From the NCBI GenBank assembly GCA_029289235.1, contig JARFTZ010000056.1, positions 37,721-101,720 of the forward strand: a stretch of 64,000 bases of DNA. Reading direction: 5' to 3'. Below, piece after piece: positions 1 to 64,000 of this stretch (its first letter is position 1; every line of letters starts with the position of its first letter). This DNA is from Gammaproteobacteria bacterium (lineage in GTDB: Bacteria; Pseudomonadota; Gammaproteobacteria; Burkholderiales; Rhodocyclaceae). The notes under the pieces were generated by a model. The model did not search any database. It worked only from the letters and a program-made list of their open reading frames with translations, and had not been told where the DNA came from. A program made the translations under genes and the position numbers.

Positions 1-1518
1 CAACTGGTGGTCAAGGAGCTGCCGCCGGGCGTCTCCAGCGCCAAGGTGCTCTCCGAAATCGGTGCGCTGATGAACCCGCAACCCAAACCGGGCAAGAAGG
101 CGATCGAACAATCTGCGGCGCAACTGAAGGCGCTGTTCGCCGCGCACCTTGAGCGCGCCCGCGACGAGTCGGGCAAGGACGACGACGTACGGCTCGTCTT
201 CGAGCCGGTCAGTTCCCGCCTCGACCGCGACGAATTCGTCGCTCTGCTGCTGGCGCACACCAGCCTGGAAACCACCGCGCCGATCAACCTCGTCGCCGTC
301 GGCCTCGACGGGCGGCCGTGCCAGAAGACGCTGGTCGAACTGGTCGGCGAATGGTGCCAGTTCCGCCTGACCACCGTGCGCCGGCGCAGCGAATTCCGCC
401 TCGCCAAGGCCAACGACCGCATCCACATCCTCGAAGGCCGGCACATCGTCTTCCTCAACATCGACGAGGTGATCCGCATCATCCGCGAGTCGGATGAGCC
501 GAAGCCGGCGCTGATGGCGCGTTTCAACCTCTCGGAACGGCAGGCCGACGACATCCTGGAAATCCGCCTGCGCCAGCTGGCCCGCCTCGAAGGCATCAAG
601 ATCGAGCAGGAACTGGAAAAGCTGCGCGCCGAGAAGGCGGAGCTGGAAAAGCTGCTTGGCAGCGACACGCTCATGCGCCGGCTGGTCGTCAAGGAAATCA
701 AGGCCGACGCCGCCAAGCATGGCGATGCGCGCCGCACGCTGATCGAAGCGGCGTCGATGGCCTCGCGCTCTGAAGTCGCCGCCGTCGCCGACGAGCCGGT
801 GACGTTGATCGTCTCGGAGAAAGGCTGGGCGCGCGTGCGCCAGGGCCACAACCTCGATCTCTCCGCCGTCGCCTACAAGGACGGCGACGGTCCCGGCGTG
901 AACCACGAGTGCCGCTCGGTCGATTCGCTGGTCATCCTCTCCAACGAAGGCCGCGCCTTCACCGTGCCGATCGCCGCGCTGCCCGACGGCCGCGGCATGG
1001 GCGCGCCGCTGCCCTCCTTCGTCGACATGGGCAACAGCCGCATCGCGCACGTGCTGGTCGGCAAGCCGGAAGACGAACTGCTCGTCGCCAAGACCTCCGG
1101 CTACGGCTTCATCTGCACCTACGGCGACCTCCTTTCGCGGCAGAAGGCCGGCAAGGCGTTCCTGACAGTGGAAGATGGCGCGACCATCCTGCCGCCGACG
1201 CGCGTAGTCGACGCGGACCACCTCGCCGCGCTCTCGGACGATGGCCGCCTGCTCGTCTTCCCGCTCGACCAGATGAAACGCCTGTCCGGCGGCAAGGGCG
1301 TGCAGATCATCGGCCTGAAAGGCAAGGAAACGCTGAAAGCGGCAATCGCCGTCAAGGGTCCGGTCGTCGCCATCAAGGGCGTCTTCCGCAATCGCCCGAA
1401 GGAACTCATTTCGGAAGAGAAGCACCTCGGCCAGCGCGCGCGGCGCGGCGCGGCGGTGGGGCTCGTCAACAATCCGGTGATCGAAGGCTCCCCCGCGGCC
1501 TCCGGCACGAAGGGCTGA
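1..1518 (+). CDS. parC: DNA topoisomerase IV subunit A, C-terminal part (5' end outside window)
   Basis: Translation matches the GyrA/ParC family (KANDRIHILEGRHIVFLNIDEVIRIIR, LSERQADDILEIRLRQLARLEGIKIEQEL); ORF is open at the left edge. Confidence 0.93.
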   Translation, partial: QLVVKELPPGVSSAKVLSEIGALMNPQPKPGKKAIEQSAAQLKALFAAHLERARDESGKDDDVRLVFEPVSSRLDRDEFVALLLAHTSLETTAPINLVAVGLDGRPCQKTLVELVGEWCQFRLTTVRRRSEFRLAKANDRIHILEGRHIVFLNIDEVIRIIRESDEPKPALMARFNLSERQADDILEIRLRQLARLEGIKIEQELEKLRAEKAELEKLLGSDTLMRRLVVKEIKADAAKHGDARRTLIEAASMASRSEVAAVADEPVTLIVSEKGWARVRQGHNLDLSAVAYKDGDGPGVNHECRSVDSLVILSNEGRAFTVPIAALPDGRGMGAPLPSFVDMGNSRIAHVLVGKPEDELLVAKTSGYGFICTYGDLLSRQKAGKAFLTVEDGATILPPTRVVDADHLAALSDDGRLLVFPLDQMKRLSGGKGVQIIGLKGKETLKAAIAVKGPVVAIKGVFRNRPKELISEEKHLGQRARRGAAVGLVNNPVIEGSPAASGTKG

Positions 1519-1522
1519 ACAC

Positions 1523-2239
1523 ATGGAACTGGAACGCCTGCTCCGCTCGCAAGGCTTCGGCAGCCGCGCCGACTGCCGGGCGCTGGTCCGTGCCGGCCGG
1601 GTGCGCTTCGGCGACGAAATCTGCGACGACCCGTTTCAGGAGGTCATCCCGGACGGACTGACTTTCAGCGTGGATGGCACGCCCTGGCTCTTTCGCCCAC
1701 AGGCTTACCTGGTCCTGCACAAGCCGGCGGACTACGAATGCTCGCACAAGCCGCGCTTTCACCCGAGTGTCTACTCGCTGCTGCCGAAACCGCTGGTGAC
1801 GCGCGGCGTGCAGGCCGTCGGCCGTCTTGACGAAGACACGACGGGACTGTTGCTGCTCTCCGACGACGGCCAGTTCATTCATCGCTGCACTTCGCCGAAA
1901 AAGCGCGTTGCCAAAATCTACGAGGTGACGACGAAACATCCGGTCGACGAGGCGCAAATCGCCGCCCTGCTCGGCGGCGTGCTGCTCAACGACGATCCGG
2001 AACCGGTCGCCGCGCTGGCGTGCGAGAAGATCGCCGACAACCTCCTGCGCCTGACGATCACCGAAGGAAAATACCATCAGGTCAAGCGGATGATCGCGGC
2101 CGTCAGCAACCGCGTCGAAGGGTTGCACCGTAGCGCCATCGGCGACTACGCACTCCCCGCCGATCTCAGGCCGGGCGAATGGCGCTGGCTGGAGGCAAGC
2201 GATCTCGCCCGGATCGAGACCCCGCTCGAAACCGCCTGA
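1523..2239 (+). CDS. rsuA: 16S rRNA pseudouridine synthase (RsuA family)
   Basis: S4-like N-terminus, GRLDEDTTGLLLLSDDG catalytic motif, TEGKYHQVKRM motif. Confidence 0.88.
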   Translation: MELERLLRSQGFGSRADCRALVRAGRVRFGDEICDDPFQEVIPDGLTFSVDGTPWLFRPQAYLVLHKPADYECSHKPRFHPSVYSLLPKPLVTRGVQAVGRLDEDTTGLLLLSDDGQFIHRCTSPKKRVAKIYEVTTKHPVDEAQIAALLGGVLLNDDPEPVAALACEKIADNLLRLTITEGKYHQVKRMIAAVSNRVEGLHRSAIGDYALPADLRPGEWRWLEASDLARIETPLETA

Positions 2240-2248
2240 GACCAGCGC

Positions 2249-2695
2249 TCACTGCAGGCTGGCGACCAGCGCGGCCTCCTGCTTGTGCCAGCGCAGGGGC
2301 AGGATGTAGGCCTTGACGTTGCGTGGCACCTGGATAGCCTTGGCGTTGCCGGCGACGACGACGGGAACCGAGATCATGAAGTCCGGCCCGAACACGCGTC
2401 GGGCATTGCCGGAGATGGTATTGGCGACTTCGCCGACGAGATCGCTGAGGTTGTCGTCCGAGAGATCCGGTTCGCCGACGCGCAGCAGCAGGTTGCGCAG
2501 CAGGTCCCGGTGCGCGGTGAAATAGACGCAGCCGGGGCGGTTGCCGGAAATCCCGATGACGCCGGTGAAATCGTAGATCGGCAAGGCCGAGGGTTCGCCG
2601 AGGTACGGCGTGCCGAGATCGGGCAAACGGCCAGTCTGCCGCTCGAAATACTGATTGACGATCTCGACGAAGGCGCGCAGTTCCTGTTCTTCCAT
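2249..2695 (-). CDS. CheX-like chemotaxis phosphatase domain protein
   Basis: Translation has the CheX-type layout (DLVGEVANTISGNARR; ITGVIGISG-like region YDFTGVIGISGNRPG); adjacent to a CheY-like gene. Confidence 0.75.
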   Translation of the reverse strand: MEEQELRAFVEIVNQYFERQTGRLPDLGTPYLGEPSALPIYDFTGVIGISGNRPGCVYFTAHRDLLRNLLLRVGEPDLSDDNLSDLVGEVANTISGNARRVFGPDFMISVPVVVAGNAKAIQVPRNVKAYILPLRWHKQEAALVASLQ

Positions 2696-2696
2696 T

Positions 2697-3068
2697 TCAG
2701 TCGTCCCCCAGCAGTTCGTCCATCGCCTCGGTCAGGTCAGCCTCGGAAAACGGTTTGCAGAGAAAGCCCTGCGCGCCTTCCTTGAGCGCCTGAATGGCCG
2801 TGGCCTTGTCGGCCAGGGCGGAGACGACGAGGATATGCACCTGTGGATTCACTCGCCGCAGCGCGCGAATGCATTCCAGACCGTCCATGCGCGGCATGGT
2901 CAGATCCATCGTCACCACGTCCGGCCGGGCGGCGGAAAACTGGCGCACGGCCTCCTCGCCGTCGCCGGCGGTGGCCACGACGGCCATGTCATGCCGCGAC
3001 AGCGTGCGCGCGATCTTGCTGCGAATGATGTTCGAGTCATCGACGATCATCAGCTTGAGCCCCATCAC
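2697..3068 (-). CDS. CheY-like response regulator
   Basis: LMIVDDSNIIRSKI, DVVTMDLTMPRMDGLE, VSAL, CKPFS: complete receiver-domain motifs. Confidence 0.92.
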   Translation of the reverse strand: MMGLKLMIVDDSNIIRSKIARTLSRHDMAVVATAGDGEEAVRQFSAARPDVVTMDLTMPRMDGLECIRALRRVNPQVHILVVSALADKATAIQALKEGAQGFLCKPFSEADLTEAMDELLGDD

Positions 3069-5218
3069 GCCGCCTCCCTGACCGGTTCGACTGTCTTCGC
3101 CGCGAGCGAAGGCTCGTTGCGCAGCGGAAGTTGCACGCGGAAATGGCAGTATTCGCCGCGGGTCGATCCGACCCGGATGCGCCCGCCGTGGCGCGAAACG
3201 ATCTCCTTAACCGCATCGAGGCCAACCCCACGCCCGGCATCCATGTCGGGCCGGTCGCATGTAGAAAAGCCCGGTTCGAAGATCATCGTCGTCAAGCGTC
3301 GTGCATCGAGCATTGCCGCCATTTCTGCGCTCATGCGCCCGGAAGCGATGGCGGCCTGCTTCACCTTGTCGAGATCGATGCCGGCCCCGTCGTCGCGGAA
3401 ACTCAGTTCGAGGAAACCGTCGCCCTGGTCGGAAACGTAGACCGACAGCCGCGCCGTTTCCGGTTTGCCCCGTTTGCGACGTTCCGCTGGCGGCTCGATG
3501 CCGTGGGCCAGCGCGTTGCGGACGAATTGATTGACGACGCTGTTCAGGGTTTCCCGCAGCATCGGCGAGAGCGTCCGGAGGTCAACGCCCTGATAGACCA
3601 GTTCGACCTTCTTGTGCAGCCGCTCTGCCAGTTGCTGCACGAAGCCGCTCCACTGCCGGACCAGAGGCTGTTGCGCCGACTCTCCGCCATCCGGCGCCGG
3701 CCGCGGCGGCTCGACGCAGACCACGCTGCGTACCTGGTTGATGCGCGTGATGATCTCCTGGATGGACTGGATCGCGGAAAAGAGTTCCTTGATGCGTACC
3801 GCGACCGGCAACAGATCCTCGCCCTTGCGCTGGGTACGCCCGCGCAACTCCTGCAACAACGTTTCCAGTCCGTGCAGCGTCTCGGTTGGCGTATCGAGTT
3901 GCAGTGCCGCCGCATCGCCTTTCAAGCGGTGGGCGATGCGCAGCATCGCGTCGATTTCGCTGCCAGCGACACCGTTTGCAGGATGGCTGTTCCGCAACAC
4001 CTCGTTGATCCGGTTCAGGCCGCTGCTCGCGTCGGCCAGAAACGCCTGGAGCAACTGCGGGTCGGCCTGCAGGACGTGTACCATCATCGCCATCTGATCC
4101 TGCACGCGACGCTCGCTTTCCTTGAGCTCCCTTTCCAGACGGACCTGGCGACTGATGTCGTTGGCCGTCACCAGCAAATGAGTCACCCTGGCGTTCCGCA
4201 TGACGCGGTTGAAGCGGATCTGGAGGCAGCGGGTATCGACGCCGCCGTCTTTGCGCACCGTGGCGATTTCGAGGCAATCGAGCGGATTCAGGCTGGCCAC
4301 CAGTTTCTCCTTGACATCGTGGCGGAGCAGCAACTCGATGTACTCCCTAGCGGTGTCGTAGGTCTTCGGAGAGACGGAGGGCCGCAGCAGTTCGAGAAAG
4401 TTCGCGCCCGGACGCACGTCGAATCCGAGCACTTTCGAAAGCGCCTGCGAGGTCTGCGAGCCCATGCGCAAGCGGTGGTCAAGCAGGAACAGCCCGTCCT
4501 GCGTGGTCCGGAAGATATCCTCGGTTTCCCGGTGCGCCTGTTCAACGCGGATCGAGAAGACCAGCCCCACCGCCAGCAAGAGGACGCCGACGACGCCGGC
4601 GCCGATGACCACGTAGTCCATCTGGCGCGACAACGCCAGCATCGGGTCGGCCGAACCGTAATCGATGCCGACGAACACGGCGCCGCGCGCGCCGTTGTCG
4701 AACGCCACCGGCAGGTACGTGGACATATGCCGCCGGTCGAACAGGGTGATCTGCCCGGAGTATTCCCGCCCCGCCTCCAGCGTCCTGGCGGCCTCCGAGG
4801 CCGGATCGAGCGCGGTGCCGATCGCCTGCTGCCCATCCGCTTTCTTCAGCGTCGTTGCGGCACGGACATAACGTCCATCCTTGTAGACAAACAAAGTTGC
4901 CACTGCCCGGCCTTCGGCGCTGAACGCGTCGAGCAAGCCATCACGCGTCAGTTCGGTGTCGCTCCATGCCTCGGGTCTGTTGCGAATTCCCTTGAGCGCG
5001 TGCGCCAAGGCGCCGGTCTGATTCTCAAGCGCCTTGTCGGTCAATTGGGGAATCATCGACAGCTTGATGAATGCCACGATGGCAACCACGACGAGTACCG
5101 CGCTGACACACGATGCCAGAAGCAATTTCGTCGCTACCGATTTCGATTTGAGCAGCATGCCGTTCGCCTCCCGGAAGATACGAATCGCATACTCCCAAAA
5201 CCGAATCATCTTGTGCAT
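3065..5218 (-). CDS. Membrane-anchored CheA-like sensor histidine kinase (N-terminal TM/sensor, PAS-like, Hpt-like AHRLKGDAAAL, CheA-type HATPase)
   Basis: Two hydrophobic TM stretches near the N-terminus; NQFVRNALAHGIEPPAER N-box; GRGVGLDAVKEIVSRHGG G2 box; no C-terminal CheW-like domain. Confidence 0.85.
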   Translation of the reverse strand: MHKMIRFWEYAIRIFREANGMLLKSKSVATKLLLASCVSAVLVVVAIVAFIKLSMIPQLTDKALENQTGALAHALKGIRNRPEAWSDTELTRDGLLDAFSAEGRAVATLFVYKDGRYVRAATTLKKADGQQAIGTALDPASEAARTLEAGREYSGQITLFDRRHMSTYLPVAFDNGARGAVFVGIDYGSADPMLALSRQMDYVVIGAGVVGVLLLAVGLVFSIRVEQAHRETEDIFRTTQDGLFLLDHRLRMGSQTSQALSKVLGFDVRPGANFLELLRPSVSPKTYDTAREYIELLLRHDVKEKLVASLNPLDCLEIATVRKDGGVDTRCLQIRFNRVMRNARVTHLLVTANDISRQVRLERELKESERRVQDQMAMMVHVLQADPQLLQAFLADASSGLNRINEVLRNSHPANGVAGSEIDAMLRIAHRLKGDAAALQLDTPTETLHGLETLLQELRGRTQRKGEDLLPVAVRIKELFSAIQSIQEIITRINQVRSVVCVEPPRPAPDGGESAQQPLVRQWSGFVQQLAERLHKKVELVYQGVDLRTLSPMLRETLNSVVNQFVRNALAHGIEPPAERRKRGKPETARLSVYVSDQGDGFLELSFRDDGAGIDLDKVKQAAIASGRMSAEMAAMLDARRLTTMIFEPGFSTCDRPDMDAGRGVGLDAVKEIVSRHGGRIRVGSTRGEYCHFRVQLPLRNEPSLAAKTVEPVREAA

Positions 5219-5404
5219 CAGTAACTTCCGCCGTGAACCGCGGAAACTACGGAGTCATTACCGACCGACCGCCTCTCCCCGGTCGGAGAATCGTCCGGGA
5301 ACGGCGACACGCTGCAGAATCGGGGCCGCTTGCCCCCTGTTTTCATGCTAATCTTCGCGCGTTTTCAGGGGATCTACCGACCTCGTGCAGGCAGGGAGCA
5401 GGCA

Positions 5405-6508
5405 TTGAAAAAACAGTGGGTTCTGGAGTCCGTCGGCGCTGACGGCACCCGTTCCGATTTCGTCATTACGCAGCTGCCGTGCCGGATCGGGCGCAGCAAG
5501 GGGAATGACCTCGTGATTGCCAATCTCGGCCTGAGCCGGGACCAGGCGGTCATCGCCCGCGACATCACCGGCCAGCTCCGCCTCACCGACGAGAACAGCA
5601 CGAACGGAACCTTCGTCAATCGTCATCGGATCGACGGGTATTGCCTGCTCAAGGAGAACGACGTCATCCACTTCGCCAGCGCCGAGTTCAAGCTGTGTCG
5701 CCGGCTGCTGGACGAAGAAGACGCGCTCTCGTTCGACCAGATGCTGACCATGGTGATGCCGGCCGGGATGCCACTGTCCGAGCACTTTGCTCCGAACGAA
5801 GCGGAACTCGATGAATTGATCATGGGCCAGGGCATCTCCGGCGCAGCGCAACCGATCGTCGATGCCGTGTCCCGGCGTGTCGTCGCCTATGAACTGCTCG
5901 GGCGCGCCAACCATCCACGCCTGCCGGGCAGCCCGATCGAGCTTTTCGCCCTGGCGGAGGCACTCGACCGTGAAGAAGCCCTGAGCCAGGCCTTCCGCGA
6001 CTTCGGTGTCAGTCAGGCATCCCCGCGCCTGAACGGCAACACCCTGTTCATCAATGCCCACCCCAAGGAAACATTCAGCGCGGCCTTCCTCGCCTCACTG
6101 GAGCGCATCCGCAAAGCCTCGCCCACGCTCGACATCGTCGTGGAAATCCACGAATCCGCGGTCACCCGGATCGAAGAATTGCGCGAACTGGCCAACCGCC
6201 TGGAGGAACTCGGCATCCGCTTCGCCTACGACGATTTCGGCGCCGGGCAAGCACGCCTGCTCGAACTGGCCGATGTGCCGGCGCATTTCGTCAAGTTCGA
6301 CATGACGCTGATTCGCGGGCTGCACAATGCCAGCGAACGCAAGCGCAAGATCGTCCGCGACCTGGTACAGATGGTTCTCTCCATCGGATCGGTGCCGCTG
6401 GCCGAGGGCGTGGAGGACGAGGCCGAGGCGCAAGCCTGCCTCGACATGGGCTTCTGCCTGATCCAGGGCTACCTTACCGGCCGTCCGGTACCGGTAGACT
6501 CCCTGTAG
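5405..6508 (+). CDS. FHA domain - EAL domain protein (putative c-di-GMP phosphodiesterase/effector)
   Basis: N-terminal FHA signature (CRIGRSKGNDLVIANLGLSRDQAVI...NSTNGTFVN), C-terminal EAL motifs (VVAYELLGR, FAYDDFGAGQARL, AEGVED). TTG start at 5405 with upstream AGGGAG preferred over the ORF-track start 5330. Confidence 0.85.
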   Translation: MKKQWVLESVGADGTRSDFVITQLPCRIGRSKGNDLVIANLGLSRDQAVIARDITGQLRLTDENSTNGTFVNRHRIDGYCLLKENDVIHFASAEFKLCRRLLDEEDALSFDQMLTMVMPAGMPLSEHFAPNEAELDELIMGQGISGAAQPIVDAVSRRVVAYELLGRANHPRLPGSPIELFALAEALDREEALSQAFRDFGVSQASPRLNGNTLFINAHPKETFSAAFLASLERIRKASPTLDIVVEIHESAVTRIEELRELANRLEELGIRFAYDDFGAGQARLLELADVPAHFVKFDMTLIRGLHNASERKRKIVRDLVQMVLSIGSVPLAEGVEDEAEAQACLDMGFCLIQGYLTGRPVPVDSL

Positions 6509-7961
6509 CGCAGGCGGCCAGGACGGCCCGCAGCAGCCGCCAGCAATCCCCCACCGAAGCCACCTCGACCGCTTCTCCCGGCGCATGCGCGCCACGGATC
6601 GTCGGCCCGAACGACACCATGTCCATGCCCGGATACTTGCCGCCGATCAGCCCGCATTCCAGCCCGGCGTGGATCACCTGTGTGGTCGCCTCGCCGCCGA
6701 ACTCCTGACGAAAAACGTCGCGACACAGCGCCAGCAACGACGATGCGGGATTTGGCGCCCAGCCCGGATAATGGCCCGACGGTTCCGCGGCGGTACAGGA
6801 AAGACCGAACAGACTGACGATCTGCTGGGCCAGATCGTCACCGGCACTATCGACCAGCGAACGGACCATGAAGTTGGCCGCACCCGCCGGCGGCTGAAGA
6901 TCGACAACGCCGAGGTTGACGGACGTTTCGACGACCCCGGGCACTGTCACGCTCATGCGCTGGAGGCCTTGCGGCGCAGCGTGCAGCGAGGCCAGCCAGG
7001 CGGCCTGGTCAGCTGGCGCCATCACCCGCTCGACGGTTGAGGAGGAAAACGACACGCTGACGTTGGCGTCCACCCCGGCCAACTCGCTGCGGAACGTCGC
7101 CTGCAGTTCGGCCAACAGTCCTTCCAGTTCCTGGAACACCTCGCCGGGGACAGCCAGCGTGGCGTGCGCTTCCCGCGGCAAGGCATTGCGCGCCGTTCCG
7201 CCGCAGAGCGTGGCAAGGCGCAACGGCCAGCGACGCTCGATCTCCCGCAGCACCCGCACCAGGAGCTTGATCGCACTGCCGCGCCCCTCGTGGATATTCA
7301 CTCCGGAGTGCCCGCCGCGCAGCCCGCGCACATCGATGCGCAGGCCGGCATGTCCGGCGGGAACGACATTCGGCACACCTGCGCGCGCGACATTCACATC
7401 AACCCCGCCTGCACAGCCGAGGTAGAACTGCCCCCACTCCTCGGTATCCAGATTGAGCAGCAACTGCCCCTGCAGAAGCTCCGGGGCGAGTCCCCGTGCG
7501 CCGCCCATGCCGCATTCCTCATCGACGGTGAACAGCGCCTCGAGCGGACCATGCACCAGAGAATCGTCTTCCAGCACAGCCAGCATCAGTGCCACGCCGA
7601 TACCGTTATCCGCACCGAGCGTGGTTTCCTCGGCGATCAGCCAGCCGTCTCGCAAGACGGGAACGATCGGATCGCGCGTGAAATCATGCGCCGTATCGCC
7701 GTTCTTCTGGCAAACCATGTCCAGATGCGACTGCAGGACGACACCGGGCGAAGCATCACAGCCCGCGCTCGCCGCTTTTCTCACGATCATGTTGCCCGCG
7801 GCATCGACGCTTGCGTCCAATCCCCGTTCTGCGGCCCAACGCCGCAGATGCTCGCGCAGGCCGGCTTCGCCCTTGGACGGCCGCGGAATCGCGCAAAGCG
7901 TCGCAAAATGCGTCCAGACGGCGGCGGGTTGAAGATCGTTGAAAACACTGGAAGTGGTCAT
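6474..7961 (-). CDS. pepD: Aminoacyl-histidine dipeptidase (cytosol nonspecific dipeptidase)
   Basis: M20-family motifs: VVLQSHLDMVCQKN, TTLGADNGIGVA, LFTVDEECGMGGA, HAGLECGLI. Confidence 0.93.
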   Translation of the reverse strand: MTTSSVFNDLQPAAVWTHFATLCAIPRPSKGEAGLREHLRRWAAERGLDASVDAAGNMIVRKAASAGCDASPGVVLQSHLDMVCQKNGDTAHDFTRDPIVPVLRDGWLIAEETTLGADNGIGVALMLAVLEDDSLVHGPLEALFTVDEECGMGGARGLAPELLQGQLLLNLDTEEWGQFYLGCAGGVDVNVARAGVPNVVPAGHAGLRIDVRGLRGGHSGVNIHEGRGSAIKLLVRVLREIERRWPLRLATLCGGTARNALPREAHATLAVPGEVFQELEGLLAELQATFRSELAGVDANVSVSFSSSTVERVMAPADQAAWLASLHAAPQGLQRMSVTVPGVVETSVNLGVVDLQPPAGAANFMVRSLVDSAGDDLAQQIVSLFGLSCTAAEPSGHYPGWAPNPASSLLALCRDVFRQEFGGEATTQVIHAGLECGLIGGKYPGMDMVSFGPTIRGAHAPGEAVEVASVGDCWRLLRAVLAACATGSLPVPDGR

Positions 7962-8182
7962 ATCTCACCGGAGAAATCACAAGAACGAGGCACAGTCTAC
8001 CGCGTCCGAGGCCCCTCCTGACTACCCCCGACCTCACCGATTCACGTATCATTGCGCCTTCCGAGAGTTTCCGTCCCTTGCTGGAGACGTTCCCGCCCCC
8101 GGAGTATGTGGGCGCCACTCTCGCTCGTAGCCGCCTCGATCGCGGTTGCCATGTTGACCACAGAAATCCAGGAGTTTTGCTC

Positions 8183-8734
8183 GTGCTGCCCCGCCGTTAT
8201 CATCCCGCGATCCGTGCACTTCACTGGGCAATCGCGTTGCTCATCATTGCCGCCCTTTTTCTCGGCACCTTCGTCATGGCCCCCATGGACAACGCCGACC
8301 CCGGAAAAACCTTCGCCCTGCTCAAGCACATGGCTGCCGGCACCCTCATCTTCGCCCTTTGCGCCGCACGGATGTTCATCCGCCCGAAGACGAAGCGCCC
8401 CGCGCCGATGCTCTCCGGCATCGCCATCGCCGACAGCATCGTCCCGTTCGTGCATCGCATCTTCGACGTTCTGGTGCTGATCATGATCGGCAGCGGAATC
8501 GTCATGGCGATCAAGGCCGGTCTGCCGGAAATCCTGTTCAACAAGCGGGTGGTGCTGCCCGCCAGTTTCGACAGCGTTCCGCTGCATACGCTGCATGTCT
8601 TCACGGCCCGCGTGCTCGCCGCCATCGTCGCCCTGCACGTGGTCGGCGCCTTCTACCACCAGTTCATCCTGCGTGACGGCCTGCTCTCGCGCATGTCGCT
8701 CCCCTTCGGCAGACGGCAACCCGCAGCACGATAG
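8183..8734 (+). CDS. Cytochrome b561 family protein
   Basis: RRYHPAIRALHWAIALLIIAA and conserved His in TM helices (LHTLHVFTARVLAAIVALHVVGAFYHQF). GTG start at 8183 with AGGAG 8 nt upstream. Confidence 0.85.
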   Translation: MLPRRYHPAIRALHWAIALLIIAALFLGTFVMAPMDNADPGKTFALLKHMAAGTLIFALCAARMFIRPKTKRPAPMLSGIAIADSIVPFVHRIFDVLVLIMIGSGIVMAIKAGLPEILFNKRVVLPASFDSVPLHTLHVFTARVLAAIVALHVVGAFYHQFILRDGLLSRMSLPFGRRQPAAR

Positions 8735-8764
8735 TCATCTCGAGCGTGCGCCTCCAGCGCAAAA

Positions 8765-8865
8765 AAAATCCCGAGCCGGTGTGGCTCGGGATTGAAAGTC
8801 CCATCGTTGCGATGGGTCAGGGAGGGTCAAACATTGTCAGCGGAGACACTGAAACAATGCATGCA
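8765..8865 (-). ncRNA. Candidate small RNA ending at the orphan minus-strand terminator (5' end uncertain)
   Basis: Intergenic region has no minus-strand CDS feeding the terminator; second 7-bp hairpin at 8800-8816 and a C-rich CCCTCCC segment. Confidence 0.35.
8767..8793 (-). terminator. Rho-independent terminator oriented on the minus strand
   Basis: 11-bp perfect stem AATCCCGAGCC/GGCTCGGGATT with a run of 8 A (8761-8768) on the + strand, i.e. U-run on the minus strand. Confidence 0.7.
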
Positions 8866-9007
8866 GTCTACGCGCCAGAGAGACACTGCGTCTGTTGCGG
8901 CCCTTTGGCCTCTCTGTAACCGTCCGTAACAAAAACACACCTGCGGCATTTCCCCAAGACCGGTTGTGGTCTATCCTCTCCGGAAATCGTCATTGGGGGA
9001 TACGTTC

Positions 9008-9841
9008 ATGAAGAGGAAATCCTGGGGGCTCGCAACGCTAATCGTCGTACTGCTCGGCGGCATCGCAGCCTATTTTTTGTTCTTCAATCCAGTTGACCGG
9101 CCATCAACGCTCACCGCGGCGATTTCGCCCCCACCGGCAGCAACTCCCGCGGCACCGGAGTCGACGCCTCTGCCCCCACCCAAACCCATCACCCCGCCGC
9201 CCGCGCCGGAACCACCAGCGATCCTCCATCCGATCGAGCCCGCGCCCCCGGAAACGCCGCTGCCGGATCTCGGCCAGAGCGATGCGCCTTTCCGCAAGGC
9301 GCTTGGCGAGATTCTCGGCCGGAAGGGTCTCGCGCTGATGCTCTCCGAGGAACTCATCCACCACATCGTCGTCACCGTGGATAACCTGCCCCGCAAGCAC
9401 CTCCCGGCCGCCATCGTTCCGCTCAAGCGCGCGGAAGGCGCCTTCATCACGGACGGCAAGGATGAAACACTGGCGATTGGAAAAGGTAACGCCGCCCGTT
9501 ATGCCGCTTATGTTTCCGTTGCAAAAACGATCGACAGTGCGAAGCTCGTTACCGTGTATCGCCGTTTCTACCCCCTGTTCCAGAAGGCCTACGGCGAAAT
9601 CGGCTACCCGAAAGCCAACTTCAACGACCGCCTCGTCGTCGCCCTGGACGACCTTCTCGCCGCCCCCGACCTGGAGCCGCCGGTCAGACTGCAACAGCCG
9701 AAAATCCTCTTTGAATATGCCGACCCCGATCTGGAAGCCCGGTCGGCCGGGCAGAAGATCATGATGCGAATCGGTCGCGAAAACGCCGGCGTGCTCAAGA
9801 AAAAGCTGGCTGAGGTCAGGAAGCTGGTTGCCTCTCCATAG
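9008..9841 (+). CDS. DUF3014-like membrane-anchored protein
   Basis: N-terminal TM, Pro-rich linker, conserved C-terminal region (ILGRKGLALMLSEELIHHIVVTVDNLPRKHLP). Confidence 0.7.
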   Translation: MKRKSWGLATLIVVLLGGIAAYFLFFNPVDRPSTLTAAISPPPAATPAAPESTPLPPPKPITPPPAPEPPAILHPIEPAPPETPLPDLGQSDAPFRKALGEILGRKGLALMLSEELIHHIVVTVDNLPRKHLPAAIVPLKRAEGAFITDGKDETLAIGKGNAARYAAYVSVAKTIDSAKLVTVYRRFYPLFQKAYGEIGYPKANFNDRLVVALDDLLAAPDLEPPVRLQQPKILFEYADPDLEARSAGQKIMMRIGRENAGVLKKKLAEVRKLVASP

Positions 9842-9966
9842 GGCACTCGCCGGGCTTTGATCGGGCTGGCGTTCGTTGTATTCTGTCGCCCTTTTGCGAA
9901 AACCGCTGGCGGCTTTTGCGTGCCCCATTGCGATTCGTTTCCCGACCAACCCGACCTGGAGTTCCC

Positions 9967-10737
9967 ATGAAACGACTGACAAAACTACTTACCGCCGTGT
10001 GCTGCCTGAGCGCACTGGCCGCCACCCCGGCCATCGGCCGCGACTGGAGCGAGATCAAGAGTTCCGGAACAATTGTTGCGGCCACCGAGGGCGCCTTCGC
10101 GCCGTTCAACTACTATGAAGGCAAGACGCTCACCGGCTACGAGGTCGATGTCGCCGAAGCGATCGCCAAGAAGATGGGGCTGAAGCTCGAATGGCGCGTC
10201 GTTCCCTTCGACGCGCAACTGGCCGCCGTCAAGCAGGACCGCTTCGACTTCGCCATTGCCTCGCACGGATACACCAAGGAACGCGCCGAAGCCGTGGACT
10301 TTGCCAGCCCGCACTATTGCACCGGCGGCCAGATCGCTGCGCGCAAGGGCGGAGCGCTGACTGCGGCGGACCTGAAAGGGAAAACGATCGGCGTCCAGCT
10401 TGCGACGAGCTACTTCGATGCGGCCAAGAAGATTGATGGCGTCAAGGAGGTGAAGACCTACAAGTCCGATCCGGAAGCCTTCTCCGCCTTGCGCGCGAAG
10501 AAAATCGACGCCTGGATCTCCGACAAGTTCACCGTCATGGAAACGCTCAAGAAGAACGCCAACGCCGGCATCGTGACCGGTGAGCAGGTCTTCGTCGAGC
10601 GCGTCTCGCTGATCATGCGCAAGGACAACAAGGAGTTCATGGACCAGATCAACCAGACGATCGCCGACCTGGTCAAGGACGGCACCTTCGCCACGATCTC
10701 CAAGAAGTACTTCAACGAAGACATCACCTGCCGTTAA
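9967..10737 (+). CDS. Amino-acid ABC transporter substrate-binding protein
   Basis: Signal peptide [24 protein letters not shown] followed by SBP family 3 motifs ([28 protein letters not shown]). Confidence 0.93.
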
Positions 10738-10755
10738 GCGGCGCGGCGAAGCACG

Positions 10756-11514
10756 ATGAACTGGATTTCGCGTCACCCGGGCTGGACGATGGTCGCGGCC
10801 ATGCTCGGCCTGCTGGCCTTTCTCTGGGGGCTGGCCATTCCGCTTTCCGCGGCGCCGGCGCCGATCGGCCCGGCGGCCGAGCAATTCGCCGAAGGCGCCC
10901 GCATCACGGTCTGGCTGACGCTGATCGCGGGCTCTGCGGGCATCGTGCTGGGCGTCCTCGGCGGCATGGGCAAGCTCTCGAAATTCCGGCCACTGAAATG
11001 GCTCTGCGATTTCTACGTCTGGCTGATCCGCGGCACGCCGCTGCTCCTGCAGATCCTGTTCGTCTGGCTGGTCGTGCCGACTATCCTGCCCGAGAGCATC
11101 CAGCTCTCCGATTTCGCCTGCGCGGCCATTGCCCTGTCGCTGAACATCGGCGCCTACAACACCGAATGCGTCCGCGCAGGCATCCTCGCCGTGCCGCACG
11201 GCCAGGTCGAGGCCGCCCGGGCACTCGGTCTATCACCGCTGCAGACGTTCATGGACGTGATCCTGCCGCAGAGCATGCGCGTCGCCCTGCCGGCGCTGGC
11301 CAACAACCTCGCGTCGCTGGTCAAGGACTCGTCGCTGGCCTACGCGATCAGCGTCGTCGAACTGACCATGGTCGGTTACCGCATCCAGGCCGAGAGCTAC
11401 CAGCCGATTCCCGTGTTCCTCACGATCGCCACGATCTACCTGATCCTCACCACCGCGTTCACCACGCTGACCTCGGCGCTGGAAGCGCAGCTGCAAACCG
11501 GCCAGAAACGCTGA
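10756..11514 (+). CDS. Amino-acid ABC transporter permease (HisM/GlnP family)
   Basis: [49 protein letters not shown] motif. Confidence 0.95.
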
Positions 11515-11523
11515 GACCGCCCA

Positions 11524-12290
11524 TGCCCCAGCCCGCCCAGCCCAACACCGAGCGACCGATCATCGTCGCGCGCAACATCGACAAGCGTTTCGGCGCCTTC
11601 CACGCCCTGCGCAACGTCTCCGCCAGCTTCAGCGAAGGCCAGGTCACGGCCATCGTCGGCCCCTCCGGGTCGGGGAAATCGACCTTCCTGCGCACGCTCA
11701 ACCGCCTGGAGAAACATGACAGCGGCAGCATCGTCGTCGACGGCATCGAACTCAACGACGACCTGAAACATCTCGACACCATCCGGCGCGAGGTCGGCAT
11801 GGTCTTCCAGAGCTTCAACCTGTTCTCGCACCTGACCATCCTGCGCAATATCACGCTGGCGCCAATGCGCGTGCGCAAGATGTCGCGCGCCGACGCAGAG
11901 GCCAAGGCGCTGGCCCTGCTTGAGCGCGTCGGCCTGAAAAACCAGGCGCACAAATACCCTGTGCAGCTTTCAGGCGGCCAGCAGCAGCGCGTCGCCATCG
12001 CCCGTGCGCTGGCCATGGACCCGAAGGTGCTGCTGTTCGACGAGCCGACTTCGGCACTCGATCCGGAAATGGTCAACGAAGTCCTCACCGTCATGCGCGA
12101 ACTGGCGCACACCGGCATTACCATGCTCGTGGTCACGCACGAAATGGGTTTCGCCAAGGAAGTGGCCGACCGCGTCATTTTCTTCGACGAAGGTGCCATT
12201 CTCGAAGACACCACGCCACAGGCCTTCTTCACCAACCCCGACCACGAGCGGGCCCAGGCCTTTCTGGCCCAGGTAAGGCACGGATTCTAA
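11524..12290 (+). CDS. Amino-acid ABC transporter ATP-binding protein
   Basis: Walker [10 protein letters not shown], signature [15 protein letters not shown], Walker [17 protein letters not shown] at 11524; ORF-track start 10998 is an antisense/alternate-frame extension through the permease gene. Confidence 0.95.
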
Positions 12291-12291
12291 A

Positions 12292-13185
12292 TCAGCTGGC
12301 CGGCTTCGCCCCGAACAAGGGCATCAGTTGCACCGCCAGGATGCACACGAGGATCAGCGCACAGCCGGCCAGCCCCGCCGCGCTCAGACGGTCGCCCATC
12401 AGCAGGAAGCCGAACAGCGCGGCGAAAAGCGTCTCGGCCGACAGGATGATCGCCGCATCGGCGGCCTCGGCGTAGCGCTGCCCGACCACCTGGCCGGTGT
12501 AGGCGATGCCGACAGAGATGATGCCGGTGTAAAGGATCGGCATCGCCGCCAGGCGGATCCCGGCGAGCGAAATCGATTCGGCGAAAACAGCCCAGAGCAG
12601 ACAGGCCAGGCCGCACACCAGAAACTGCCCGGCCGCCACCAGAAAAGGCGCCGCCAGCCGGTCGGCAACGCGGCCGACGAGCATGACATGCAGCGCCCAG
12701 AACAGGCTGCTGGCGATCACCCACAGATCGCCGGCGCTAATCGCTACCTGCTGCGCTCCCGACAGCAGCCAGGTTCCGACCAGGCAACCGAGCGAGGTCG
12801 GCCAGACTGACCAGTGGGGACGCGCGCGCAGGAGCAGCCAGGAGATCAGCGGCACCAGTGGCACGTAGAGCGCCGTCAGGAAGCCGGCGTTGGTCACCGT
12901 CGTGCCGTTGATGCCGATCTGCTGGAACACCGCGCCGAGCATCAGGAGCAGACCGAGAACCAGGACGCCCATCATTTCCCGGCGCCCGGGCCGCACCTCG
13001 CGCCGGGCAACCGTCCGCAGATCGCGCCAGGCGAACGGCGCGATGATGAGCGCTCCAAGCAGGAAACGGATGCCGGTGAAGGTGTAGGGCTCGACCCCAA
13101 CCTTCGCGTGGGCCTGGGCAACGAATGCCGACCCCCAGATCAGGGCGACGAGAAGCAGCAGCAGATTGGCTTGGGTACGGGACAC
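12292..13185 (-). CDS. EamA/DMT-family transporter
   Basis: Ten hydrophobic helices; NLLLLLVALIWGSAFVAQ and a typical second EamA repeat. Confidence 0.9.
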   Translation of the reverse strand: MSRTQANLLLLLVALIWGSAFVAQAHAKVGVEPYTFTGIRFLLGALIIAPFAWRDLRTVARREVRPGRREMMGVLVLGLLLMLGAVFQQIGINGTTVTNAGFLTALYVPLVPLISWLLLRARPHWSVWPTSLGCLVGTWLLSGAQQVAISAGDLWVIASSLFWALHVMLVGRVADRLAAPFLVAAGQFLVCGLACLLWAVFAESISLAGIRLAAMPILYTGIISVGIAYTGQVVGQRYAEAADAAIILSAETLFAALFGFLLMGDRLSAAGLAGCALILVCILAVQLMPLFGAKPAS

Positions 13186-13230
13186 GGTGGAGAGGCCGGG
13201 AGCAAAGAGCGCGAGTTTACCAGCCGTTCA

Positions 13231-13428
13231 TCAGGTGTCGCTATCGGAAGACGTTTTTCCCGCCATGTATCGGCGACAGGCCAGGCGCAGGAAGCCCATC
13301 TGTTTCTTGAAATTCCGGCAACCCTGGCACATCGCCAGATGCATTTCCAGTTGCAGGCGTTCCGCAAGGGTGAGCTCCCGGTCCAGCGATTCGGACAATT
13401 TGTGGGTGACGTCCTTGCAGCTCAACAT
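13231..13428 (-). CDS. Short zinc-finger (zf-HC2-like) putative anti-sigma factor
   Basis: MLSCKDVTHKLSESLDRELTLAERLQLEMHLAMCQGCRNF: H-x3-C-x2-C anti-sigma motif; overlaps the ECF sigma gene. Confidence 0.8.
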   Translation of the reverse strand: MLSCKDVTHKLSESLDRELTLAERLQLEMHLAMCQGCRNFKKQMGFLRLACRRYMAGKTSSDSDT

Positions 13429-14021
13429 GCCTGTTCTCCCCCCAGGAACCAGTTCTTTTCAAGACAGCGCCGCAGGCCGTTGCGCGCGCGATGCAGGATG
13501 ACGTTGCAGTTGCTCACCGTGATACGCAACTCACGACAGACCTCGGCCGTTTCGAACTCCAGGAATTCGCGCATCATGAAGACGCGCGCGGTGTTTTCCG
13601 GCAGGTGGTTGAGACAGGCATCGAAGACATCCCAGAACCGTTGCTGCCGCAAGGCCTCTTCCGGATCGCCCCAGTTTGTCGGGCGATCTTCCGGCCGCCA
13701 GTGGTCGTTGCCCTTGAACAGCGTTTCGAAGGACTGATCGAGGCTTTCCTCGTCGGGCGCCAGCGCGGAAATATTTGTCGTACGGCTCTGCTGGCGGATA
13801 TGGTCGACGATCTTGTTGCGGAGGATGGCGAAGACCCAGGTCTTCAGCGCCGAGCGACCGGCAAAATCCTGCCCGTTGGCCAGCGCGGCCACCAGCGCTT
13901 CCTGCACCACGTCCTCCGCCATCGCCGCGTCGCGCAGCTGCAGCCGCGCGAACTTGATCATGTCGCGCCGGATGGCTTCGACGGCCTCATCGTTCATCCA
14001 TGGAAGTTGCGGGTCGCTCAT
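13422..14021 (-). CDS. ECF-type RNA polymerase sigma-70 factor
   Basis: DVVQEALVAALANGQDFAGRSALKTWVFAILRNKIVDHIRQ sigma-2 region; sigma-4 region with HRARNGLRRCLE. Start MSDPQLPW. Confidence 0.9.
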   Translation of the reverse strand: MSDPQLPWMNDEAVEAIRRDMIKFARLQLRDAAMAEDVVQEALVAALANGQDFAGRSALKTWVFAILRNKIVDHIRQQSRTTNISALAPDEESLDQSFETLFKGNDHWRPEDRPTNWGDPEEALRQQRFWDVFDACLNHLPENTARVFMMREFLEFETAEVCRELRITVSNCNVILHRARNGLRRCLEKNWFLGGEQAC

Positions 14022-14034
14022 TTTCCCCACTCGT

Positions 14035-15147
14035 TCATTGCCCCGGAGCATGGTACTGGCTCATGAAGCGGCGGTCGATCCAGTCTTTCCAGCGCCAGAC
14101 CCAATGCCCCGTTGCCGACAGGCCGTTCCAGGACATGACGGCCTCCCTGGGGCCGGTGGCCAGCAGATAAAGCGTCCGCTTCTGCGGGCGATAGGGCAAA
14201 GGCGCCTGGCCGAGCAAAGCGCGTTCGAGGTTGGCCGCCAGCACCGGGCCGGCCCGGACCGCATAGACGCCGGACTTGGCATGCGGCGCATCGACCCGCG
14301 AGGCGAAATCGCCGCCGGCGAACACCTCGGAATGCGAAACACTATGTTGCCCATCCGCCACCGCAACGAATCCGTCAGCAGCCAGCGCCAGACCCGAACC
14401 GGCCAGCCAGGACTGTGGACGAACGCCGGTCGCGGCGATGACGGTATCGACCGCAACGGTGGTTCCATTGTCCAGCAGCAAACCTTCCGGCGATCCGGCG
14501 GCGTAACCGGGGATCTCGACGACCTGATGCTCCCGCAACGCCTGCCGCACGCGCTGCACGATGCGCGGGCCATGCCCCGGCATCAAGCCCGAGCCGGCCA
14601 CCAGCGACACCGCCACGTTCGCTCCCCCAGCTTCGCGGGCAAAACGGTAGCGCGCGGCCAGGGCCAGTTCGACTCCGGCGGCACCGCCCCCAACCACGAC
14701 CAACCTGGCGGTACCGCGTTGCCGGGCCAACTCAACCTGGCGCTTCCAGCCGACGACGAAATCCTCCAGCGGTCGGATCGGCAGCAGCGTTGCGCCGGTC
14801 GCGGCCAGGCAGGAACTGTCGACCTGCGCCCCCACATCGAGCGAGAGGAGGTCGTAGGAAAACTCCCCGGATGCAGCTGTCTGGACGCGTCGCCGCGCGG
14901 CATCGAGCCCGGTTACCGAATCCTGCACCAGATGAACGCCGGCTGCCCGCGCCAACGGCTCCAGCGGTGCAGCGCACTGATCCAGCGCATAATGCCCGGC
15001 CATCCAGCCCGGCACCATGCCGGAGTAGATCTGGCGCAGATACGGCGTCACCAACGACACCGCGACGCCCGGCCAGCGCCTCGCCGCCAGCGCCTTGAGT
15101 ACATGCAGGTGGGCGTGCCCGCCGCCGGCGAGGATCAGGCGCTTCAT
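14035..15147 (-). CDS. FAD/NAD(P)-dependent oxidoreductase of the SelD-N-terminal-associated type
   Basis: LILAGGGHAHLHVLKALAARRWPGVAVSLVTPYLRQIYSGMVPGWMAGHY, matching the pyridine nucleotide-disulfide oxidoreductase family often fused N-terminal to SelD; here standalone. Confidence 0.8.
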   Translation of the reverse strand: MKRLILAGGGHAHLHVLKALAARRWPGVAVSLVTPYLRQIYSGMVPGWMAGHYALDQCAAPLEPLARAAGVHLVQDSVTGLDAARRRVQTAASGEFSYDLLSLDVGAQVDSSCLAATGATLLPIRPLEDFVVGWKRQVELARQRGTARLVVVGGGAAGVELALAARYRFAREAGGANVAVSLVAGSGLMPGHGPRIVQRVRQALREHQVVEIPGYAAGSPEGLLLDNGTTVAVDTVIAATGVRPQSWLAGSGLALAADGFVAVADGQHSVSHSEVFAGGDFASRVDAPHAKSGVYAVRAGPVLAANLERALLGQAPLPYRPQKRTLYLLATGPREAVMSWNGLSATGHWVWRWKDWIDRRFMSQYHAPGQ

Positions 15148-15809
15148 GCGCCACCGCTATCCGGCAGAACCGCCGCCACGTCCGGAAACAAGCCAAGGAG
15201 GCGCTCGACGTCCTCGAATCGATCGACATCCCACAACGGGGCCAACTCGCGCCAAGTCAGTCCGGCCGCCTGCAGTTGCCGCCGCGTCTGCGCCATGACC
15301 CGGTCGGTACTCCAATCGACATCCCGGAATACCGCAAGCGCCGGTTTCTTCAGCCCGATCAGCACATACCCGCCATCCTCCGCGGGGATCACCACCGCGT
15401 CGTGCTCACGCAAAGCCGCCGCGGCCTCTCGCAGCACCTCGGGCGTCAGCGCCGGGCAATCGGTACCAATAACCAGCGTGCCGATGACCAGCGCCCCGGC
15501 GGCAGACGCCTCGTCCACCGCCGCATGCATGCGCCCGCCCAGATCGACATCCGGCTGCCGGCATCGGCGCACCGGCCCGAGCCCCTGGCACGCCGCAAAA
15601 TCCGGATGATCGGTCTCCGGCGCGCACCACAGCGTCACCGGCCCGAGCTCGGCGGCGAGGGCCGTTCCCAGCGTGCGCCGCAGCAACCAGCGTTGCAGCG
15701 CTGCGGCGCCCTCGGCGCCCAGATGCGGGATCAGCCGCGTCTTGGCCAGGCCCGGGACGGGTGCCTTGGCCAGGATCGCGACCGCGCACTCAGTCGTTAC
15801 GCGGGACAT
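15144..15809 (-). CDS. TIGR04282/DUF2064-type transferase (rSAM/selenodomain-associated, arsenosugar biosynthesis glycosyltransferase-like)
   Basis: AVAILAKAPVPGLAKTRLIPHLGAEGAA, LVIGTDCPALTPEVLREAAAAL, VVIPAEDGGYVLIGL. Confidence 0.85.
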   Translation of the reverse strand: MSRVTTECAVAILAKAPVPGLAKTRLIPHLGAEGAAALQRWLLRRTLGTALAAELGPVTLWCAPETDHPDFAACQGLGPVRRCRQPDVDLGGRMHAAVDEASAAGALVIGTLVIGTDCPALTPEVLREAAAALREHDAVVIPAEDGGYVLIGLKKPALAVFRDVDWSTDRVMAQTRRQLQAAGLTWRELAPLWDVDRFEDVERLLGLFPDVAAVLPDSGGA

Positions 15810-16479
15810 AGCCGTACTCCCGGGCAAGCGTCTGCGGACTGACACCGAGCCAGAAACGCAGGCGCAGCCACCACATCGTCAGGATCGTGCGCCACACCCC
15901 GTGCTTCTCCCAGCGCCGCCCCGAGGTCGTGACCTTTTCGGCGAGACAGGCCGGACGCGCGATCCGGCACATCGCCGAGGAAAAGGCGATGTCCTCCATC
16001 AGCGGAATATCCGGAAAGCCGCCGACGCGCGCGAACGCCTCGCGCGTGATGAAGATCGCCTGATCGCCGGTGGCGATGCCGGTCAGGCGCGAACGCATGT
16101 TCATCAGCGCGGCCACTACCGGCAGCATGATGGAGGCGCCTTCGATGCGCACGTCGAAGCGCCCCCAGTGCGCGCCACCTTCCATCACCTCCTCGATCCG
16201 TTTGATCGCCGAGTCCGGCAGAACGGTGTCGGCATGCAGGAACAGCAGCACCTCGCCGGTCGCCTGTTCCGCCCCGGCGTTCATCTGCCTGCCGCGACCG
16301 CGCGGCGCAGTGATGACACGATCAGCGAACGGCAACGACCGCCCGGCGCTATCGTCGGCGCTGCCGCCATCGACGACAATCGCCTCCACGCCTCCCGCCC
16401 GCAGACCCTGCAAGGCAGCGAGCCGCGACACGAGGGTCTCGGCCTCGTTGAGCACGGGAATAATGATCGAGAGACGCAT
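15790..16479 (-). CDS. TIGR04283-type family 2 glycosyltransferase (rSAM/selenodomain-associated, arsenosugar biosynthesis-like)
   Basis: SIIIPVLNEAETLVSRLAALQ, VDGGSADDSA, GRGRQMNAGAEQATGEVLLFLHADTVLP. Confidence 0.87.
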   Translation of the reverse strand: MRLSIIIPVLNEAETLVSRLAALQGLRAGGVEAIVVDGGSADDSAGRSLPFADRVITAPRGRGRQMNAGAEQATGEVLLFLHADTVLPDSAIKRIEEVMEGGAHWGRFDVRIEGASIMLPVVAALMNMRSRLTGIATGDQAIFITREAFARVGGFPDIPLMEDIAFSSAMCRIARPACLAEKVTTSGRRWEKHGVWRTILTMWWLRLRFWLGVSPQTLAREYGYVPRND

Positions 16480-16488
16480 CGTATCGCC

Positions 16489-17217
16489 CTAGCCCCCGCT
16501 CGGTGCCGGACACTCGCCCGCCGTGGCGACGAAACGGAAATCGGCGAAGCCGGCGTGCGCCTCCTCGCCGGTGTTGTCGGTATCGCTGGCAATCGCCAGC
16601 CCGCGCAACTGTCCGCCCATATCGCCGAACGCCAGCCGATAATCCTCCAGCACATTGCGCCGTTCCGTCACCCACCCCCCGGCCAGATCGCCGCCCGAGC
16701 GCAGCACCAGCATCCGGGCGCGATCGGTATAGGCATTCGCCTGCACGGTGCCGACGGGATGACGGTTATCCCAGATGTAATTGAGGGCGGCGTCCGGCAC
16801 CTGGTTGCCGTAAATCGAACGCGCCAGCGCCAGTCCGGCGCGGGTAAGCACGCCCAGTTGGCCCGGCGGTACATTGAAGGTGAGATAGACGCGCGCGGCG
16901 TAGTCGTCGCCCGATTTTTGCGCCATGTCCGCCGAGGCCACCGGCGCATCGATCCGCCATTGCCAGCAGAGGAACGGCGTCTTCTGCAGGTCGATTTCAA
17001 GCGGGCGGCCAAACAGCGCCATGCTCTTGTTGGCTTGCGCCTCGACCGCCGCGACGCCGTCCCAGACACGCAGACCATAGCGCGTCGGCGGCACGCGCTC
17101 ATCAAGCCGTTCGACCCTCCAGGGCGGAGGCGGGAAATCCCCGGCTGACGGGAAACGACCGACCCAACCACCATCGGCAAGCGCCGGCGCCGCTGCCAAA
17201 ACACAAAAGACACCCAA
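16489..17217 (-). CDS. DUF3047-like secreted protein
   Basis: Translation WRVERLDERVPPTRYGLRVWDGVAAVEAQANKSMALFGRPLEIDLQ...LCWQWRIDAPV. TTG start at 17217 with upstream AAGGAGGGGAGG and a signal peptide; ORF-track N-terminus to 17406 runs through a repeat and is likely spurious. Confidence 0.72.
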   Translation of the reverse strand: MGVFCVLAAAPALADGGWVGRFPSAGDFPPPPWRVERLDERVPPTRYGLRVWDGVAAVEAQANKSMALFGRPLEIDLQKTPFLCWQWRIDAPVASADMAQKSGDDYAARVYLTFNVPPGQLGVLTRAGLALARSIYGNQVPDAALNYIWDNRHPVGTVQANAYTDRARMLVLRSGGDLAGGWVTERRNVLEDYRLAFGDMGGQLRGLAIASDTDNTGEEAHAGFADFRFVATAGECPAPSGG

Positions 17218-17264
17218 CGCCCACCTCCCCTCCTTATCAGAAAGGCGCCGATTTCGTGCACGTT

Positions 17265-17333
17265 CGTCATTCCGGCGAAAGCCGGAATCCAGGAAATTCA
17301 ACGCACTGGACCCCGGCCTTCGCCGGGGTGACG
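17265..17333. repeat. Composite inverted repeat (two hairpins, 28-nt imperfectly inverted units CGTCATTCCGGCGAAAGCCGGAATCCAG / CTGGACCCCGGCCTTCGCCGGGGTGACG)
   Basis: Read directly; each unit is internally palindromic and the two units are inverted relative to each other. Confidence 0.85.
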
Positions 17334-17369
17334 AATACTTCAGCGTTTCCTTGAAAGAAAACACGTGAA

Positions 17370-19514
17370 TCACCCCCGCCGCCAGGCATGAAAACGTTCG
17401 ACCCACGCCAGCAGCTTCTCCGGTGCGTGCGCCTTCTTCCAGACGCCGGCGACGTACTTGTTGGCCTCGGCCAGCGTCGGGTAGATGTGGATGGTGCCGA
17501 GGATTTTGTTCAGGCCGATCCCCTGCTTCATGGCCAGCACGTACTCGGCGATCAGGTCGCCGGCGTGTTCGCCGACGATCGTCACGCCGAGAATGCGATC
17601 CTTGCCCGGCTCCGTCAGCACCTTGATGAAACCGTGGGCTTCGCCGTCGGCGATGGCGCGGTCGAGGTCGTCAATGCCGTAAGTGGTCACTTCGCAGGGA
17701 ATGCCATTTTCCCGGGCTTCGAGTTCGTTGAGCCCGACGCGCGCGACTTCCGGTTCGACGAAGGTCGCCCAGGGGATCACCGCGTAGTCCGCTTTGAACT
17801 TCCTGAACGGATCGAACAGCGCGTTGACCGCCGCGTACCACGCCTGGTGCGCGGCCGTGTGGGTGAACTGGAACGGCCCGGCCACGTCGCCTGCCGCATA
17901 AATGTTGGGGAAGCGGGTCTGCAGGAATTCGTTGGTCTCCACCGTACGCCCGGTCGGGATGTCCAGTTTTTCCAGCCCGTAGCCTTTCAGGTTGGCCGCA
18001 CGGCCGACGGCGACCAGCACGGCGTCGAAGGGAATGCGCACCTCCTGTCCGGCGTGCTCGGCGACGAGAATCTTCTCGCCGTTCTCCACCAGAAACGCCT
18101 TGGCCTGATGCCCGGTCAGCACGGCAACGCCCTCGGCACGGAAGCGCTGCGCCACGAGTTCGGAAACCTCCGGGTCTTCGCGCATCAGCAGGCGCGGCGC
18201 CATTTCCACCTGCGTCACCTGTGCGCCGAGGCGGGCAAAGGCTTGCGTCAATTCGGATCCGATCGGCCCGCCGCCGAGAACCACCAGCCGGCGCGGTAAT
18301 TCGCGCAGGTTCCAGACCGTGTCCGAGGTCAGATAGCCGACCTCGTCGATGCCAGGAATCGGCGGCACGAACGGCCGCGCGCCGGCGGCGATGACGATGC
18401 TGCGCGTGGTCAGCGTTCTCTGGGTGCCGCCCTCGCCCGTAACCTCCACTTCCCACGGCGAGACGATGCGGGCCGTTCCCTGCACGACATCGACGCCCAG
18501 CGACGTGTAGCGCTCCGCCGAATCGTGCGGCTCGACGCTGCGGATCACCGCCTGCACACGCTCCATCACCGTGGCGAAGTCGAACTCCGCCTTCGCCGAG
18601 GCAATGCCGAACTCCCTGGAACGCGCCATGTGCGAGAGCAGCTTGGCCGAACGGATCAGCGCCTTGGACGGCACGCAACCGGTATTGAGGCAGTCGCCGC
18701 CCAGCCTGTGCTTTTCCACCAACGTCACTTTCGCCTTGACGGCAGCGGCAATATAGGCGGTAACCAGCCCGGCACTGCCGGCACCGATGACCACCAGGTT
18801 GCGGTCGAAGCGCGCCGGCTTTTTCCAGCCGGCATAGACCCGGTTGGCGCGCACCGCATCAATGATCTTGCGCGCCAGCAGCGGGAATACGCCGAGCAAC
18901 GCGAAGGAGCCGAGCAGCGCGGGCGACAGGATACCCGCCAGCGAATCGAGCTGCGCCAGTTGGGTGCCGGCATTCACATACACCACGGTGCCGGCGAGCA
19001 TGCCGATCTGGCTGGTCCAGTAGAAGGTCGCCACCCTCATCGCCGTCAGCCCGAACAGCAGGTTGATGACGAAAAACGGGAACACCGGCACCAGGCGCAG
19101 GGTAAACAGGTAGAACGCGCCCTCGCGCCGCACGCCCGCGTCGATGGCCTGCAGGCGCGGACCGAAGCGCCCGGCCACCCAGTCGCGCAGCAGGAAACGG
19201 GCGATCAGGAAGGCCAGCGTGGCGCCGACGGTCGAGGCGAAGGACACGATCACCGTCCCCCACAGCAGGCCGAACACCGCGCCCCCCGCCAGCGTGAGCA
19301 GCGCGGCGCCGGGCAACGACAGCGCCGTGACCAGCACGTAGAGCAAAAAGTAGACAGCTACGGCCAGTACCGGCTGGCCGACGCGGAAAGTCTCGATCGC
19401 CGACTGCTGCGCCTTGAGCGTCTGCAGATTGAAATACTGGCCGAGATCGAAGGCAAAGAAACCTGCAACCGCGAGGATCAGCGCAACGAGCAACAACAGC
19501 TTCTTGAGACGCAT
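17370..19514 (-). CDS. Fusion protein: TVP38/TMEM64-like membrane domain plus mercuric-reductase-like FAD disulfide oxidoreductase
   Basis: N-terminal TM protein (LPGAALLTLAGGAVFGLLWGTVIVSFASTVGATLAFLIARFLLRDWV) followed by VVIGAGSAGLVTAYIAAAVKAKVTLVEKHRLGGDCLNTGCVPSKALIRSAK. ATG at 19514 preferred over 19766. Confidence 0.88.
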   Translation of the reverse strand: MRLKKLLLLVALILAVAGFFAFDLGQYFNLQTLKAQQSAIETFRVGQPVLAVAVYFLLYVLVTALSLPGAALLTLAGGAVFGLLWGTVIVSFASTVGATLAFLIARFLLRDWVAGRFGPRLQAIDAGVRREGAFYLFTLRLVPVFPFFVINLLFGLTAMRVATFYWTSQIGMLAGTVVYVNAGTQLAQLDSLAGILSPALLGSFALLGVFPLLARKIIDAVRANRVYAGWKKPARFDRNLVVIGAGSAGLVTAYIAAAVKAKVTLVEKHRLGGDCLNTGCVPSKALIRSAKLLSHMARSREFGIASAKAEFDFATVMERVQAVIRSVEPHDSAERYTSLGVDVVQGTARIVSPWEVEVTGEGGTQRTLTTRSIVIAAGARPFVPPIPGIDEVGYLTSDTVWNLRELPRRLVVLGGGPIGSELTQAFARLGAQVTQVEMAPRLLMREDPEVSELVAQRFRAEGVAVLTGHQAKAFLVENGEKILVAEHAGQEVRIPFDAVLVAVGRAANLKGYGLEKLDIPTGRTVETNEFLQTRFPNIYAAGDVAGPFQFTHTAAHQAWYAAVNALFDPFRKFKADYAVIPWATFVEPEVARVGLNELEARENGIPCEVTTYGIDDLDRAIADGEAHGFIKVLTEPGKDRILGVTIVGEHAGDLIAEYVLAMKQGIGLNKILGTIHIYPTLAEANKYVAGVWKKAHAPEKLLAWVERFHAWRRG

Positions 19515-19528
19515 GAGATCCTTCCCTC

Positions 19529-19738
19529 CTAAACCACTCGGGCGCATTTGCCCGACAGGCATTGCCCCAGCCAGTGATCGAGCGACACCACACCGCCGCC
19601 CCGCGCGATCAGGAACAATAGTACCGTCATCCACACGCCATGCGCCGGGTACGCATCGGGATAGACAACGATCTGGATCACCAGCGTCATGATCAACAAG
19701 GCGAGGGCGAGCAAAGCAGAGGTCATCGTCTTGTTCAT
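19529..19738 (-). CDS. Small predicted membrane protein
   Basis: MNKTMTSALLALALLIMTLVIQIVVYPDAYPAHGVWMTVLLFLIARGGG; two hydrophobic helices, directly upstream of the TVP38 fusion. Confidence 0.55.
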   Translation of the reverse strand: MNKTMTSALLALALLIMTLVIQIVVYPDAYPAHGVWMTVLLFLIARGGGVVSLDHWLGQCLSGKCARVV

Positions 19739-20119
19739 GGTCAGTCTCCTTGGTTGCATTGGTCATCGGGCGGGAGCCCGAACCGCCAGCCGGAATGCCG
19801 GACTGTTAATCGTTAGTCGGAGCTAGCGGCGATTTCTTACAAGGAGCTTTCGTCGTCCTCAGAAACGAGGATGGATTGGCTCACGCTGAATGCTGCCAAA
19901 ATTGGACAAAAGCAATTACAATGGCGCGCCCATCTCGCGATCGCGAGATTCGCTGCGGCTCAGCGCAAGTACTTGATAGAAATACAATACTCTTGGTTTT
20001 TAGTGCCGGTCTGGTATCGAATTCAAGCGCTTGTGATCAAAGGATGATTGTTTCAGAAGTCTAAAACGCCTAGGACTATCAGGTCGTCCGAGGACAACGC
20101 ATTCAATTCGAAGAATCTC

Positions 20120-20713
20120 ATGCGCAAGCTGGACCATCAATCTCGTAAATCCATCTGCCACCGGTTCCGGTCATACATCGCCAGGTCAGTCCCTCAACGG
20201 GAAGATCTGGCCTGTTCACGCTGGTTGCGGCCGATCGCCCACCTGGTCGTTAAAGACGATCTATGGCGTTTCAAACGCGATACCGTTGCCCGCGGCGTGG
20301 CTATCGGCCTGTTCTGGGCATTCCTGCTCCCGGTCGCCCAGATCCCGTTCAGCGTGATGCAGTGTGTCTTTCAACGCGGAATGATCACGGCGTCGATCAT
20401 CGCGACATTTATTACCAACCCCCTCAACTTCCCGTTCTGGTGGTGGCTCGCCTACAAGGTTGGCAATGCCTTGATGGGAGGTGGATTGGCATATGCGCCA
20501 CCATCCGCGAGTGTGGACTGGCTCGATTGGGCGCTGAGCATCGGGAAACCGACCTTCCTCGGGATGGTCATTTTTGCGCTGGCGTTTTCCACGATCGGCT
20601 ATTTCTCCGTCAAGCTGGTCTGGAATTTCCGGGTACTGCACAAGCGCCGGACCCGCCGATTGCAGTACCGTTTGATTGTGGAGGCAGGCAGCGCCTCTGC
20701 GACAAGCTCCTGA
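20120..20713 (+). CDS. DUF2062 domain membrane protein
   Basis: RFKRDTVARGVAIGLFWAFLLPVAQIPFSVMQCVFQRGMITASIIATFITNPLNFPFWWWLAYKVG. Confidence 0.8.
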   Translation: MRKLDHQSRKSICHRFRSYIARSVPQREDLACSRWLRPIAHLVVKDDLWRFKRDTVARGVAIGLFWAFLLPVAQIPFSVMQCVFQRGMITASIIATFITNPLNFPFWWWLAYKVGNALMGGGLAYAPPSASVDWLDWALSIGKPTFLGMVIFALAFSTIGYFSVKLVWNFRVLHKRRTRRLQYRLIVEAGSASATSS

Positions 20714-20756
20714 TTCTGAATTACCTACTGGCTCGCATCGAGACGGATAAAGGCCT

Positions 20757-21752
20757 TCACAAGGCAGTCGAATTGGCGAACGAGACGCCCGCCGCATAAC
20801 ATTCCGGATACTCACTGGACGCCATCGCCGCCGTCCTGACGGAGTAATCCGGCCCATCCATGATCCGCCGGTAATACGACTGCCACGCATCCGATTCCGG
20901 CGGCCAGTTGGCGAGGAAACGCGCTTCCCATGCCGCATGGTCATAGGCGACCGGCAGCGCATGAACCTGCGCCCCGGCGAAAACGCTGCCATAGAGCGCC
21001 GCATGGACCGGCGGCGCGATGCCGATGCGGGTAAGCACGCCGTGGCGCGAGCCGTGAAAGTTCGGTAGACCGGAGGCGCCATTATTGATGACCCTGCCGT
21101 TTGCAAAGCGCCGCAGCGCCGGCAAACAGGTGTGGCTGCTGGCGAACACGTCGACCTGAGCGTCGTGAAACGCCTCCTTCAGCCAGATGCCGTTCTCTGA
21201 CGCGTCCAACGCCTTGGCGTCGAAACGCCAGCCGGCGAGCGAGTCGGCATCGCCATGCACCACGCCAACACGGCAGCCGCCGACGCGAAAGCGCGCGACC
21301 ATGGGCAAGGCACTCAAACGCTGAAGAACGTCCGGGAAACGCGCTGCCGTCACCTTCAGCCGCGCATGGATGCGGTTCGAGCGCTCGACGAAGGCATCGC
21401 CAACGTCCTCCGGATACGCACAGCCGCACCCGGCACTCTCTTCCCCTGAAAACAATTCAGCTTCGACATTACCGAGCGTCGCCGAATGGCGCAGCACCCG
21501 TTCGTTGATTTCGGAAAATCCGGCCGGATCGACATTGAACCAGTTGAAATCGCCGTTGAAGCACAGCGTCACCGGGCCGTCCTCGGCCGCCGCCAGCGCC
21601 TCGATGGCGTCCAGCGCCGGCAGGTTGCCGTACAGTCCCCCGATCACGTAGAGCGTACGGGCCTCTTGTATCGGGGCCTGGCCAATCGCCGCGGCGCCGT
21701 AGCGATAGCGCAGCGGACAGGCTCGACCGGCGCGGCCTGATGTCTCGCTCAC
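20757..21752 (-). CDS. Calcineurin-like metallophosphoesterase
   Basis: YVIGGLYGNLPALDAI, CFNGDFNWF, VVHGDADSLAGW, VINNGASGLPNF: metallophosphatase-type blocks. Confidence 0.75.
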   Translation of the reverse strand: MSETSGRAGRACPLRYRYGAAAIGQAPIQEARTLYVIGGLYGNLPALDAIEALAAAEDGPVTLCFNGDFNWFNVDPAGFSEINERVLRHSATLGNVEAELFSGEESAGCGCAYPEDVGDAFVERSNRIHARLKVTAARFPDVLQRLSALPMVARFRVGGCRVGVVHGDADSLAGWRFDAKALDASENGIWLKEAFHDAQVDVFASSHTCLPALRRFANGRVINNGASGLPNFHGSRHGVLTRIGIAPPVHAALYGSVFAGAQVHALPVAYDHAAWEARFLANWPPESDAWQSYYRRIMDGPDYSVRTAAMASSEYPECYAAGVSFANSTAL

Positions 21753-22564
21753 GGCTTGCTCCCGATTGCGGCGAGCACTTTCGAAGCCGATGGAACTTCC
21801 CAGAACGCCTTTTGTGGAGAGTCTTCCGGGCGATACAGCCGCATCAGCGTCGTGTCGTCGACTTCGCCGACCGGCAGGTCGAAGGCGATCCGCCCCTGCT
21901 TCAGGCCGATCACGCGTTCGGCGAGCAGCGGCAACAGCGAGGGGTTATGCACCACGGTAATCAATGTCTTCCCGGCGGCGGCCTGGACGAGCAGCCGGCA
22001 GACTTCCGCCGCCGCCGACGGATCGAGCGCGGCCGTCGGTTCGTCGGCCAGGATCAGGGACGGCGCCTGCACGAGCAGGCGGGCAATCGCCGCCTTCTGG
22101 CGCTCTCCTCCCGACAACCGGTCGGCCCGCGTGCCGGCCAGCGCCAGCAGGCCGACGGACTGCAGCGCCGCCTCCGCCCGAACGATCTCGCCGGCGGGGA
22201 AGCAACGCGTCCAGCCACGCCAGCCGGGAACACGTCCGAGCGCGCCGATCAGCACGTTCTCCAGCACCGACAGCCGGCCCACCAGATGCAGCCCCTGCAA
22301 CACCTGCCCGACCTCCCGGCGCAAGGCGCGCAATGTTTCGGCCGGTACCGGGTGGACCAGTTGGCGGCCGAGCACCTGCACCTGTCCGTGCTTTGGCGCC
22401 ATGAAGCCGGTCAGCAGGCGCAGAAGCGTCGATTTGCCGGCCCCGTTGTGCCCGACAACGGCCACGCGCTCGCCCTGTGCAAGGTTCAATTGCGGAATTT
22501 CCAGCACGGCCCGGCCACCCGCCATGCAGACGACGCCATCGAGGACGATGCTCGGGATCGTCAT
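21749..22564 (-). CDS. PhnC-like ABC transporter ATP-binding protein
   Basis: Walker A GHNGAGKST, DRLSGGERQKAAIARLL, LILADEPTAALDP; next to PhnE/PhnD-like genes. Confidence 0.9.
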   Translation of the reverse strand: MTIPSIVLDGVVCMAGGRAVLEIPQLNLAQGERVAVVGHNGAGKSTLLRLLTGFMAPKHGQVQVLGRQLVHPVPAETLRALRREVGQVLQGLHLVGRLSVLENVLIGALGRVPGWRGWTRCFPAGEIVRAEAALQSVGLLALAGTRADRLSGGERQKAAIARLLVQAPSLILADEPTAALDPSAAAEVCRLLVQAAAGKTLITVVHNPSLLPLLAERVIGLKQGRIAFDLPVGEVDDTTLMRLYRPEDSPQKAFWEVPSASKVLAAIGSKP

Positions 22565-23442
22565 AGCAGCGCCTCACGGATGCGCCGGCTGAGCGCGTCG
22601 AAGGCGGAGACCAGGGCAACGATGACAATCAGCACCGTCGCCAGCCGGCCCCACTGGAACAGCGCGACCGATTCGGTAATCAGCAGGCCCAGCCCGCCCG
22701 CGCCGATGAGGCCGAGGATGGTCGAATCGCGGATGTTGAATTCCCAGACGTAGAGGTGGCTCGACACGAACTGCGGCAGGACCGACGGCCAGATGGCGTT
22801 GAAGAACACCTGCACCGGCCCGGCGCCGACGCTGCGCACGGCATCGACGGCGGCCATGTCCAGCGTTTCGATCGCTTCCGCAAAGAGCTTGCCGTAGGTC
22901 CCCGAGGAATGCAGGGCGATGGCCAGGATGCCGGCCGTCGAACCGAGGCCGACGATGCCGACCAGCACCAGGCCGAACACCAGTGTATGGATCGAGCGCG
23001 TCACGTCGAGAATCCCCTTGGCCAGCCAGGCCAGCGGCTTCGGCGCGGCCAGGTTGCGCGCCGTCAGTACGGCCAGCGGCAAGGCCAGCAAGGCGCCGAG
23101 CAGGGAGCCAAGGGTGGCGATGCGCACGGTCGTCCACGTGGCGCGGCCGAGGCCGGCCAGGTAATCGGCCTCGGCCTGCCGGCGGTTCTCGATGCGAAGC
23201 ACGCGACCATCGTCGCTGCGGTATTCGAGCTGCGTTTCGCCGAACCACACGTCGAGAAAGCTCGGCCGGGCGAATTCGCCCGCCGTCTTGACCAGATTGG
23301 CCCACGGATTGCGCCCCAGCGACAACTCGTCTTCCTGCGCCAGCGAGCCGAGACAGACCGCCACCAGCAGCGCGTAGGCCAGCGTCAGCCCGAGGAAGCC
23401 CAGCCGTCCGGAAACGCCGGGGAGGCGGCGTGCGGCCATCAC
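22561..23442 (-). CDS. PhnE-like ABC transporter permease
   Basis: WTTVRIATLGSLLGALLALPLAVLTARNLA, RSIHTLVFGLVLVGIVGLGSTAGILAIALHSSGTYGKLFAEAIETLD motif. Confidence 0.9.
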   Translation of the reverse strand: MMAARRLPGVSGRLGFLGLTLAYALLVAVCLGSLAQEDELSLGRNPWANLVKTAGEFARPSFLDVWFGETQLEYRSDDGRVLRIENRRQAEADYLAGLGRATWTTVRIATLGSLLGALLALPLAVLTARNLAAPKPLAWLAKGILDVTRSIHTLVFGLVLVGIVGLGSTAGILAIALHSSGTYGKLFAEAIETLDMAAVDAVRSVGAGPVQVFFNAIWPSVLPQFVSSHLYVWEFNIRDSTILGLIGAGGLGLLITESVALFQWGRLATVLIVIVALVSAFDALSRRIREALL

Positions 23443-24311
23443 TGCACCGAGAGTTTTCCGGTCGCCAGGCCGGCGTCGCGGATCGGCTTATAGAACGCGT
23501 TGTCGCTGCTGACGAAGCCGGTGTAGTGCGGCGGCAGCAGTTTGGGCTGGGTCTTCAGCACGTTCCCCACGTCGCCCAGCGCCCCCTGCAGCTTCGCGAC
23601 CAGCGCCGTGTCGGCGGCAAGCGCCTTGCTCACGGCGAATGCGTCGTTCGGCAACGGCTCGGACTGCCAGATGATCTTCGAGCGTTCAGCCTTGATCAGC
23701 CCCTGTTCGATCATCGCGTTGCGGTTGCGGTTGTAATCAGCGCCGGCATCGAGCACGCCTTGCGTCACCTGGGTCTGAATCGCCTGATGCGAGGTGTGCA
23801 CCACCCTCGCGAAATACGTTTCCGGCGTAATGCCCTGGGTCATCAGGTAGTGCAGCGGAATCAGGTAACCCGAGGTGGAGCCCTTGTCGCCGAAGGCGAA
23901 GGTCCGCCCCTTCAGATCCGCTGGCAAACGGATGCCCGAATCGGGGTGAGTCACCATGATCGCGAAATACTCCGGCTTGCCGTCGTAGAGGATGGTGGAG
24001 ATGACCTGCGCGCCGGACTGGTGGTTGGCCAGCACGTAGCCCCATGGCCCGAGCAGGGCGATGTCCGTCTCGCCGTTGGCCAGCGACTTGGCGAGTCCCT
24101 CCCAGCTATCGACGGTGCGCAACTGCACCGGCCGGTTCAGCCGGGCGGTGAGGTAATCGGCCAGCGGGCGGTAGGTCGCATCGTTCTTGTCCTTGTCCGG
24201 TTGGAAGAGGCCAACGCCGAACTTGAGTGGCGGCTCGGATGCAAACGCGGAAGAGAAGAAAAGCGAACTGGCCAGTGCGGTCAGGAATCGAAAAAAACCG
24301 TGCATTTGCAT
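23439..24311 (-). CDS. PhnD-like phosphonate-type ABC transporter substrate-binding protein
   Basis: Signal peptide then LKFGVGLFQPDKDKNDATYRPLADYLTARLNRPVQLRTVDSWEGLAKSLANGETDIALLGPWGYVLA. Start ATG at 24311 or 24305. Confidence 0.87.
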   Translation of the reverse strand: MQMHGFFRFLTALASSLFFSSAFASEPPLKFGVGLFQPDKDKNDATYRPLADYLTARLNRPVQLRTVDSWEGLAKSLANGETDIALLGPWGYVLANHQSGAQVISTILYDGKPEYFAIMVTHPDSGIRLPADLKGRTFAFGDKGSTSGYLIPLHYLMTQGITPETYFARVVHTSHQAIQTQVTQGVLDAGADYNRNRNAMIEQGLIKAERSKIIWQSEPLPNDAFAVSKALAADTALVAKLQGALGDVGNVLKTQPKLLPPHYTGFVSSDNAFYKPIRDAGLATGKLSVQ

Positions 24312-24318
24312 TCTCCTT

Positions 24319-25314
24319 TCACGAAGCCGCAGCCGGTTCCGATGCTTTTTCCGACCCCAGCGCCCCGCCACAACTGCTGCCCTGCCCTGCGGTGCAGCCG
24401 TAACAATGATCGGCCACGCGGATCGGCCGGCCCGCGAAATCCGTCTCCAGCAACTCGGAAAGATGCACCGGCCGCGCTTCCGCTCCGCCCGGATGCAAGC
24501 CGAGCATCTGGTTGAAATCGCAGTCGAACACATAGCCCTGCCAGCTGACGGAAATCAGGCTGCGGCACATCACGCCATCCAGGTTCTCGGCGCGATAAGC
24601 CCCCTTGAGCAGCGCCATGTACGGGTGGAACTCGTTGCGCGAGATGAGCTGGCTGCCGAAGCGCTGGATGGGCATGTTGGTCAGCGCGAAAAGGTGGTTG
24701 AAGACGATGCCGTAGCGCGTCGCCAGCTGTTCCTTGTAGGACTGCTCCAGCCGCACCTGGTCGGGCGGCAGGGATGGCCCGAGCGGGTTGTAGACGAGGT
24801 TGAGCACCCGCCCGCTGTCCGGCAGGCCATAGCCCAGGTCGTTGAGCTGGCGCAACCCATCGAGGCTGGACTGGAAAACGCCGTCGCCGCGCTGCTTGTT
24901 GAAGTTCTCTTCCAGATAGCAGGGCAGCGAGGCGGTGATCTCGACCGCGTTGTCGGCGAGGAACACCGCCAGCGTCTCGTAGCCCGGTTCGTTGAGGATG
25001 GTCAGGTTGCAGCGGTCGATCACGCGCAGCCCCATCGCCCGGGCTTCGCCGACCAGCCAGCGGAAATGCGGGTTCATCTCCGGCGCGCCACCGGTCAGAT
25101 CAAGCGTCTGGATCGCTTGCCGACGCGCGAAGTCCAGCAATACCTCCATGGTTTCCCGACTCATTTCTTCGGTGCGCTTCGGACTGGCCGCCACGTGGCA
25201 ATGAAAGCACGACTGGTTGCAGCGATAGCCGAGATTGGCCTGCAGGGTTTCCAGTTTGCCGCGCCGGATCGGCGGGAAGTCGGTCTTGACCAACAGCGGG
25301 AACGTGTCGCGCAT
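24319..25314 (-). CDS. arsS: Radical SAM protein of the ArsS (arsenosugar biosynthesis radical SAM/(seleno)Cys domain) family, Cys form
   Basis: LGYRCNQSCFHCHVAASPKRTEEM (CxxxCxxC), LDLTGGAPEMNPHFRWLV, YLEENFNKQRGDGVFQSSLDGLRQLNDLGYG, C-terminal CYGCTAGQGSSCGGAL. Confidence 0.9.
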   Translation of the reverse strand: MRDTFPLLVKTDFPPIRRGKLETLQANLGYRCNQSCFHCHVAASPKRTEEMSRETMEVLLDFARRQAIQTLDLTGGAPEMNPHFRWLVGEARAMGLRVIDRCNLTILNEPGYETLAVFLADNAVEITASLPCYLEENFNKQRGDGVFQSSLDGLRQLNDLGYGLPDSGRVLNLVYNPLGPSLPPDQVRLEQSYKEQLATRYGIVFNHLFALTNMPIQRFGSQLISRNEFHPYMALLKGAYRAENLDGVMCRSLISVSWQGYVFDCDFNQMLGLHPGGAEARPVHLSELLETDFAGRPIRVADHCYGCTAGQGSSCGGALGSEKASEPAAAS

Positions 25315-25478
25315 GCCTCTTCTCCTGAAAGGTTTTACCCATTAGACGCACAAGCAGGCGAATTCTTACAGGAACCGCGCAAATATTTCGCGAATGCAAG
25401 GCGACACCCCCGGATATTTGCTATTTTCCGGGGGGCCGTCCGGCTCGGCCGGGCAATCATCTCGACAGACACGCAACA

Positions 25479-26087
25479 ATGACAACAATGAACGGCGAAC
25501 TCTTTTCCTCGGTCTTCCTGCTGCTCCTCGTGCTCGACCCGCTCGGCAACATGCCTTTCGTGCTCTCGCTGCTGCGCAACACGCCGGAAGCGCGCCGGCC
25601 GCGCATCATCCTGCGCGAATGCGCGATCGCCACGCTGGTGCTGGTCGGGTTCCTGTTCGTCGGCGACTGGCTGCTTTACGCCATGCGCCTGAGCGACCCG
25701 GCACTGGAAATCGCCGGCGGCGTGATCCTCCTGCTGATCGCCTTGCGCATGGCCTTCCCGCCGCCCAAGCACACGGCGGCCGAGCACGAAACCGCCACCG
25801 AACCGCTGATCGTGCCGCTGGCCATCCCGATGATTGCCGGCCCCTCGGCGCTGGCGACCGTGCTGCTCGCCTCGCGCCATTCCAACGGCGAGACGCTGCT
25901 GTGGGTCGGCGCCGTCGTCCTTGCCTGCCTGATCAACGCCGCGCTGCTGCTTGCCTCCGGCTGGTTTTCCCGCCTCTTCGGCAAGGCCGGCATGGAAGCG
26001 CTGGAACGCCTGATGGGCCTGATCCTGACCGCGATCGCCGTGCAGATGCTGATCACCGGCATCCGCATCGCCTTCAAGATCGGCTGA
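25479..26087 (+). CDS. MarC family membrane protein
   Basis: LLLVLDPLGNMPFVLSLLRNTPEARRPRIILRECAIA, PLAIPMIAGPSALATVLL. Confidence 0.9.
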   Translation: MTTMNGELFSSVFLLLLVLDPLGNMPFVLSLLRNTPEARRPRIILRECAIATLVLVGFLFVGDWLLYAMRLSDPALEIAGGVILLLIALRMAFPPPKHTAAEHETATEPLIVPLAIPMIAGPSALATVLLASRHSNGETLLWVGAVVLACLINAALLLASGWFSRLFGKAGMEALERLMGLILTAIAVQMLITGIRIAFKIG

Positions 26088-26132
26088 TCGGAGCGATTCG
26101 GAAACGCTCAGCGCCTGTGAAACGTCCGAAAA

Positions 26133-26235
26133 TCCACCGCAAAGGCGCAAAGAGGCAAAGAACACGCAAAGAAATTCCTCTGTTTCATTCGTTCTTCTTT
26201 GCGAAACCTTTGCGCCTTTGCGCCTTTGCGGTGGA
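26133..26235. repeat. Long-hairpin element with 41-nt arms (TCCACCGCAAAGGCGCAAAG...)
   Basis: Left arm 26133-26173 and right arm 26195-26235 are near-complementary (about 6 mismatches by eye). Confidence 0.85.
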
Positions 26236-26259
26236 CGTAAAGGTTTTCGTCACCGACTC

Positions 26260-26700
26260 TCAATCCTGCAGCAACTTGATCCAGACGAACAGCGTCTGAT
26301 CCTGCGACTCGGCGAGTTGCGCCAGTTCGACCATTGCCGTGAGGTACGCCAGAACCTCCTCGGGATCCACGCCCTCGTCCTCGTACAGCTCGTTCGCCGC
26401 CAGTTCCCCGGCCAGGTCTTCCAGCGCTTCGTCATCGAGCGTCGCCAGGGCGTCGAACAATTCGGGGTCGATGCGCAGGAGCAGCGTTTCATCCTCGCCT
26501 TCGGCCACGAACACCGGCTCATAGCGATCAAGCGCCTCATGCAGCGAGTCGCCGGTCAGCAGCGAATGCAAGGCGGCGATCCGCGTCGTATCCAGACCAG
26601 GCGCCTCGAAACCGCTCCATTGCTTCAACGGCGCACCCGATACGGCAACCTCGGGATATTCATCCTCCTCCGCAGCCACCACACAGGTCAGAAATTCCAT
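26260..26700 (-). CDS. Conserved hypothetical acidic protein
   Basis: 146-aa ORF MEFLTCVVAAEEDEYPEVAVSG...; preferred over the overlapping +strand ORF. Confidence 0.6.
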   Translation of the reverse strand: MEFLTCVVAAEEDEYPEVAVSGAPLKQWSGFEAPGLDTTRIAALHSLLTGDSLHEALDRYEPVFVAEGEDETLLLRIDPELFDALATLDDEALEDLAGELAANELYEDEGVDPEEVLAYLTAMVELAQLAESQDQTLFVWIKLLQD

Positions 26701-26769
26701 GCTCCCTCCAGACGATCGATCTTCGAAGCGGCGGAGTTTACTCCCGAACGGCCCGCAGTCAGGAATCAG

Positions 26770-27171
26770 TCAGGAGCACACCACCGCGGCTCCGGAAAGA
26801 ACATGCTGGGCGAAACCGCGGTCGGAACCGACGATATGTTTGGTCATCCAGACACGGAGAAACTCGACCAGCTCCCTTTCGATCGCCTTGTTGATCGAAT
26901 TCTTCTCGATTTCGGCGAGCACCTTGAAGAAATGCGCGTGCTCCGCGGTATGCAAACGGAGATCCGGGAAATCGAACAGGCGCATGAGCGCTTCTTCGCA
27001 GGTGAAATGGAAGCGCGCAAAATCCCTCAGTTCGGCGACCAGGAAATAGATCGACGACCAGCTCTGGCCCTGCCGGATGGCCTCCTCGATGGCCCCGAAG
27101 TGGCCGATCAGCTGCTTGTGCTGGTCATCGAGTTCAACGATTCCCAGCGAGTATTCATTGCGCCAGTGCAT
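26770..27171 (-). CDS. Bacteriohemerythrin-like protein
   Basis: GIVELDDQHKQLIGHFGAIEEAI, FHFTCEEALM, HTAEHAHFFKVL, WMTKHIVGSD: hemerythrin His/Glu ligands. Confidence 0.88.
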   Translation of the reverse strand: MHWRNEYSLGIVELDDQHKQLIGHFGAIEEAIRQGQSWSSIYFLVAELRDFARFHFTCEEALMRLFDFPDLRLHTAEHAHFFKVLAEIEKNSINKAIERELVEFLRVWMTKHIVGSDRGFAQHVLSGAAVVCS

Positions 27172-27365
27172 GGACGGCCTCCGGTCCGACGTCGCCGCCC
27201 CGAGGTTCGGGCCGCGCGCCGGATGTATGACTTTAGTAATAAATCCTTATAGCGCAGAACACCGCTCTCCCCATGTGCAGAAAGTCACACTCTTTGCGCA
27301 CCCGTACGCCAACAGAAACCACAGCGTAAAATTGCCCCTCCCCGTTTCAGCCGACAAAAACAACA

Positions 27366-29705
27366 ATGACCCAGGAAACCAACAACCTCGCCGCCTACAT
27401 CTGGTCGCTCGCTGATCTGCTGCGCGGCGACTTCCGGCAAAGCCAGTACGGCCGCATCATCCTGCCCTTTACCCTGCTGCGCCGTCTCGAATGCGTGCTC
27501 GCCGCCAGCAAGGACGCCGTCCTCAAGCAGGTTCCGGTGGTCGAAGCGATGAAGCTGCCGGAAGAAGCGCAGGAAAAACTGTTGCTGCGCGCCACCGGCG
27601 GACTCTCGTTCTTCAACACCTCGCCGATGGACCTCGCCAGTCTGGGCGAAGCCGGCATCAAGGCCAACCTCGAACGTTACATCCAGTGTTTCTCCAGGGA
27701 TGCGCGCGAGATTTTCGATCACTTCAAGTTCGCCGAATTCATCGGCCTGCTCAACGACGCCAACCTCCTCTACAAGGTCGTGCAGAAGGTCAAGGCCACC
27801 GACCTCAGCCTCAAGGCCGTTTCCAACTACGAGATGGGCCTGGTCTTCGAGGAGCTGATCCGGCGCTTTGCCGAAAGCTCGAATGACACCGCCGGCGAGC
27901 ACTTCACCCCGCGCGACATCGTCCGCCTCACCACCTCATTGGTGTTCATGGAAGACGACGAGGCGCTGACCCAGCCCGGCATCATCCGCACCATCTACGA
28001 CCCCACCGCCGGCACGGGCGGTTTCCTCTCCGCCGGCATGGAATACGTACACGAACTCAACCCGCAGACCGTGATCCGCGCCTTCGGCCAGGAGCTCAAC
28101 CCGGAGAGCTACGCCATCTGCAAGGCCGACATGCTGATCAAGGGCCAGGACGTCAGCCAGATCAAGCTCGGCAACACCCTCTCCAACGATCACCTCTACG
28201 CCAGCAAGTTCGACTACATGCTCTCCAACCCGCCCTTCGGCGTGGACTGGAAGAAGATCGAAGGCGCCATCGTCGACGAGCACACGCTCAAGGGCTACGA
28301 CGGCCGCTTCGGCCCCGGCCTGCCGCGTGTTTCCGACGGCTCGCTGCTCTTCCTGCTGCACCTGCTCAGCAAATTGCGCGACCCGAAGGACGGCCAGGGC
28401 GGGGATAGCGGCTCGCGCATCGGCATCATCCTCAACGGCTCGCCACTGTTTACCGGCGGCGCCGGTTCCGGTGAATCGGAAATCCGCCGCCACATCCTGG
28501 AAGCCGACCTGCTCGAAGCCATCGTCGCGTTGCCCACCGACATGTTCTACAACACCGGCATCGCCACCTACGTCTGGGTGCTGACCAACAAGAAAACCGC
28601 CGAGCGCAAGGGCAAGGTACAGCTCATCAACGGCGTCAACCTCTGCGGCAAGATGCGCAAGTCGCTCGGCAGCAAGCGCAACGTGATGGATGAGGCCGAC
28701 ATCGCCACCATCACCCGCTGCTTCGGCAACTTCGAAGTCGTCGACGCGCGCGAACTCGACAAGCCCGCCGAGCAGAAGAGCAACCGCGGCCGGCAAGCAA
28801 CATCCGCAAAAACCGAAGCCCCCAAGACCTTCGCCAGCAAGATTTTCCGGACGCACGAATTCGGCTACCGCCGCATCACCGTCGAACGCCCGCTGCGCCT
28901 CTCCTGGCAGTTCAGCGACGAACGCATCGCCCCGCTGCGCTTCCCGACCGGCGCGCTCAACGCCGCCGCGCAGTGGATCTACGCCGAATATGGTTGCGAC
29001 CACTGGAACGATGAAGCCGACGGCGAAAACTACGGCCGGCTCGCCGAGCACGCCGAAGCGATCCGCGCCCACTGCAAGCGCCACTTCGCCGAACTCAAGG
29101 AAAAGCAGATCAAGGACCTGCTCGACGCCGAAACCTGGCTCAGCCAGCAGCGCCTCCTGCACAAGGCCCGGCAACTGCAACAGGCGATCGGCACGGCGCA
29201 GTGCGACGACTTCAACACCTGGGACGACGCGCTCAAGGCCGCCTGCCAGGAAGCCGGCATCAGCCTCGACACCAGGGAGAAAAAGCAGCTCGCCGATGCC
29301 GTCAGCTGGAAGAACCCGGCCGCCGAGAAAGTCATCAAGAAACTGCACAAGGGCAAACCGGCGCGGCTCTACGGCCTGTTCCCCGTCGGCCAGAACATCG
29401 TCGAATACCAGGCCGACGGCGACCTGCGCGACTTCGAGAACATCGCCCTCGACCCGAGCCGCCCGGTGGACGACGTCATCGAAGCCTATTTCCTCAAGGA
29501 AGTGCAGCCGCACGTGCCGGACGCCTGGATCGACGCCGGCAAGCGCGATGCCAGGGACGGCGAAATCGGCATCGTCGGCTACGAAATCCCCTTCAACCGC
29601 CACTTCTACCAATACCAGCCGCCGCGCCCGCTGGAAGAGATCGACGCCGACCTCGACGCGGTGAGCAAGGAGATCATGGACCTGTTGCGCGAGGTGCATT
29701 CATGA
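27366..29705 (+). CDS. hsdM: Type I restriction-modification system DNA methyltransferase subunit (long form, 779 aa)
   Basis: [44 protein letters not shown], plus C-terminal extension. Confidence 0.95.
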
Positions 29706-30708
29706 GTAATCTCATCCGCCCCGATCATGACTTCATGGCCGTCGTTCAGCTCATCGAGTCGGCCAGGCAGCGCGCCAGCCGTGCCGTTAACACCGAGTTG
29801 ATTGATCTGTACTGGGCCGTCGGCGAATACGTCAGCCAGAAACTTTCCACGGATGCTTGGGGCAAAGGCACGGTGGAAGCGCTGGCCGACTACATCCAGC
29901 AACAACAGCCCGGTTTGCGCGGATTTTCGGCCAAGAACATCTGGCGCATGCGGCAGTTTTACGAGGCTTATCGCGAAACGCCAATTCTCTCAACGCTGTT
30001 GAGAGAATTGCCCTGGTCGGCTCACCTGCATGTTCTGACCCGCTCCAAGTACCCGGAAGAGAGGGAGTTCTACTTGCGCACCGCCACTGAACAGCGCTGG
30101 TCCGTGCGAGAAGTCGCCCGACAGATGGACAACCAGCTCTTCGCGCGGACGATCACTGAGCCCGTCAAGATGGCCAAGGCGCTGCGAGAGGCGCAACCGC
30201 AAGTGGGCAACCATTTCAAGGACAGCTACTACCTGGAGTTCCTCGGTTTGCCACAGGAACACGCGGAAGCCGACCTGCATCGAGCCCTGATGCAGCATCT
30301 GCGGCGTTTCCTGACCGAGTTGGGGCGAGACTTCTGCTTTGTCGGTTCCGAGTTTCCGCTGCAGGTGGGCGGGCAGGATTTCGCCCTCGACCTGCTCTTC
30401 TTCCATCGCGGACTCAACTGCCTGGTCGCCATCGAGTTGAAGGTCGACCGCTTTGAACCGGAACACCTTGGCAAGCTCAATTTCTACCTCGAAGCCCTCG
30501 ACCGCGACCACAAGAAGCCCCACGAAAACCCGACCATCGGCCTGCTGCTCTGCGCCAGCAAGGACGACGAAGTGGTCGAATACGCCCTCAGCCGCAGCCT
30601 GTCGCCGGCCCTGGTCGCGCAATACCAGACCCAGCTGCCGGACAAGAAACTGCTGCAGGCGAAGCTGCACGAGTTCTATCTGGCCAATCTGGGCGCAGGG
30701 GAAGTGGA

Positions 30709-30712
<4 letters not shown>
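29702..30712 (+). CDS. YhcG/DUF1016 family PDDEXK-type nuclease protein
   Basis: [45 protein letters not shown]-terminal [23 protein letters not shown] nuclease motif. Confidence 0.9.
29982..30010. repeat. Perfect inverted repeat inside the yhcG-like CDS (13-bp arms, 3-nt loop)
   Basis: CAATTCTCTCAAC gct GTTGAGAGAATTG. Confidence 0.9.
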
Positions 30713-31992
<1,280 letters not shown>

Positions 31993-32028
31993 TCTTCCTT
32001 CCACCCGCCCACCGACCCAAACCCAGCC

Positions 32029-35000
32029 ATGACCGACCAAGCCAGCGAACGCATCTTCCAGGACGACATCCTCCGGCAATTGCAGGCGCACGGCTGGCTG
32101 CTCGGTACCCAGAAGGGGTACAACCAAGCACTTGCTCTTTACTCCGAGGACGTGCTGGCCTTCGTTCAGGAAACGCAGCCGGCGCAGTGGCAGCGTTTCT
32201 GCGCCAACCATCCGAAGGACAGCGCGCAGAAGTTCCTCGATCTGGTCGCCGGCCAGCTGGCCAAGGCCGATCCGAACGCGACCAACGCCGACAGTCGCCG
32301 CTTCGGCACGCTGGGCGTGTTGCGCCACGAGCTGCGCGACCGCAATGCGCGCCTGTCGCTGTGCCAGTTCAGGCCCGAGCACGAGCTGAATCCGGACACG
32401 CTGGCGCGCTATGCGAAGAATCGCCTGCGCGTGGTGCCGGAGCTGGTCTATAGCCCGTGGGCGTCGGCGGCGCAACTTGCGGAGACGGGCGCCAAGGCCA
32501 AGGCCTGGCGCATCGACCTGGTGCTCTTCGTCAATGGCCTGCCGGTGGCGACGCTGGAGCTGAAATCGGAGTTCAAGCAATCAGTCGAACGCGCCCTCCG
32601 CCAGTACAAGACGACGCGTCTGCCGGTCGATCCGCTGGCGAAGAAGGCGGAGCCGCTGCTCGCCTTCAAGCGCGGCGCGCTGGTGCATTTTGCGGTGAGC
32701 CAGTACGAGGTGCACATGGCGACGCGGCTGGACGGCGAGCACACGGTTTTCCTGCCCTTCAACAAGGGCACGGCCGACGGCGGTGCCGGCAACGATGTGC
32801 CGGCGGACGTGAACCGCTATGCCACCGATTACCTGTGGAACGAGGTGCTGCGGCCGGACAACCTGCTCGCCATCCTCGCCCGCTTCGTGCATCTGCAGAT
32901 CGAGGACAAGGAAGACTGGGAAGGCCGCAAGTACAGGAAGGAGAGCCTGATCTTCCCGCGCTATCACCAGTGGGACGTGGTCGGCAAGCTTCTCGACGCC
33001 GCCCGGTGCGAGGGGCCGGGACAGAAGTACCTGATCCAGCACAGCGCCGGTTCGGGCAAGTCGAATTCGATTGCCTGGGTGGCGCACCAGTTGTCGTCGC
33101 TCTACAAGGCCGACGGCAGCAAGCAGTTCCATTCGGTGATCGTCGTCACCGACCGCACGGTGCTCGATGCGCAGCTGCAGGACACGATCACCCAGTTCGA
33201 GCACACCGACGGCGTGGTCGGGCGCATCAACAACAAGGAAGGCGACGGCTCGAAGTCCGAGAAACTGGCAAGCGCGCTGGAGAACGCACAGCCGATCATC
33301 ATCGTCACCATCCAGACCTTTCCCTTCGTGCTCAAGGCGATTGAAGACAGCGTCAGCCTCAAGGCGCGCTGCTACGCGATCATCGCCGACGAGGCGCATT
33401 CCTCGCAGAGCGGCCTGACGGCGCGGCAGATGAAGGAAGTGCTGATGAAGGAGGCTGGCAACGGGGATGAGGACGAAGCGCCGGACAGCGAGGAGATCAT
33501 CGCGGCGACGGTCGCCGCGCGCCCGGCCTCCGGCAACCTGAGCTTTTTCGCCTTCACCGCCACGCCCAAACCGAAGACGCTGGAACTGTTCGGCCGCCGC
33601 CCCAATCCTGCCGAGGAGCCCTCGAAGAACAACAAGCCGGCGGCGTTTCACGTTTACAGCATGCGTCAGGCCATCGAGGAGGGTTTCATTCTCGATGTGC
33701 TGAAGAACTACACGAACTACAAGGTGGCCTACAAGCTGGCGCTGAAGATTCAGGAAGCCGACCAGGAAGTCGAGAGCAAACGCGCGCGGGTGCGGCTCAA
33801 CCAGTGGGTGCGCCTGCACGATCACAACATCGCGCAGAAGGTGATGGTGATCGTCGAACACTTCCGCAACAACGTGCTGGGCCTGCTCAACGGCCAGGCC
33901 AAGGCGATGGTGGTGACCAGCTCGCGCAAGGAGGCGGTGCGCTACAAGCAGTGTTTCGACAAGTACATCGCCGGCAAGGGCTATCAGAAGATCCACGCGA
34001 TGGTCGCGTTTTCCGGCGAGGTGCAGTTCGGCGAGAAAGACCCGAATGCGGCGGACCTGATCGGCCGCAAATTCACCGAGACCAGCATGAATCCCGGGCT
34101 GAAGGGCCGCGACCTGCGCAAGGCCTTCGATTCGGACGACTATCAGGTGATGATCGTCGCCAACAAGTTCCAGACCGGCTTCGACCAACCCAAGCTGTGC
34201 GCGATGTACGTGGACAAGAAGCTGGCCGGGATGGAATGCGTGCAGACGCTGTCGCGCCTCAACCGCACCTATCCGAACAAGGCCGAGACGGGTACCTTCG
34301 TGCTCGATTTCTTCAACGAGCCGGACGACATCCTTGAGGCGTTCCAGCCTTATTACCAGACGGCGGAGCTGGCCGATGTCTCCGACCCGAACCTGATCTT
34401 TACCCTGCACGACAAGCTGCGGGCGGCGGGCATCTTCACCTGGCCGGAGGTGGAACAGTTCTGCGTCGCCTTCTATGTGAAGAACAAGAGCAGCGCGGCC
34501 ATCGCCAACATCTGCAAGCCGGCGGTGCAGCGCTGGCAGCAGCGCTACAAGTCCGCCGTGGCAGCGTTCAAGCAGGCCAGGGCGATGTTCGAGCGCACGA
34601 AGAAGACCGGCGACGCGGTGCTGATCGCCAACGCCGAGAATTGCCTGAAGGAATGCAAGAAGGAAAAGGACGCGCTGGAAATCTTCAAGAAGGATCTGGG
34701 CACCTTCGTGCGCTTCTATGAATTCATGTCGCAGATTGTCGACTACGACGACACCGACCTGGAAAAGCTCAGTCTCTATGCCCGCAACCTGCGGCCGATG
34801 CTGCGCGAGGAGTTGCTCGAAGAAGACGAAATCGACCTCGGCAACGTGGTGCTCAGCCACTACCGCGTGGCGAAAATCCGCCAGCAGGACCTGAAGCTCG
34901 AGCAGAACAGCGCCGAATACCAGCTGGAGCCGGGCGAAGGCCTGGGCACAGCGAAACCCGGCGACAAGAAGGAGGATTTCCTCTCGCAGATCATCCGCCG

Positions 35001-35283
35001 CCTGAACGAGATCTTCGTCGCCGACCAGCTGACCGACAAGGACATGGTGAACTACGCCTACACCATCCGCGACAAGATCGGCGAGAACGACAAGGTGATG
35101 AAGCAGATCGCGAACAACGCGCCCGAGCAGGCGTTGCTGGGCGATTTCTCCAAGGCCATCGACGACGCCATCATGGACAGCGGCGCCGCCCACCAGAACC
35201 AGATGATGCAGTTGCTGGCCGACCCGAAGAAGGCGGCCGGCTTCGCCCGGGTGGTGTTTGATTTGCTGGTTAGCCGGCCTTGA
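32029..35283 (+). CDS. hsdR: Type I restriction enzyme endonuclease/helicase subunit
   Basis: IDLVLFVNGLPVATLELKSEFKQSVERALRQYK nuclease region, HSAGSGKSNSIAW Walker A, DEAHSSQSG, FTATPKPKTLELFG helicase motifs. Confidence 0.96.
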   Translation: MTDQASERIFQDDILRQLQAHGWLLGTQKGYNQALALYSEDVLAFVQETQPAQWQRFCANHPKDSAQKFLDLVAGQLAKADPNATNADSRRFGTLGVLRHELRDRNARLSLCQFRPEHELNPDTLARYAKNRLRVVPELVYSPWASAAQLAETGAKAKAWRIDLVLFVNGLPVATLELKSEFKQSVERALRQYKTTRLPVDPLAKKAEPLLAFKRGALVHFAVSQYEVHMATRLDGEHTVFLPFNKGTADGGAGNDVPADVNRYATDYLWNEVLRPDNLLAILARFVHLQIEDKEDWEGRKYRKESLIFPRYHQWDVVGKLLDAARCEGPGQKYLIQHSAGSGKSNSIAWVAHQLSSLYKADGSKQFHSVIVVTDRTVLDAQLQDTITQFEHTDGVVGRINNKEGDGSKSEKLASALENAQPIIIVTIQTFPFVLKAIEDSVSLKARCYAIIADEAHSSQSGLTARQMKEVLMKEAGNGDEDEAPDSEEIIAATVAARPASGNLSFFAFTATPKPKTLELFGRRPNPAEEPSKNNKPAAFHVYSMRQAIEEGFILDVLKNYTNYKVAYKLALKIQEADQEVESKRARVRLNQWVRLHDHNIAQKVMVIVEHFRNNVLGLLNGQAKAMVVTSSRKEAVRYKQCFDKYIAGKGYQKIHAMVAFSGEVQFGEKDPNAADLIGRKFTETSMNPGLKGRDLRKAFDSDDYQVMIVANKFQTGFDQPKLCAMYVDKKLAGMECVQTLSRLNRTYPNKAETGTFVLDFFNEPDDILEAFQPYYQTAELADVSDPNLIFTLHDKLRAAGIFTWPEVEQFCVAFYVKNKSSAAIANICKPAVQRWQQRYKSAVAAFKQARAMFERTKKTGDAVLIANAENCLKECKKEKDALEIFKKDLGTFVRFYEFMSQIVDYDDTDLEKLSLYARNLRPMLREELLEEDEIDLGNVVLSHYRVAKIRQQDLKLEQNSAEYQLEPGEGLGTAKPGDKKEDFLSQIIRRLNEIFVADQLTDKDMVNYAYTIRDKIGENDKVMKQIANNAPEQALLGDFSKAIDDAIMDSGAAHQNQMMQLLADPKKAAGFARVVFDLLVSRP

Positions 35284-35385
35284 GAAAGCAAACGCGAGAC
35301 GGCGAACGCCACAAACGATAGAATCGCGCCTTTTCGGCGGCGGGCCGGACCCGAACGATGCTGAAGGAACGAAGGGAAGTCTTCG

Positions 35386-35470
35386 TGGTGCCCCGAGCCA
35401 GAGTCGAACTGGCACGCCTTGCGGCGGCGGATTTTGAATCCGCTGCGTCTACCGATTCCGCCATCGGGGC
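35386..35470 (-). tRNA. tRNA-Leu (anticodon CAA)
   Basis: Minus strand GCCCCGATGGCGGAATCGGTAGACGCAGCGGATTCAAAATCCGCCGCCGCAAGGCGTGCCAGTTCGACTCTGGCTCGGGGCACCA; 85 nt, class II variable arm, encoded CCA. Confidence 0.93.
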
Positions 35471-35590
35471 CGTGGCTCGCGGGAGGCGAACCGAAGGAGG
35501 GCGAATTATCCATGATTCACCCTTGCCCCACAAGACCATAAGCAACCGACAAAACAACTGACTGACAAACCGACAACCTTTTTTCTCGAC

Positions 35591-37736
<2,146 letters not shown>

Positions 37737-37821
37737 CCACCCCGGTGATACAATGCCCCGTTAAATTCCCAGTTACACAGACTGTGACTGTTGTTCCATC
37801 AACCAACCAGGAGAGATTACT

Positions 37822-38145
37822 GTGCTGATCAGCAACGCCTACGCTCAAGCCGCCGCCGGAGGACCCATGGAAAGTGCAATGCAGTTCCTGCCGATCATTC
37901 TGATGTTCGTCGTGCTGTACTTCCTGATGATCCGCCCGCAACAGAAGAAAGCCAAGGAACACAAGGCCCTGCTCGAAGCGCTGGGCAAGGGTGACGAGGT
38001 CGTCACCGCCAGCGGCATGGCCGGCCGCATCACCAAGGTCGGCGACGACTACGTAACGATCGAAATCGCCGCGAACGTCGAAGTGCAGATGCAGAAGCCT
38101 TCCATCGCCGTCGTGCTGCCCAAGGGCACGCTGAAAAACCTGTAA
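37822..38145 (+). CDS. yajC: Preprotein translocase subunit YajC
   Basis: FLPIILMFVVLYFLMIRPQQKKAKEHKALLEALGKGDEVVTASGMAGRI. Confidence 0.95.
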   Translation: MLISNAYAQAAAGGPMESAMQFLPIILMFVVLYFLMIRPQQKKAKEHKALLEALGKGDEVVTASGMAGRITKVGDDYVTIEIAANVEVQMQKPSIAVVLPKGTLKNL

Positions 38146-38156
38146 GGACCGGGAAC

Positions 38157-38187
38157 GCGGGGGCTCACGGGCCCCCGCTCTGTTTTT
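38157..38187 (+). terminator. Terminator/attenuator hairpin between yajC and secD
   Basis: GCGGGGGC tcacgg GCCCCCGC followed by TCTGTTTTT. Confidence 0.6.
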
Positions 38188-38214
38188 CCCCTTACTTTTT
38201 ACCCCCACCGAAAA

Positions 38215-40086
38215 ATGAATCGCTACCCGCTCTGGAAATACATTACCGTCGTCGTTGCGCTGCTGATCGGTTTCATCTACACCCTGCCGAACTTCTTCGG
38301 CGAATCTCCCGCCGTCCAGGTTTCCAGCGCCAAGGCCACCCTCAAGGTGGACACCAAGACACTCGACCTTGCCGAAAGCACGCTGAAAGCCGCCGGCGTC
38401 GAAACGAGCGGCCTCTTCCTCGACGCCAACGGCGTCAAGGTTCGCCTGAAGGACACGGACACGCAGCTCAAGGCCAAGGATCTGCTCGAGAAGGCCTTCA
38501 ACCCTGATCCCGCCGACCCGCACTACGTCGTCGCCCTCAACCTGCTCTCCAGTTCGCCGAAGTGGCTGACCGACATGGGCGCGTTGCCGATGTACCTCGG
38601 CCTCGACCTGCGCGGCGGCGTGCACTTCATGCTCCAGGTCGACATGAAGGGGGCGCTGACCAAGCGCCTCGACGCAGTCAGCGCCGACCTGCGCAGCCTG
38701 CTCCGCGACAAGTCGGTCCGCCATGGCGGCGTGAATCGCGAAGGCGAGCGCATCAGCATCCGCTTCCGCGACGAGGAAACGCGCGGCAAGGCGCGCATCG
38801 TTCTCGAAGACAATCAGCCGGATCTGGCGCTGGTCGAACAGGGCGACGGCAGCGACCTGCGCCTGATCGCCACGCTGAAGCCGACGGCGATCCTGAAGCT
38901 GCAGGAGTCGGCGATCAAGCAGAACATGGGCACACTGCACAACCGGATCAACGAACTCGGCGTCGCGGAGCCGGTCATCGCCCAGCAGGGCGCCGACCGC
39001 ATCGTCGTCCAGCTGCCCGGCGTGCAGGATACGGCCAAGGCCAAGGATATTCTCGGCCGCACGGCCACTCTGGAAATCCGCATGGTCGATGACACGCCCG
39101 GATCGCTGGAAGCCGCGCTCGCCGGTCAGGTGCCGTTCGGTACGGAGCTCTATATCGAGCGAGGCGGCCGTCCGTTGCTGGTGAAGAAACAGGTGATGCT
39201 CACCGGCGACCGCCTGACCGACGCCCAACCAGGCTTCGACAACCAGACGCAGGAGCCGGCAGTGCATCTGAGCCTCGACTCGGCCGGTTCGCGCATCTTC
39301 AAGGACATCACCCGCGAGAATGTCGGCAAGCGGATGGCCATCCTGCTGATCGAGAAAGGCAAGGGTGAAGTCGTCACCGCGCCGGTGATCCGCACCGAGA
39401 TCGGTGGTGGTCGCGTACAGATTTCCGGCTCGATGAGCACCGTGGAAGCCAATGACACGGCCCTGCTGCTGCGCGCCGGTTCACTGGCTGCGCCGATGGA
39501 AATCGTCGAGGAGCGTACCATCGGCCCGAGCCTCGGCGCCGAGAACATCAAGAAAGGCTTCGACTCGACGATCTGGGGCTTTGCCACGATTGCCGTGTTC
39601 ATGACCGCCTACTACCTGCTGTTCGGTCTGATCTCGGTCACCGCGCTGGCCGCCAACCTGTTGTTCCTCGTCGCCCTGCTCTCGATGCTCCAGGCGACGC
39701 TGACGCTGCCCGGCATCGCGGCGATCGCACTCACGCTGGGCATGGCCATCGACGCCAACGTGCTTATCAACGAGCGCATCCGTGACGAACTACGCAACGG
39801 CGCCCCACCGCAGACGGCCATTCACACAGGCTACGACCGTGCCTTCGACACGATTCTCGACTCGAACATCACGACACTGATCGCCGGCATTGCGCTGCTG
39901 ATCTTCGGTTCCGGCCCGGTGCGCGGCTTCGCCGTGGTGCACTGCCTGGGCATCCTGACCTCGCTGTTCTCGGCCGTGGTCGTCTCGCGCGCCCTGGTCA
40001 ACCTCGTTTACGGCGGTCGCAAGGTCAAGTCCCTGTCGATCGGACAGGTCTGGAAACCGGGCGTCGACACCGCCGTCCCGAAGTAA
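38215..40086 (+). CDS. secD: Protein translocase subunit SecD
   Basis: LGLDLRGGVHFMLQVD, LGMAIDANVLINERIRDELRNG. Confidence 0.97.
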   Translation: MNRYPLWKYITVVVALLIGFIYTLPNFFGESPAVQVSSAKATLKVDTKTLDLAESTLKAAGVETSGLFLDANGVKVRLKDTDTQLKAKDLLEKAFNPDPADPHYVVALNLLSSSPKWLTDMGALPMYLGLDLRGGVHFMLQVDMKGALTKRLDAVSADLRSLLRDKSVRHGGVNREGERISIRFRDEETRGKARIVLEDNQPDLALVEQGDGSDLRLIATLKPTAILKLQESAIKQNMGTLHNRINELGVAEPVIAQQGADRIVVQLPGVQDTAKAKDILGRTATLEIRMVDDTPGSLEAALAGQVPFGTELYIERGGRPLLVKKQVMLTGDRLTDAQPGFDNQTQEPAVHLSLDSAGSRIFKDITRENVGKRMAILLIEKGKGEVVTAPVIRTEIGGGRVQISGSMSTVEANDTALLLRAGSLAAPMEIVEERTIGPSLGAENIKKGFDSTIWGFATIAVFMTAYYLLFGLISVTALAANLLFLVALLSMLQATLTLPGIAAIALTLGMAIDANVLINERIRDELRNGAPPQTAIHTGYDRAFDTILDSNITTLIAGIALLIFGSGPVRGFAVVHCLGILTSLFSAVVVSRALVNLVYGGRKVKSLSIGQVWKPGVDTAVPK

Positions 40087-40104
40087 GGAAAGAAGGAAAA
40101 AAAG

Positions 40105-41049
40105 ATGGAATTTTTCCGCATCAAGAAAGACATTCCCTTCATGCGCCACGCGCTGGTGTTCAACGTCATCTCGTTGATCACCTTCCTGCTGGCAGTCTTT
40201 TTTCTCGCAACGCGCGGCCTGCATCTTTCGGTCGAATTCACCGGCGGCACGCTGATCGAGGTTAACTATTCACAGGCGACCGATCTCGGAAAGATCCGTG
40301 AAGGTCTTGGCAAGGCTGGCTATACCGACATCACCGTACAGAACTTCGGCTCCAGCCGCGACGTAATGATCCGCCTGCCGCTCAAGGCTGAACAGAACTC
40401 GGCGAAGATCGGCGAGGCGGTGATGGGCGTGCTCGACGCCGAAGCCCCGGGGGCCAGTCTGCGCCGTGTCGAGTTCGTCGGCCCTCAAGTCGGCAGGGAA
40501 CTCGCCGAAAACGGAGCGCTGGCCCTGCTGCTGGTGATCATCGGGATCGTCATCTACCTCGCAATGCGCTTCGAATGGCGCTTCTCGGTATCAGCCATCG
40601 TCGCCAACCTGCACGACGTGATCATCATCCTCGGCTTCTTCGCCTTCTTCCAATGGGAGTTCTCACTTTCGGTACTGGCCGCCGTGCTCGCCGTTCTCGG
40701 CTACTCGGTCAACGAATCCGTGGTGGTCTTCGACCGCGTCCGCGAGACCTTCCGCAAGGTGCGCGGGCTGACCACGCCGCAGATTCTCGATCATGCGATC
40801 ACCAGCACCATCTCCCGCACCGTGATCACCCACGGCAGCACGCAGGTGATGGTGCTGTCGATGCTGATCTTCGGCGGCGAGACGCTGTATTACTTCTCGC
40901 TGGCGTTGACCATCGGCATTTGCTTCGGCATCTACTCGTCGGTCCTCGTCGCCAGCCCGCTGGTGATGTGGCTCGGCGTCTCGCGCGAACACTTCGTCAA
41001 GCCGAAGAAGCAGATCGAAGGTGCCAACGAGGACGGCGCCGTCGTCTGA
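40105..41049 (+). CDS. secF: Protein translocase subunit SecF
   Basis: LSVEFTGGTLIEV, GYSVNESVVVFDRVRETFRKVRG. Confidence 0.97.
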   Translation: MEFFRIKKDIPFMRHALVFNVISLITFLLAVFFLATRGLHLSVEFTGGTLIEVNYSQATDLGKIREGLGKAGYTDITVQNFGSSRDVMIRLPLKAEQNSAKIGEAVMGVLDAEAPGASLRRVEFVGPQVGRELAENGALALLLVIIGIVIYLAMRFEWRFSVSAIVANLHDVIIILGFFAFFQWEFSLSVLAAVLAVLGYSVNESVVVFDRVRETFRKVRGLTTPQILDHAITSTISRTVITHGSTQVMVLSMLIFGGETLYYFSLALTIGICFGIYSSVLVASPLVMWLGVSREHFVKPKKQIEGANEDGAVV

Positions 41050-41087
41050 ACGAATTCCCGCGGGCCATGTCCTACCGGACGTAACTG

Positions 41088-41115
41088 ACGGGCGCCTGAT
41101 TGGCGCCCGTTTTTC
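41088..41115 (+). terminator. Rho-independent terminator after secF
   Basis: ACGGGCGCC tgatt GGCGCCCGT followed by TTTTC. Confidence 0.75.
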
Positions 41116-41130
41116 TTCCGGAGGAATGAC

Positions 41131-41853
41131 ATGACAGACACCCCCCCCGTCCGCATCAAGCTGTGGGATCTGCCGACCCGCCTTTTCCACTGGCTGCTCG
41201 CGGGACTCGTGGTTGCCGCGGTGATCACCGGCAAGATCGGCGGCAACGCCATCGTCTGGCATGGCCGGATCGGTCTGGCCATACTCGCCCTGCTCGCCTT
41301 CCGGCTTGTTTGGGGTTTCGTCGGTCCGACTCCGTCGCGGTTCGGCAGTTTTTTCCCCACCCCGGCAACGATCACCGCTTACCTGCGCGGTCACTGGCGC
41401 GGCATCGGCCACAATCCGCTCGGCGCCCTGTCGGTCTTCGCGTTGCTGGCATTCCTGTGCATCCAGGTCGGCACCGGGCTGTTCGCCAACGACGACATTG
41501 CCTTTCGTGGCCCGCTCCATGAACTGCTGAGCAAGGAATCAAGCGACACGCTGACGGGCTACCACCGTCTGGCGATCAATGTCCTGATCGCCCTGATCGC
41601 CCTGCACGTCGGCGCCATCGCCTTCTACGCGCACGTCAAGAAAGAAAATCTGGTCAAACCGATGATCGACGGCTGGAAAACCGTTGAACCCAAAAACGCG
41701 CCGGCTCCGATCCGGGGCGGCGGAAGCATCGCCCTGATCGTCGCGTTGAGCGTGGCCGGCGCCGCGGTTTATGCCGGATCGGGGCTGTGGATTCAGCCTG
41801 CCGAACCTCCCCCTGCGACAGAAACACCGCAGACACAAACGCCGTCCTGGTAG
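41131..41853 (+). CDS. Cytochrome b/b6 (b561) domain-containing protein
   Basis: IKLWDLPTRLFHWLLAGLVVAAVITG; GYHRLAINVLIALIALHVGAIAFY. Confidence 0.88.
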   Translation: MTDTPPVRIKLWDLPTRLFHWLLAGLVVAAVITGKIGGNAIVWHGRIGLAILALLAFRLVWGFVGPTPSRFGSFFPTPATITAYLRGHWRGIGHNPLGALSVFALLAFLCIQVGTGLFANDDIAFRGPLHELLSKESSDTLTGYHRLAINVLIALIALHVGAIAFYAHVKKENLVKPMIDGWKTVEPKNAPAPIRGGGSIALIVALSVAGAAVYAGSGLWIQPAEPPPATETPQTQTPSW

Positions 41854-41905
41854 CCACCCCGAACGAACAGACGCCCGCGCAACGCGGGCGTCCCCATGCG
41901 TTTCG

Positions 41906-42358
41906 TCAGTTGCGGAAATTGTCGTGGCACGCCTTGCAGGATGCCCCGGTCTTGCCGAACTGCGCCTGGATCGCCGCCTTGTCGCCCGCCGCCGCCACTT
42001 TCGCGAGTTCGTTGGCTTCCTTGTTGAAATTCATTGCCACTTCCCGAACCTTGTCCTGATTCTGGAAATACTCCGATTTCAGCCGGGTCTTTTCCCCGCC
42101 GACATCCTTGTCCGACCCCGGTCCATGCAACGCACCCAATCCTGAATTCGCCGTTGCGGCTATCGCGTTGGCCGCGGCCAAGGTCTGCTCAGCGTTGAAC
42201 GTCCCGTCCAGATTGGCCTTGATCTTGCCCATGTTCCAGCCCATGAAATTCATGGCGGCCTTGCGATACTTGATCATCTCTTCGGGCTTCAGCGCCTGCT
42301 GCGCCATGGCGGCTCCGGCGAAACTCACGAGAACGAGCGTTGCGAGGGTTTTCTTCAT
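41906..42358 (-). CDS. Cytochrome c' (class II c-type cytochrome)
   Basis: Signal peptide MKKTLATLVLVSFAGAAMA and C-terminal haem motif CKACH. Confidence 0.9.
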   Translation of the reverse strand: MKKTLATLVLVSFAGAAMAQQALKPEEMIKYRKAAMNFMGWNMGKIKANLDGTFNAEQTLAAANAIAATANSGLGALHGPGSDKDVGGEKTRLKSEYFQNQDKVREVAMNFNKEANELAKVAAAGDKAAIQAQFGKTGASCKACHDNFRN

Positions 42359-42403
42359 GATTCATCTCCACAGAGCGGATTAACCGTTAACCGGGCGGTT
42401 AAC

Positions 42404-42431
42404 AAAAATCGGGGCAGAAACTGCCCCGACC
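42404..42431 (-). terminator. Minus-strand terminator downstream of the DUF2322 gene
   Basis: On minus strand CGGGGCAG ttt CTGCCCCG followed by ATTTTTG. Confidence 0.65.
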
Positions 42432-42493
42432 GTACAACACCCCTTAGTCAACGATGGTTATCAGAAGTTCGCCATCGATCCCGCCCACTTTTT

Positions 42494-42814
42494 TCAGACC
42501 GCGAACACGTGCTTGACGCGCAACGTTTTTTTCTCCTCGGCCACGACAATCAGCCGATCAATGTTCGGATGCTTGCCAGGATGCTGGCGGGCATCTTCGG
42601 TATGCTCGGCGTAGATTTCCAGTCCCTTGCGGGCGGCGTCCGGCGTTATGGCGCCATAGGTCTGCGCAAGGTGGTTATAGACGGCCAGCGACCCCTGGCT
42701 GCCCGCCTTGTTCTCGATCACCGCGACAACATTGCCTTCGGCGTCGAGCAGGTTGATCGCCGCCAGATGTGAAATTCCGGGCAGTTTTTTCAGGTTATCG
42801 GCAAATTGCGACAT
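42494..42814 (-). CDS. DUF2322 family protein
   Basis: MSQFADNLKKLPGISHLAAINLLDAEGNVVAVIENKAGSQGSLAVYNHLAQTYGAI. Confidence 0.8.
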   Translation of the reverse strand: MSQFADNLKKLPGISHLAAINLLDAEGNVVAVIENKAGSQGSLAVYNHLAQTYGAITPDAARKGLEIYAEHTEDARQHPGKHPNIDRLIVVAEEKKTLRVKHVFAV

Positions 42815-42825
42815 GGTCCGCCCCC

Positions 42826-44942
<2,117 letters not shown>

Positions 44943-44990
44943 CAAAGCCAGAAGGAACATGAAGGGCCGCGAAAGCGGCCCTTCTGTCGT

Positions 44991-45917
44991 TCACCCAGCG
45001 CTGACCTGCGTCCCGGCCGCCAGCCGCTCCCGCAGTTCGTCGGATGGCGGTGTCGCGCCGGCCGCGAGGCAGGCGCCTGTTCCCGCCGCCACCGAAGCGC
45101 GCAGGTGAACGTCCCAGCCCGCGTCCGGAAAGTGCAACAGGCTGCTCAGGAGCCCGGCCAGACTGCAGTCGCCGGCACCGACGGTGTCGACCACCTCGAT
45201 GTCCGGTGGCACGGCACGCCAGGTGCGCTCACCAACGTACAGCGCAGCGCCTTCGCCGCCCCGCGTGTAGAGAATCGGCACATTCGGGGCCATGGCACGC
45301 AGGCGGGTGAAGCCGGCCTCCTCGTCGGCCGTGCGAAAGAGGCCGCGCAGGTCTTCCTCGGAAACCTTGACGAGGTCGGCGATGGCCATCATGCGCTTCA
45401 GGACGGGATCGTAGCCCTCATCCATCACGGCGCGGAAATTGGGGTCGTAGCTGATGCGGACGCCTTTTGCGTGCAACCGCTCTGCCAGTTCAACGAGCCG
45501 TCCGGCAAGCGGCTGTCGCGCCAGGCTGATGCAACCGAAATTGGCCCACCGCGCGCGACTTTCCCAACCTGAAGGCAGGGCAGCCACGTCGAAGTGCAAA
45601 TCGGCGCTGTCATCGCCGACGAAGAAATACTTCGGTGGGTGTGTCTCATGGACGATGGCGAGCAATGGCGATTGCGAGGTACGTTGCAAAAAGCGCATGT
45701 CGAGCCCGGCGCTTTCGCTTGACTGCCACAACTCATCGCCGAAACAATCCCGGCTGATTGCACCGCCAAACGCGCTCGACACGCCGAAGCAGGCCATCAC
45801 CCGCGCGACATTCCACGGCGCGCCGCCGGGAACGCTCGTCCATGTCGTGCAATCCCGCCGGATCAGGTCGGTCAGCGCCTCGCCAAACGAGACAAAAAGC
45901 GGGAATTCACTCATCAC
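44991..45917 (-). CDS. PfkB-family carbohydrate kinase (fructokinase-like)
   Basis: FVSFGEALTDLIRRD...GGAPWNVARVMACFG; VVDTVGAGDCSLAGLLSSL. Confidence 0.88.
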   Translation of the reverse strand: MMSEFPLFVSFGEALTDLIRRDCTTWTSVPGGAPWNVARVMACFGVSSAFGGAISRDCFGDELWQSSESAGLDMRFLQRTSQSPLLAIVHETHPPKYFFVGDDSADLHFDVAALPSGWESRARWANFGCISLARQPLAGRLVELAERLHAKGVRISYDPNFRAVMDEGYDPVLKRMMAIADLVKVSEEDLRGLFRTADEEAGFTRLRAMAPNVPILYTRGGEGAALYVGERTWRAVPPDIEVVDTVGAGDCSLAGLLSSLLHFPDAGWDVHLRASVAAGTGACLAAGATPPSDELRERLAAGTQVSAG

Positions 45918-47131
45918 AGGCCTTCCGGCAGATCGCCCCTGGCGCGCAACACGTCGAAGCAGGCCCCGATGTCATGGTAATCGACCTTGCCTGCGGGGCT
46001 TTTCTCGCGCGTGTGGTTAAGGTTGCCCGGATCAAGGATACGGAACCAGGCGCCCTGCCCGTGATCGACAAAATGCCGCCAGCAGTAGTCCCAGATGCGG
46101 TCGTACCACCCCCAGTAGGCGGCCTTGCCGGTACGCTGCGCCAGCAATCCCGCCGCGGCGAACGATTCGGCCTGAACCCAATGGTACTTGTCGCCGTCGC
46201 AGATACTGCCGTCGGGCGCAAAGCCGTAATGCACCCCGCCGTGCTGCGTATCCCAGGCGTGGCTGACCGCGGCGTCGAACAACGCCTCGGCGCGTGGCAG
46301 ATGCCAGTCGGCGGGCAAGTACGCGTCGAGTTGCAGCAGCAGCTTGGCCCATTCGGTCTGATGCCCGGGCTGGAAACCCCACGGGCGGAAGATGTTGCTC
46401 TTGTCGTGCCGGTTGTACTCCCAGTCGACGCTCCAGTCGGCGTGGTAGTGCTCCCAGACGAGGCCGTCAGCCAGCGCGGCCTGCCGGACCGTGATGTTGT
46501 GCGCCAGCGTCTCCGCGCGCTCGATGTAGCGGCGCTCGCCGGTCGCGGCGTACGCGTAGATCATCGCCTCGCAGGCGTGCATGTTCGCGTTCTGGCCGCG
46601 GTATGGCGAGAGCGTCCAGTCCGACTGCGCCTCGTCCGCATAGAGGCCGAAACCGGGTTGCCAGAAGCGCTGTTCGGCAACGCCGAAGGCTTCCTCCAAC
46701 CAACTGCGTGCCTGCTCGATGCCGCTCTTCAGGGCATGCGCATAGGCCAGCACGACGAAAGCCATGCCATAACAGTGGCGGTTAGCGTCGAGCACCGTGG
46801 CACGCCCCCCGTGCCAGTCGATCAGCCAGGCGTAGCCTCCGGTCGCCGGATCGAAAAATGCCCCGCGCAGGAAATCGACGCCGTGGCGCACGCCTTTCCG
46901 GAAACGTTCTTCACCGGTCAGCTGGAAGAGCATGGCGTGCGTGATCACGAAGCGTGTGGCGCTGACCAGGTGCCGCGTGCGCGCGTCGTAGACCGTCCCG
47001 TCGTCGAGGAAGAAGTGATACATGCCGCCGCTCGGGTCAATCGCCCGGTCAGCGTAGAAATCCATGATCCAGATGATGTGCTGGCGCAGGAAACCCGGGG
47101 AACGGAAATCAGGCAACGGAGGAATGGCCAT
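45914..47131 (-). CDS. AGE-family sugar epimerase/isomerase
   Basis: RHLVSATRFVITHAMLFQLTG; QNANMHACEAMIYAYAATGERRYIERAETLA; PWGFQPGHQTEWAKLLLQLD. Confidence 0.87.
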   Translation of the reverse strand: MAIPPLPDFRSPGFLRQHIIWIMDFYADRAIDPSGGMYHFFLDDGTVYDARTRHLVSATRFVITHAMLFQLTGEERFRKGVRHGVDFLRGAFFDPATGGYAWLIDWHGGRATVLDANRHCYGMAFVVLAYAHALKSGIEQARSWLEEAFGVAEQRFWQPGFGLYADEAQSDWTLSPYRGQNANMHACEAMIYAYAATGERRYIERAETLAHNITVRQAALADGLVWEHYHADWSVDWEYNRHDKSNIFRPWGFQPGHQTEWAKLLLQLDAYLPADWHLPRAEALFDAAVSHAWDTQHGGVHYGFAPDGSICDGDKYHWVQAESFAAAGLLAQRTGKAAYWGWYDRIWDYCWRHFVDHGQGAWFRILDPGNLNHTREKSPAGKVDYHDIGACFDVLRARGDLPEGL

Positions 47132-47164
47132 GTTATTCGCTGAACGACAAAGACGGAGATGCAT

Positions 47165-48274
47165 TCAGATAATGATGCCGCCGCCGAGACACACGCGGCT
47201 CTCGTAAACCACCACAGACTGCCCCGGCGTCACCGCCCATTGCGGGCTGGCAAAGCGGATCAGACACTCGTCCGCATCGACACGCTCGATCTCGCACGGC
47301 GCATCGGCCTGGCGGTAACGGGTCTTGGCGCCATAGACCCAGTGTGTATGCGGGGCCTCGCCGGAAATCCACGAGAGCTGGTCGGCACGCAATTCATCGG
47401 AAAGCAGCGCCGGATGACCATGCCCCTGCACGACGTAGAGGATGTTGCGCGCCATGTCTTTCCTGGCCACGAACCACGCCTCGTGCTCGCCGGTGTCGGC
47501 GCCCTTGCCGCCCTTCACTCCACCGATCTGCAGGCCCTTGCGCTGACCGAGCGTGTGATAGGTCAGGCCATCGTGTTCGCCGAGCACGCGTTCGTCGTCG
47601 AGACAGCGGATTTCGCCCTTCTTCGGCGGCAGGTAGCGCATCAGGAATTCCTTGAACGGGCGCTCGCCGATGAAGCAGATGCCCGTCGAGTCCTTTTTGA
47701 CCGCCACGTGCAGGCCGGCATCTTCAGCCATCTTGCGCACGTCGCGCTTATAGATGTCGGCCAGCGGAAACAGCGTCTTCGACAACTGCGCCTGGTTCAG
47801 GCGGTGCAGGAAATAGCTCTGGTCCTTGGTGCCATCCTCTGCCTTCAGGAGCTGGAAACGACCATTAAACTCGCGCACGCCGGCGTAATGGCCGGTGGCG
47901 ATCTTCTCGGCGCCCATCTGCAGCGCGTGGTCGAGGAAGGCCTTGAACTTGATCTCCGAATTACAGAGCACGTCCGGGTTCGGCGTGCGGCCGGCCTGGT
48001 ATTCCTTGAGGAAAATGGAGAAGACACGCTCGCGATACTCCTTGGCGAAATTCACCACCTCGACATCGATGCCGATCGTGTCGGCGACGCTCATCACGTC
48101 GATCAGGTCCTGGCGCGACGAGCAGTATTCGTCGTCATCGTCGTCTTCCCAGTTCTTCATGAACAGGCCGACGACGTTCCAGCCCTGTTGCTTGAGCAAC
48201 AGCGCCGCCACCGACGAATCGACACCGCCGGACAAACCGACGACCACCGTTTTTCCCTTGCCTTCACTCGACAT
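47165..48274 (-). CDS. mnmA: tRNA 2-thiouridine(34) synthase
   Basis: [65 protein letters not shown]. Confidence 0.97.
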
Positions 48275-48845
48275 TCGGGCTCTCCCCATTCAGCCACGCC
48301 GCCAACGGCATCACCGCCGCCGGCCGACCATTGTCAAAAAACCAGCTATCCACGACGAAAAGCGCACCATCGATTTCCGCAGAATTCACCGAGATCTCCT
48401 CGATCTGCGCAGAATAGTGTTCAAACACCAGAAAGCGCGAACGCAGGGCCGGCGCCAGCACGCGATGGAAACGCAGCCAGCCGTGCCGCTCCATCAGTTG
48501 CAACAGGCGGGTCGTCGTCGTCGAATGATCGATGCAATCCATCCGGCCGTAGACCGCGTCATCGGCATAGTTGCCGCCCCGATCGGCGGCGATCGGCGAC
48601 TGCTGCCCGGCCCAGGCGAGCAAGCGGCCAACCGCCTCGCCGATGATCCTTCGCTCCTCCAGCGAATTACGGGCAGCCGCCAGCCACTGCCCCACTTCGT
48701 CGAGTTGCTCATCGCTGAATTCAACCTCGGCCTGCGCCAGGCAGCCATAGTTGAAGCAGACGGAAACACGCTCCACCGCGGCGACTGAAAATGCGGCCAA
48801 GGCGATCCATGCGCCGACACACAGGCGCAACCAGCAAGCCATCAT
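48264..48845 (-). CDS. Hypothetical exported protein
   Basis: ORF with signal-like N-terminus [25 protein letters not shown]; overlaps mnmA start and NUDIX stop (operon-like). Confidence 0.65.
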
Positions 48846-49288
48846 GCGTAATGGGTGATCAGTTCCAGCGGATAGCGCTTGCCGGCCTGCCAATCCTCGA
48901 TGCAGCGCAGGATCAACGGGCTGCGATGCTGGCCTGCGCAGGCTCGTACTTCGTCGAACGTCAGCCAGCGCGGGCCGATGATTCCGGCATCAAGCTGGCG
49001 CCCGGGATCGTGACCGGTGATCTCGCCACCGAAGGCAAAACGAAGGTAGGTAATGTCCTTGTCCGGATGGCGCCAGTTATAGACGCCGACCAGGAAGCGC
49101 GGCAGGAATGCATAGCCGGTCTCTTCCAGCGCCTCGCGCACGACCGCGTCGGTCAACGCCTCCTCGCACTCCAGGTGGCCGGCCGGCTGGTTGAATCGGA
49201 TGCCTTCGTCGGTTTCCTCCTCGACCAGCAGGAACTTGCCGTCGCGCTCGATGATCGCGGCCACGGTGACATGGGGTTTCCAGATCAT
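48842..49288 (-). CDS. NUDIX hydrolase (NudJ-like)
   Basis: NUDIX box GHLECEEALTDAVVREALEETGYAF. ATG at 49288. Confidence 0.92.
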   Translation of the reverse strand: MIWKPHVTVAAIIERDGKFLLVEEETDEGIRFNQPAGHLECEEALTDAVVREALEETGYAFLPRFLVGVYNWRHPDKDITYLRFAFGGEITGHDPGRQLDAGIIGPRWLTFDEVRACAGQHRSPLILRCIEDWQAGKRYPLELITHYA

Positions 49289-49448
49289 GGGGGTGCCTCG
49301 GGGTCTGCAAAGGCAGTATTTTAGCGCCATCCCGCCGGCGAAATCGGCTAGAATTTCCGCCTGCCCGCGCGCTGGCAACGAACCGGAACAGGCCCTGCCT
49401 CCCGCCGGCAATCCACCGATACAGAACACGCCACTCCCGGAAACAACC

Positions 49449-49634
49449 ATGGCCGACAACAAGACCGTCGAAGTCACCGCTCACGACCTGCCGCTGCACT
49501 GCCCGCCTGCCGGCACCGTCGCCTGGAACCTGCATCCGCGTGTGTATCTTGACGTGCTGCAGACCGGCGAAGTGACTTGCCCTTACTGCAGCACCCACTA
49601 CGTCTTCAAGGGCGACGCCCCCAAGGGCCACTGA
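49449..49634 (+). CDS. Zinc-finger (zf-CHCC) domain protein
   Basis: LPLHCPPAGTVAWNLHPRVYLDVLQTGEVTCPYCSTHYVFKGD. Confidence 0.88.
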   Translation: MADNKTVEVTAHDLPLHCPPAGTVAWNLHPRVYLDVLQTGEVTCPYCSTHYVFKGDAPKGH

Positions 49635-49644
49635 CGCGCCGCGC

Positions 49645-50688
49645 ATGAAGGCATTTCGCGCACTGGTCGTCGCTCCGGCCTGGATCGGCGACACGGTCAT
49701 GGCCCAGCCGCTGTTCATGCGCCTGCACCGGACATTTCCCGGCCTGCAACTCGACGCGCTCGCCGCGCCCTGGGTCGCGCCGGTGCTGCGCCGCATGCCC
49801 GAAATCGGCGAGATCATCGACAATCCGTTCGCCCACGGGGAACTGTCGCTCGCTGCGCGCTTCCGTCTCGGACGGCAACTCGCGCAACGGCGCTACCGAC
49901 AGACCTATGTCCTTCCCAATTCGGCCAAGTCGGCGCTGATCCCCTTTTTCGCCGGCATTCCCGAACGCATCGGCTTTACCGGAGAAGCCCGCTACGGCCT
50001 GCTCAACGTTCGCCACACGCTCGACGAGAACGCGCTGCCGCAGATGGCCGAGCGCTTCGCCCAACTGGCACAGGCGCCCGGATCGCCGCTGCTTCGTCCG
50101 CTCGAGTACCCGCGCCTGACCTCGACGCCGGAGCACCAGGCGACAACACTGGCCACGCTCGGCATCGAGCGCCCGCCGCGCATCGCCATATTCTGCCCCG
50201 GCGCCGAGTACGGGCCTGCCAAACGCTGGCCGACGAGCCATTTCGCGGCACTGGCCGACGGACTGGCCGCACGCGGCTACGCCGTCTGGCTGCTCGGCTC
50301 GGGCAAGGACAAGGCTGCCGGCGACGAGATTATCCGCCTGTCGGAGACCGCCACACCCCGCAACTTCTGCGGGGAGACCTCCCTGGCACAGGCCATCGAC
50401 CTGATCGGCGCAGCCGACTTCGTTGTCTGCAACGACTCCGGCCTGATGCATGTATCCGCGGCGCTCGACAAACCGCTGGTGGCACTCTATGGCTCATCCT
50501 CGCCGGGATTCACGCCGCCGCTCTCCGACCGGGCGACGATCCTCAGCCTCAACCTCGACTGCAGCCCCTGCTTCAAGCGCGAATGCCCGCTCGGCCATCT
50601 GGACTGCCTGAACAAGCTCACCCCCCAGCGCGTGCTGGAAGCCTGTCTGGCGGCCGGGGCGACAGGAATGACCGGAGAGAACTCATGA
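49645..50688 (+). CDS. waaF: Lipopolysaccharide heptosyltransferase II
   Basis: VVAPAWIGDTVMAQPLFMRLHRTFP; FCPGAEYGPAKRWP; VCNDSGLMHVSAALDKPLVALYGSSSPGFTPP. Confidence 0.95.
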   Translation: MKAFRALVVAPAWIGDTVMAQPLFMRLHRTFPGLQLDALAAPWVAPVLRRMPEIGEIIDNPFAHGELSLAARFRLGRQLAQRRYRQTYVLPNSAKSALIPFFAGIPERIGFTGEARYGLLNVRHTLDENALPQMAERFAQLAQAPGSPLLRPLEYPRLTSTPEHQATTLATLGIERPPRIAIFCPGAEYGPAKRWPTSHFAALADGLAARGYAVWLLGSGKDKAAGDEIIRLSETATPRNFCGETSLAQAIDLIGAADFVVCNDSGLMHVSAALDKPLVALYGSSSPGFTPPLSDRATILSLNLDCSPCFKRECPLGHLDCLNKLTPQRVLEACLAAGATGMTGENS

Positions 50689-51122
50689 CCACCCTCTACA
50701 CGACGGCGGAAGATGCTGAAGAAGCCTTTTACGAAGCGATCGGGCGTGCCGACCTGGACGCGCTGATGGCCACCTGGTCCGACGATGAGGAAATCGTCTG
50801 CATCCATCCGACCGGACAGCGCATGGACGGCCACGCCGCCATCCGCGAAAGCTGGCGCTCGATCTTCGAGAGCAACCCGCGCTTTTCGGTGCATATCCGC
50901 AGCAAGATTCGCTGGCAGAGCCTGCTGCTCTGCGTGCACAGCGTCGTCGAAACCCTGTATCTGGAGAACGACCGGACCACCCACGGCCCGATGCTGACCA
51001 CCAACGTCTTCATCCGCGGCGCCAACGGCTGGCGATTGCTGTCAAGGCACACGTCGGCGGCGGCCGAAGCCTCGGACGGCGAGAACGATGACCTCGACAC
51101 GAAACAACACACGCTGCACTGA
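50685..51122 (+). CDS. SnoaL/NTF2-like domain protein
   Basis: AEEAFYEAIGRADLDALMATWSDDEEIVCIHPTGQRMDGHAAIRESW. Confidence 0.85.
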   Translation: MTTLYTTAEDAEEAFYEAIGRADLDALMATWSDDEEIVCIHPTGQRMDGHAAIRESWRSIFESNPRFSVHIRSKIRWQSLLLCVHSVVETLYLENDRTTHGPMLTTNVFIRGANGWRLLSRHTSAAAEASDGENDDLDTKQHTLH

Positions 51123-51148
51123 GAGGTTGTAATCAAACGGCGAACACC

Positions 51149-51248
51149 CACCACAGAGACATAGAGACGCGGAGTTTTCGCAGAGAAAACCCTTATAAAC
51201 AAATCGCTTCTCTCTGTGTTCCCTCTATGTCTCTGCGCCTCTGTGGTG
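51149..51248. repeat. Long-hairpin element (CACCACAGAG... / ...CTCTGTGGTG)
   Basis: Outer 10-bp perfect arms at 51149-51158 and 51239-51248, with further internal GAGACATAGAGNCGC-type homology between arms. Confidence 0.8.
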
Positions 51249-51314
51249 AGGTTTTCAAGACCAACCGCTATGCACTGAAGGCAGCGGAGAGTTTCCTCTC
51301 CGCCGCTCTCCCGA

Positions 51315-52631
51315 TTACATGCAGCGGTTGACGATGTTTTCGAGCATTTCCTGACGCCCGGAGCGCGGTGTCGGTTCCAGCCCTTCCTTGACGGCCTGGT
51401 CGGCCACGGCGGCAAGGTCGACTTTCCCGGTCATGATCCGCTGCCCGAGATCGCCGTCCCAACCGGCGTAACGTTGTGCCTTGAAGGCGCCGAGCCTGTC
51501 ATCCTCGATCATCCGTGCGGCGATCAGCAACCCCTGCGCCAACGTGTCGATGCCGCCGACGTGTGCATGCACGAGGTCGACGGCGTCAACGCTCTGCCGG
51601 CGAATCTTCGCATCGAAGTTGAATCCGCCCTGGGTCAGACCGCCGGCCTTGAGCACGTGGTACAGCGCCAGCGCCGCCTCGCCGGCGTCGTTGGGGAACT
51701 GGTCCGTGTCCCAGCCGTTCTGGGAGTCGCCGCGATTGGCGTCGACCGAACCGAAGCAGCCCAGCGCCGTGGCTAGCGCCACTTCGTGTTCGAAGCTGTG
51801 TCCGGCCAGCGTGGCGTGGTTGCATTCGATGTTGACCCTGACCTCCTTTTCCAGCCCGTACTGCTTGAGGAAGCCATAAACAGTGGACACGTCGAAATCG
51901 TACTGGTGCTTGGTCGGCTCCATCGGTTTCGGCTCGATCAGAATCTGGCCGGAGAAACCGATCTTGTACTTGTGCTCCACGACCATCGACAGGAAGCGGC
52001 CGAGTTGATCGAGTTCACGCTTGAGATCGGTGTTGAGCAGCGTGTCGTAGCCCTCGCGCCCGCCCCAGAGCACGTAGTTTTCGCCGCCCAGGCGATGCGT
52101 CGCTTCCAGTGCGTCACGCACCTGCACCGCAGCGCAGGCGAATACTTCAGGGTCCGGGTTGGTTGCCGCACCGGCCATGTAGCGCGGGTGCGAGAACAGG
52201 TTGGCGGTACCCCAGAGCAGTTTCACGCCGGTCCGTTCCTGCGCTTCCGCCGCCTTGTCGACCATGTGGGCGAAGGCCTTCTGGCTTTCGCGCAACGGCC
52301 CCAGTTCCGGCGCGAGATCGCGGTCGTGGAAGGTGTAGAAAGGAACACCGAGCTTCTGCACGAAGGCCATCGCTTCATCGAGTTTTAGCTCGGCCAGCGC
52401 CAGCGGATCGCCGCCCTTGTGCCAGGGCCGGTCGAAGGTGCCGCTGCCGAACATGTCGCTGCCGTTGGAACAGAACGTGTGCCAATAGCAGACGGCAATG
52501 CGCAGGTGCTCTTCCATCGTCCGGCCGAGCACGACGCGCTTGGCGTCGTACCAGCGATAGGTCAGCAGATCATCGCTGTCCGGGCCGGCATAACGGATCG
52601 GCTCGATCGCCGCAAAATAGCTTTCTGTCAT
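51315..52631 (-). CDS. xylA: Xylose isomerase
   Basis: [63 protein letters not shown]. Confidence 0.97.
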
Positions 52632-52678
52632 TTACGTTTCTCCTTGGGTTAATCGCTGCCGCGGCACAGGTGACTGAG

Positions 52679-53440
52679 TCACTTCGTCGCGCGGGGGTTG
52701 TTCAGTTGCTCCTCGGCGTAGAGGGCCGCGCCGACGATACCGGCCTGGTTCAGGAAGCTGGCAGCCACCACCGGCGCCTTGGTGGTGAGCATCGGAGCAT
52801 ATTCGTGCAACGTGGCGCTGACCGCACCGCCGAGCACGATGAGATCGGGCCAGAGCAATGCTTCCAGGGTACGCAGATAGAGGTTGAGGCGATCGCCCCA
52901 GACAGCCCAGGACAACCCCTGCGTCACGCGAACCGCCTCCGAAGCGTAGCGCTCGGCTTCATGTCCGTTTTCCAGATAGACATGCCCGAGTTCGGTATTC
53001 GGCTGCAGGTGCCCGGCGCTGAACAGGGCGGTCCCGAGACCGGTGCCGATCGTCACGATCAGCACTTCGCCGGGGTGATCCTTGCCGGCACCGAAGCGCA
53101 TTTCAGCCATTCCGGCCACGTCGGCATCGTTGGCGATGTGCACCGGCATGCCGATCTCGCGGCCAAAATAGTCGGCAATCGGCAAGTCGATGAACGATTT
53201 GTCGACATTCGATGCCGTGCGCGAAATGCCGTGCTGGATGGCCGCCGGAAAACCGATGCCGATCGGGCCGTTCCAGCGATGGCGCTCGACGACCGCGCGC
53301 AGCGCCTCCCCGACGGCCTGCGGCGTGGCGGGCCGCGGCGTATCAACGCGGAGATGCTCGCTGACGAGTTCGCCGGTGCCCGTCTCGACGATCGCGGACT
53401 TGATGCCCGTGCCGCCGACGTCAATGCCCAGGATTTGCAA
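52679..53440 (-). CDS. ROK-family kinase, polyphosphate glucokinase-like
   Basis: MQILGIDVGGTGIKSAIVETGTGEL; ANDADVAGMAEMRFGAGKDHPGEVLIVTIGTGLGTALF; LGHVYLENGHEAERYAS. Confidence 0.87.
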   Translation of the reverse strand: MQILGIDVGGTGIKSAIVETGTGELVSEHLRVDTPRPATPQAVGEALRAVVERHRWNGPIGIGFPAAIQHGISRTASNVDKSFIDLPIADYFGREIGMPVHIANDADVAGMAEMRFGAGKDHPGEVLIVTIGTGLGTALFSAGHLQPNTELGHVYLENGHEAERYASEAVRVTQGLSWAVWGDRLNLYLRTLEALLWPDLIVLGGAVSATLHEYAPMLTTKAPVVAASFLNQAGIVGAALYAEEQLNNPRATK

Positions 53441-53464
53441 GATAGCGTCCTTTCCTCATTCGTT

Positions 53465-54610
53465 TCAGCGTTCGCTGCCGGCGCCCGATACCACGTCGAT
53501 CCATACCGCCAGCAGCAGGATCGCGCCCTTGACGATCATCTGCCAGAACGATTCGACGCCGAGCATCGACATGCCGTTGTCGAGACTGGCCATGATCAGC
53601 GCGCCGATCAGCGCGCCATAGACCGTTCCCACGCCACCGCGGCTTGACGCGCCGCCAATGAAGCAGGAAGCGATGGCGTCGAGTTCGCCGAGCGTCCCGG
53701 CGGACGGCGAACCGGCGGCGAGACGGGCGGTGGTGGTCAGCCCGGCGAAGGCGGCCATCAGCCCCATCATCCCGAACACCAGCATCTTCACCGCCCGCAC
53801 GTTGACGCCGGACAGGCGCGTCGCCTCGAGATTGGAACCAACCGAATAGATCCGCCGCCCGAACACCGTCTGGTTGGCCATGAAGCTGAAAACACCGAGG
53901 ATGACCAGCGTCACGAGGACCGGAACCGGAATCCCCTCGTACTGGTTCAGCGTATAGACGAAGCCGACGATCAGCACGCCGATGACGCCCAGCTTGCCCA
54001 GATCCTGCCAGAGCGGCGGCACGGCCAGACCGTGCTGCGCGCGTCCGGCGCGGGTCCGGAAGGTCAGGAAGGCCATCAGCGCGAACACCGCAACGCCGAG
54101 GAAATTGCCGAGCATCATCGGCAGATACGCCTGCCCGATCATGATCATCGGCTCGGACTCCAACGGCACGGTCGTCCCCTTGGTGATGCCGAGCAGAATG
54201 CCGCGGAACGCCAGGAACCCGGCCAGGCTGACGATGAACGACGGCACGCGCAGGTAGGCCACCCAATAGCCGTTGAACAGGCCGATGCCGATGCCGAGCG
54301 CGACCACGATCAGGATGATCAGCGGCATCGGCAGCTGATAGGTGTAATCGAGGATCGCCGCGATTCCACCGAGCAGGCCGAGCGATGCCCCCACGGAGAG
54401 GTCGATTTCGCCGGAGATGATGATGAACACCATGCCCGATGCCAGCATCCCGGTGATGGCCATCTGCCGCAGCAGGTTGGAGAAGTTGCGCGGCGTCAGG
54501 AACGCGCCGTCGGTCAGCTGTTCGAAGAACAGCCAGATCATCGCGATGGCGAGCAGCAGCGCGAGAATCTTGTATTGCGAAAAGAAGCGTTTGAAATCGC
54601 GGGTCGTCAT
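53465..54610 (-). CDS. xylH: Xylose-type ABC transporter permease
   Basis: SGEIDLSVGASLGLLGGIAAI; LSGVNVRAVKMLVFGMMGLMAAFAG; GGVGTVYGALIGALIMASLDNGMSMLG. Confidence 0.93.
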   Translation of the reverse strand: MTTRDFKRFFSQYKILALLLAIAMIWLFFEQLTDGAFLTPRNFSNLLRQMAITGMLASGMVFIIISGEIDLSVGASLGLLGGIAAILDYTYQLPMPLIILIVVALGIGIGLFNGYWVAYLRVPSFIVSLAGFLAFRGILLGITKGTTVPLESEPMIMIGQAYLPMMLGNFLGVAVFALMAFLTFRTRAGRAQHGLAVPPLWQDLGKLGVIGVLIVGFVYTLNQYEGIPVPVLVTLVILGVFSFMANQTVFGRRIYSVGSNLEATRLSGVNVRAVKMLVFGMMGLMAAFAGLTTTARLAAGSPSAGTLGELDAIASCFIGGASSRGGVGTVYGALIGALIMASLDNGMSMLGVESFWQMIVKGAILLLAVWIDVVSGAGSER

Positions 54611-54670
54611 GTTCGTATCACCTTCCCTGTGAAGTCTTGAAGTGAGTGCGGATCCGGCGGATTGCGCGAA

Positions 54671-56209
54671 TCAGGCGGCCAGCGCCGCTGACTGACCAAG
54701 CGCGGCGGTGAGAACCTGCTCCTGGGTCAACCCGTCATTGATGAAATCGCCCCGCAACTGACCCTCGCCGATGACGAGGACGCGGTCGGAAATCCCGAGA
54801 ACCTCCGGCAGTTCCGAGCTGATCATGATGATCGACAGCCCTTGCCGGACCAGCTCGAACATCAGCTTGTAGATCTCGTACTTGGCGCCGACGTCGACGC
54901 CACGCGTCGGCTCGTCGAGAATCAGCACCTTCGGATTGGGCAGCAGCATCTTGGAAAGCACGGCTTTCTGCTGGTTGCCCCCGGAGAGTCCGCGAATCGG
55001 CAAATCCGGCGAAGCCGTCTTGATGCGCATGCGGGCAATCGATTTCTCGATCTGGCACAACTCTTTCTCGGCGTTGATCACGCCATGCCGGGCATACTCG
55101 CCGAGCACGGCCATCGTGATGTTGGCGCCGACGCCCTGCAGCGGGACGATCCCGTGGCGCTTGCGATCTTCCGGCACCAGGCAGATGCCCTGCGTCACCG
55201 CCGCGCGCGGGGAGTCGACGGAAATTCTCCGCCCATCGAGCCACAGCTCGGCACTGTACTGCCCGGGGTAGCAGCCGAAAATCGCCATCGCCAGTTCGGT
55301 GCGCCCGGCGCCGACCAACCCGGCGACGCCGAGGATCTCGCCCTTGCGCAGCTGGAAGGAAATGTTGTCGACCCGCTTGCGCCGGGGATTGTTGACGTCC
55401 AGGCAGGTCACGTTGCGCGCCTCGAAGAACACCTCGCCGACCGGATGCTCTTCGCGCGGGAACAGGTTCTTGATCTCGCGGCCGACCATCATGGTAATGA
55501 TCTCGTTGGTATCCATTCCGCTCATCGGCCGCGTGCCGACATGCGCGCCGTCGCGGATGACGCTGATCGTGTCGCAGACGGCGGCAATCTCGTCGAGCTT
55601 GTGCGAGATCATCACGCAGGCCACACCCTTGCGCTTCAAATCACGAATGATGTCGAGCAGGATTTCGGTTTCCGACTTGGTCAGCGACGATGTCGGCTCG
55701 TCGAGAATCAGCAGCCGTGCCTTCTTGTTCAACGCCTTGGCGATCTCGATCAGCTGTTGATGGCCGCCGCCGTAGTGATATACCGGCAAGGCGACGTTAA
55801 CATCCGGCATTTTCAGTTCGGCCATCAATTCCTCGGCGCGCTTGTACATCGCCGAGTAATTCATGCGTCCGCCGGGCAGCGTGATTTCGTTGCCCATGAA
55901 GATGTTCTCGGCTACCGACAGTTGCGGCACCAGCATCAGTTCCTGGTGAATGATGACGATGCCCGCCTCCTCGGTCTCGCGGATCGACGTGGCCTTGAGC
56001 TCGTGCCCATCCCAGAAAATCTGTCCTTGCCAGGTGCCGTAGGGATAGACCGCCGACAGCACCTTCATCAGCGTCGACTTGCCAGCGCCGTTCTCGCCAC
56101 ACAAGCCGACGACTTCGCCGGCACGCACCTTGAGGTCGATGCCGTCAAGCGCCTTCACGCCATTGAAGTCCTTGACGATACCTCGCATATCGAGCAGATA
56201 CTCGGTCAT
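54671..56209 (-). CDS. xylG: Xylose-type ABC transporter, duplicated ATP-binding protein
   Basis: [75 protein letters not shown] at 56209. Confidence 0.95.
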
Positions 56210-56279
56210 GATCCTCCGTCCCGAAAAATGAATACGCCTGACCGCGGTGGCGGGAACACCCGCCACCGCGCCATGACGT

Positions 56280-57290
56280 TTACAGCCCGAGTTGCTCCTT
56301 GGTGTAGAAGTTGTCCTTGACCAGGATGTCCATGTTGTCCTTGGTGATGACGATCGGGTCGAGGAGGATCTGCGGTGCACCACCCTCTGCCTTCTCGGCG
56401 TTGTAGCTGACCTTCTCGCCCTTGACCAGAGCAACTGATACCTTGGCGGCTTCGGTGGCGATCAGACGCAGTGATTTATAAACGGTCATCGTCTGGGTTC
56501 CTGCAAGGATGCGCTTGCAGGCCGCGAGCTCGGCGTCCTGGCCGGTGACCGGCACCTTGCCTGCGAGTTTCTGGCCGGCCAGCGCCTGGATGATGCCGCC
56601 GGCGGTGCCGTCATTCGGGCCGAGGAAGCCGTCGATCTTGTTCTGGTGCTTCGTCAGGACGTTCTCGGCGATGGACAGCGCGTTCGACGGCAACCAGTCC
56701 TTGACCGCCTGCTCGCCGAGAATCTTGATCTTGCCGCTCTTGATCGCCGGATCCATCGCCTTCATCGCCCCGGCCTTGAACAACTTGGCGTTGTTGTCAC
56801 CGGGATCTCCGGAAAGCACATAAACACCGCCGCCGTTCGGCATGGCCTTCATCAGCGCCTCGCCCTGCATGAAGCCGACGCGCTCGTTATCAAACGAAAT
56901 ATAGACATCGATGTTCCGGCTCTTGATCAGGCGATCGTAGGAGACGACCTTGATCCCGGCTTTCTTGGCTTCCCGGAGCACGTTGGACAACGTGGACTGG
57001 TCCTTCGGCACGATGACCAGCGCATCGACCTTCTGCGAAATCAGGTTCTCGATCTGCGATACCTGCTTGGCGGTATCGCCATCCGCCGACTGCACATTGA
57101 CTTCGGCCCCCAACTGCTTGGCCGCCTCGATGAAATAGTCGCGATCGCGGGCCCAGCGTTCGACGCGTAAATCGTCGATCGAGAAACCGATGACGGGTTT
57201 TTCCTTGGACGCCATGGCCGGCATGGAAACGCAAGCGGCCGCGGCGACGAGAACTGACAAAAGGGTACGGCGGACTGTGAAACGGCTCAT
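56280..57290 (-). CDS. xylF: Xylose-type ABC transporter substrate-binding protein
   Basis: Signal peptide; [63 protein letters not shown]. Confidence 0.95.
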
Positions 57291-57660
57291 CTGAATTCTC
57301 CTTCAATTTACGGGGCGTACCCCGGTCAGGACAACCACATCGAACGAAATCCCTCAGCAGGACGCTGACGGACGCTCACCACACAGCAACAAACCGGCGA
57401 CACGCACCCGCTGGAATACGGGAACGCCTCGCCGAACACTTCACGGGATGTTTTGCAATGAAGGGGCCGGGCGAACGGAAAAACCACGCACAGCGCCAGA
57501 GACGCACCGACGGCGCGCGGACGCCTTCAATTCGACTGTCTGAACCATCAACCCCTCCTGTTTCCCGGCAGTATTTATCTTTTTTTGCCTGCCGCAATCA
57601 ATCGCTTTTACCTGCGCCCGCCAGCGTTATGTTTTTGTGCCGGTCGAGCGTGCGCAGAAC

Positions 57661-57683
57661 ATTAGTTCATTTTTCTTACTAAC
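57661..57683. promoter_or_regulatory. Candidate operator: inverted repeat TTAGT-n11-ACTAA between xylF and the ROK repressor gene
   Basis: attagttcatttttcttactaac; located in the xylF upstream region. Confidence 0.4.
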
Positions 57684-57726
57684 ACAACAGTTTTTTTCGC
57701 CCATAGAAACGCGACACCATGCCGCG

Positions 57727-58926
57727 TCAGCGATCACACAGACGATAGTCCATCGGCCGGGTCAGGACGTGCTTGACCAGCGCCGCCGCGCCCATGCCGA
57801 TCGAACGCGAGCCAAAACGCGCCAGCCTCAACTCGGGCAATGGCAGCGAGCAATCGCGCGAAAACCCTTCAAGACAGGAAAAAGCCGCGTCAAACAATGG
57901 CGGTCCGAGGTCGCACAAGGGACCGCCGATGACGACTCGCCCCGGGTTGAACGACGTCCACAGATTCTGGATCAACACCCCGAGGTAATGCCCGGCACGC
58001 CGTACCGAGAGATGGGCGGATTCATCGTTTCGATCGAGCAACTGACGGATGGTTTCCACTGGAAGCAGATCGTCGGCTCGCCCGGAAATCCGCGTACTGA
58101 CTGCGCGCTGCCCGATAAAGGCCTCGGCACACCCGCGCCGTCCACATGAGCACACGGGCCCTTCGACCTGCAGGATCGAATGCCCGACCTCCCCGGCAAA
58201 ACCGTCGGCGCCAAGAAACAGGCGCCCGCGCACAACCACTCCGGCACCGACGCCGACGCCGAGTCCGAGGTAAATCAGCGGATCGGGCAACGGCGCCTCG
58301 CCAAACTCGTACTCGCCGAGCACCGCCACGTCATAGTCGTTCTGCACCAGAATCGGCAGGTCGGCAACGCCACAGGCCGCCAGTTCGGCACTGAACACCG
58401 CATGAAAAGAATAATCCCGCCACCCCAGGTTCGGGGCCAACTTGACCGTTCCCTGATGATCGAGCACCGCGCCTGGAACCCCCACGCCAACCCCGAGCAG
58501 CCAACGCCCCGCTGAACGCGCTTTGGCCACGACATCCGCCACCAGGACGGCAAGACGTGGCAGAACATCCTCCGGCCGCCTGCCGGGGAGCGGCTCCGAC
58601 GCAGCTTCGAGCACCTCCCCGGTCAGCGAAACCGCCAGGACGCTCAAGCCCTCCAGGCTCACATCGGCGCCGATCATCGCCAGGCGCCGGCCGTCCAGAC
58701 CGAGCGGTATCGGCCGCCTCCCGATCGCCCCGGTTGCCTGCACATCCGACTCGCACAACCAGCCGGAATCGATCAGATCCTGTACCAGCAGGCCGACAGT
58801 CGATTTCGTCAGCCCGGTCGCCTTGGCCAGGTCGGCACGCGACAACCCCGCCCCCTGCTGGACCGCACGTACGATGGCCATCCTGTTGATCTCACGCAAC
58901 AGACTCTGATCGCCGCTGATTGTCAT
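57727..58926 (-). CDS. ROK-family transcriptional regulator (XylR-type repressor)
   Basis: N-terminal wHTH (GLSRADLAKATGLTKSTVGLLVQDLIDSGWL) plus ROK domain (GVGVGVPGAVLDHQGTVKLAPNLGW, CSCGRRGCAEAFIG). ATG at 58926. Confidence 0.92.
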   Translation of the reverse strand: MTISGDQSLLREINRMAIVRAVQQGAGLSRADLAKATGLTKSTVGLLVQDLIDSGWLCESDVQATGAIGRRPIPLGLDGRRLAMIGADVSLEGLSVLAVSLTGEVLEAASEPLPGRRPEDVLPRLAVLVADVVAKARSAGRWLLGVGVGVPGAVLDHQGTVKLAPNLGWRDYSFHAVFSAELAACGVADLPILVQNDYDVAVLGEYEFGEAPLPDPLIYLGLGVGVGAGVVVRGRLFLGADGFAGEVGHSILQVEGPVCSCGRRGCAEAFIGQRAVSTRISGRADDLLPVETIRQLLDRNDESAHLSVRRAGHYLGVLIQNLWTSFNPGRVVIGGPLCDLGPPLFDAAFSCLEGFSRDCSLPLPELRLARFGSRSIGMGAAALVKHVLTRPMDYRLCDR

Positions 58927-59053
58927 GACTGCCCACCCCGAGCACGGTAATTGGTAAGTTTGTCGAACAATTATCCTCACTCGCGTGACAACAATCAACC
59001 GGGAGAGGCGCAGAGCAGATTGAGTCGGGTCGTTTCCCGCCAGCGATGCTAAG

Positions 59054-60382
59054 ATGAAAAAAACAAAAATCACGGCGGCCACCCCCTCTCGCGGTCGCCA
59101 TGGAGGAGTCGCCATGCCCGATAACGATCTCAAGGACGTGTTTCTTGGCCGCCAGCCGATTCTCGATCGCAAGCAGCAGCTGTTCGCCTACGAGCTGCTC
59201 TTTCGCAGCGGCAGCGCCGAAAGCGGCAATTTCGCCAGCTTCATCGACGGCAATCAGGCCACGGCCACCGTTATCATCAATGCGTTCACAGAGTTCTCCG
59301 TCGCCAATGCGCTCGGGCCGTACCAGGGGTTCATCAAGGTCGACCACGGTCTGCTCTTCAGCGACCTGATCCACGCGCTGCCGCCGCATACGGTGGTGCT
59401 CGAGATTCTCGATACGGTGGCCCAGACGCCGGAAATGATCGAGCGCTGCGAACAGTTGCGTCAGGCGGGTTACGTGCTGGCCATACGCATGCGCCCCGAG
59501 TCGCTGGATACGGAGAAGGCGCTGCTGCGCATCGCCGAGGTCATCAAGGTCGACATCAGCCGCGTCGAGCCGGAACGCCTGAAGCAACTGGCCCCTGCGC
59601 TGAAGCCGCTGAAAAAGACCCTGCTCGCCGAGAAAGTCGAGAGCGACGCGCAGATGCGCTTGTGCCACGAACTCGGCTTCGATCTGTTTCAGGGCTACTA
59701 TTTCGCCCGCCCGACGGTCATCCAGGGGAAACGGCTGCAGAGCTCGGAAGTGGCGCTGCTGCGCCTGCTCGGACTGATCAGCCAGGACGCCGACACCACG
59801 GAGATCGAGAAAGTATTCAAACAGGAGCCGGTACTCACGCTCAACCTGCTGCGCCTGACCAACTCCGCGGCGGCCGGCATGCCGACGAAAATCACCTCGT
59901 TGCGCCATGCCATCACCCTGCTCGGCCGCCGCCAGCTGTTGCGCTGGCTGCAGCTTCTGCTTTACAGCGGTGCTGCGAACGCAACCAGCGCGGTCAATCC
60001 CCTGCTGCAACTCGCGGCGACGCGCGGCCGCCTGATGGAGTTGCTGCTCGACCGCACGCCGGACGTCAAGGAAGGCGGACGCGACCTGATCGACCAGGCA
60101 TTCATGGTCGGCATCCTGTCGCTGATGCCGACGCTGATCGGCAGCGGCATGAGCGAGATCCTCGCCCAGCTGCCGCTGGCGCGGCCGGTACTCGACGCGC
60201 TCGGGGAACGCCGCGGCATACTCGGTGATCTGCTGAGCCTGATCGAGTCACTCGAAAACGAGGAAAGCGAAAAGGCATCCACCGCGCTCACCCGCCTGCC
60301 GGAGATCGACGCCACCTACGCCAACAGCTGTCTGACGCGTGCGCTGACCTGGGCCAACAACCTGGCGCGCGAGTCGTCATAA
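59054..60382 (+). CDS. EAL-HDOD (YuxH-like) signalling protein, paralogue 1
   Basis: VFLGRQPILDRKQQLFAYELLFRSG; HDOD segment LRLTNSAAAGMPTKITSLRHAITLLGRRQLLRWLQLLL. True start probably 59114 (MPDNDLKD). Confidence 0.88.
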   Translation: MKKTKITAATPSRGRHGGVAMPDNDLKDVFLGRQPILDRKQQLFAYELLFRSGSAESGNFASFIDGNQATATVIINAFTEFSVANALGPYQGFIKVDHGLLFSDLIHALPPHTVVLEILDTVAQTPEMIERCEQLRQAGYVLAIRMRPESLDTEKALLRIAEVIKVDISRVEPERLKQLAPALKPLKKTLLAEKVESDAQMRLCHELGFDLFQGYYFARPTVIQGKRLQSSEVALLRLLGLISQDADTTEIEKVFKQEPVLTLNLLRLTNSAAAGMPTKITSLRHAITLLGRRQLLRWLQLLLYSGAANATSAVNPLLQLAATRGRLMELLLDRTPDVKEGGRDLIDQAFMVGILSLMPTLIGSGMSEILAQLPLARPVLDALGERRGILGDLLSLIESLENEESEKASTALTRLPEIDATYANSCLTRALTWANNLARESS

Positions 60383-60429
60383 CCCGCCACCAGTCGCGCG
60401 GGGCGCCCGTTCGCCTATAGAATGCATTT

Positions 60430-61728
60430 TTGATCCATGACCGGGGCGCTCTCGCCGACATGTCCGAATCTCACCATTCCAATATTTTTCTCGGCCGCCA
60501 GCCGATTCTCGGGCGCGAACAACAGCTGCTGGCCTACGAACTGCTCTTTCGCGACGGCCCGATCCTCACCGCCAACCGCGCAGAAATCGTCGATCCGTCA
60601 CAAGCCACCGCCACGGTCATTGCCAACGCGTTCACCGAACTTTCCGCCAACGAAGCGCTCGGCCCCTACCGCGGCTACATCAACGTCGATCAGGAATTCC
60701 TGTTCAACGACCTGATCGAGGCATTGCCGCCCAAAGCCGTCGTATTGGAAATACTGGAAACAGTGGAGCCCACCGCCGAAGTGATCGCGCGCTGCCGGCA
60801 ACTGCGCGACAAGGGGTTTTCGCTGGCCATCGACGACGTCATCGAACTCACCGACGCCGCCCGCCCACTGCTCGAACTGGCAGAGATCATCAAGGTTGAC
60901 GTGCTCGGCCTCGACGCGGAAAAGCTCACCACGCTGGTCCAGCGCCTCAAGCCATTCGGCAAGAAACTGCTCGCCGAGAAAGTCGAATCGGCGGAGCAGG
61001 TGGAACTGTGCAAGCGCCTCGGTTTCGAACTGTTCCAGGGCTACTACTTTGCCAAACCGGCGATCATCGTCGGCAAGAAACTCAATCCGTCACAACTGGC
61101 GCTGCTCCGCCTTCTGTCGCTCGTCCTGCAGGACGCCGACACCAGCCAGATCGAGAATGCCTTCAAGGTCGAACCGGGGCTGACGGTCAACATGCTGCGG
61201 CTGACCAATTCGGTGAGCAACGGACTGACCACGCACATCACCTCGCTGCGCCACGCCATCACCATCCTCGGTCGCCGCCAGCTGCAACGCTGGTTGCAAC
61301 TGCTGATCTACACCAATCCGAAGGGCGGAGGACCGGGTGACAACCCGCTGCTGCAACTCGCCGCGACCCGGGGACGTCTGCTGGAACTGCTGTCCGATCG
61401 GGTCGTGCCGCGCAACCGGGAATTTGCCGACCAGGGTTTCATGGTCGGCATCATGTCGCTGATGCCGGCACTGCTCGGCGTCACGATGGAGGAAATCCTC
61501 ACGCACCTGCCGGTGGCGCAGCGCGTCAGGCTGGCACTCGTCGAGCAGGCCGGCCAGCACGGCCAGCTGCTGCAACTGGCCATCGCCACCGAACAAACCA
61601 ATCCGGAGGTAATCGAAGAAGCGCTGCAGCGCGTGCCGGCCATCGGGCTCGATTTCCTCAACGATTGTCTCTCCCAGGCGCTGTTCTGGGCCAACAACCT
61701 CGGGCGCGAAAAGGCCGACGACCTCTGA
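60430..61728 (+). CDS. EAL-HDOD (YuxH-like) signalling protein, paralogue 2
   Basis: IFLGRQPILGREQQLLAYELLFRDG; SLAIDDVIELTDAARPLL; HDOD LRLTNSVSNGLTTHITSLRHAITILGRRQLQRWLQLL. Confidence 0.9.
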   Translation: MIHDRGALADMSESHHSNIFLGRQPILGREQQLLAYELLFRDGPILTANRAEIVDPSQATATVIANAFTELSANEALGPYRGYINVDQEFLFNDLIEALPPKAVVLEILETVEPTAEVIARCRQLRDKGFSLAIDDVIELTDAARPLLELAEIIKVDVLGLDAEKLTTLVQRLKPFGKKLLAEKVESAEQVELCKRLGFELFQGYYFAKPAIIVGKKLNPSQLALLRLLSLVLQDADTSQIENAFKVEPGLTVNMLRLTNSVSNGLTTHITSLRHAITILGRRQLQRWLQLLIYTNPKGGGPGDNPLLQLAATRGRLLELLSDRVVPRNREFADQGFMVGIMSLMPALLGVTMEEILTHLPVAQRVRLALVEQAGQHGQLLQLAIATEQTNPEVIEEALQRVPAIGLDFLNDCLSQALFWANNLGREKADDL

Positions 61729-61730
61729 GC

Positions 61731-62996
61731 ATGAGCGATCCAGCCCTCGACGACACCTACCTCAGCCGTCATCCAGTCCTCGACCTGCAGCACGAACTGT
61801 TTGGTTACGAGCTGCGGCTGCAGACGTCCGGAGACGCGCTTTCAGTCCGGAAAGACAAGGAAGACGCTGCCCTGCTGATTTGCTCGGCGTATGCCGAACT
61901 CGGCATACGCCGAGCACTGGGACGCAAACGGGCATTTCTCCGCATCGACCAGGGCTTCCTGCACGACGACGCCATCGAAGCCCTGCCGGCCGACTGCGTG
62001 GTACTGCAGATCGCGCCAGACCGCGTGCCCGACGCGACCACGCTGGAACGCTGCCGCGCCCTGCGCGACCGGCGCTATTCGCTGGCGCTCGCCGACTACA
62101 CCGGGCTCGACGAACGCAGTGCGCCGCTGCTGACGATGGTCGACCTGATCGGAATCGACATCCGTGACAGGAGCACACAACAACTCCTCGCCCTCGCCGG
62201 TCCGCTCAAGCACCTGCCACTCAAACTGCTGGCCCAGCGCGTGGAGACACAGGAAGCTTTCACACGCAGCCGCGACGCGGGCTTCCAGCTGTTCCAGGGG
62301 AATTACTTCGCCCATCCGGAAGTTGTCAGCGGACGCCGCCTGTCGGCCTCGCAAACGACCCTCATCGAGCTGATCAACCTCGCCAACCGCGACGCCGACA
62401 CGGTGAAGCTGGAAGAAGGCATCAAGCACGACGCCGCGTTGACGGTTAACTTGCTGAGCATCGTCAATTCGGTAGGCTTCGGCATGACCCGGCGCATCAG
62501 TTCGCTGCGCCACGCCATCACGATCCTCGGTCGGCGCCAGCTGCAACGCTGGCTGCAGCTGCTGCTGATGACGCCGGCCGGCAAGGCGCCGGACCCGAGC
62601 CGCATTCCGCTGCTCCAGGTCGCCGCCTTGCGCGGGCGGATGCTTGAACTGCTCGTCGGCCACCTGCGCCCGCGCGACGCCACCCTGGCCGGGCAGGCTT
62701 TCATCACCGGCATCATGTCGATGATGCCTGCGGCGCTTGGCCTGCCGATGGATGAAATCTTCGAGCAGATCGCCCTTGAGCACGAAATCATCGCCGCCTT
62801 GCAGTCCTACCAGGGAATCCTCGGCAAGATGCTGGCGCTGATCGAATGCTACGATGCGGAAGACATCCACGGCTGCGACGAGATTCTGGCCGGTTTCCTC
62901 GGCACCGGGCTGGATCGCCACATGCTTAACACTTGCCTGACGGATTCACTGCGCTGGATCAACGGCAACAACGAAATTGACCAACCACCTGACTGA
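61731..62996 (+). CDS. EAL-HDOD (YuxH-like) signalling protein, paralogue 3 (divergent)
   Basis: TYLSRHPVLDLQHELFGYELRLQTSG; HDOD LSIVNSVGFGMTRRISSLRHAITILGRRQLQRWLQLLL. ATG at 61731. Confidence 0.88.
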   Translation: MSDPALDDTYLSRHPVLDLQHELFGYELRLQTSGDALSVRKDKEDAALLICSAYAELGIRRALGRKRAFLRIDQGFLHDDAIEALPADCVVLQIAPDRVPDATTLERCRALRDRRYSLALADYTGLDERSAPLLTMVDLIGIDIRDRSTQQLLALAGPLKHLPLKLLAQRVETQEAFTRSRDAGFQLFQGNYFAHPEVVSGRRLSASQTTLIELINLANRDADTVKLEEGIKHDAALTVNLLSIVNSVGFGMTRRISSLRHAITILGRRQLQRWLQLLLMTPAGKAPDPSRIPLLQVAALRGRMLELLVGHLRPRDATLAGQAFITGIMSMMPAALGLPMDEIFEQIALEHEIIAALQSYQGILGKMLALIECYDAEDIHGCDEILAGFLGTGLDRHMLNTCLTDSLRWINGNNEIDQPPD

Positions 62997-63002
62997 AACG
63001 CC

Positions 63003-64000
63003 ATGCAGAACATACTGATCACCGGAGGTGCCGGCTACATAGGATCTCATACGTGCGTCGAACTGCTGGCGGCCGGCTACAACCTGGTCGTCATCGACAA
63101 TTTCTCCAACAGCAAGCCGGACGTCCTGCGCCGGGTGGAGCAGATCAGCGGCCGGACGCTCACCTTCGAGGAAGTCGACATCCGCGACCGCGGTGCCTTG
63201 CGCGACGTCTTCCGGCACCACGCCATCGACGCGGTCATCCATTTCGCCGGGCTCAAGGCCGTCGGCGAATCCGTTTCGCAACCGCTGCGCTACTACGACA
63301 ACAACATCTCCGGCAGCGTCGCGCTGTTCGAGGTGATGGCCGAATCCGGCGTCAAGACGCTGGTCTTCTCCTCCTCGGCGACAGTCTACGGCGACCCGCA
63401 CAGCGTCCCGATCCGCGAGGATTTCCCGCTATCCGCAACCAATCCGTACGGCCGCTCGAAGCTGATGCTGGAGGAGATCCTGCGCGACCTGTCGCGCTCC
63501 GATGAAACCTGGCACATCGCCCTGCTGCGCTACTTCAACCCGGTCGGCGCGCATGAATCCGGGATCATCGGCGAAGACCCGAACGGCATCCCGAACAACC
63601 TGATGCCCTTCATCACCCAGGTCGCAGTCGGCAAGCTGCCGGAGCTTTCCGTCTTCGGCAACGACTACCCGACGCCCGACGGCACCGGCGTGCGCGACTA
63701 CATCCATGTCGTCGACCTGGCGCGCGGCCACCTCGCGGCACTCAAGGCGATCGAAGGAAAATCCGGTGTAACGACGGTCAATCTCGGCACCGGCCAGGGC
63801 TACAGCGTTCTCGATGTCGTCAGCGCCTTCGAGAAGGCCAGCGGCCGCCCGGTCCCCTACCGGATCGTCGATCGCCGACCGGGCGACGTCGCCCAGTGTT
63901 TCGCCGACCCGGCCCTGGCCCACGAACTGCTCGGCTGGAAAGCGGAGAAGGATCTCGATGCCATGTGCCGCGATTCCTGGCGCTGGCAGGAGTGGGCCGC
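63003..64000 (+). CDS. galE: UDP-glucose 4-epimerase (3' end outside window)
   Basis: [77 protein letters not shown] open at right edge, so absent from the ORF track. Confidence 0.96.

Follow-up and report, generated by a model that had tools for sequence, protein, structure and literature searches.

The window, a 64,000-nucleotide stretch of DNA from a Rhodocyclaceae bacterium (contig JARFTZ010000056.1), carries five minus-strand genes in the order arsS, binding protein, permease, ATPase and metallophosphoesterase-fold protein. The first (24319..25314) encodes a radical SAM enzyme of the ArsS family that scored 448.4 bits against the equivalog model TIGR04167 (cut-off 300) and contains the CX3CX2C motif as CNQSCFHC. 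It is followed by an HtxB-like periplasmic binding protein (SBP; 23439..24311; PF12974, 195.6 bits), a PhnE-type permease assigned by model and alignment (22561..23442; TIGR01097, 232.5 bits, cut-off 216.7), a PhnC-like ATPase (21749..22564; TIGR02315, 198.1 bits, below the cut-off of 266.1) and the metallophosphoesterase-fold protein (MPE; 20757..21752). The sequence-only reading had described these genes as separated by very short gaps or 4-nt overlaps, and all five were recovered at these positions and on this strand. The gap between arsS and the SBP gene is 7 nt, and each of the remaining junctions is a 4-nt overlap (GTGA for SBP/permease, ATGA for permease/ATPase and GTGA for ATPase/MPE). 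The SBP gene has two nearby ATGs, the second of which (24305) is better spaced from the sequence AAAGGAG and is perhaps the true start.

A marC gene (25479-26087, PF01914) is divergent from arsS, and a convergent DUF2062 gene (20048-20713) closes the operon on the MPE side. A single predicted operon is supported by the overlaps, by this convergent gene and by a conserved promoter of the ECF type ahead of arsS, in agreement with the earlier proposal of one transcription unit. Scans for sigma-70 promoters and terminators gave no clear excess over shuffled sequence, and an Rfam scan of 13.0-27.5 kb of the window returned no match. A perfect inverted repeat, CCCCCGGA...TCCGGGGG (25407-25434), lies in the marC-arsS intergenic region, immediately upstream of the ECF-type promoter, and is a possible operator; among the few relatives examined, none had one ahead of arsS. 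Elsewhere in the window a type I restriction system (HsdM, HsdS, HsdR; 27366-35470) ends beside a tRNA-Leu gene; its hsdM and hsdS genes are separated by a gene for a DUF1016/YhcG PDDEXK nuclease.

A second cluster and a shared promoter motif

A second unit, on the strand of the arsS operon, consists of the arsenosugar-type genes at 13422-19766. This unit starts with a fusion of a VTT domain and an FAD oxidoreductase (17370..19766; PF09335, PF07992), whose true start is probably later and which recurs near arsS and the MPE gene in other loci. It continues with a DUF3047 protein (16489..17406; PF11249, 228 bits), glycosyltransferases of TIGR04283 and TIGR04282 (15144..16479; 276.9 and 193.4 bits, cut-offs 182 and 134), an FAD oxidoreductase of the TIGR03169 family (14035..15147; 348.7 bits, cut-off 310) and, as the last gene, an ECF-type sigma factor (13422..14051; TIGR02943, 259.8 bits, cut-off 162.2), all on the minus strand.

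The two units share a promoter motif. TGTAAG-N16-CGTCTA is found on the minus strand at 25343..25370, beginning 56 nt before arsS, and a second copy at 19814..19841 (minus strand) begins 75 nt before the VTT-FAD open reading frame. The pattern TGTAAG-N14-18-CGWCTA matched twice in the whole window against 0.00 expected, and a looser form preceded arsS in 29 of 57 loci against about 0.1 expected, mostly 54-58 nt upstream, although these counts are descriptive as the pattern was spotted by eye in the same sequences. The motif was also found directly before the SBP gene in L138, L029, L056 and L049 and directly before an SSS symporter gene in L047, L042 and L093. We take this motif to resemble ECF promoters, and the sigma factor at 13422..14051 is a candidate reader of both copies. 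One motif and one sigma factor candidate would give a concrete regulon for a pathway little studied outside cyanobacteria. In the literature searched, from which subscription journals were mostly absent, arsenosugar genes were not found linked to an ECF sigma factor or to a transporter of the phosphonate type.

Association with arsS and exchange of the transporter

Among 399 genomes of the order, the SBP hits fell into sharply separated groups, with 17 relatives at 65-100% identity (clade A) and 10 at 40-44% identity (clade B). Hits below clade B include one at 38% identity (L164) with HtxA- and PtxD-like neighbours. ArsS was encoded in 15 of 17 clade A genomes and in 10 of 10 clade B genomes as compared to 119 of 399 overall (30%), and at the genus level in 14 of 15 genera with the SBP as compared to 57 of 159 (p=2e-6). 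All 15 genomes with a full-length MPE carried arsS as compared to 30 of 100 relatives (p=6e-10); apart from the one at the genus level, the association tests in this work ignore kinship. The sequence-only reading had counted among the things that would refute it that SBP homologues rarely neighbour arsS; this is not borne out, as 6 of the 17 close relatives lie within about 10 kb of it. The MPE gene was within 10 kb of the SBP gene in 10 of 17 clade A and 6 of 10 clade B genomes, and as in clade B it is mostly divergent from the SBP gene, the pairing survives rearrangement.

The gene preceding MPE was recorded at 79 loci, taken from species genomes as the 80 best-scoring, so that the proportions are not those of an unbiased sample. 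It was an SSS symporter (about 465 aa) in 34 loci, an ABC ATPase in 21, arsS in 13 and another gene in 11. In 10 of the 21 loci with the ATPase directly before MPE, arsS was upstream on the same strand, and ABC importer and SSS symporter occurred together at none of the 79. The SSS gene, a weak match to PF00474 (26 bits, gathering 22.8), was found in 5 of 100 relatives, each time between arsS and MPE. The strongest evidence for import serving the ArsS/MPE function is that the same slot holds either of two importer types with no relation to each other. As related bacteria keep the arrangement and swap an unrelated pump into it, the pump most likely imports something that ArsS needs.

Variants of the arrangement were also observed. 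On a Roseomonas plasmid (Alphaproteobacteria) the order SBP-phnE-phnC-MPE follows two radical SAM genes, neither of them arsS, and a TIGR04282 gene is nearby. A Burkholderia glumae plasmid (L167:4684-15011) carries arsS and an MPE relative annotated as 'hypothetical protein' near TIGR04282/04283 genes, together with an S-methyl-5'-thioadenosine phosphorylase gene whose product could act on an adenosylated arsenical. At L141:10263-12043 the SBP-permease pair is followed by a metallo-beta-lactamase-fold (SoxH-related) gene that replaces ATPase and MPE. SBP-permease pairs of one family (L143, L148, L149, L151 and L176-L180) have no adjoining ATPase gene, and their ATPase must therefore be encoded elsewhere or borrowed.

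These data make it very probable that the transporter belongs to an ArsS regulon. That a generic phosphonate or phosphite importer sits beside arsS by accident is in our view highly improbable. The permease scored above the cut-off of the PhnE model and such transporters are common, but co-occurrence, co-location, swapping of the slot and the shared promoter all argue against chance. In addition, the SBP scored 166.3 bits against the PhnD model (cut-off 261.1), the ATPase fell below the PhnC cut-off and no C-P lyase PhnJ was detected in the window's genome (95% complete), with the E. coli control detected. Model scores and genome content led us to reject a PhnD phosphonate SBP and, together with the HtxB-like pocket described below, support the original proposal that the ligand is not a generic phosphonate.

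Binding pocket, arsenic gene context and the MPE fold

Among proteins of solved structure, the SBP is most closely related to the hypophosphite binding protein HtxB (PDB 5me4, E 2.3e-51). Pocket positions were assigned from the HtxB residue list of PMC6629693 and an alignment of the two proteins. HtxB residues W52, T129, S130, R178 and D206 are kept as W70, T146, S147, R195 and D223, while N128, F158, M176 and W68 are replaced by S145, H175, Y193 and L86. In clade A, W70, P89, W90, G91, S145, T146, S147, H175, Y193, R195 and D223 are invariant or nearly so, with Tyr193 replaced by Phe in two rows. Position 86 is Leu (once Ile) in clade A and Trp in HtxB and clade B, so that Leu86 separates clade A from all HtxB-like rows, and clade A formed a long, fully supported branch in the tree. 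The permease of the window has an extra segment, DVWFGETQLEYRSDDGRVLRIEN, which is also present in the remaining clade A permeases of the alignment.

This pocket could instead indicate selective phosphorus uptake (phosphite, hypophosphite or phosphate), with the importer co-produced with arsenic genes to keep up phosphorus supply when arsenate competes. Besides the kinship with HtxB, residues S145, H175 and Y193 are the substitutions by which the 'HtxB-like' group is defined, a group for which a larger pocket and phosphite binding were predicted (PMC6629693). This role was assigned to phn operons in arsenite-oxidase islands (PMC3834237), and placement beside arsR and arsC genes, seen in some relatives, suits a stress function. 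Phosphorus uptake leaves unexplained, however, the ties to arsS and MPE and the replacement by an SSS symporter. We know of no phosphorus uptake in the SSS family. The HtxA- and PtxD-like neighbours of true hypophosphite systems, as at L164, are absent here, and Leu86 again sets clade A apart. We regard phosphorus uptake under arsenic stress, the chief alternative to an arsenical, as rather unlikely.

In five genomes of one family the SBP-permease pair is divergent from arsenic genes: arsR-arsI-arsC-aquaporin (L143), arsR-arsC-aquaporin (L149), arsI-arsC-aquaporin with an MPE relative on the SBP side (L178), arsR-arsI-aquaporin (L179) and arsR-arsI-arsC (L180). The L143 genes were confirmed with models (ArsI, ArsR, and ArsC below cut-off) and those of L149 and L178-L180 were assigned by sequence likeness. 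As these loci are close kin, the placement may reflect one event; sister loci L148, L151, L176 and L177 have no divergent ars genes. These genomes carry arsS on other contigs, and most of their SBP genes have no promoter motif.

We also considered a selenium or sulfur oxyanion (selenite, sulfite) as the ligand, with this branch of ArsS or its partners serving selenium or sulfur chemistry. Both anions share the pyramidal shape of arsenite, members with selenocysteine exist in the ArsS family (TIGR04167 name; PMC13188914) and a TIGR03169 family protein is encoded in the second cluster. In clade B, each of two SBP genes (L157:8702-9965 and L158:2887-4443) is directly preceded by a gene of the DsrE family and has TusA-like genes in its vicinity, which may point to sulfur or selenium. 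Against this, the SBP scored 99.9 bits with the selenate SBP model TIGR04553 (cut-off 250), same-pocket relatives adjoin arsenic genes and arsS co-occurs with arsM. In the class 59 genomes had both arsS and arsM, 124 only arsS, 11 only arsM and 175 neither (odds ratio 7.6). A selenium or sulfur ligand thus appears improbable.

ArsM scored over the cut-off in 2 of 28 genomes with the module (or SBP) as compared to 59 of 183 arsS genomes of the class (p 0.006), a comparison of two different samples in which divergent ArsM proteins could be missed. Scarce ArsM would be expected if methylated arsenic is imported. The window's own genome is one of the two with ArsM, encoded elsewhere than in the arsS operon. 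At this locus (L186:8648-11859) ArsM has an acetyltransferase-like C-terminal part; after it come a sigma-like gene and, in convergent orientation, a gene for an ArsP_1 permease.

The MPE had no Pfam or NCBIfam match, and its family profile matched none of the sequences of solved structures. Its predicted fold (AF2, mean pLDDT 86) matched 1nnw, 3qfn and 3rqz in Foldseek (E 4e-10 to about 1e-9). In an alignment of 33 sequences Cys11, Cys108 and Cys110 (Cys-Gly-Cys) and Cys208 were invariant, as were Asp67, Asn94, His165 and His206, the D, N, H, H ligands of metal site 2. Site 1 ligands are replaced: D-x-H by G-x-Y, the second H of GHxH in HTC and GNH by GNV. The register of D-x-H was confirmed with the L168 homologue, which aligned to 3rqz with G-P-Y where the canonical D-V-H stands. 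This homologue and that of L178 (~30% identity) keep Cys-Gly-Cys and the same ligand losses and do not share Cys208. One metal site is thus retained, while the other has been lost or rebuilt. The initial label of metallophosphoesterase holds for the fold; an ordinary active enzyme is not supported, as half of the metal ligands are replaced.

Proposed import of arsenicals and comparison with known systems

We propose that an ArsS regulon includes these five genes as a single operon, in which the HtxB-like SBP, permease and ATPase would import a small oxyanion. The favoured ligand would be arsenite, arsenate or a methylated form of the latter, for example dimethylarsinate. The imported arsenical may enter the ArsS pathway, where an adenosyl group would be added to dimethylated arsenic, and the thiol-bearing MPE-fold protein may act alongside import, either carrying arsenic or serving as a hydrolase whose site has been rebuilt. 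Co-occurrence of SBP and MPE with arsS, mutual exclusion of ABC and SSS importers, the promoter motif, same-pocket relatives divergent from ars genes and scarce ArsM all point to this reading. Its direction, import, and each biochemical step are what these patterns suggest. Taken as a whole it stands in our judgement at an even chance, and that the ligand is an arsenical is similarly balanced. The own-genome ArsM and the mature SBP, which contains no cysteine unlike AioX with its arsenic-sensor residue Cys106 (PMC5908839), weigh against an arsenical. HtxB does not bind methylphosphonate (PMC5700983) and its Trp cap is kept in the SBP, which argues against a methyl group there. More tentatively, and less probably than not, bacteria often without ArsM could import dimethylarsinate by way of either an SSS symporter or an ABC importer of the HtxB-like kind, pass it to the Cys-Gly-Cys MPE-fold protein and convert it with ArsS under one ECF sigma factor.

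If uptake dedicated to methylated arsenic is confirmed, arsenic would be sought and not only expelled. To our knowledge arsenic transport genes serve mainly export, or arsenic leaks in through phosphate and glycerol channels. An importer tied to ArsS by gene order, promoter and co-occurrence would suggest organoarsenic synthesis fed from outside. The analysis yields a binding protein that can be tested, a symporter that takes the place of the ABC importer, and a family with the metallophosphoesterase fold whose metal site is altered.

Several known systems resemble this operon in part. The HtxBCDE hypophosphite transporter is alike in SBP sequence, Trp cap, Thr129, Ser130, the Arg178/Asp206 salt-bridge residues and transporter layout. 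The window SBP differs from HtxB by N128S, F158H, M176Y and W68L at 36-40% identity, and its transporter is tied to arsS and MPE with no adjoining HtxA or PtxD genes. The 'HtxB-like' group of Bradyrhizobium and Methylopila (PMC6629693) shares Ser, His and Tyr/Phe at three variable pocket positions, whereas clade A has Leu86 in place of Trp68, forms a separate clade with full support and has an arsS context. The phn1 operons of arsenite-oxidase islands (PMC3834237) likewise place a PhnCDE-type transporter beside arsenic genes, a likeness drawn from gene layout, but the partner here is arsS and not aioBA, and neither an MPE-fold gene nor an SSS alternative was described for them. AioX and ArrX, arsenic-sensing binding proteins, belong to the same SBP superfamily (E about 1e-13); an AioX-like sensor was rejected as the window SBP has no cysteine and full transporter genes follow, making it part of a transporter and not of a sensor module. 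The Synechocystis ArsM-ArsS arsenosugar pathway shares an ArsS family member, and cyanobacterial ArsS adenosylates dimethylated arsenic according to work cited in PMC12159101; the window ArsS belongs to this family by sequence. In contrast to Synechocystis, arsM is encoded elsewhere in the window's genome, and the arsS operon also contains the importer genes and an MPE-fold gene.
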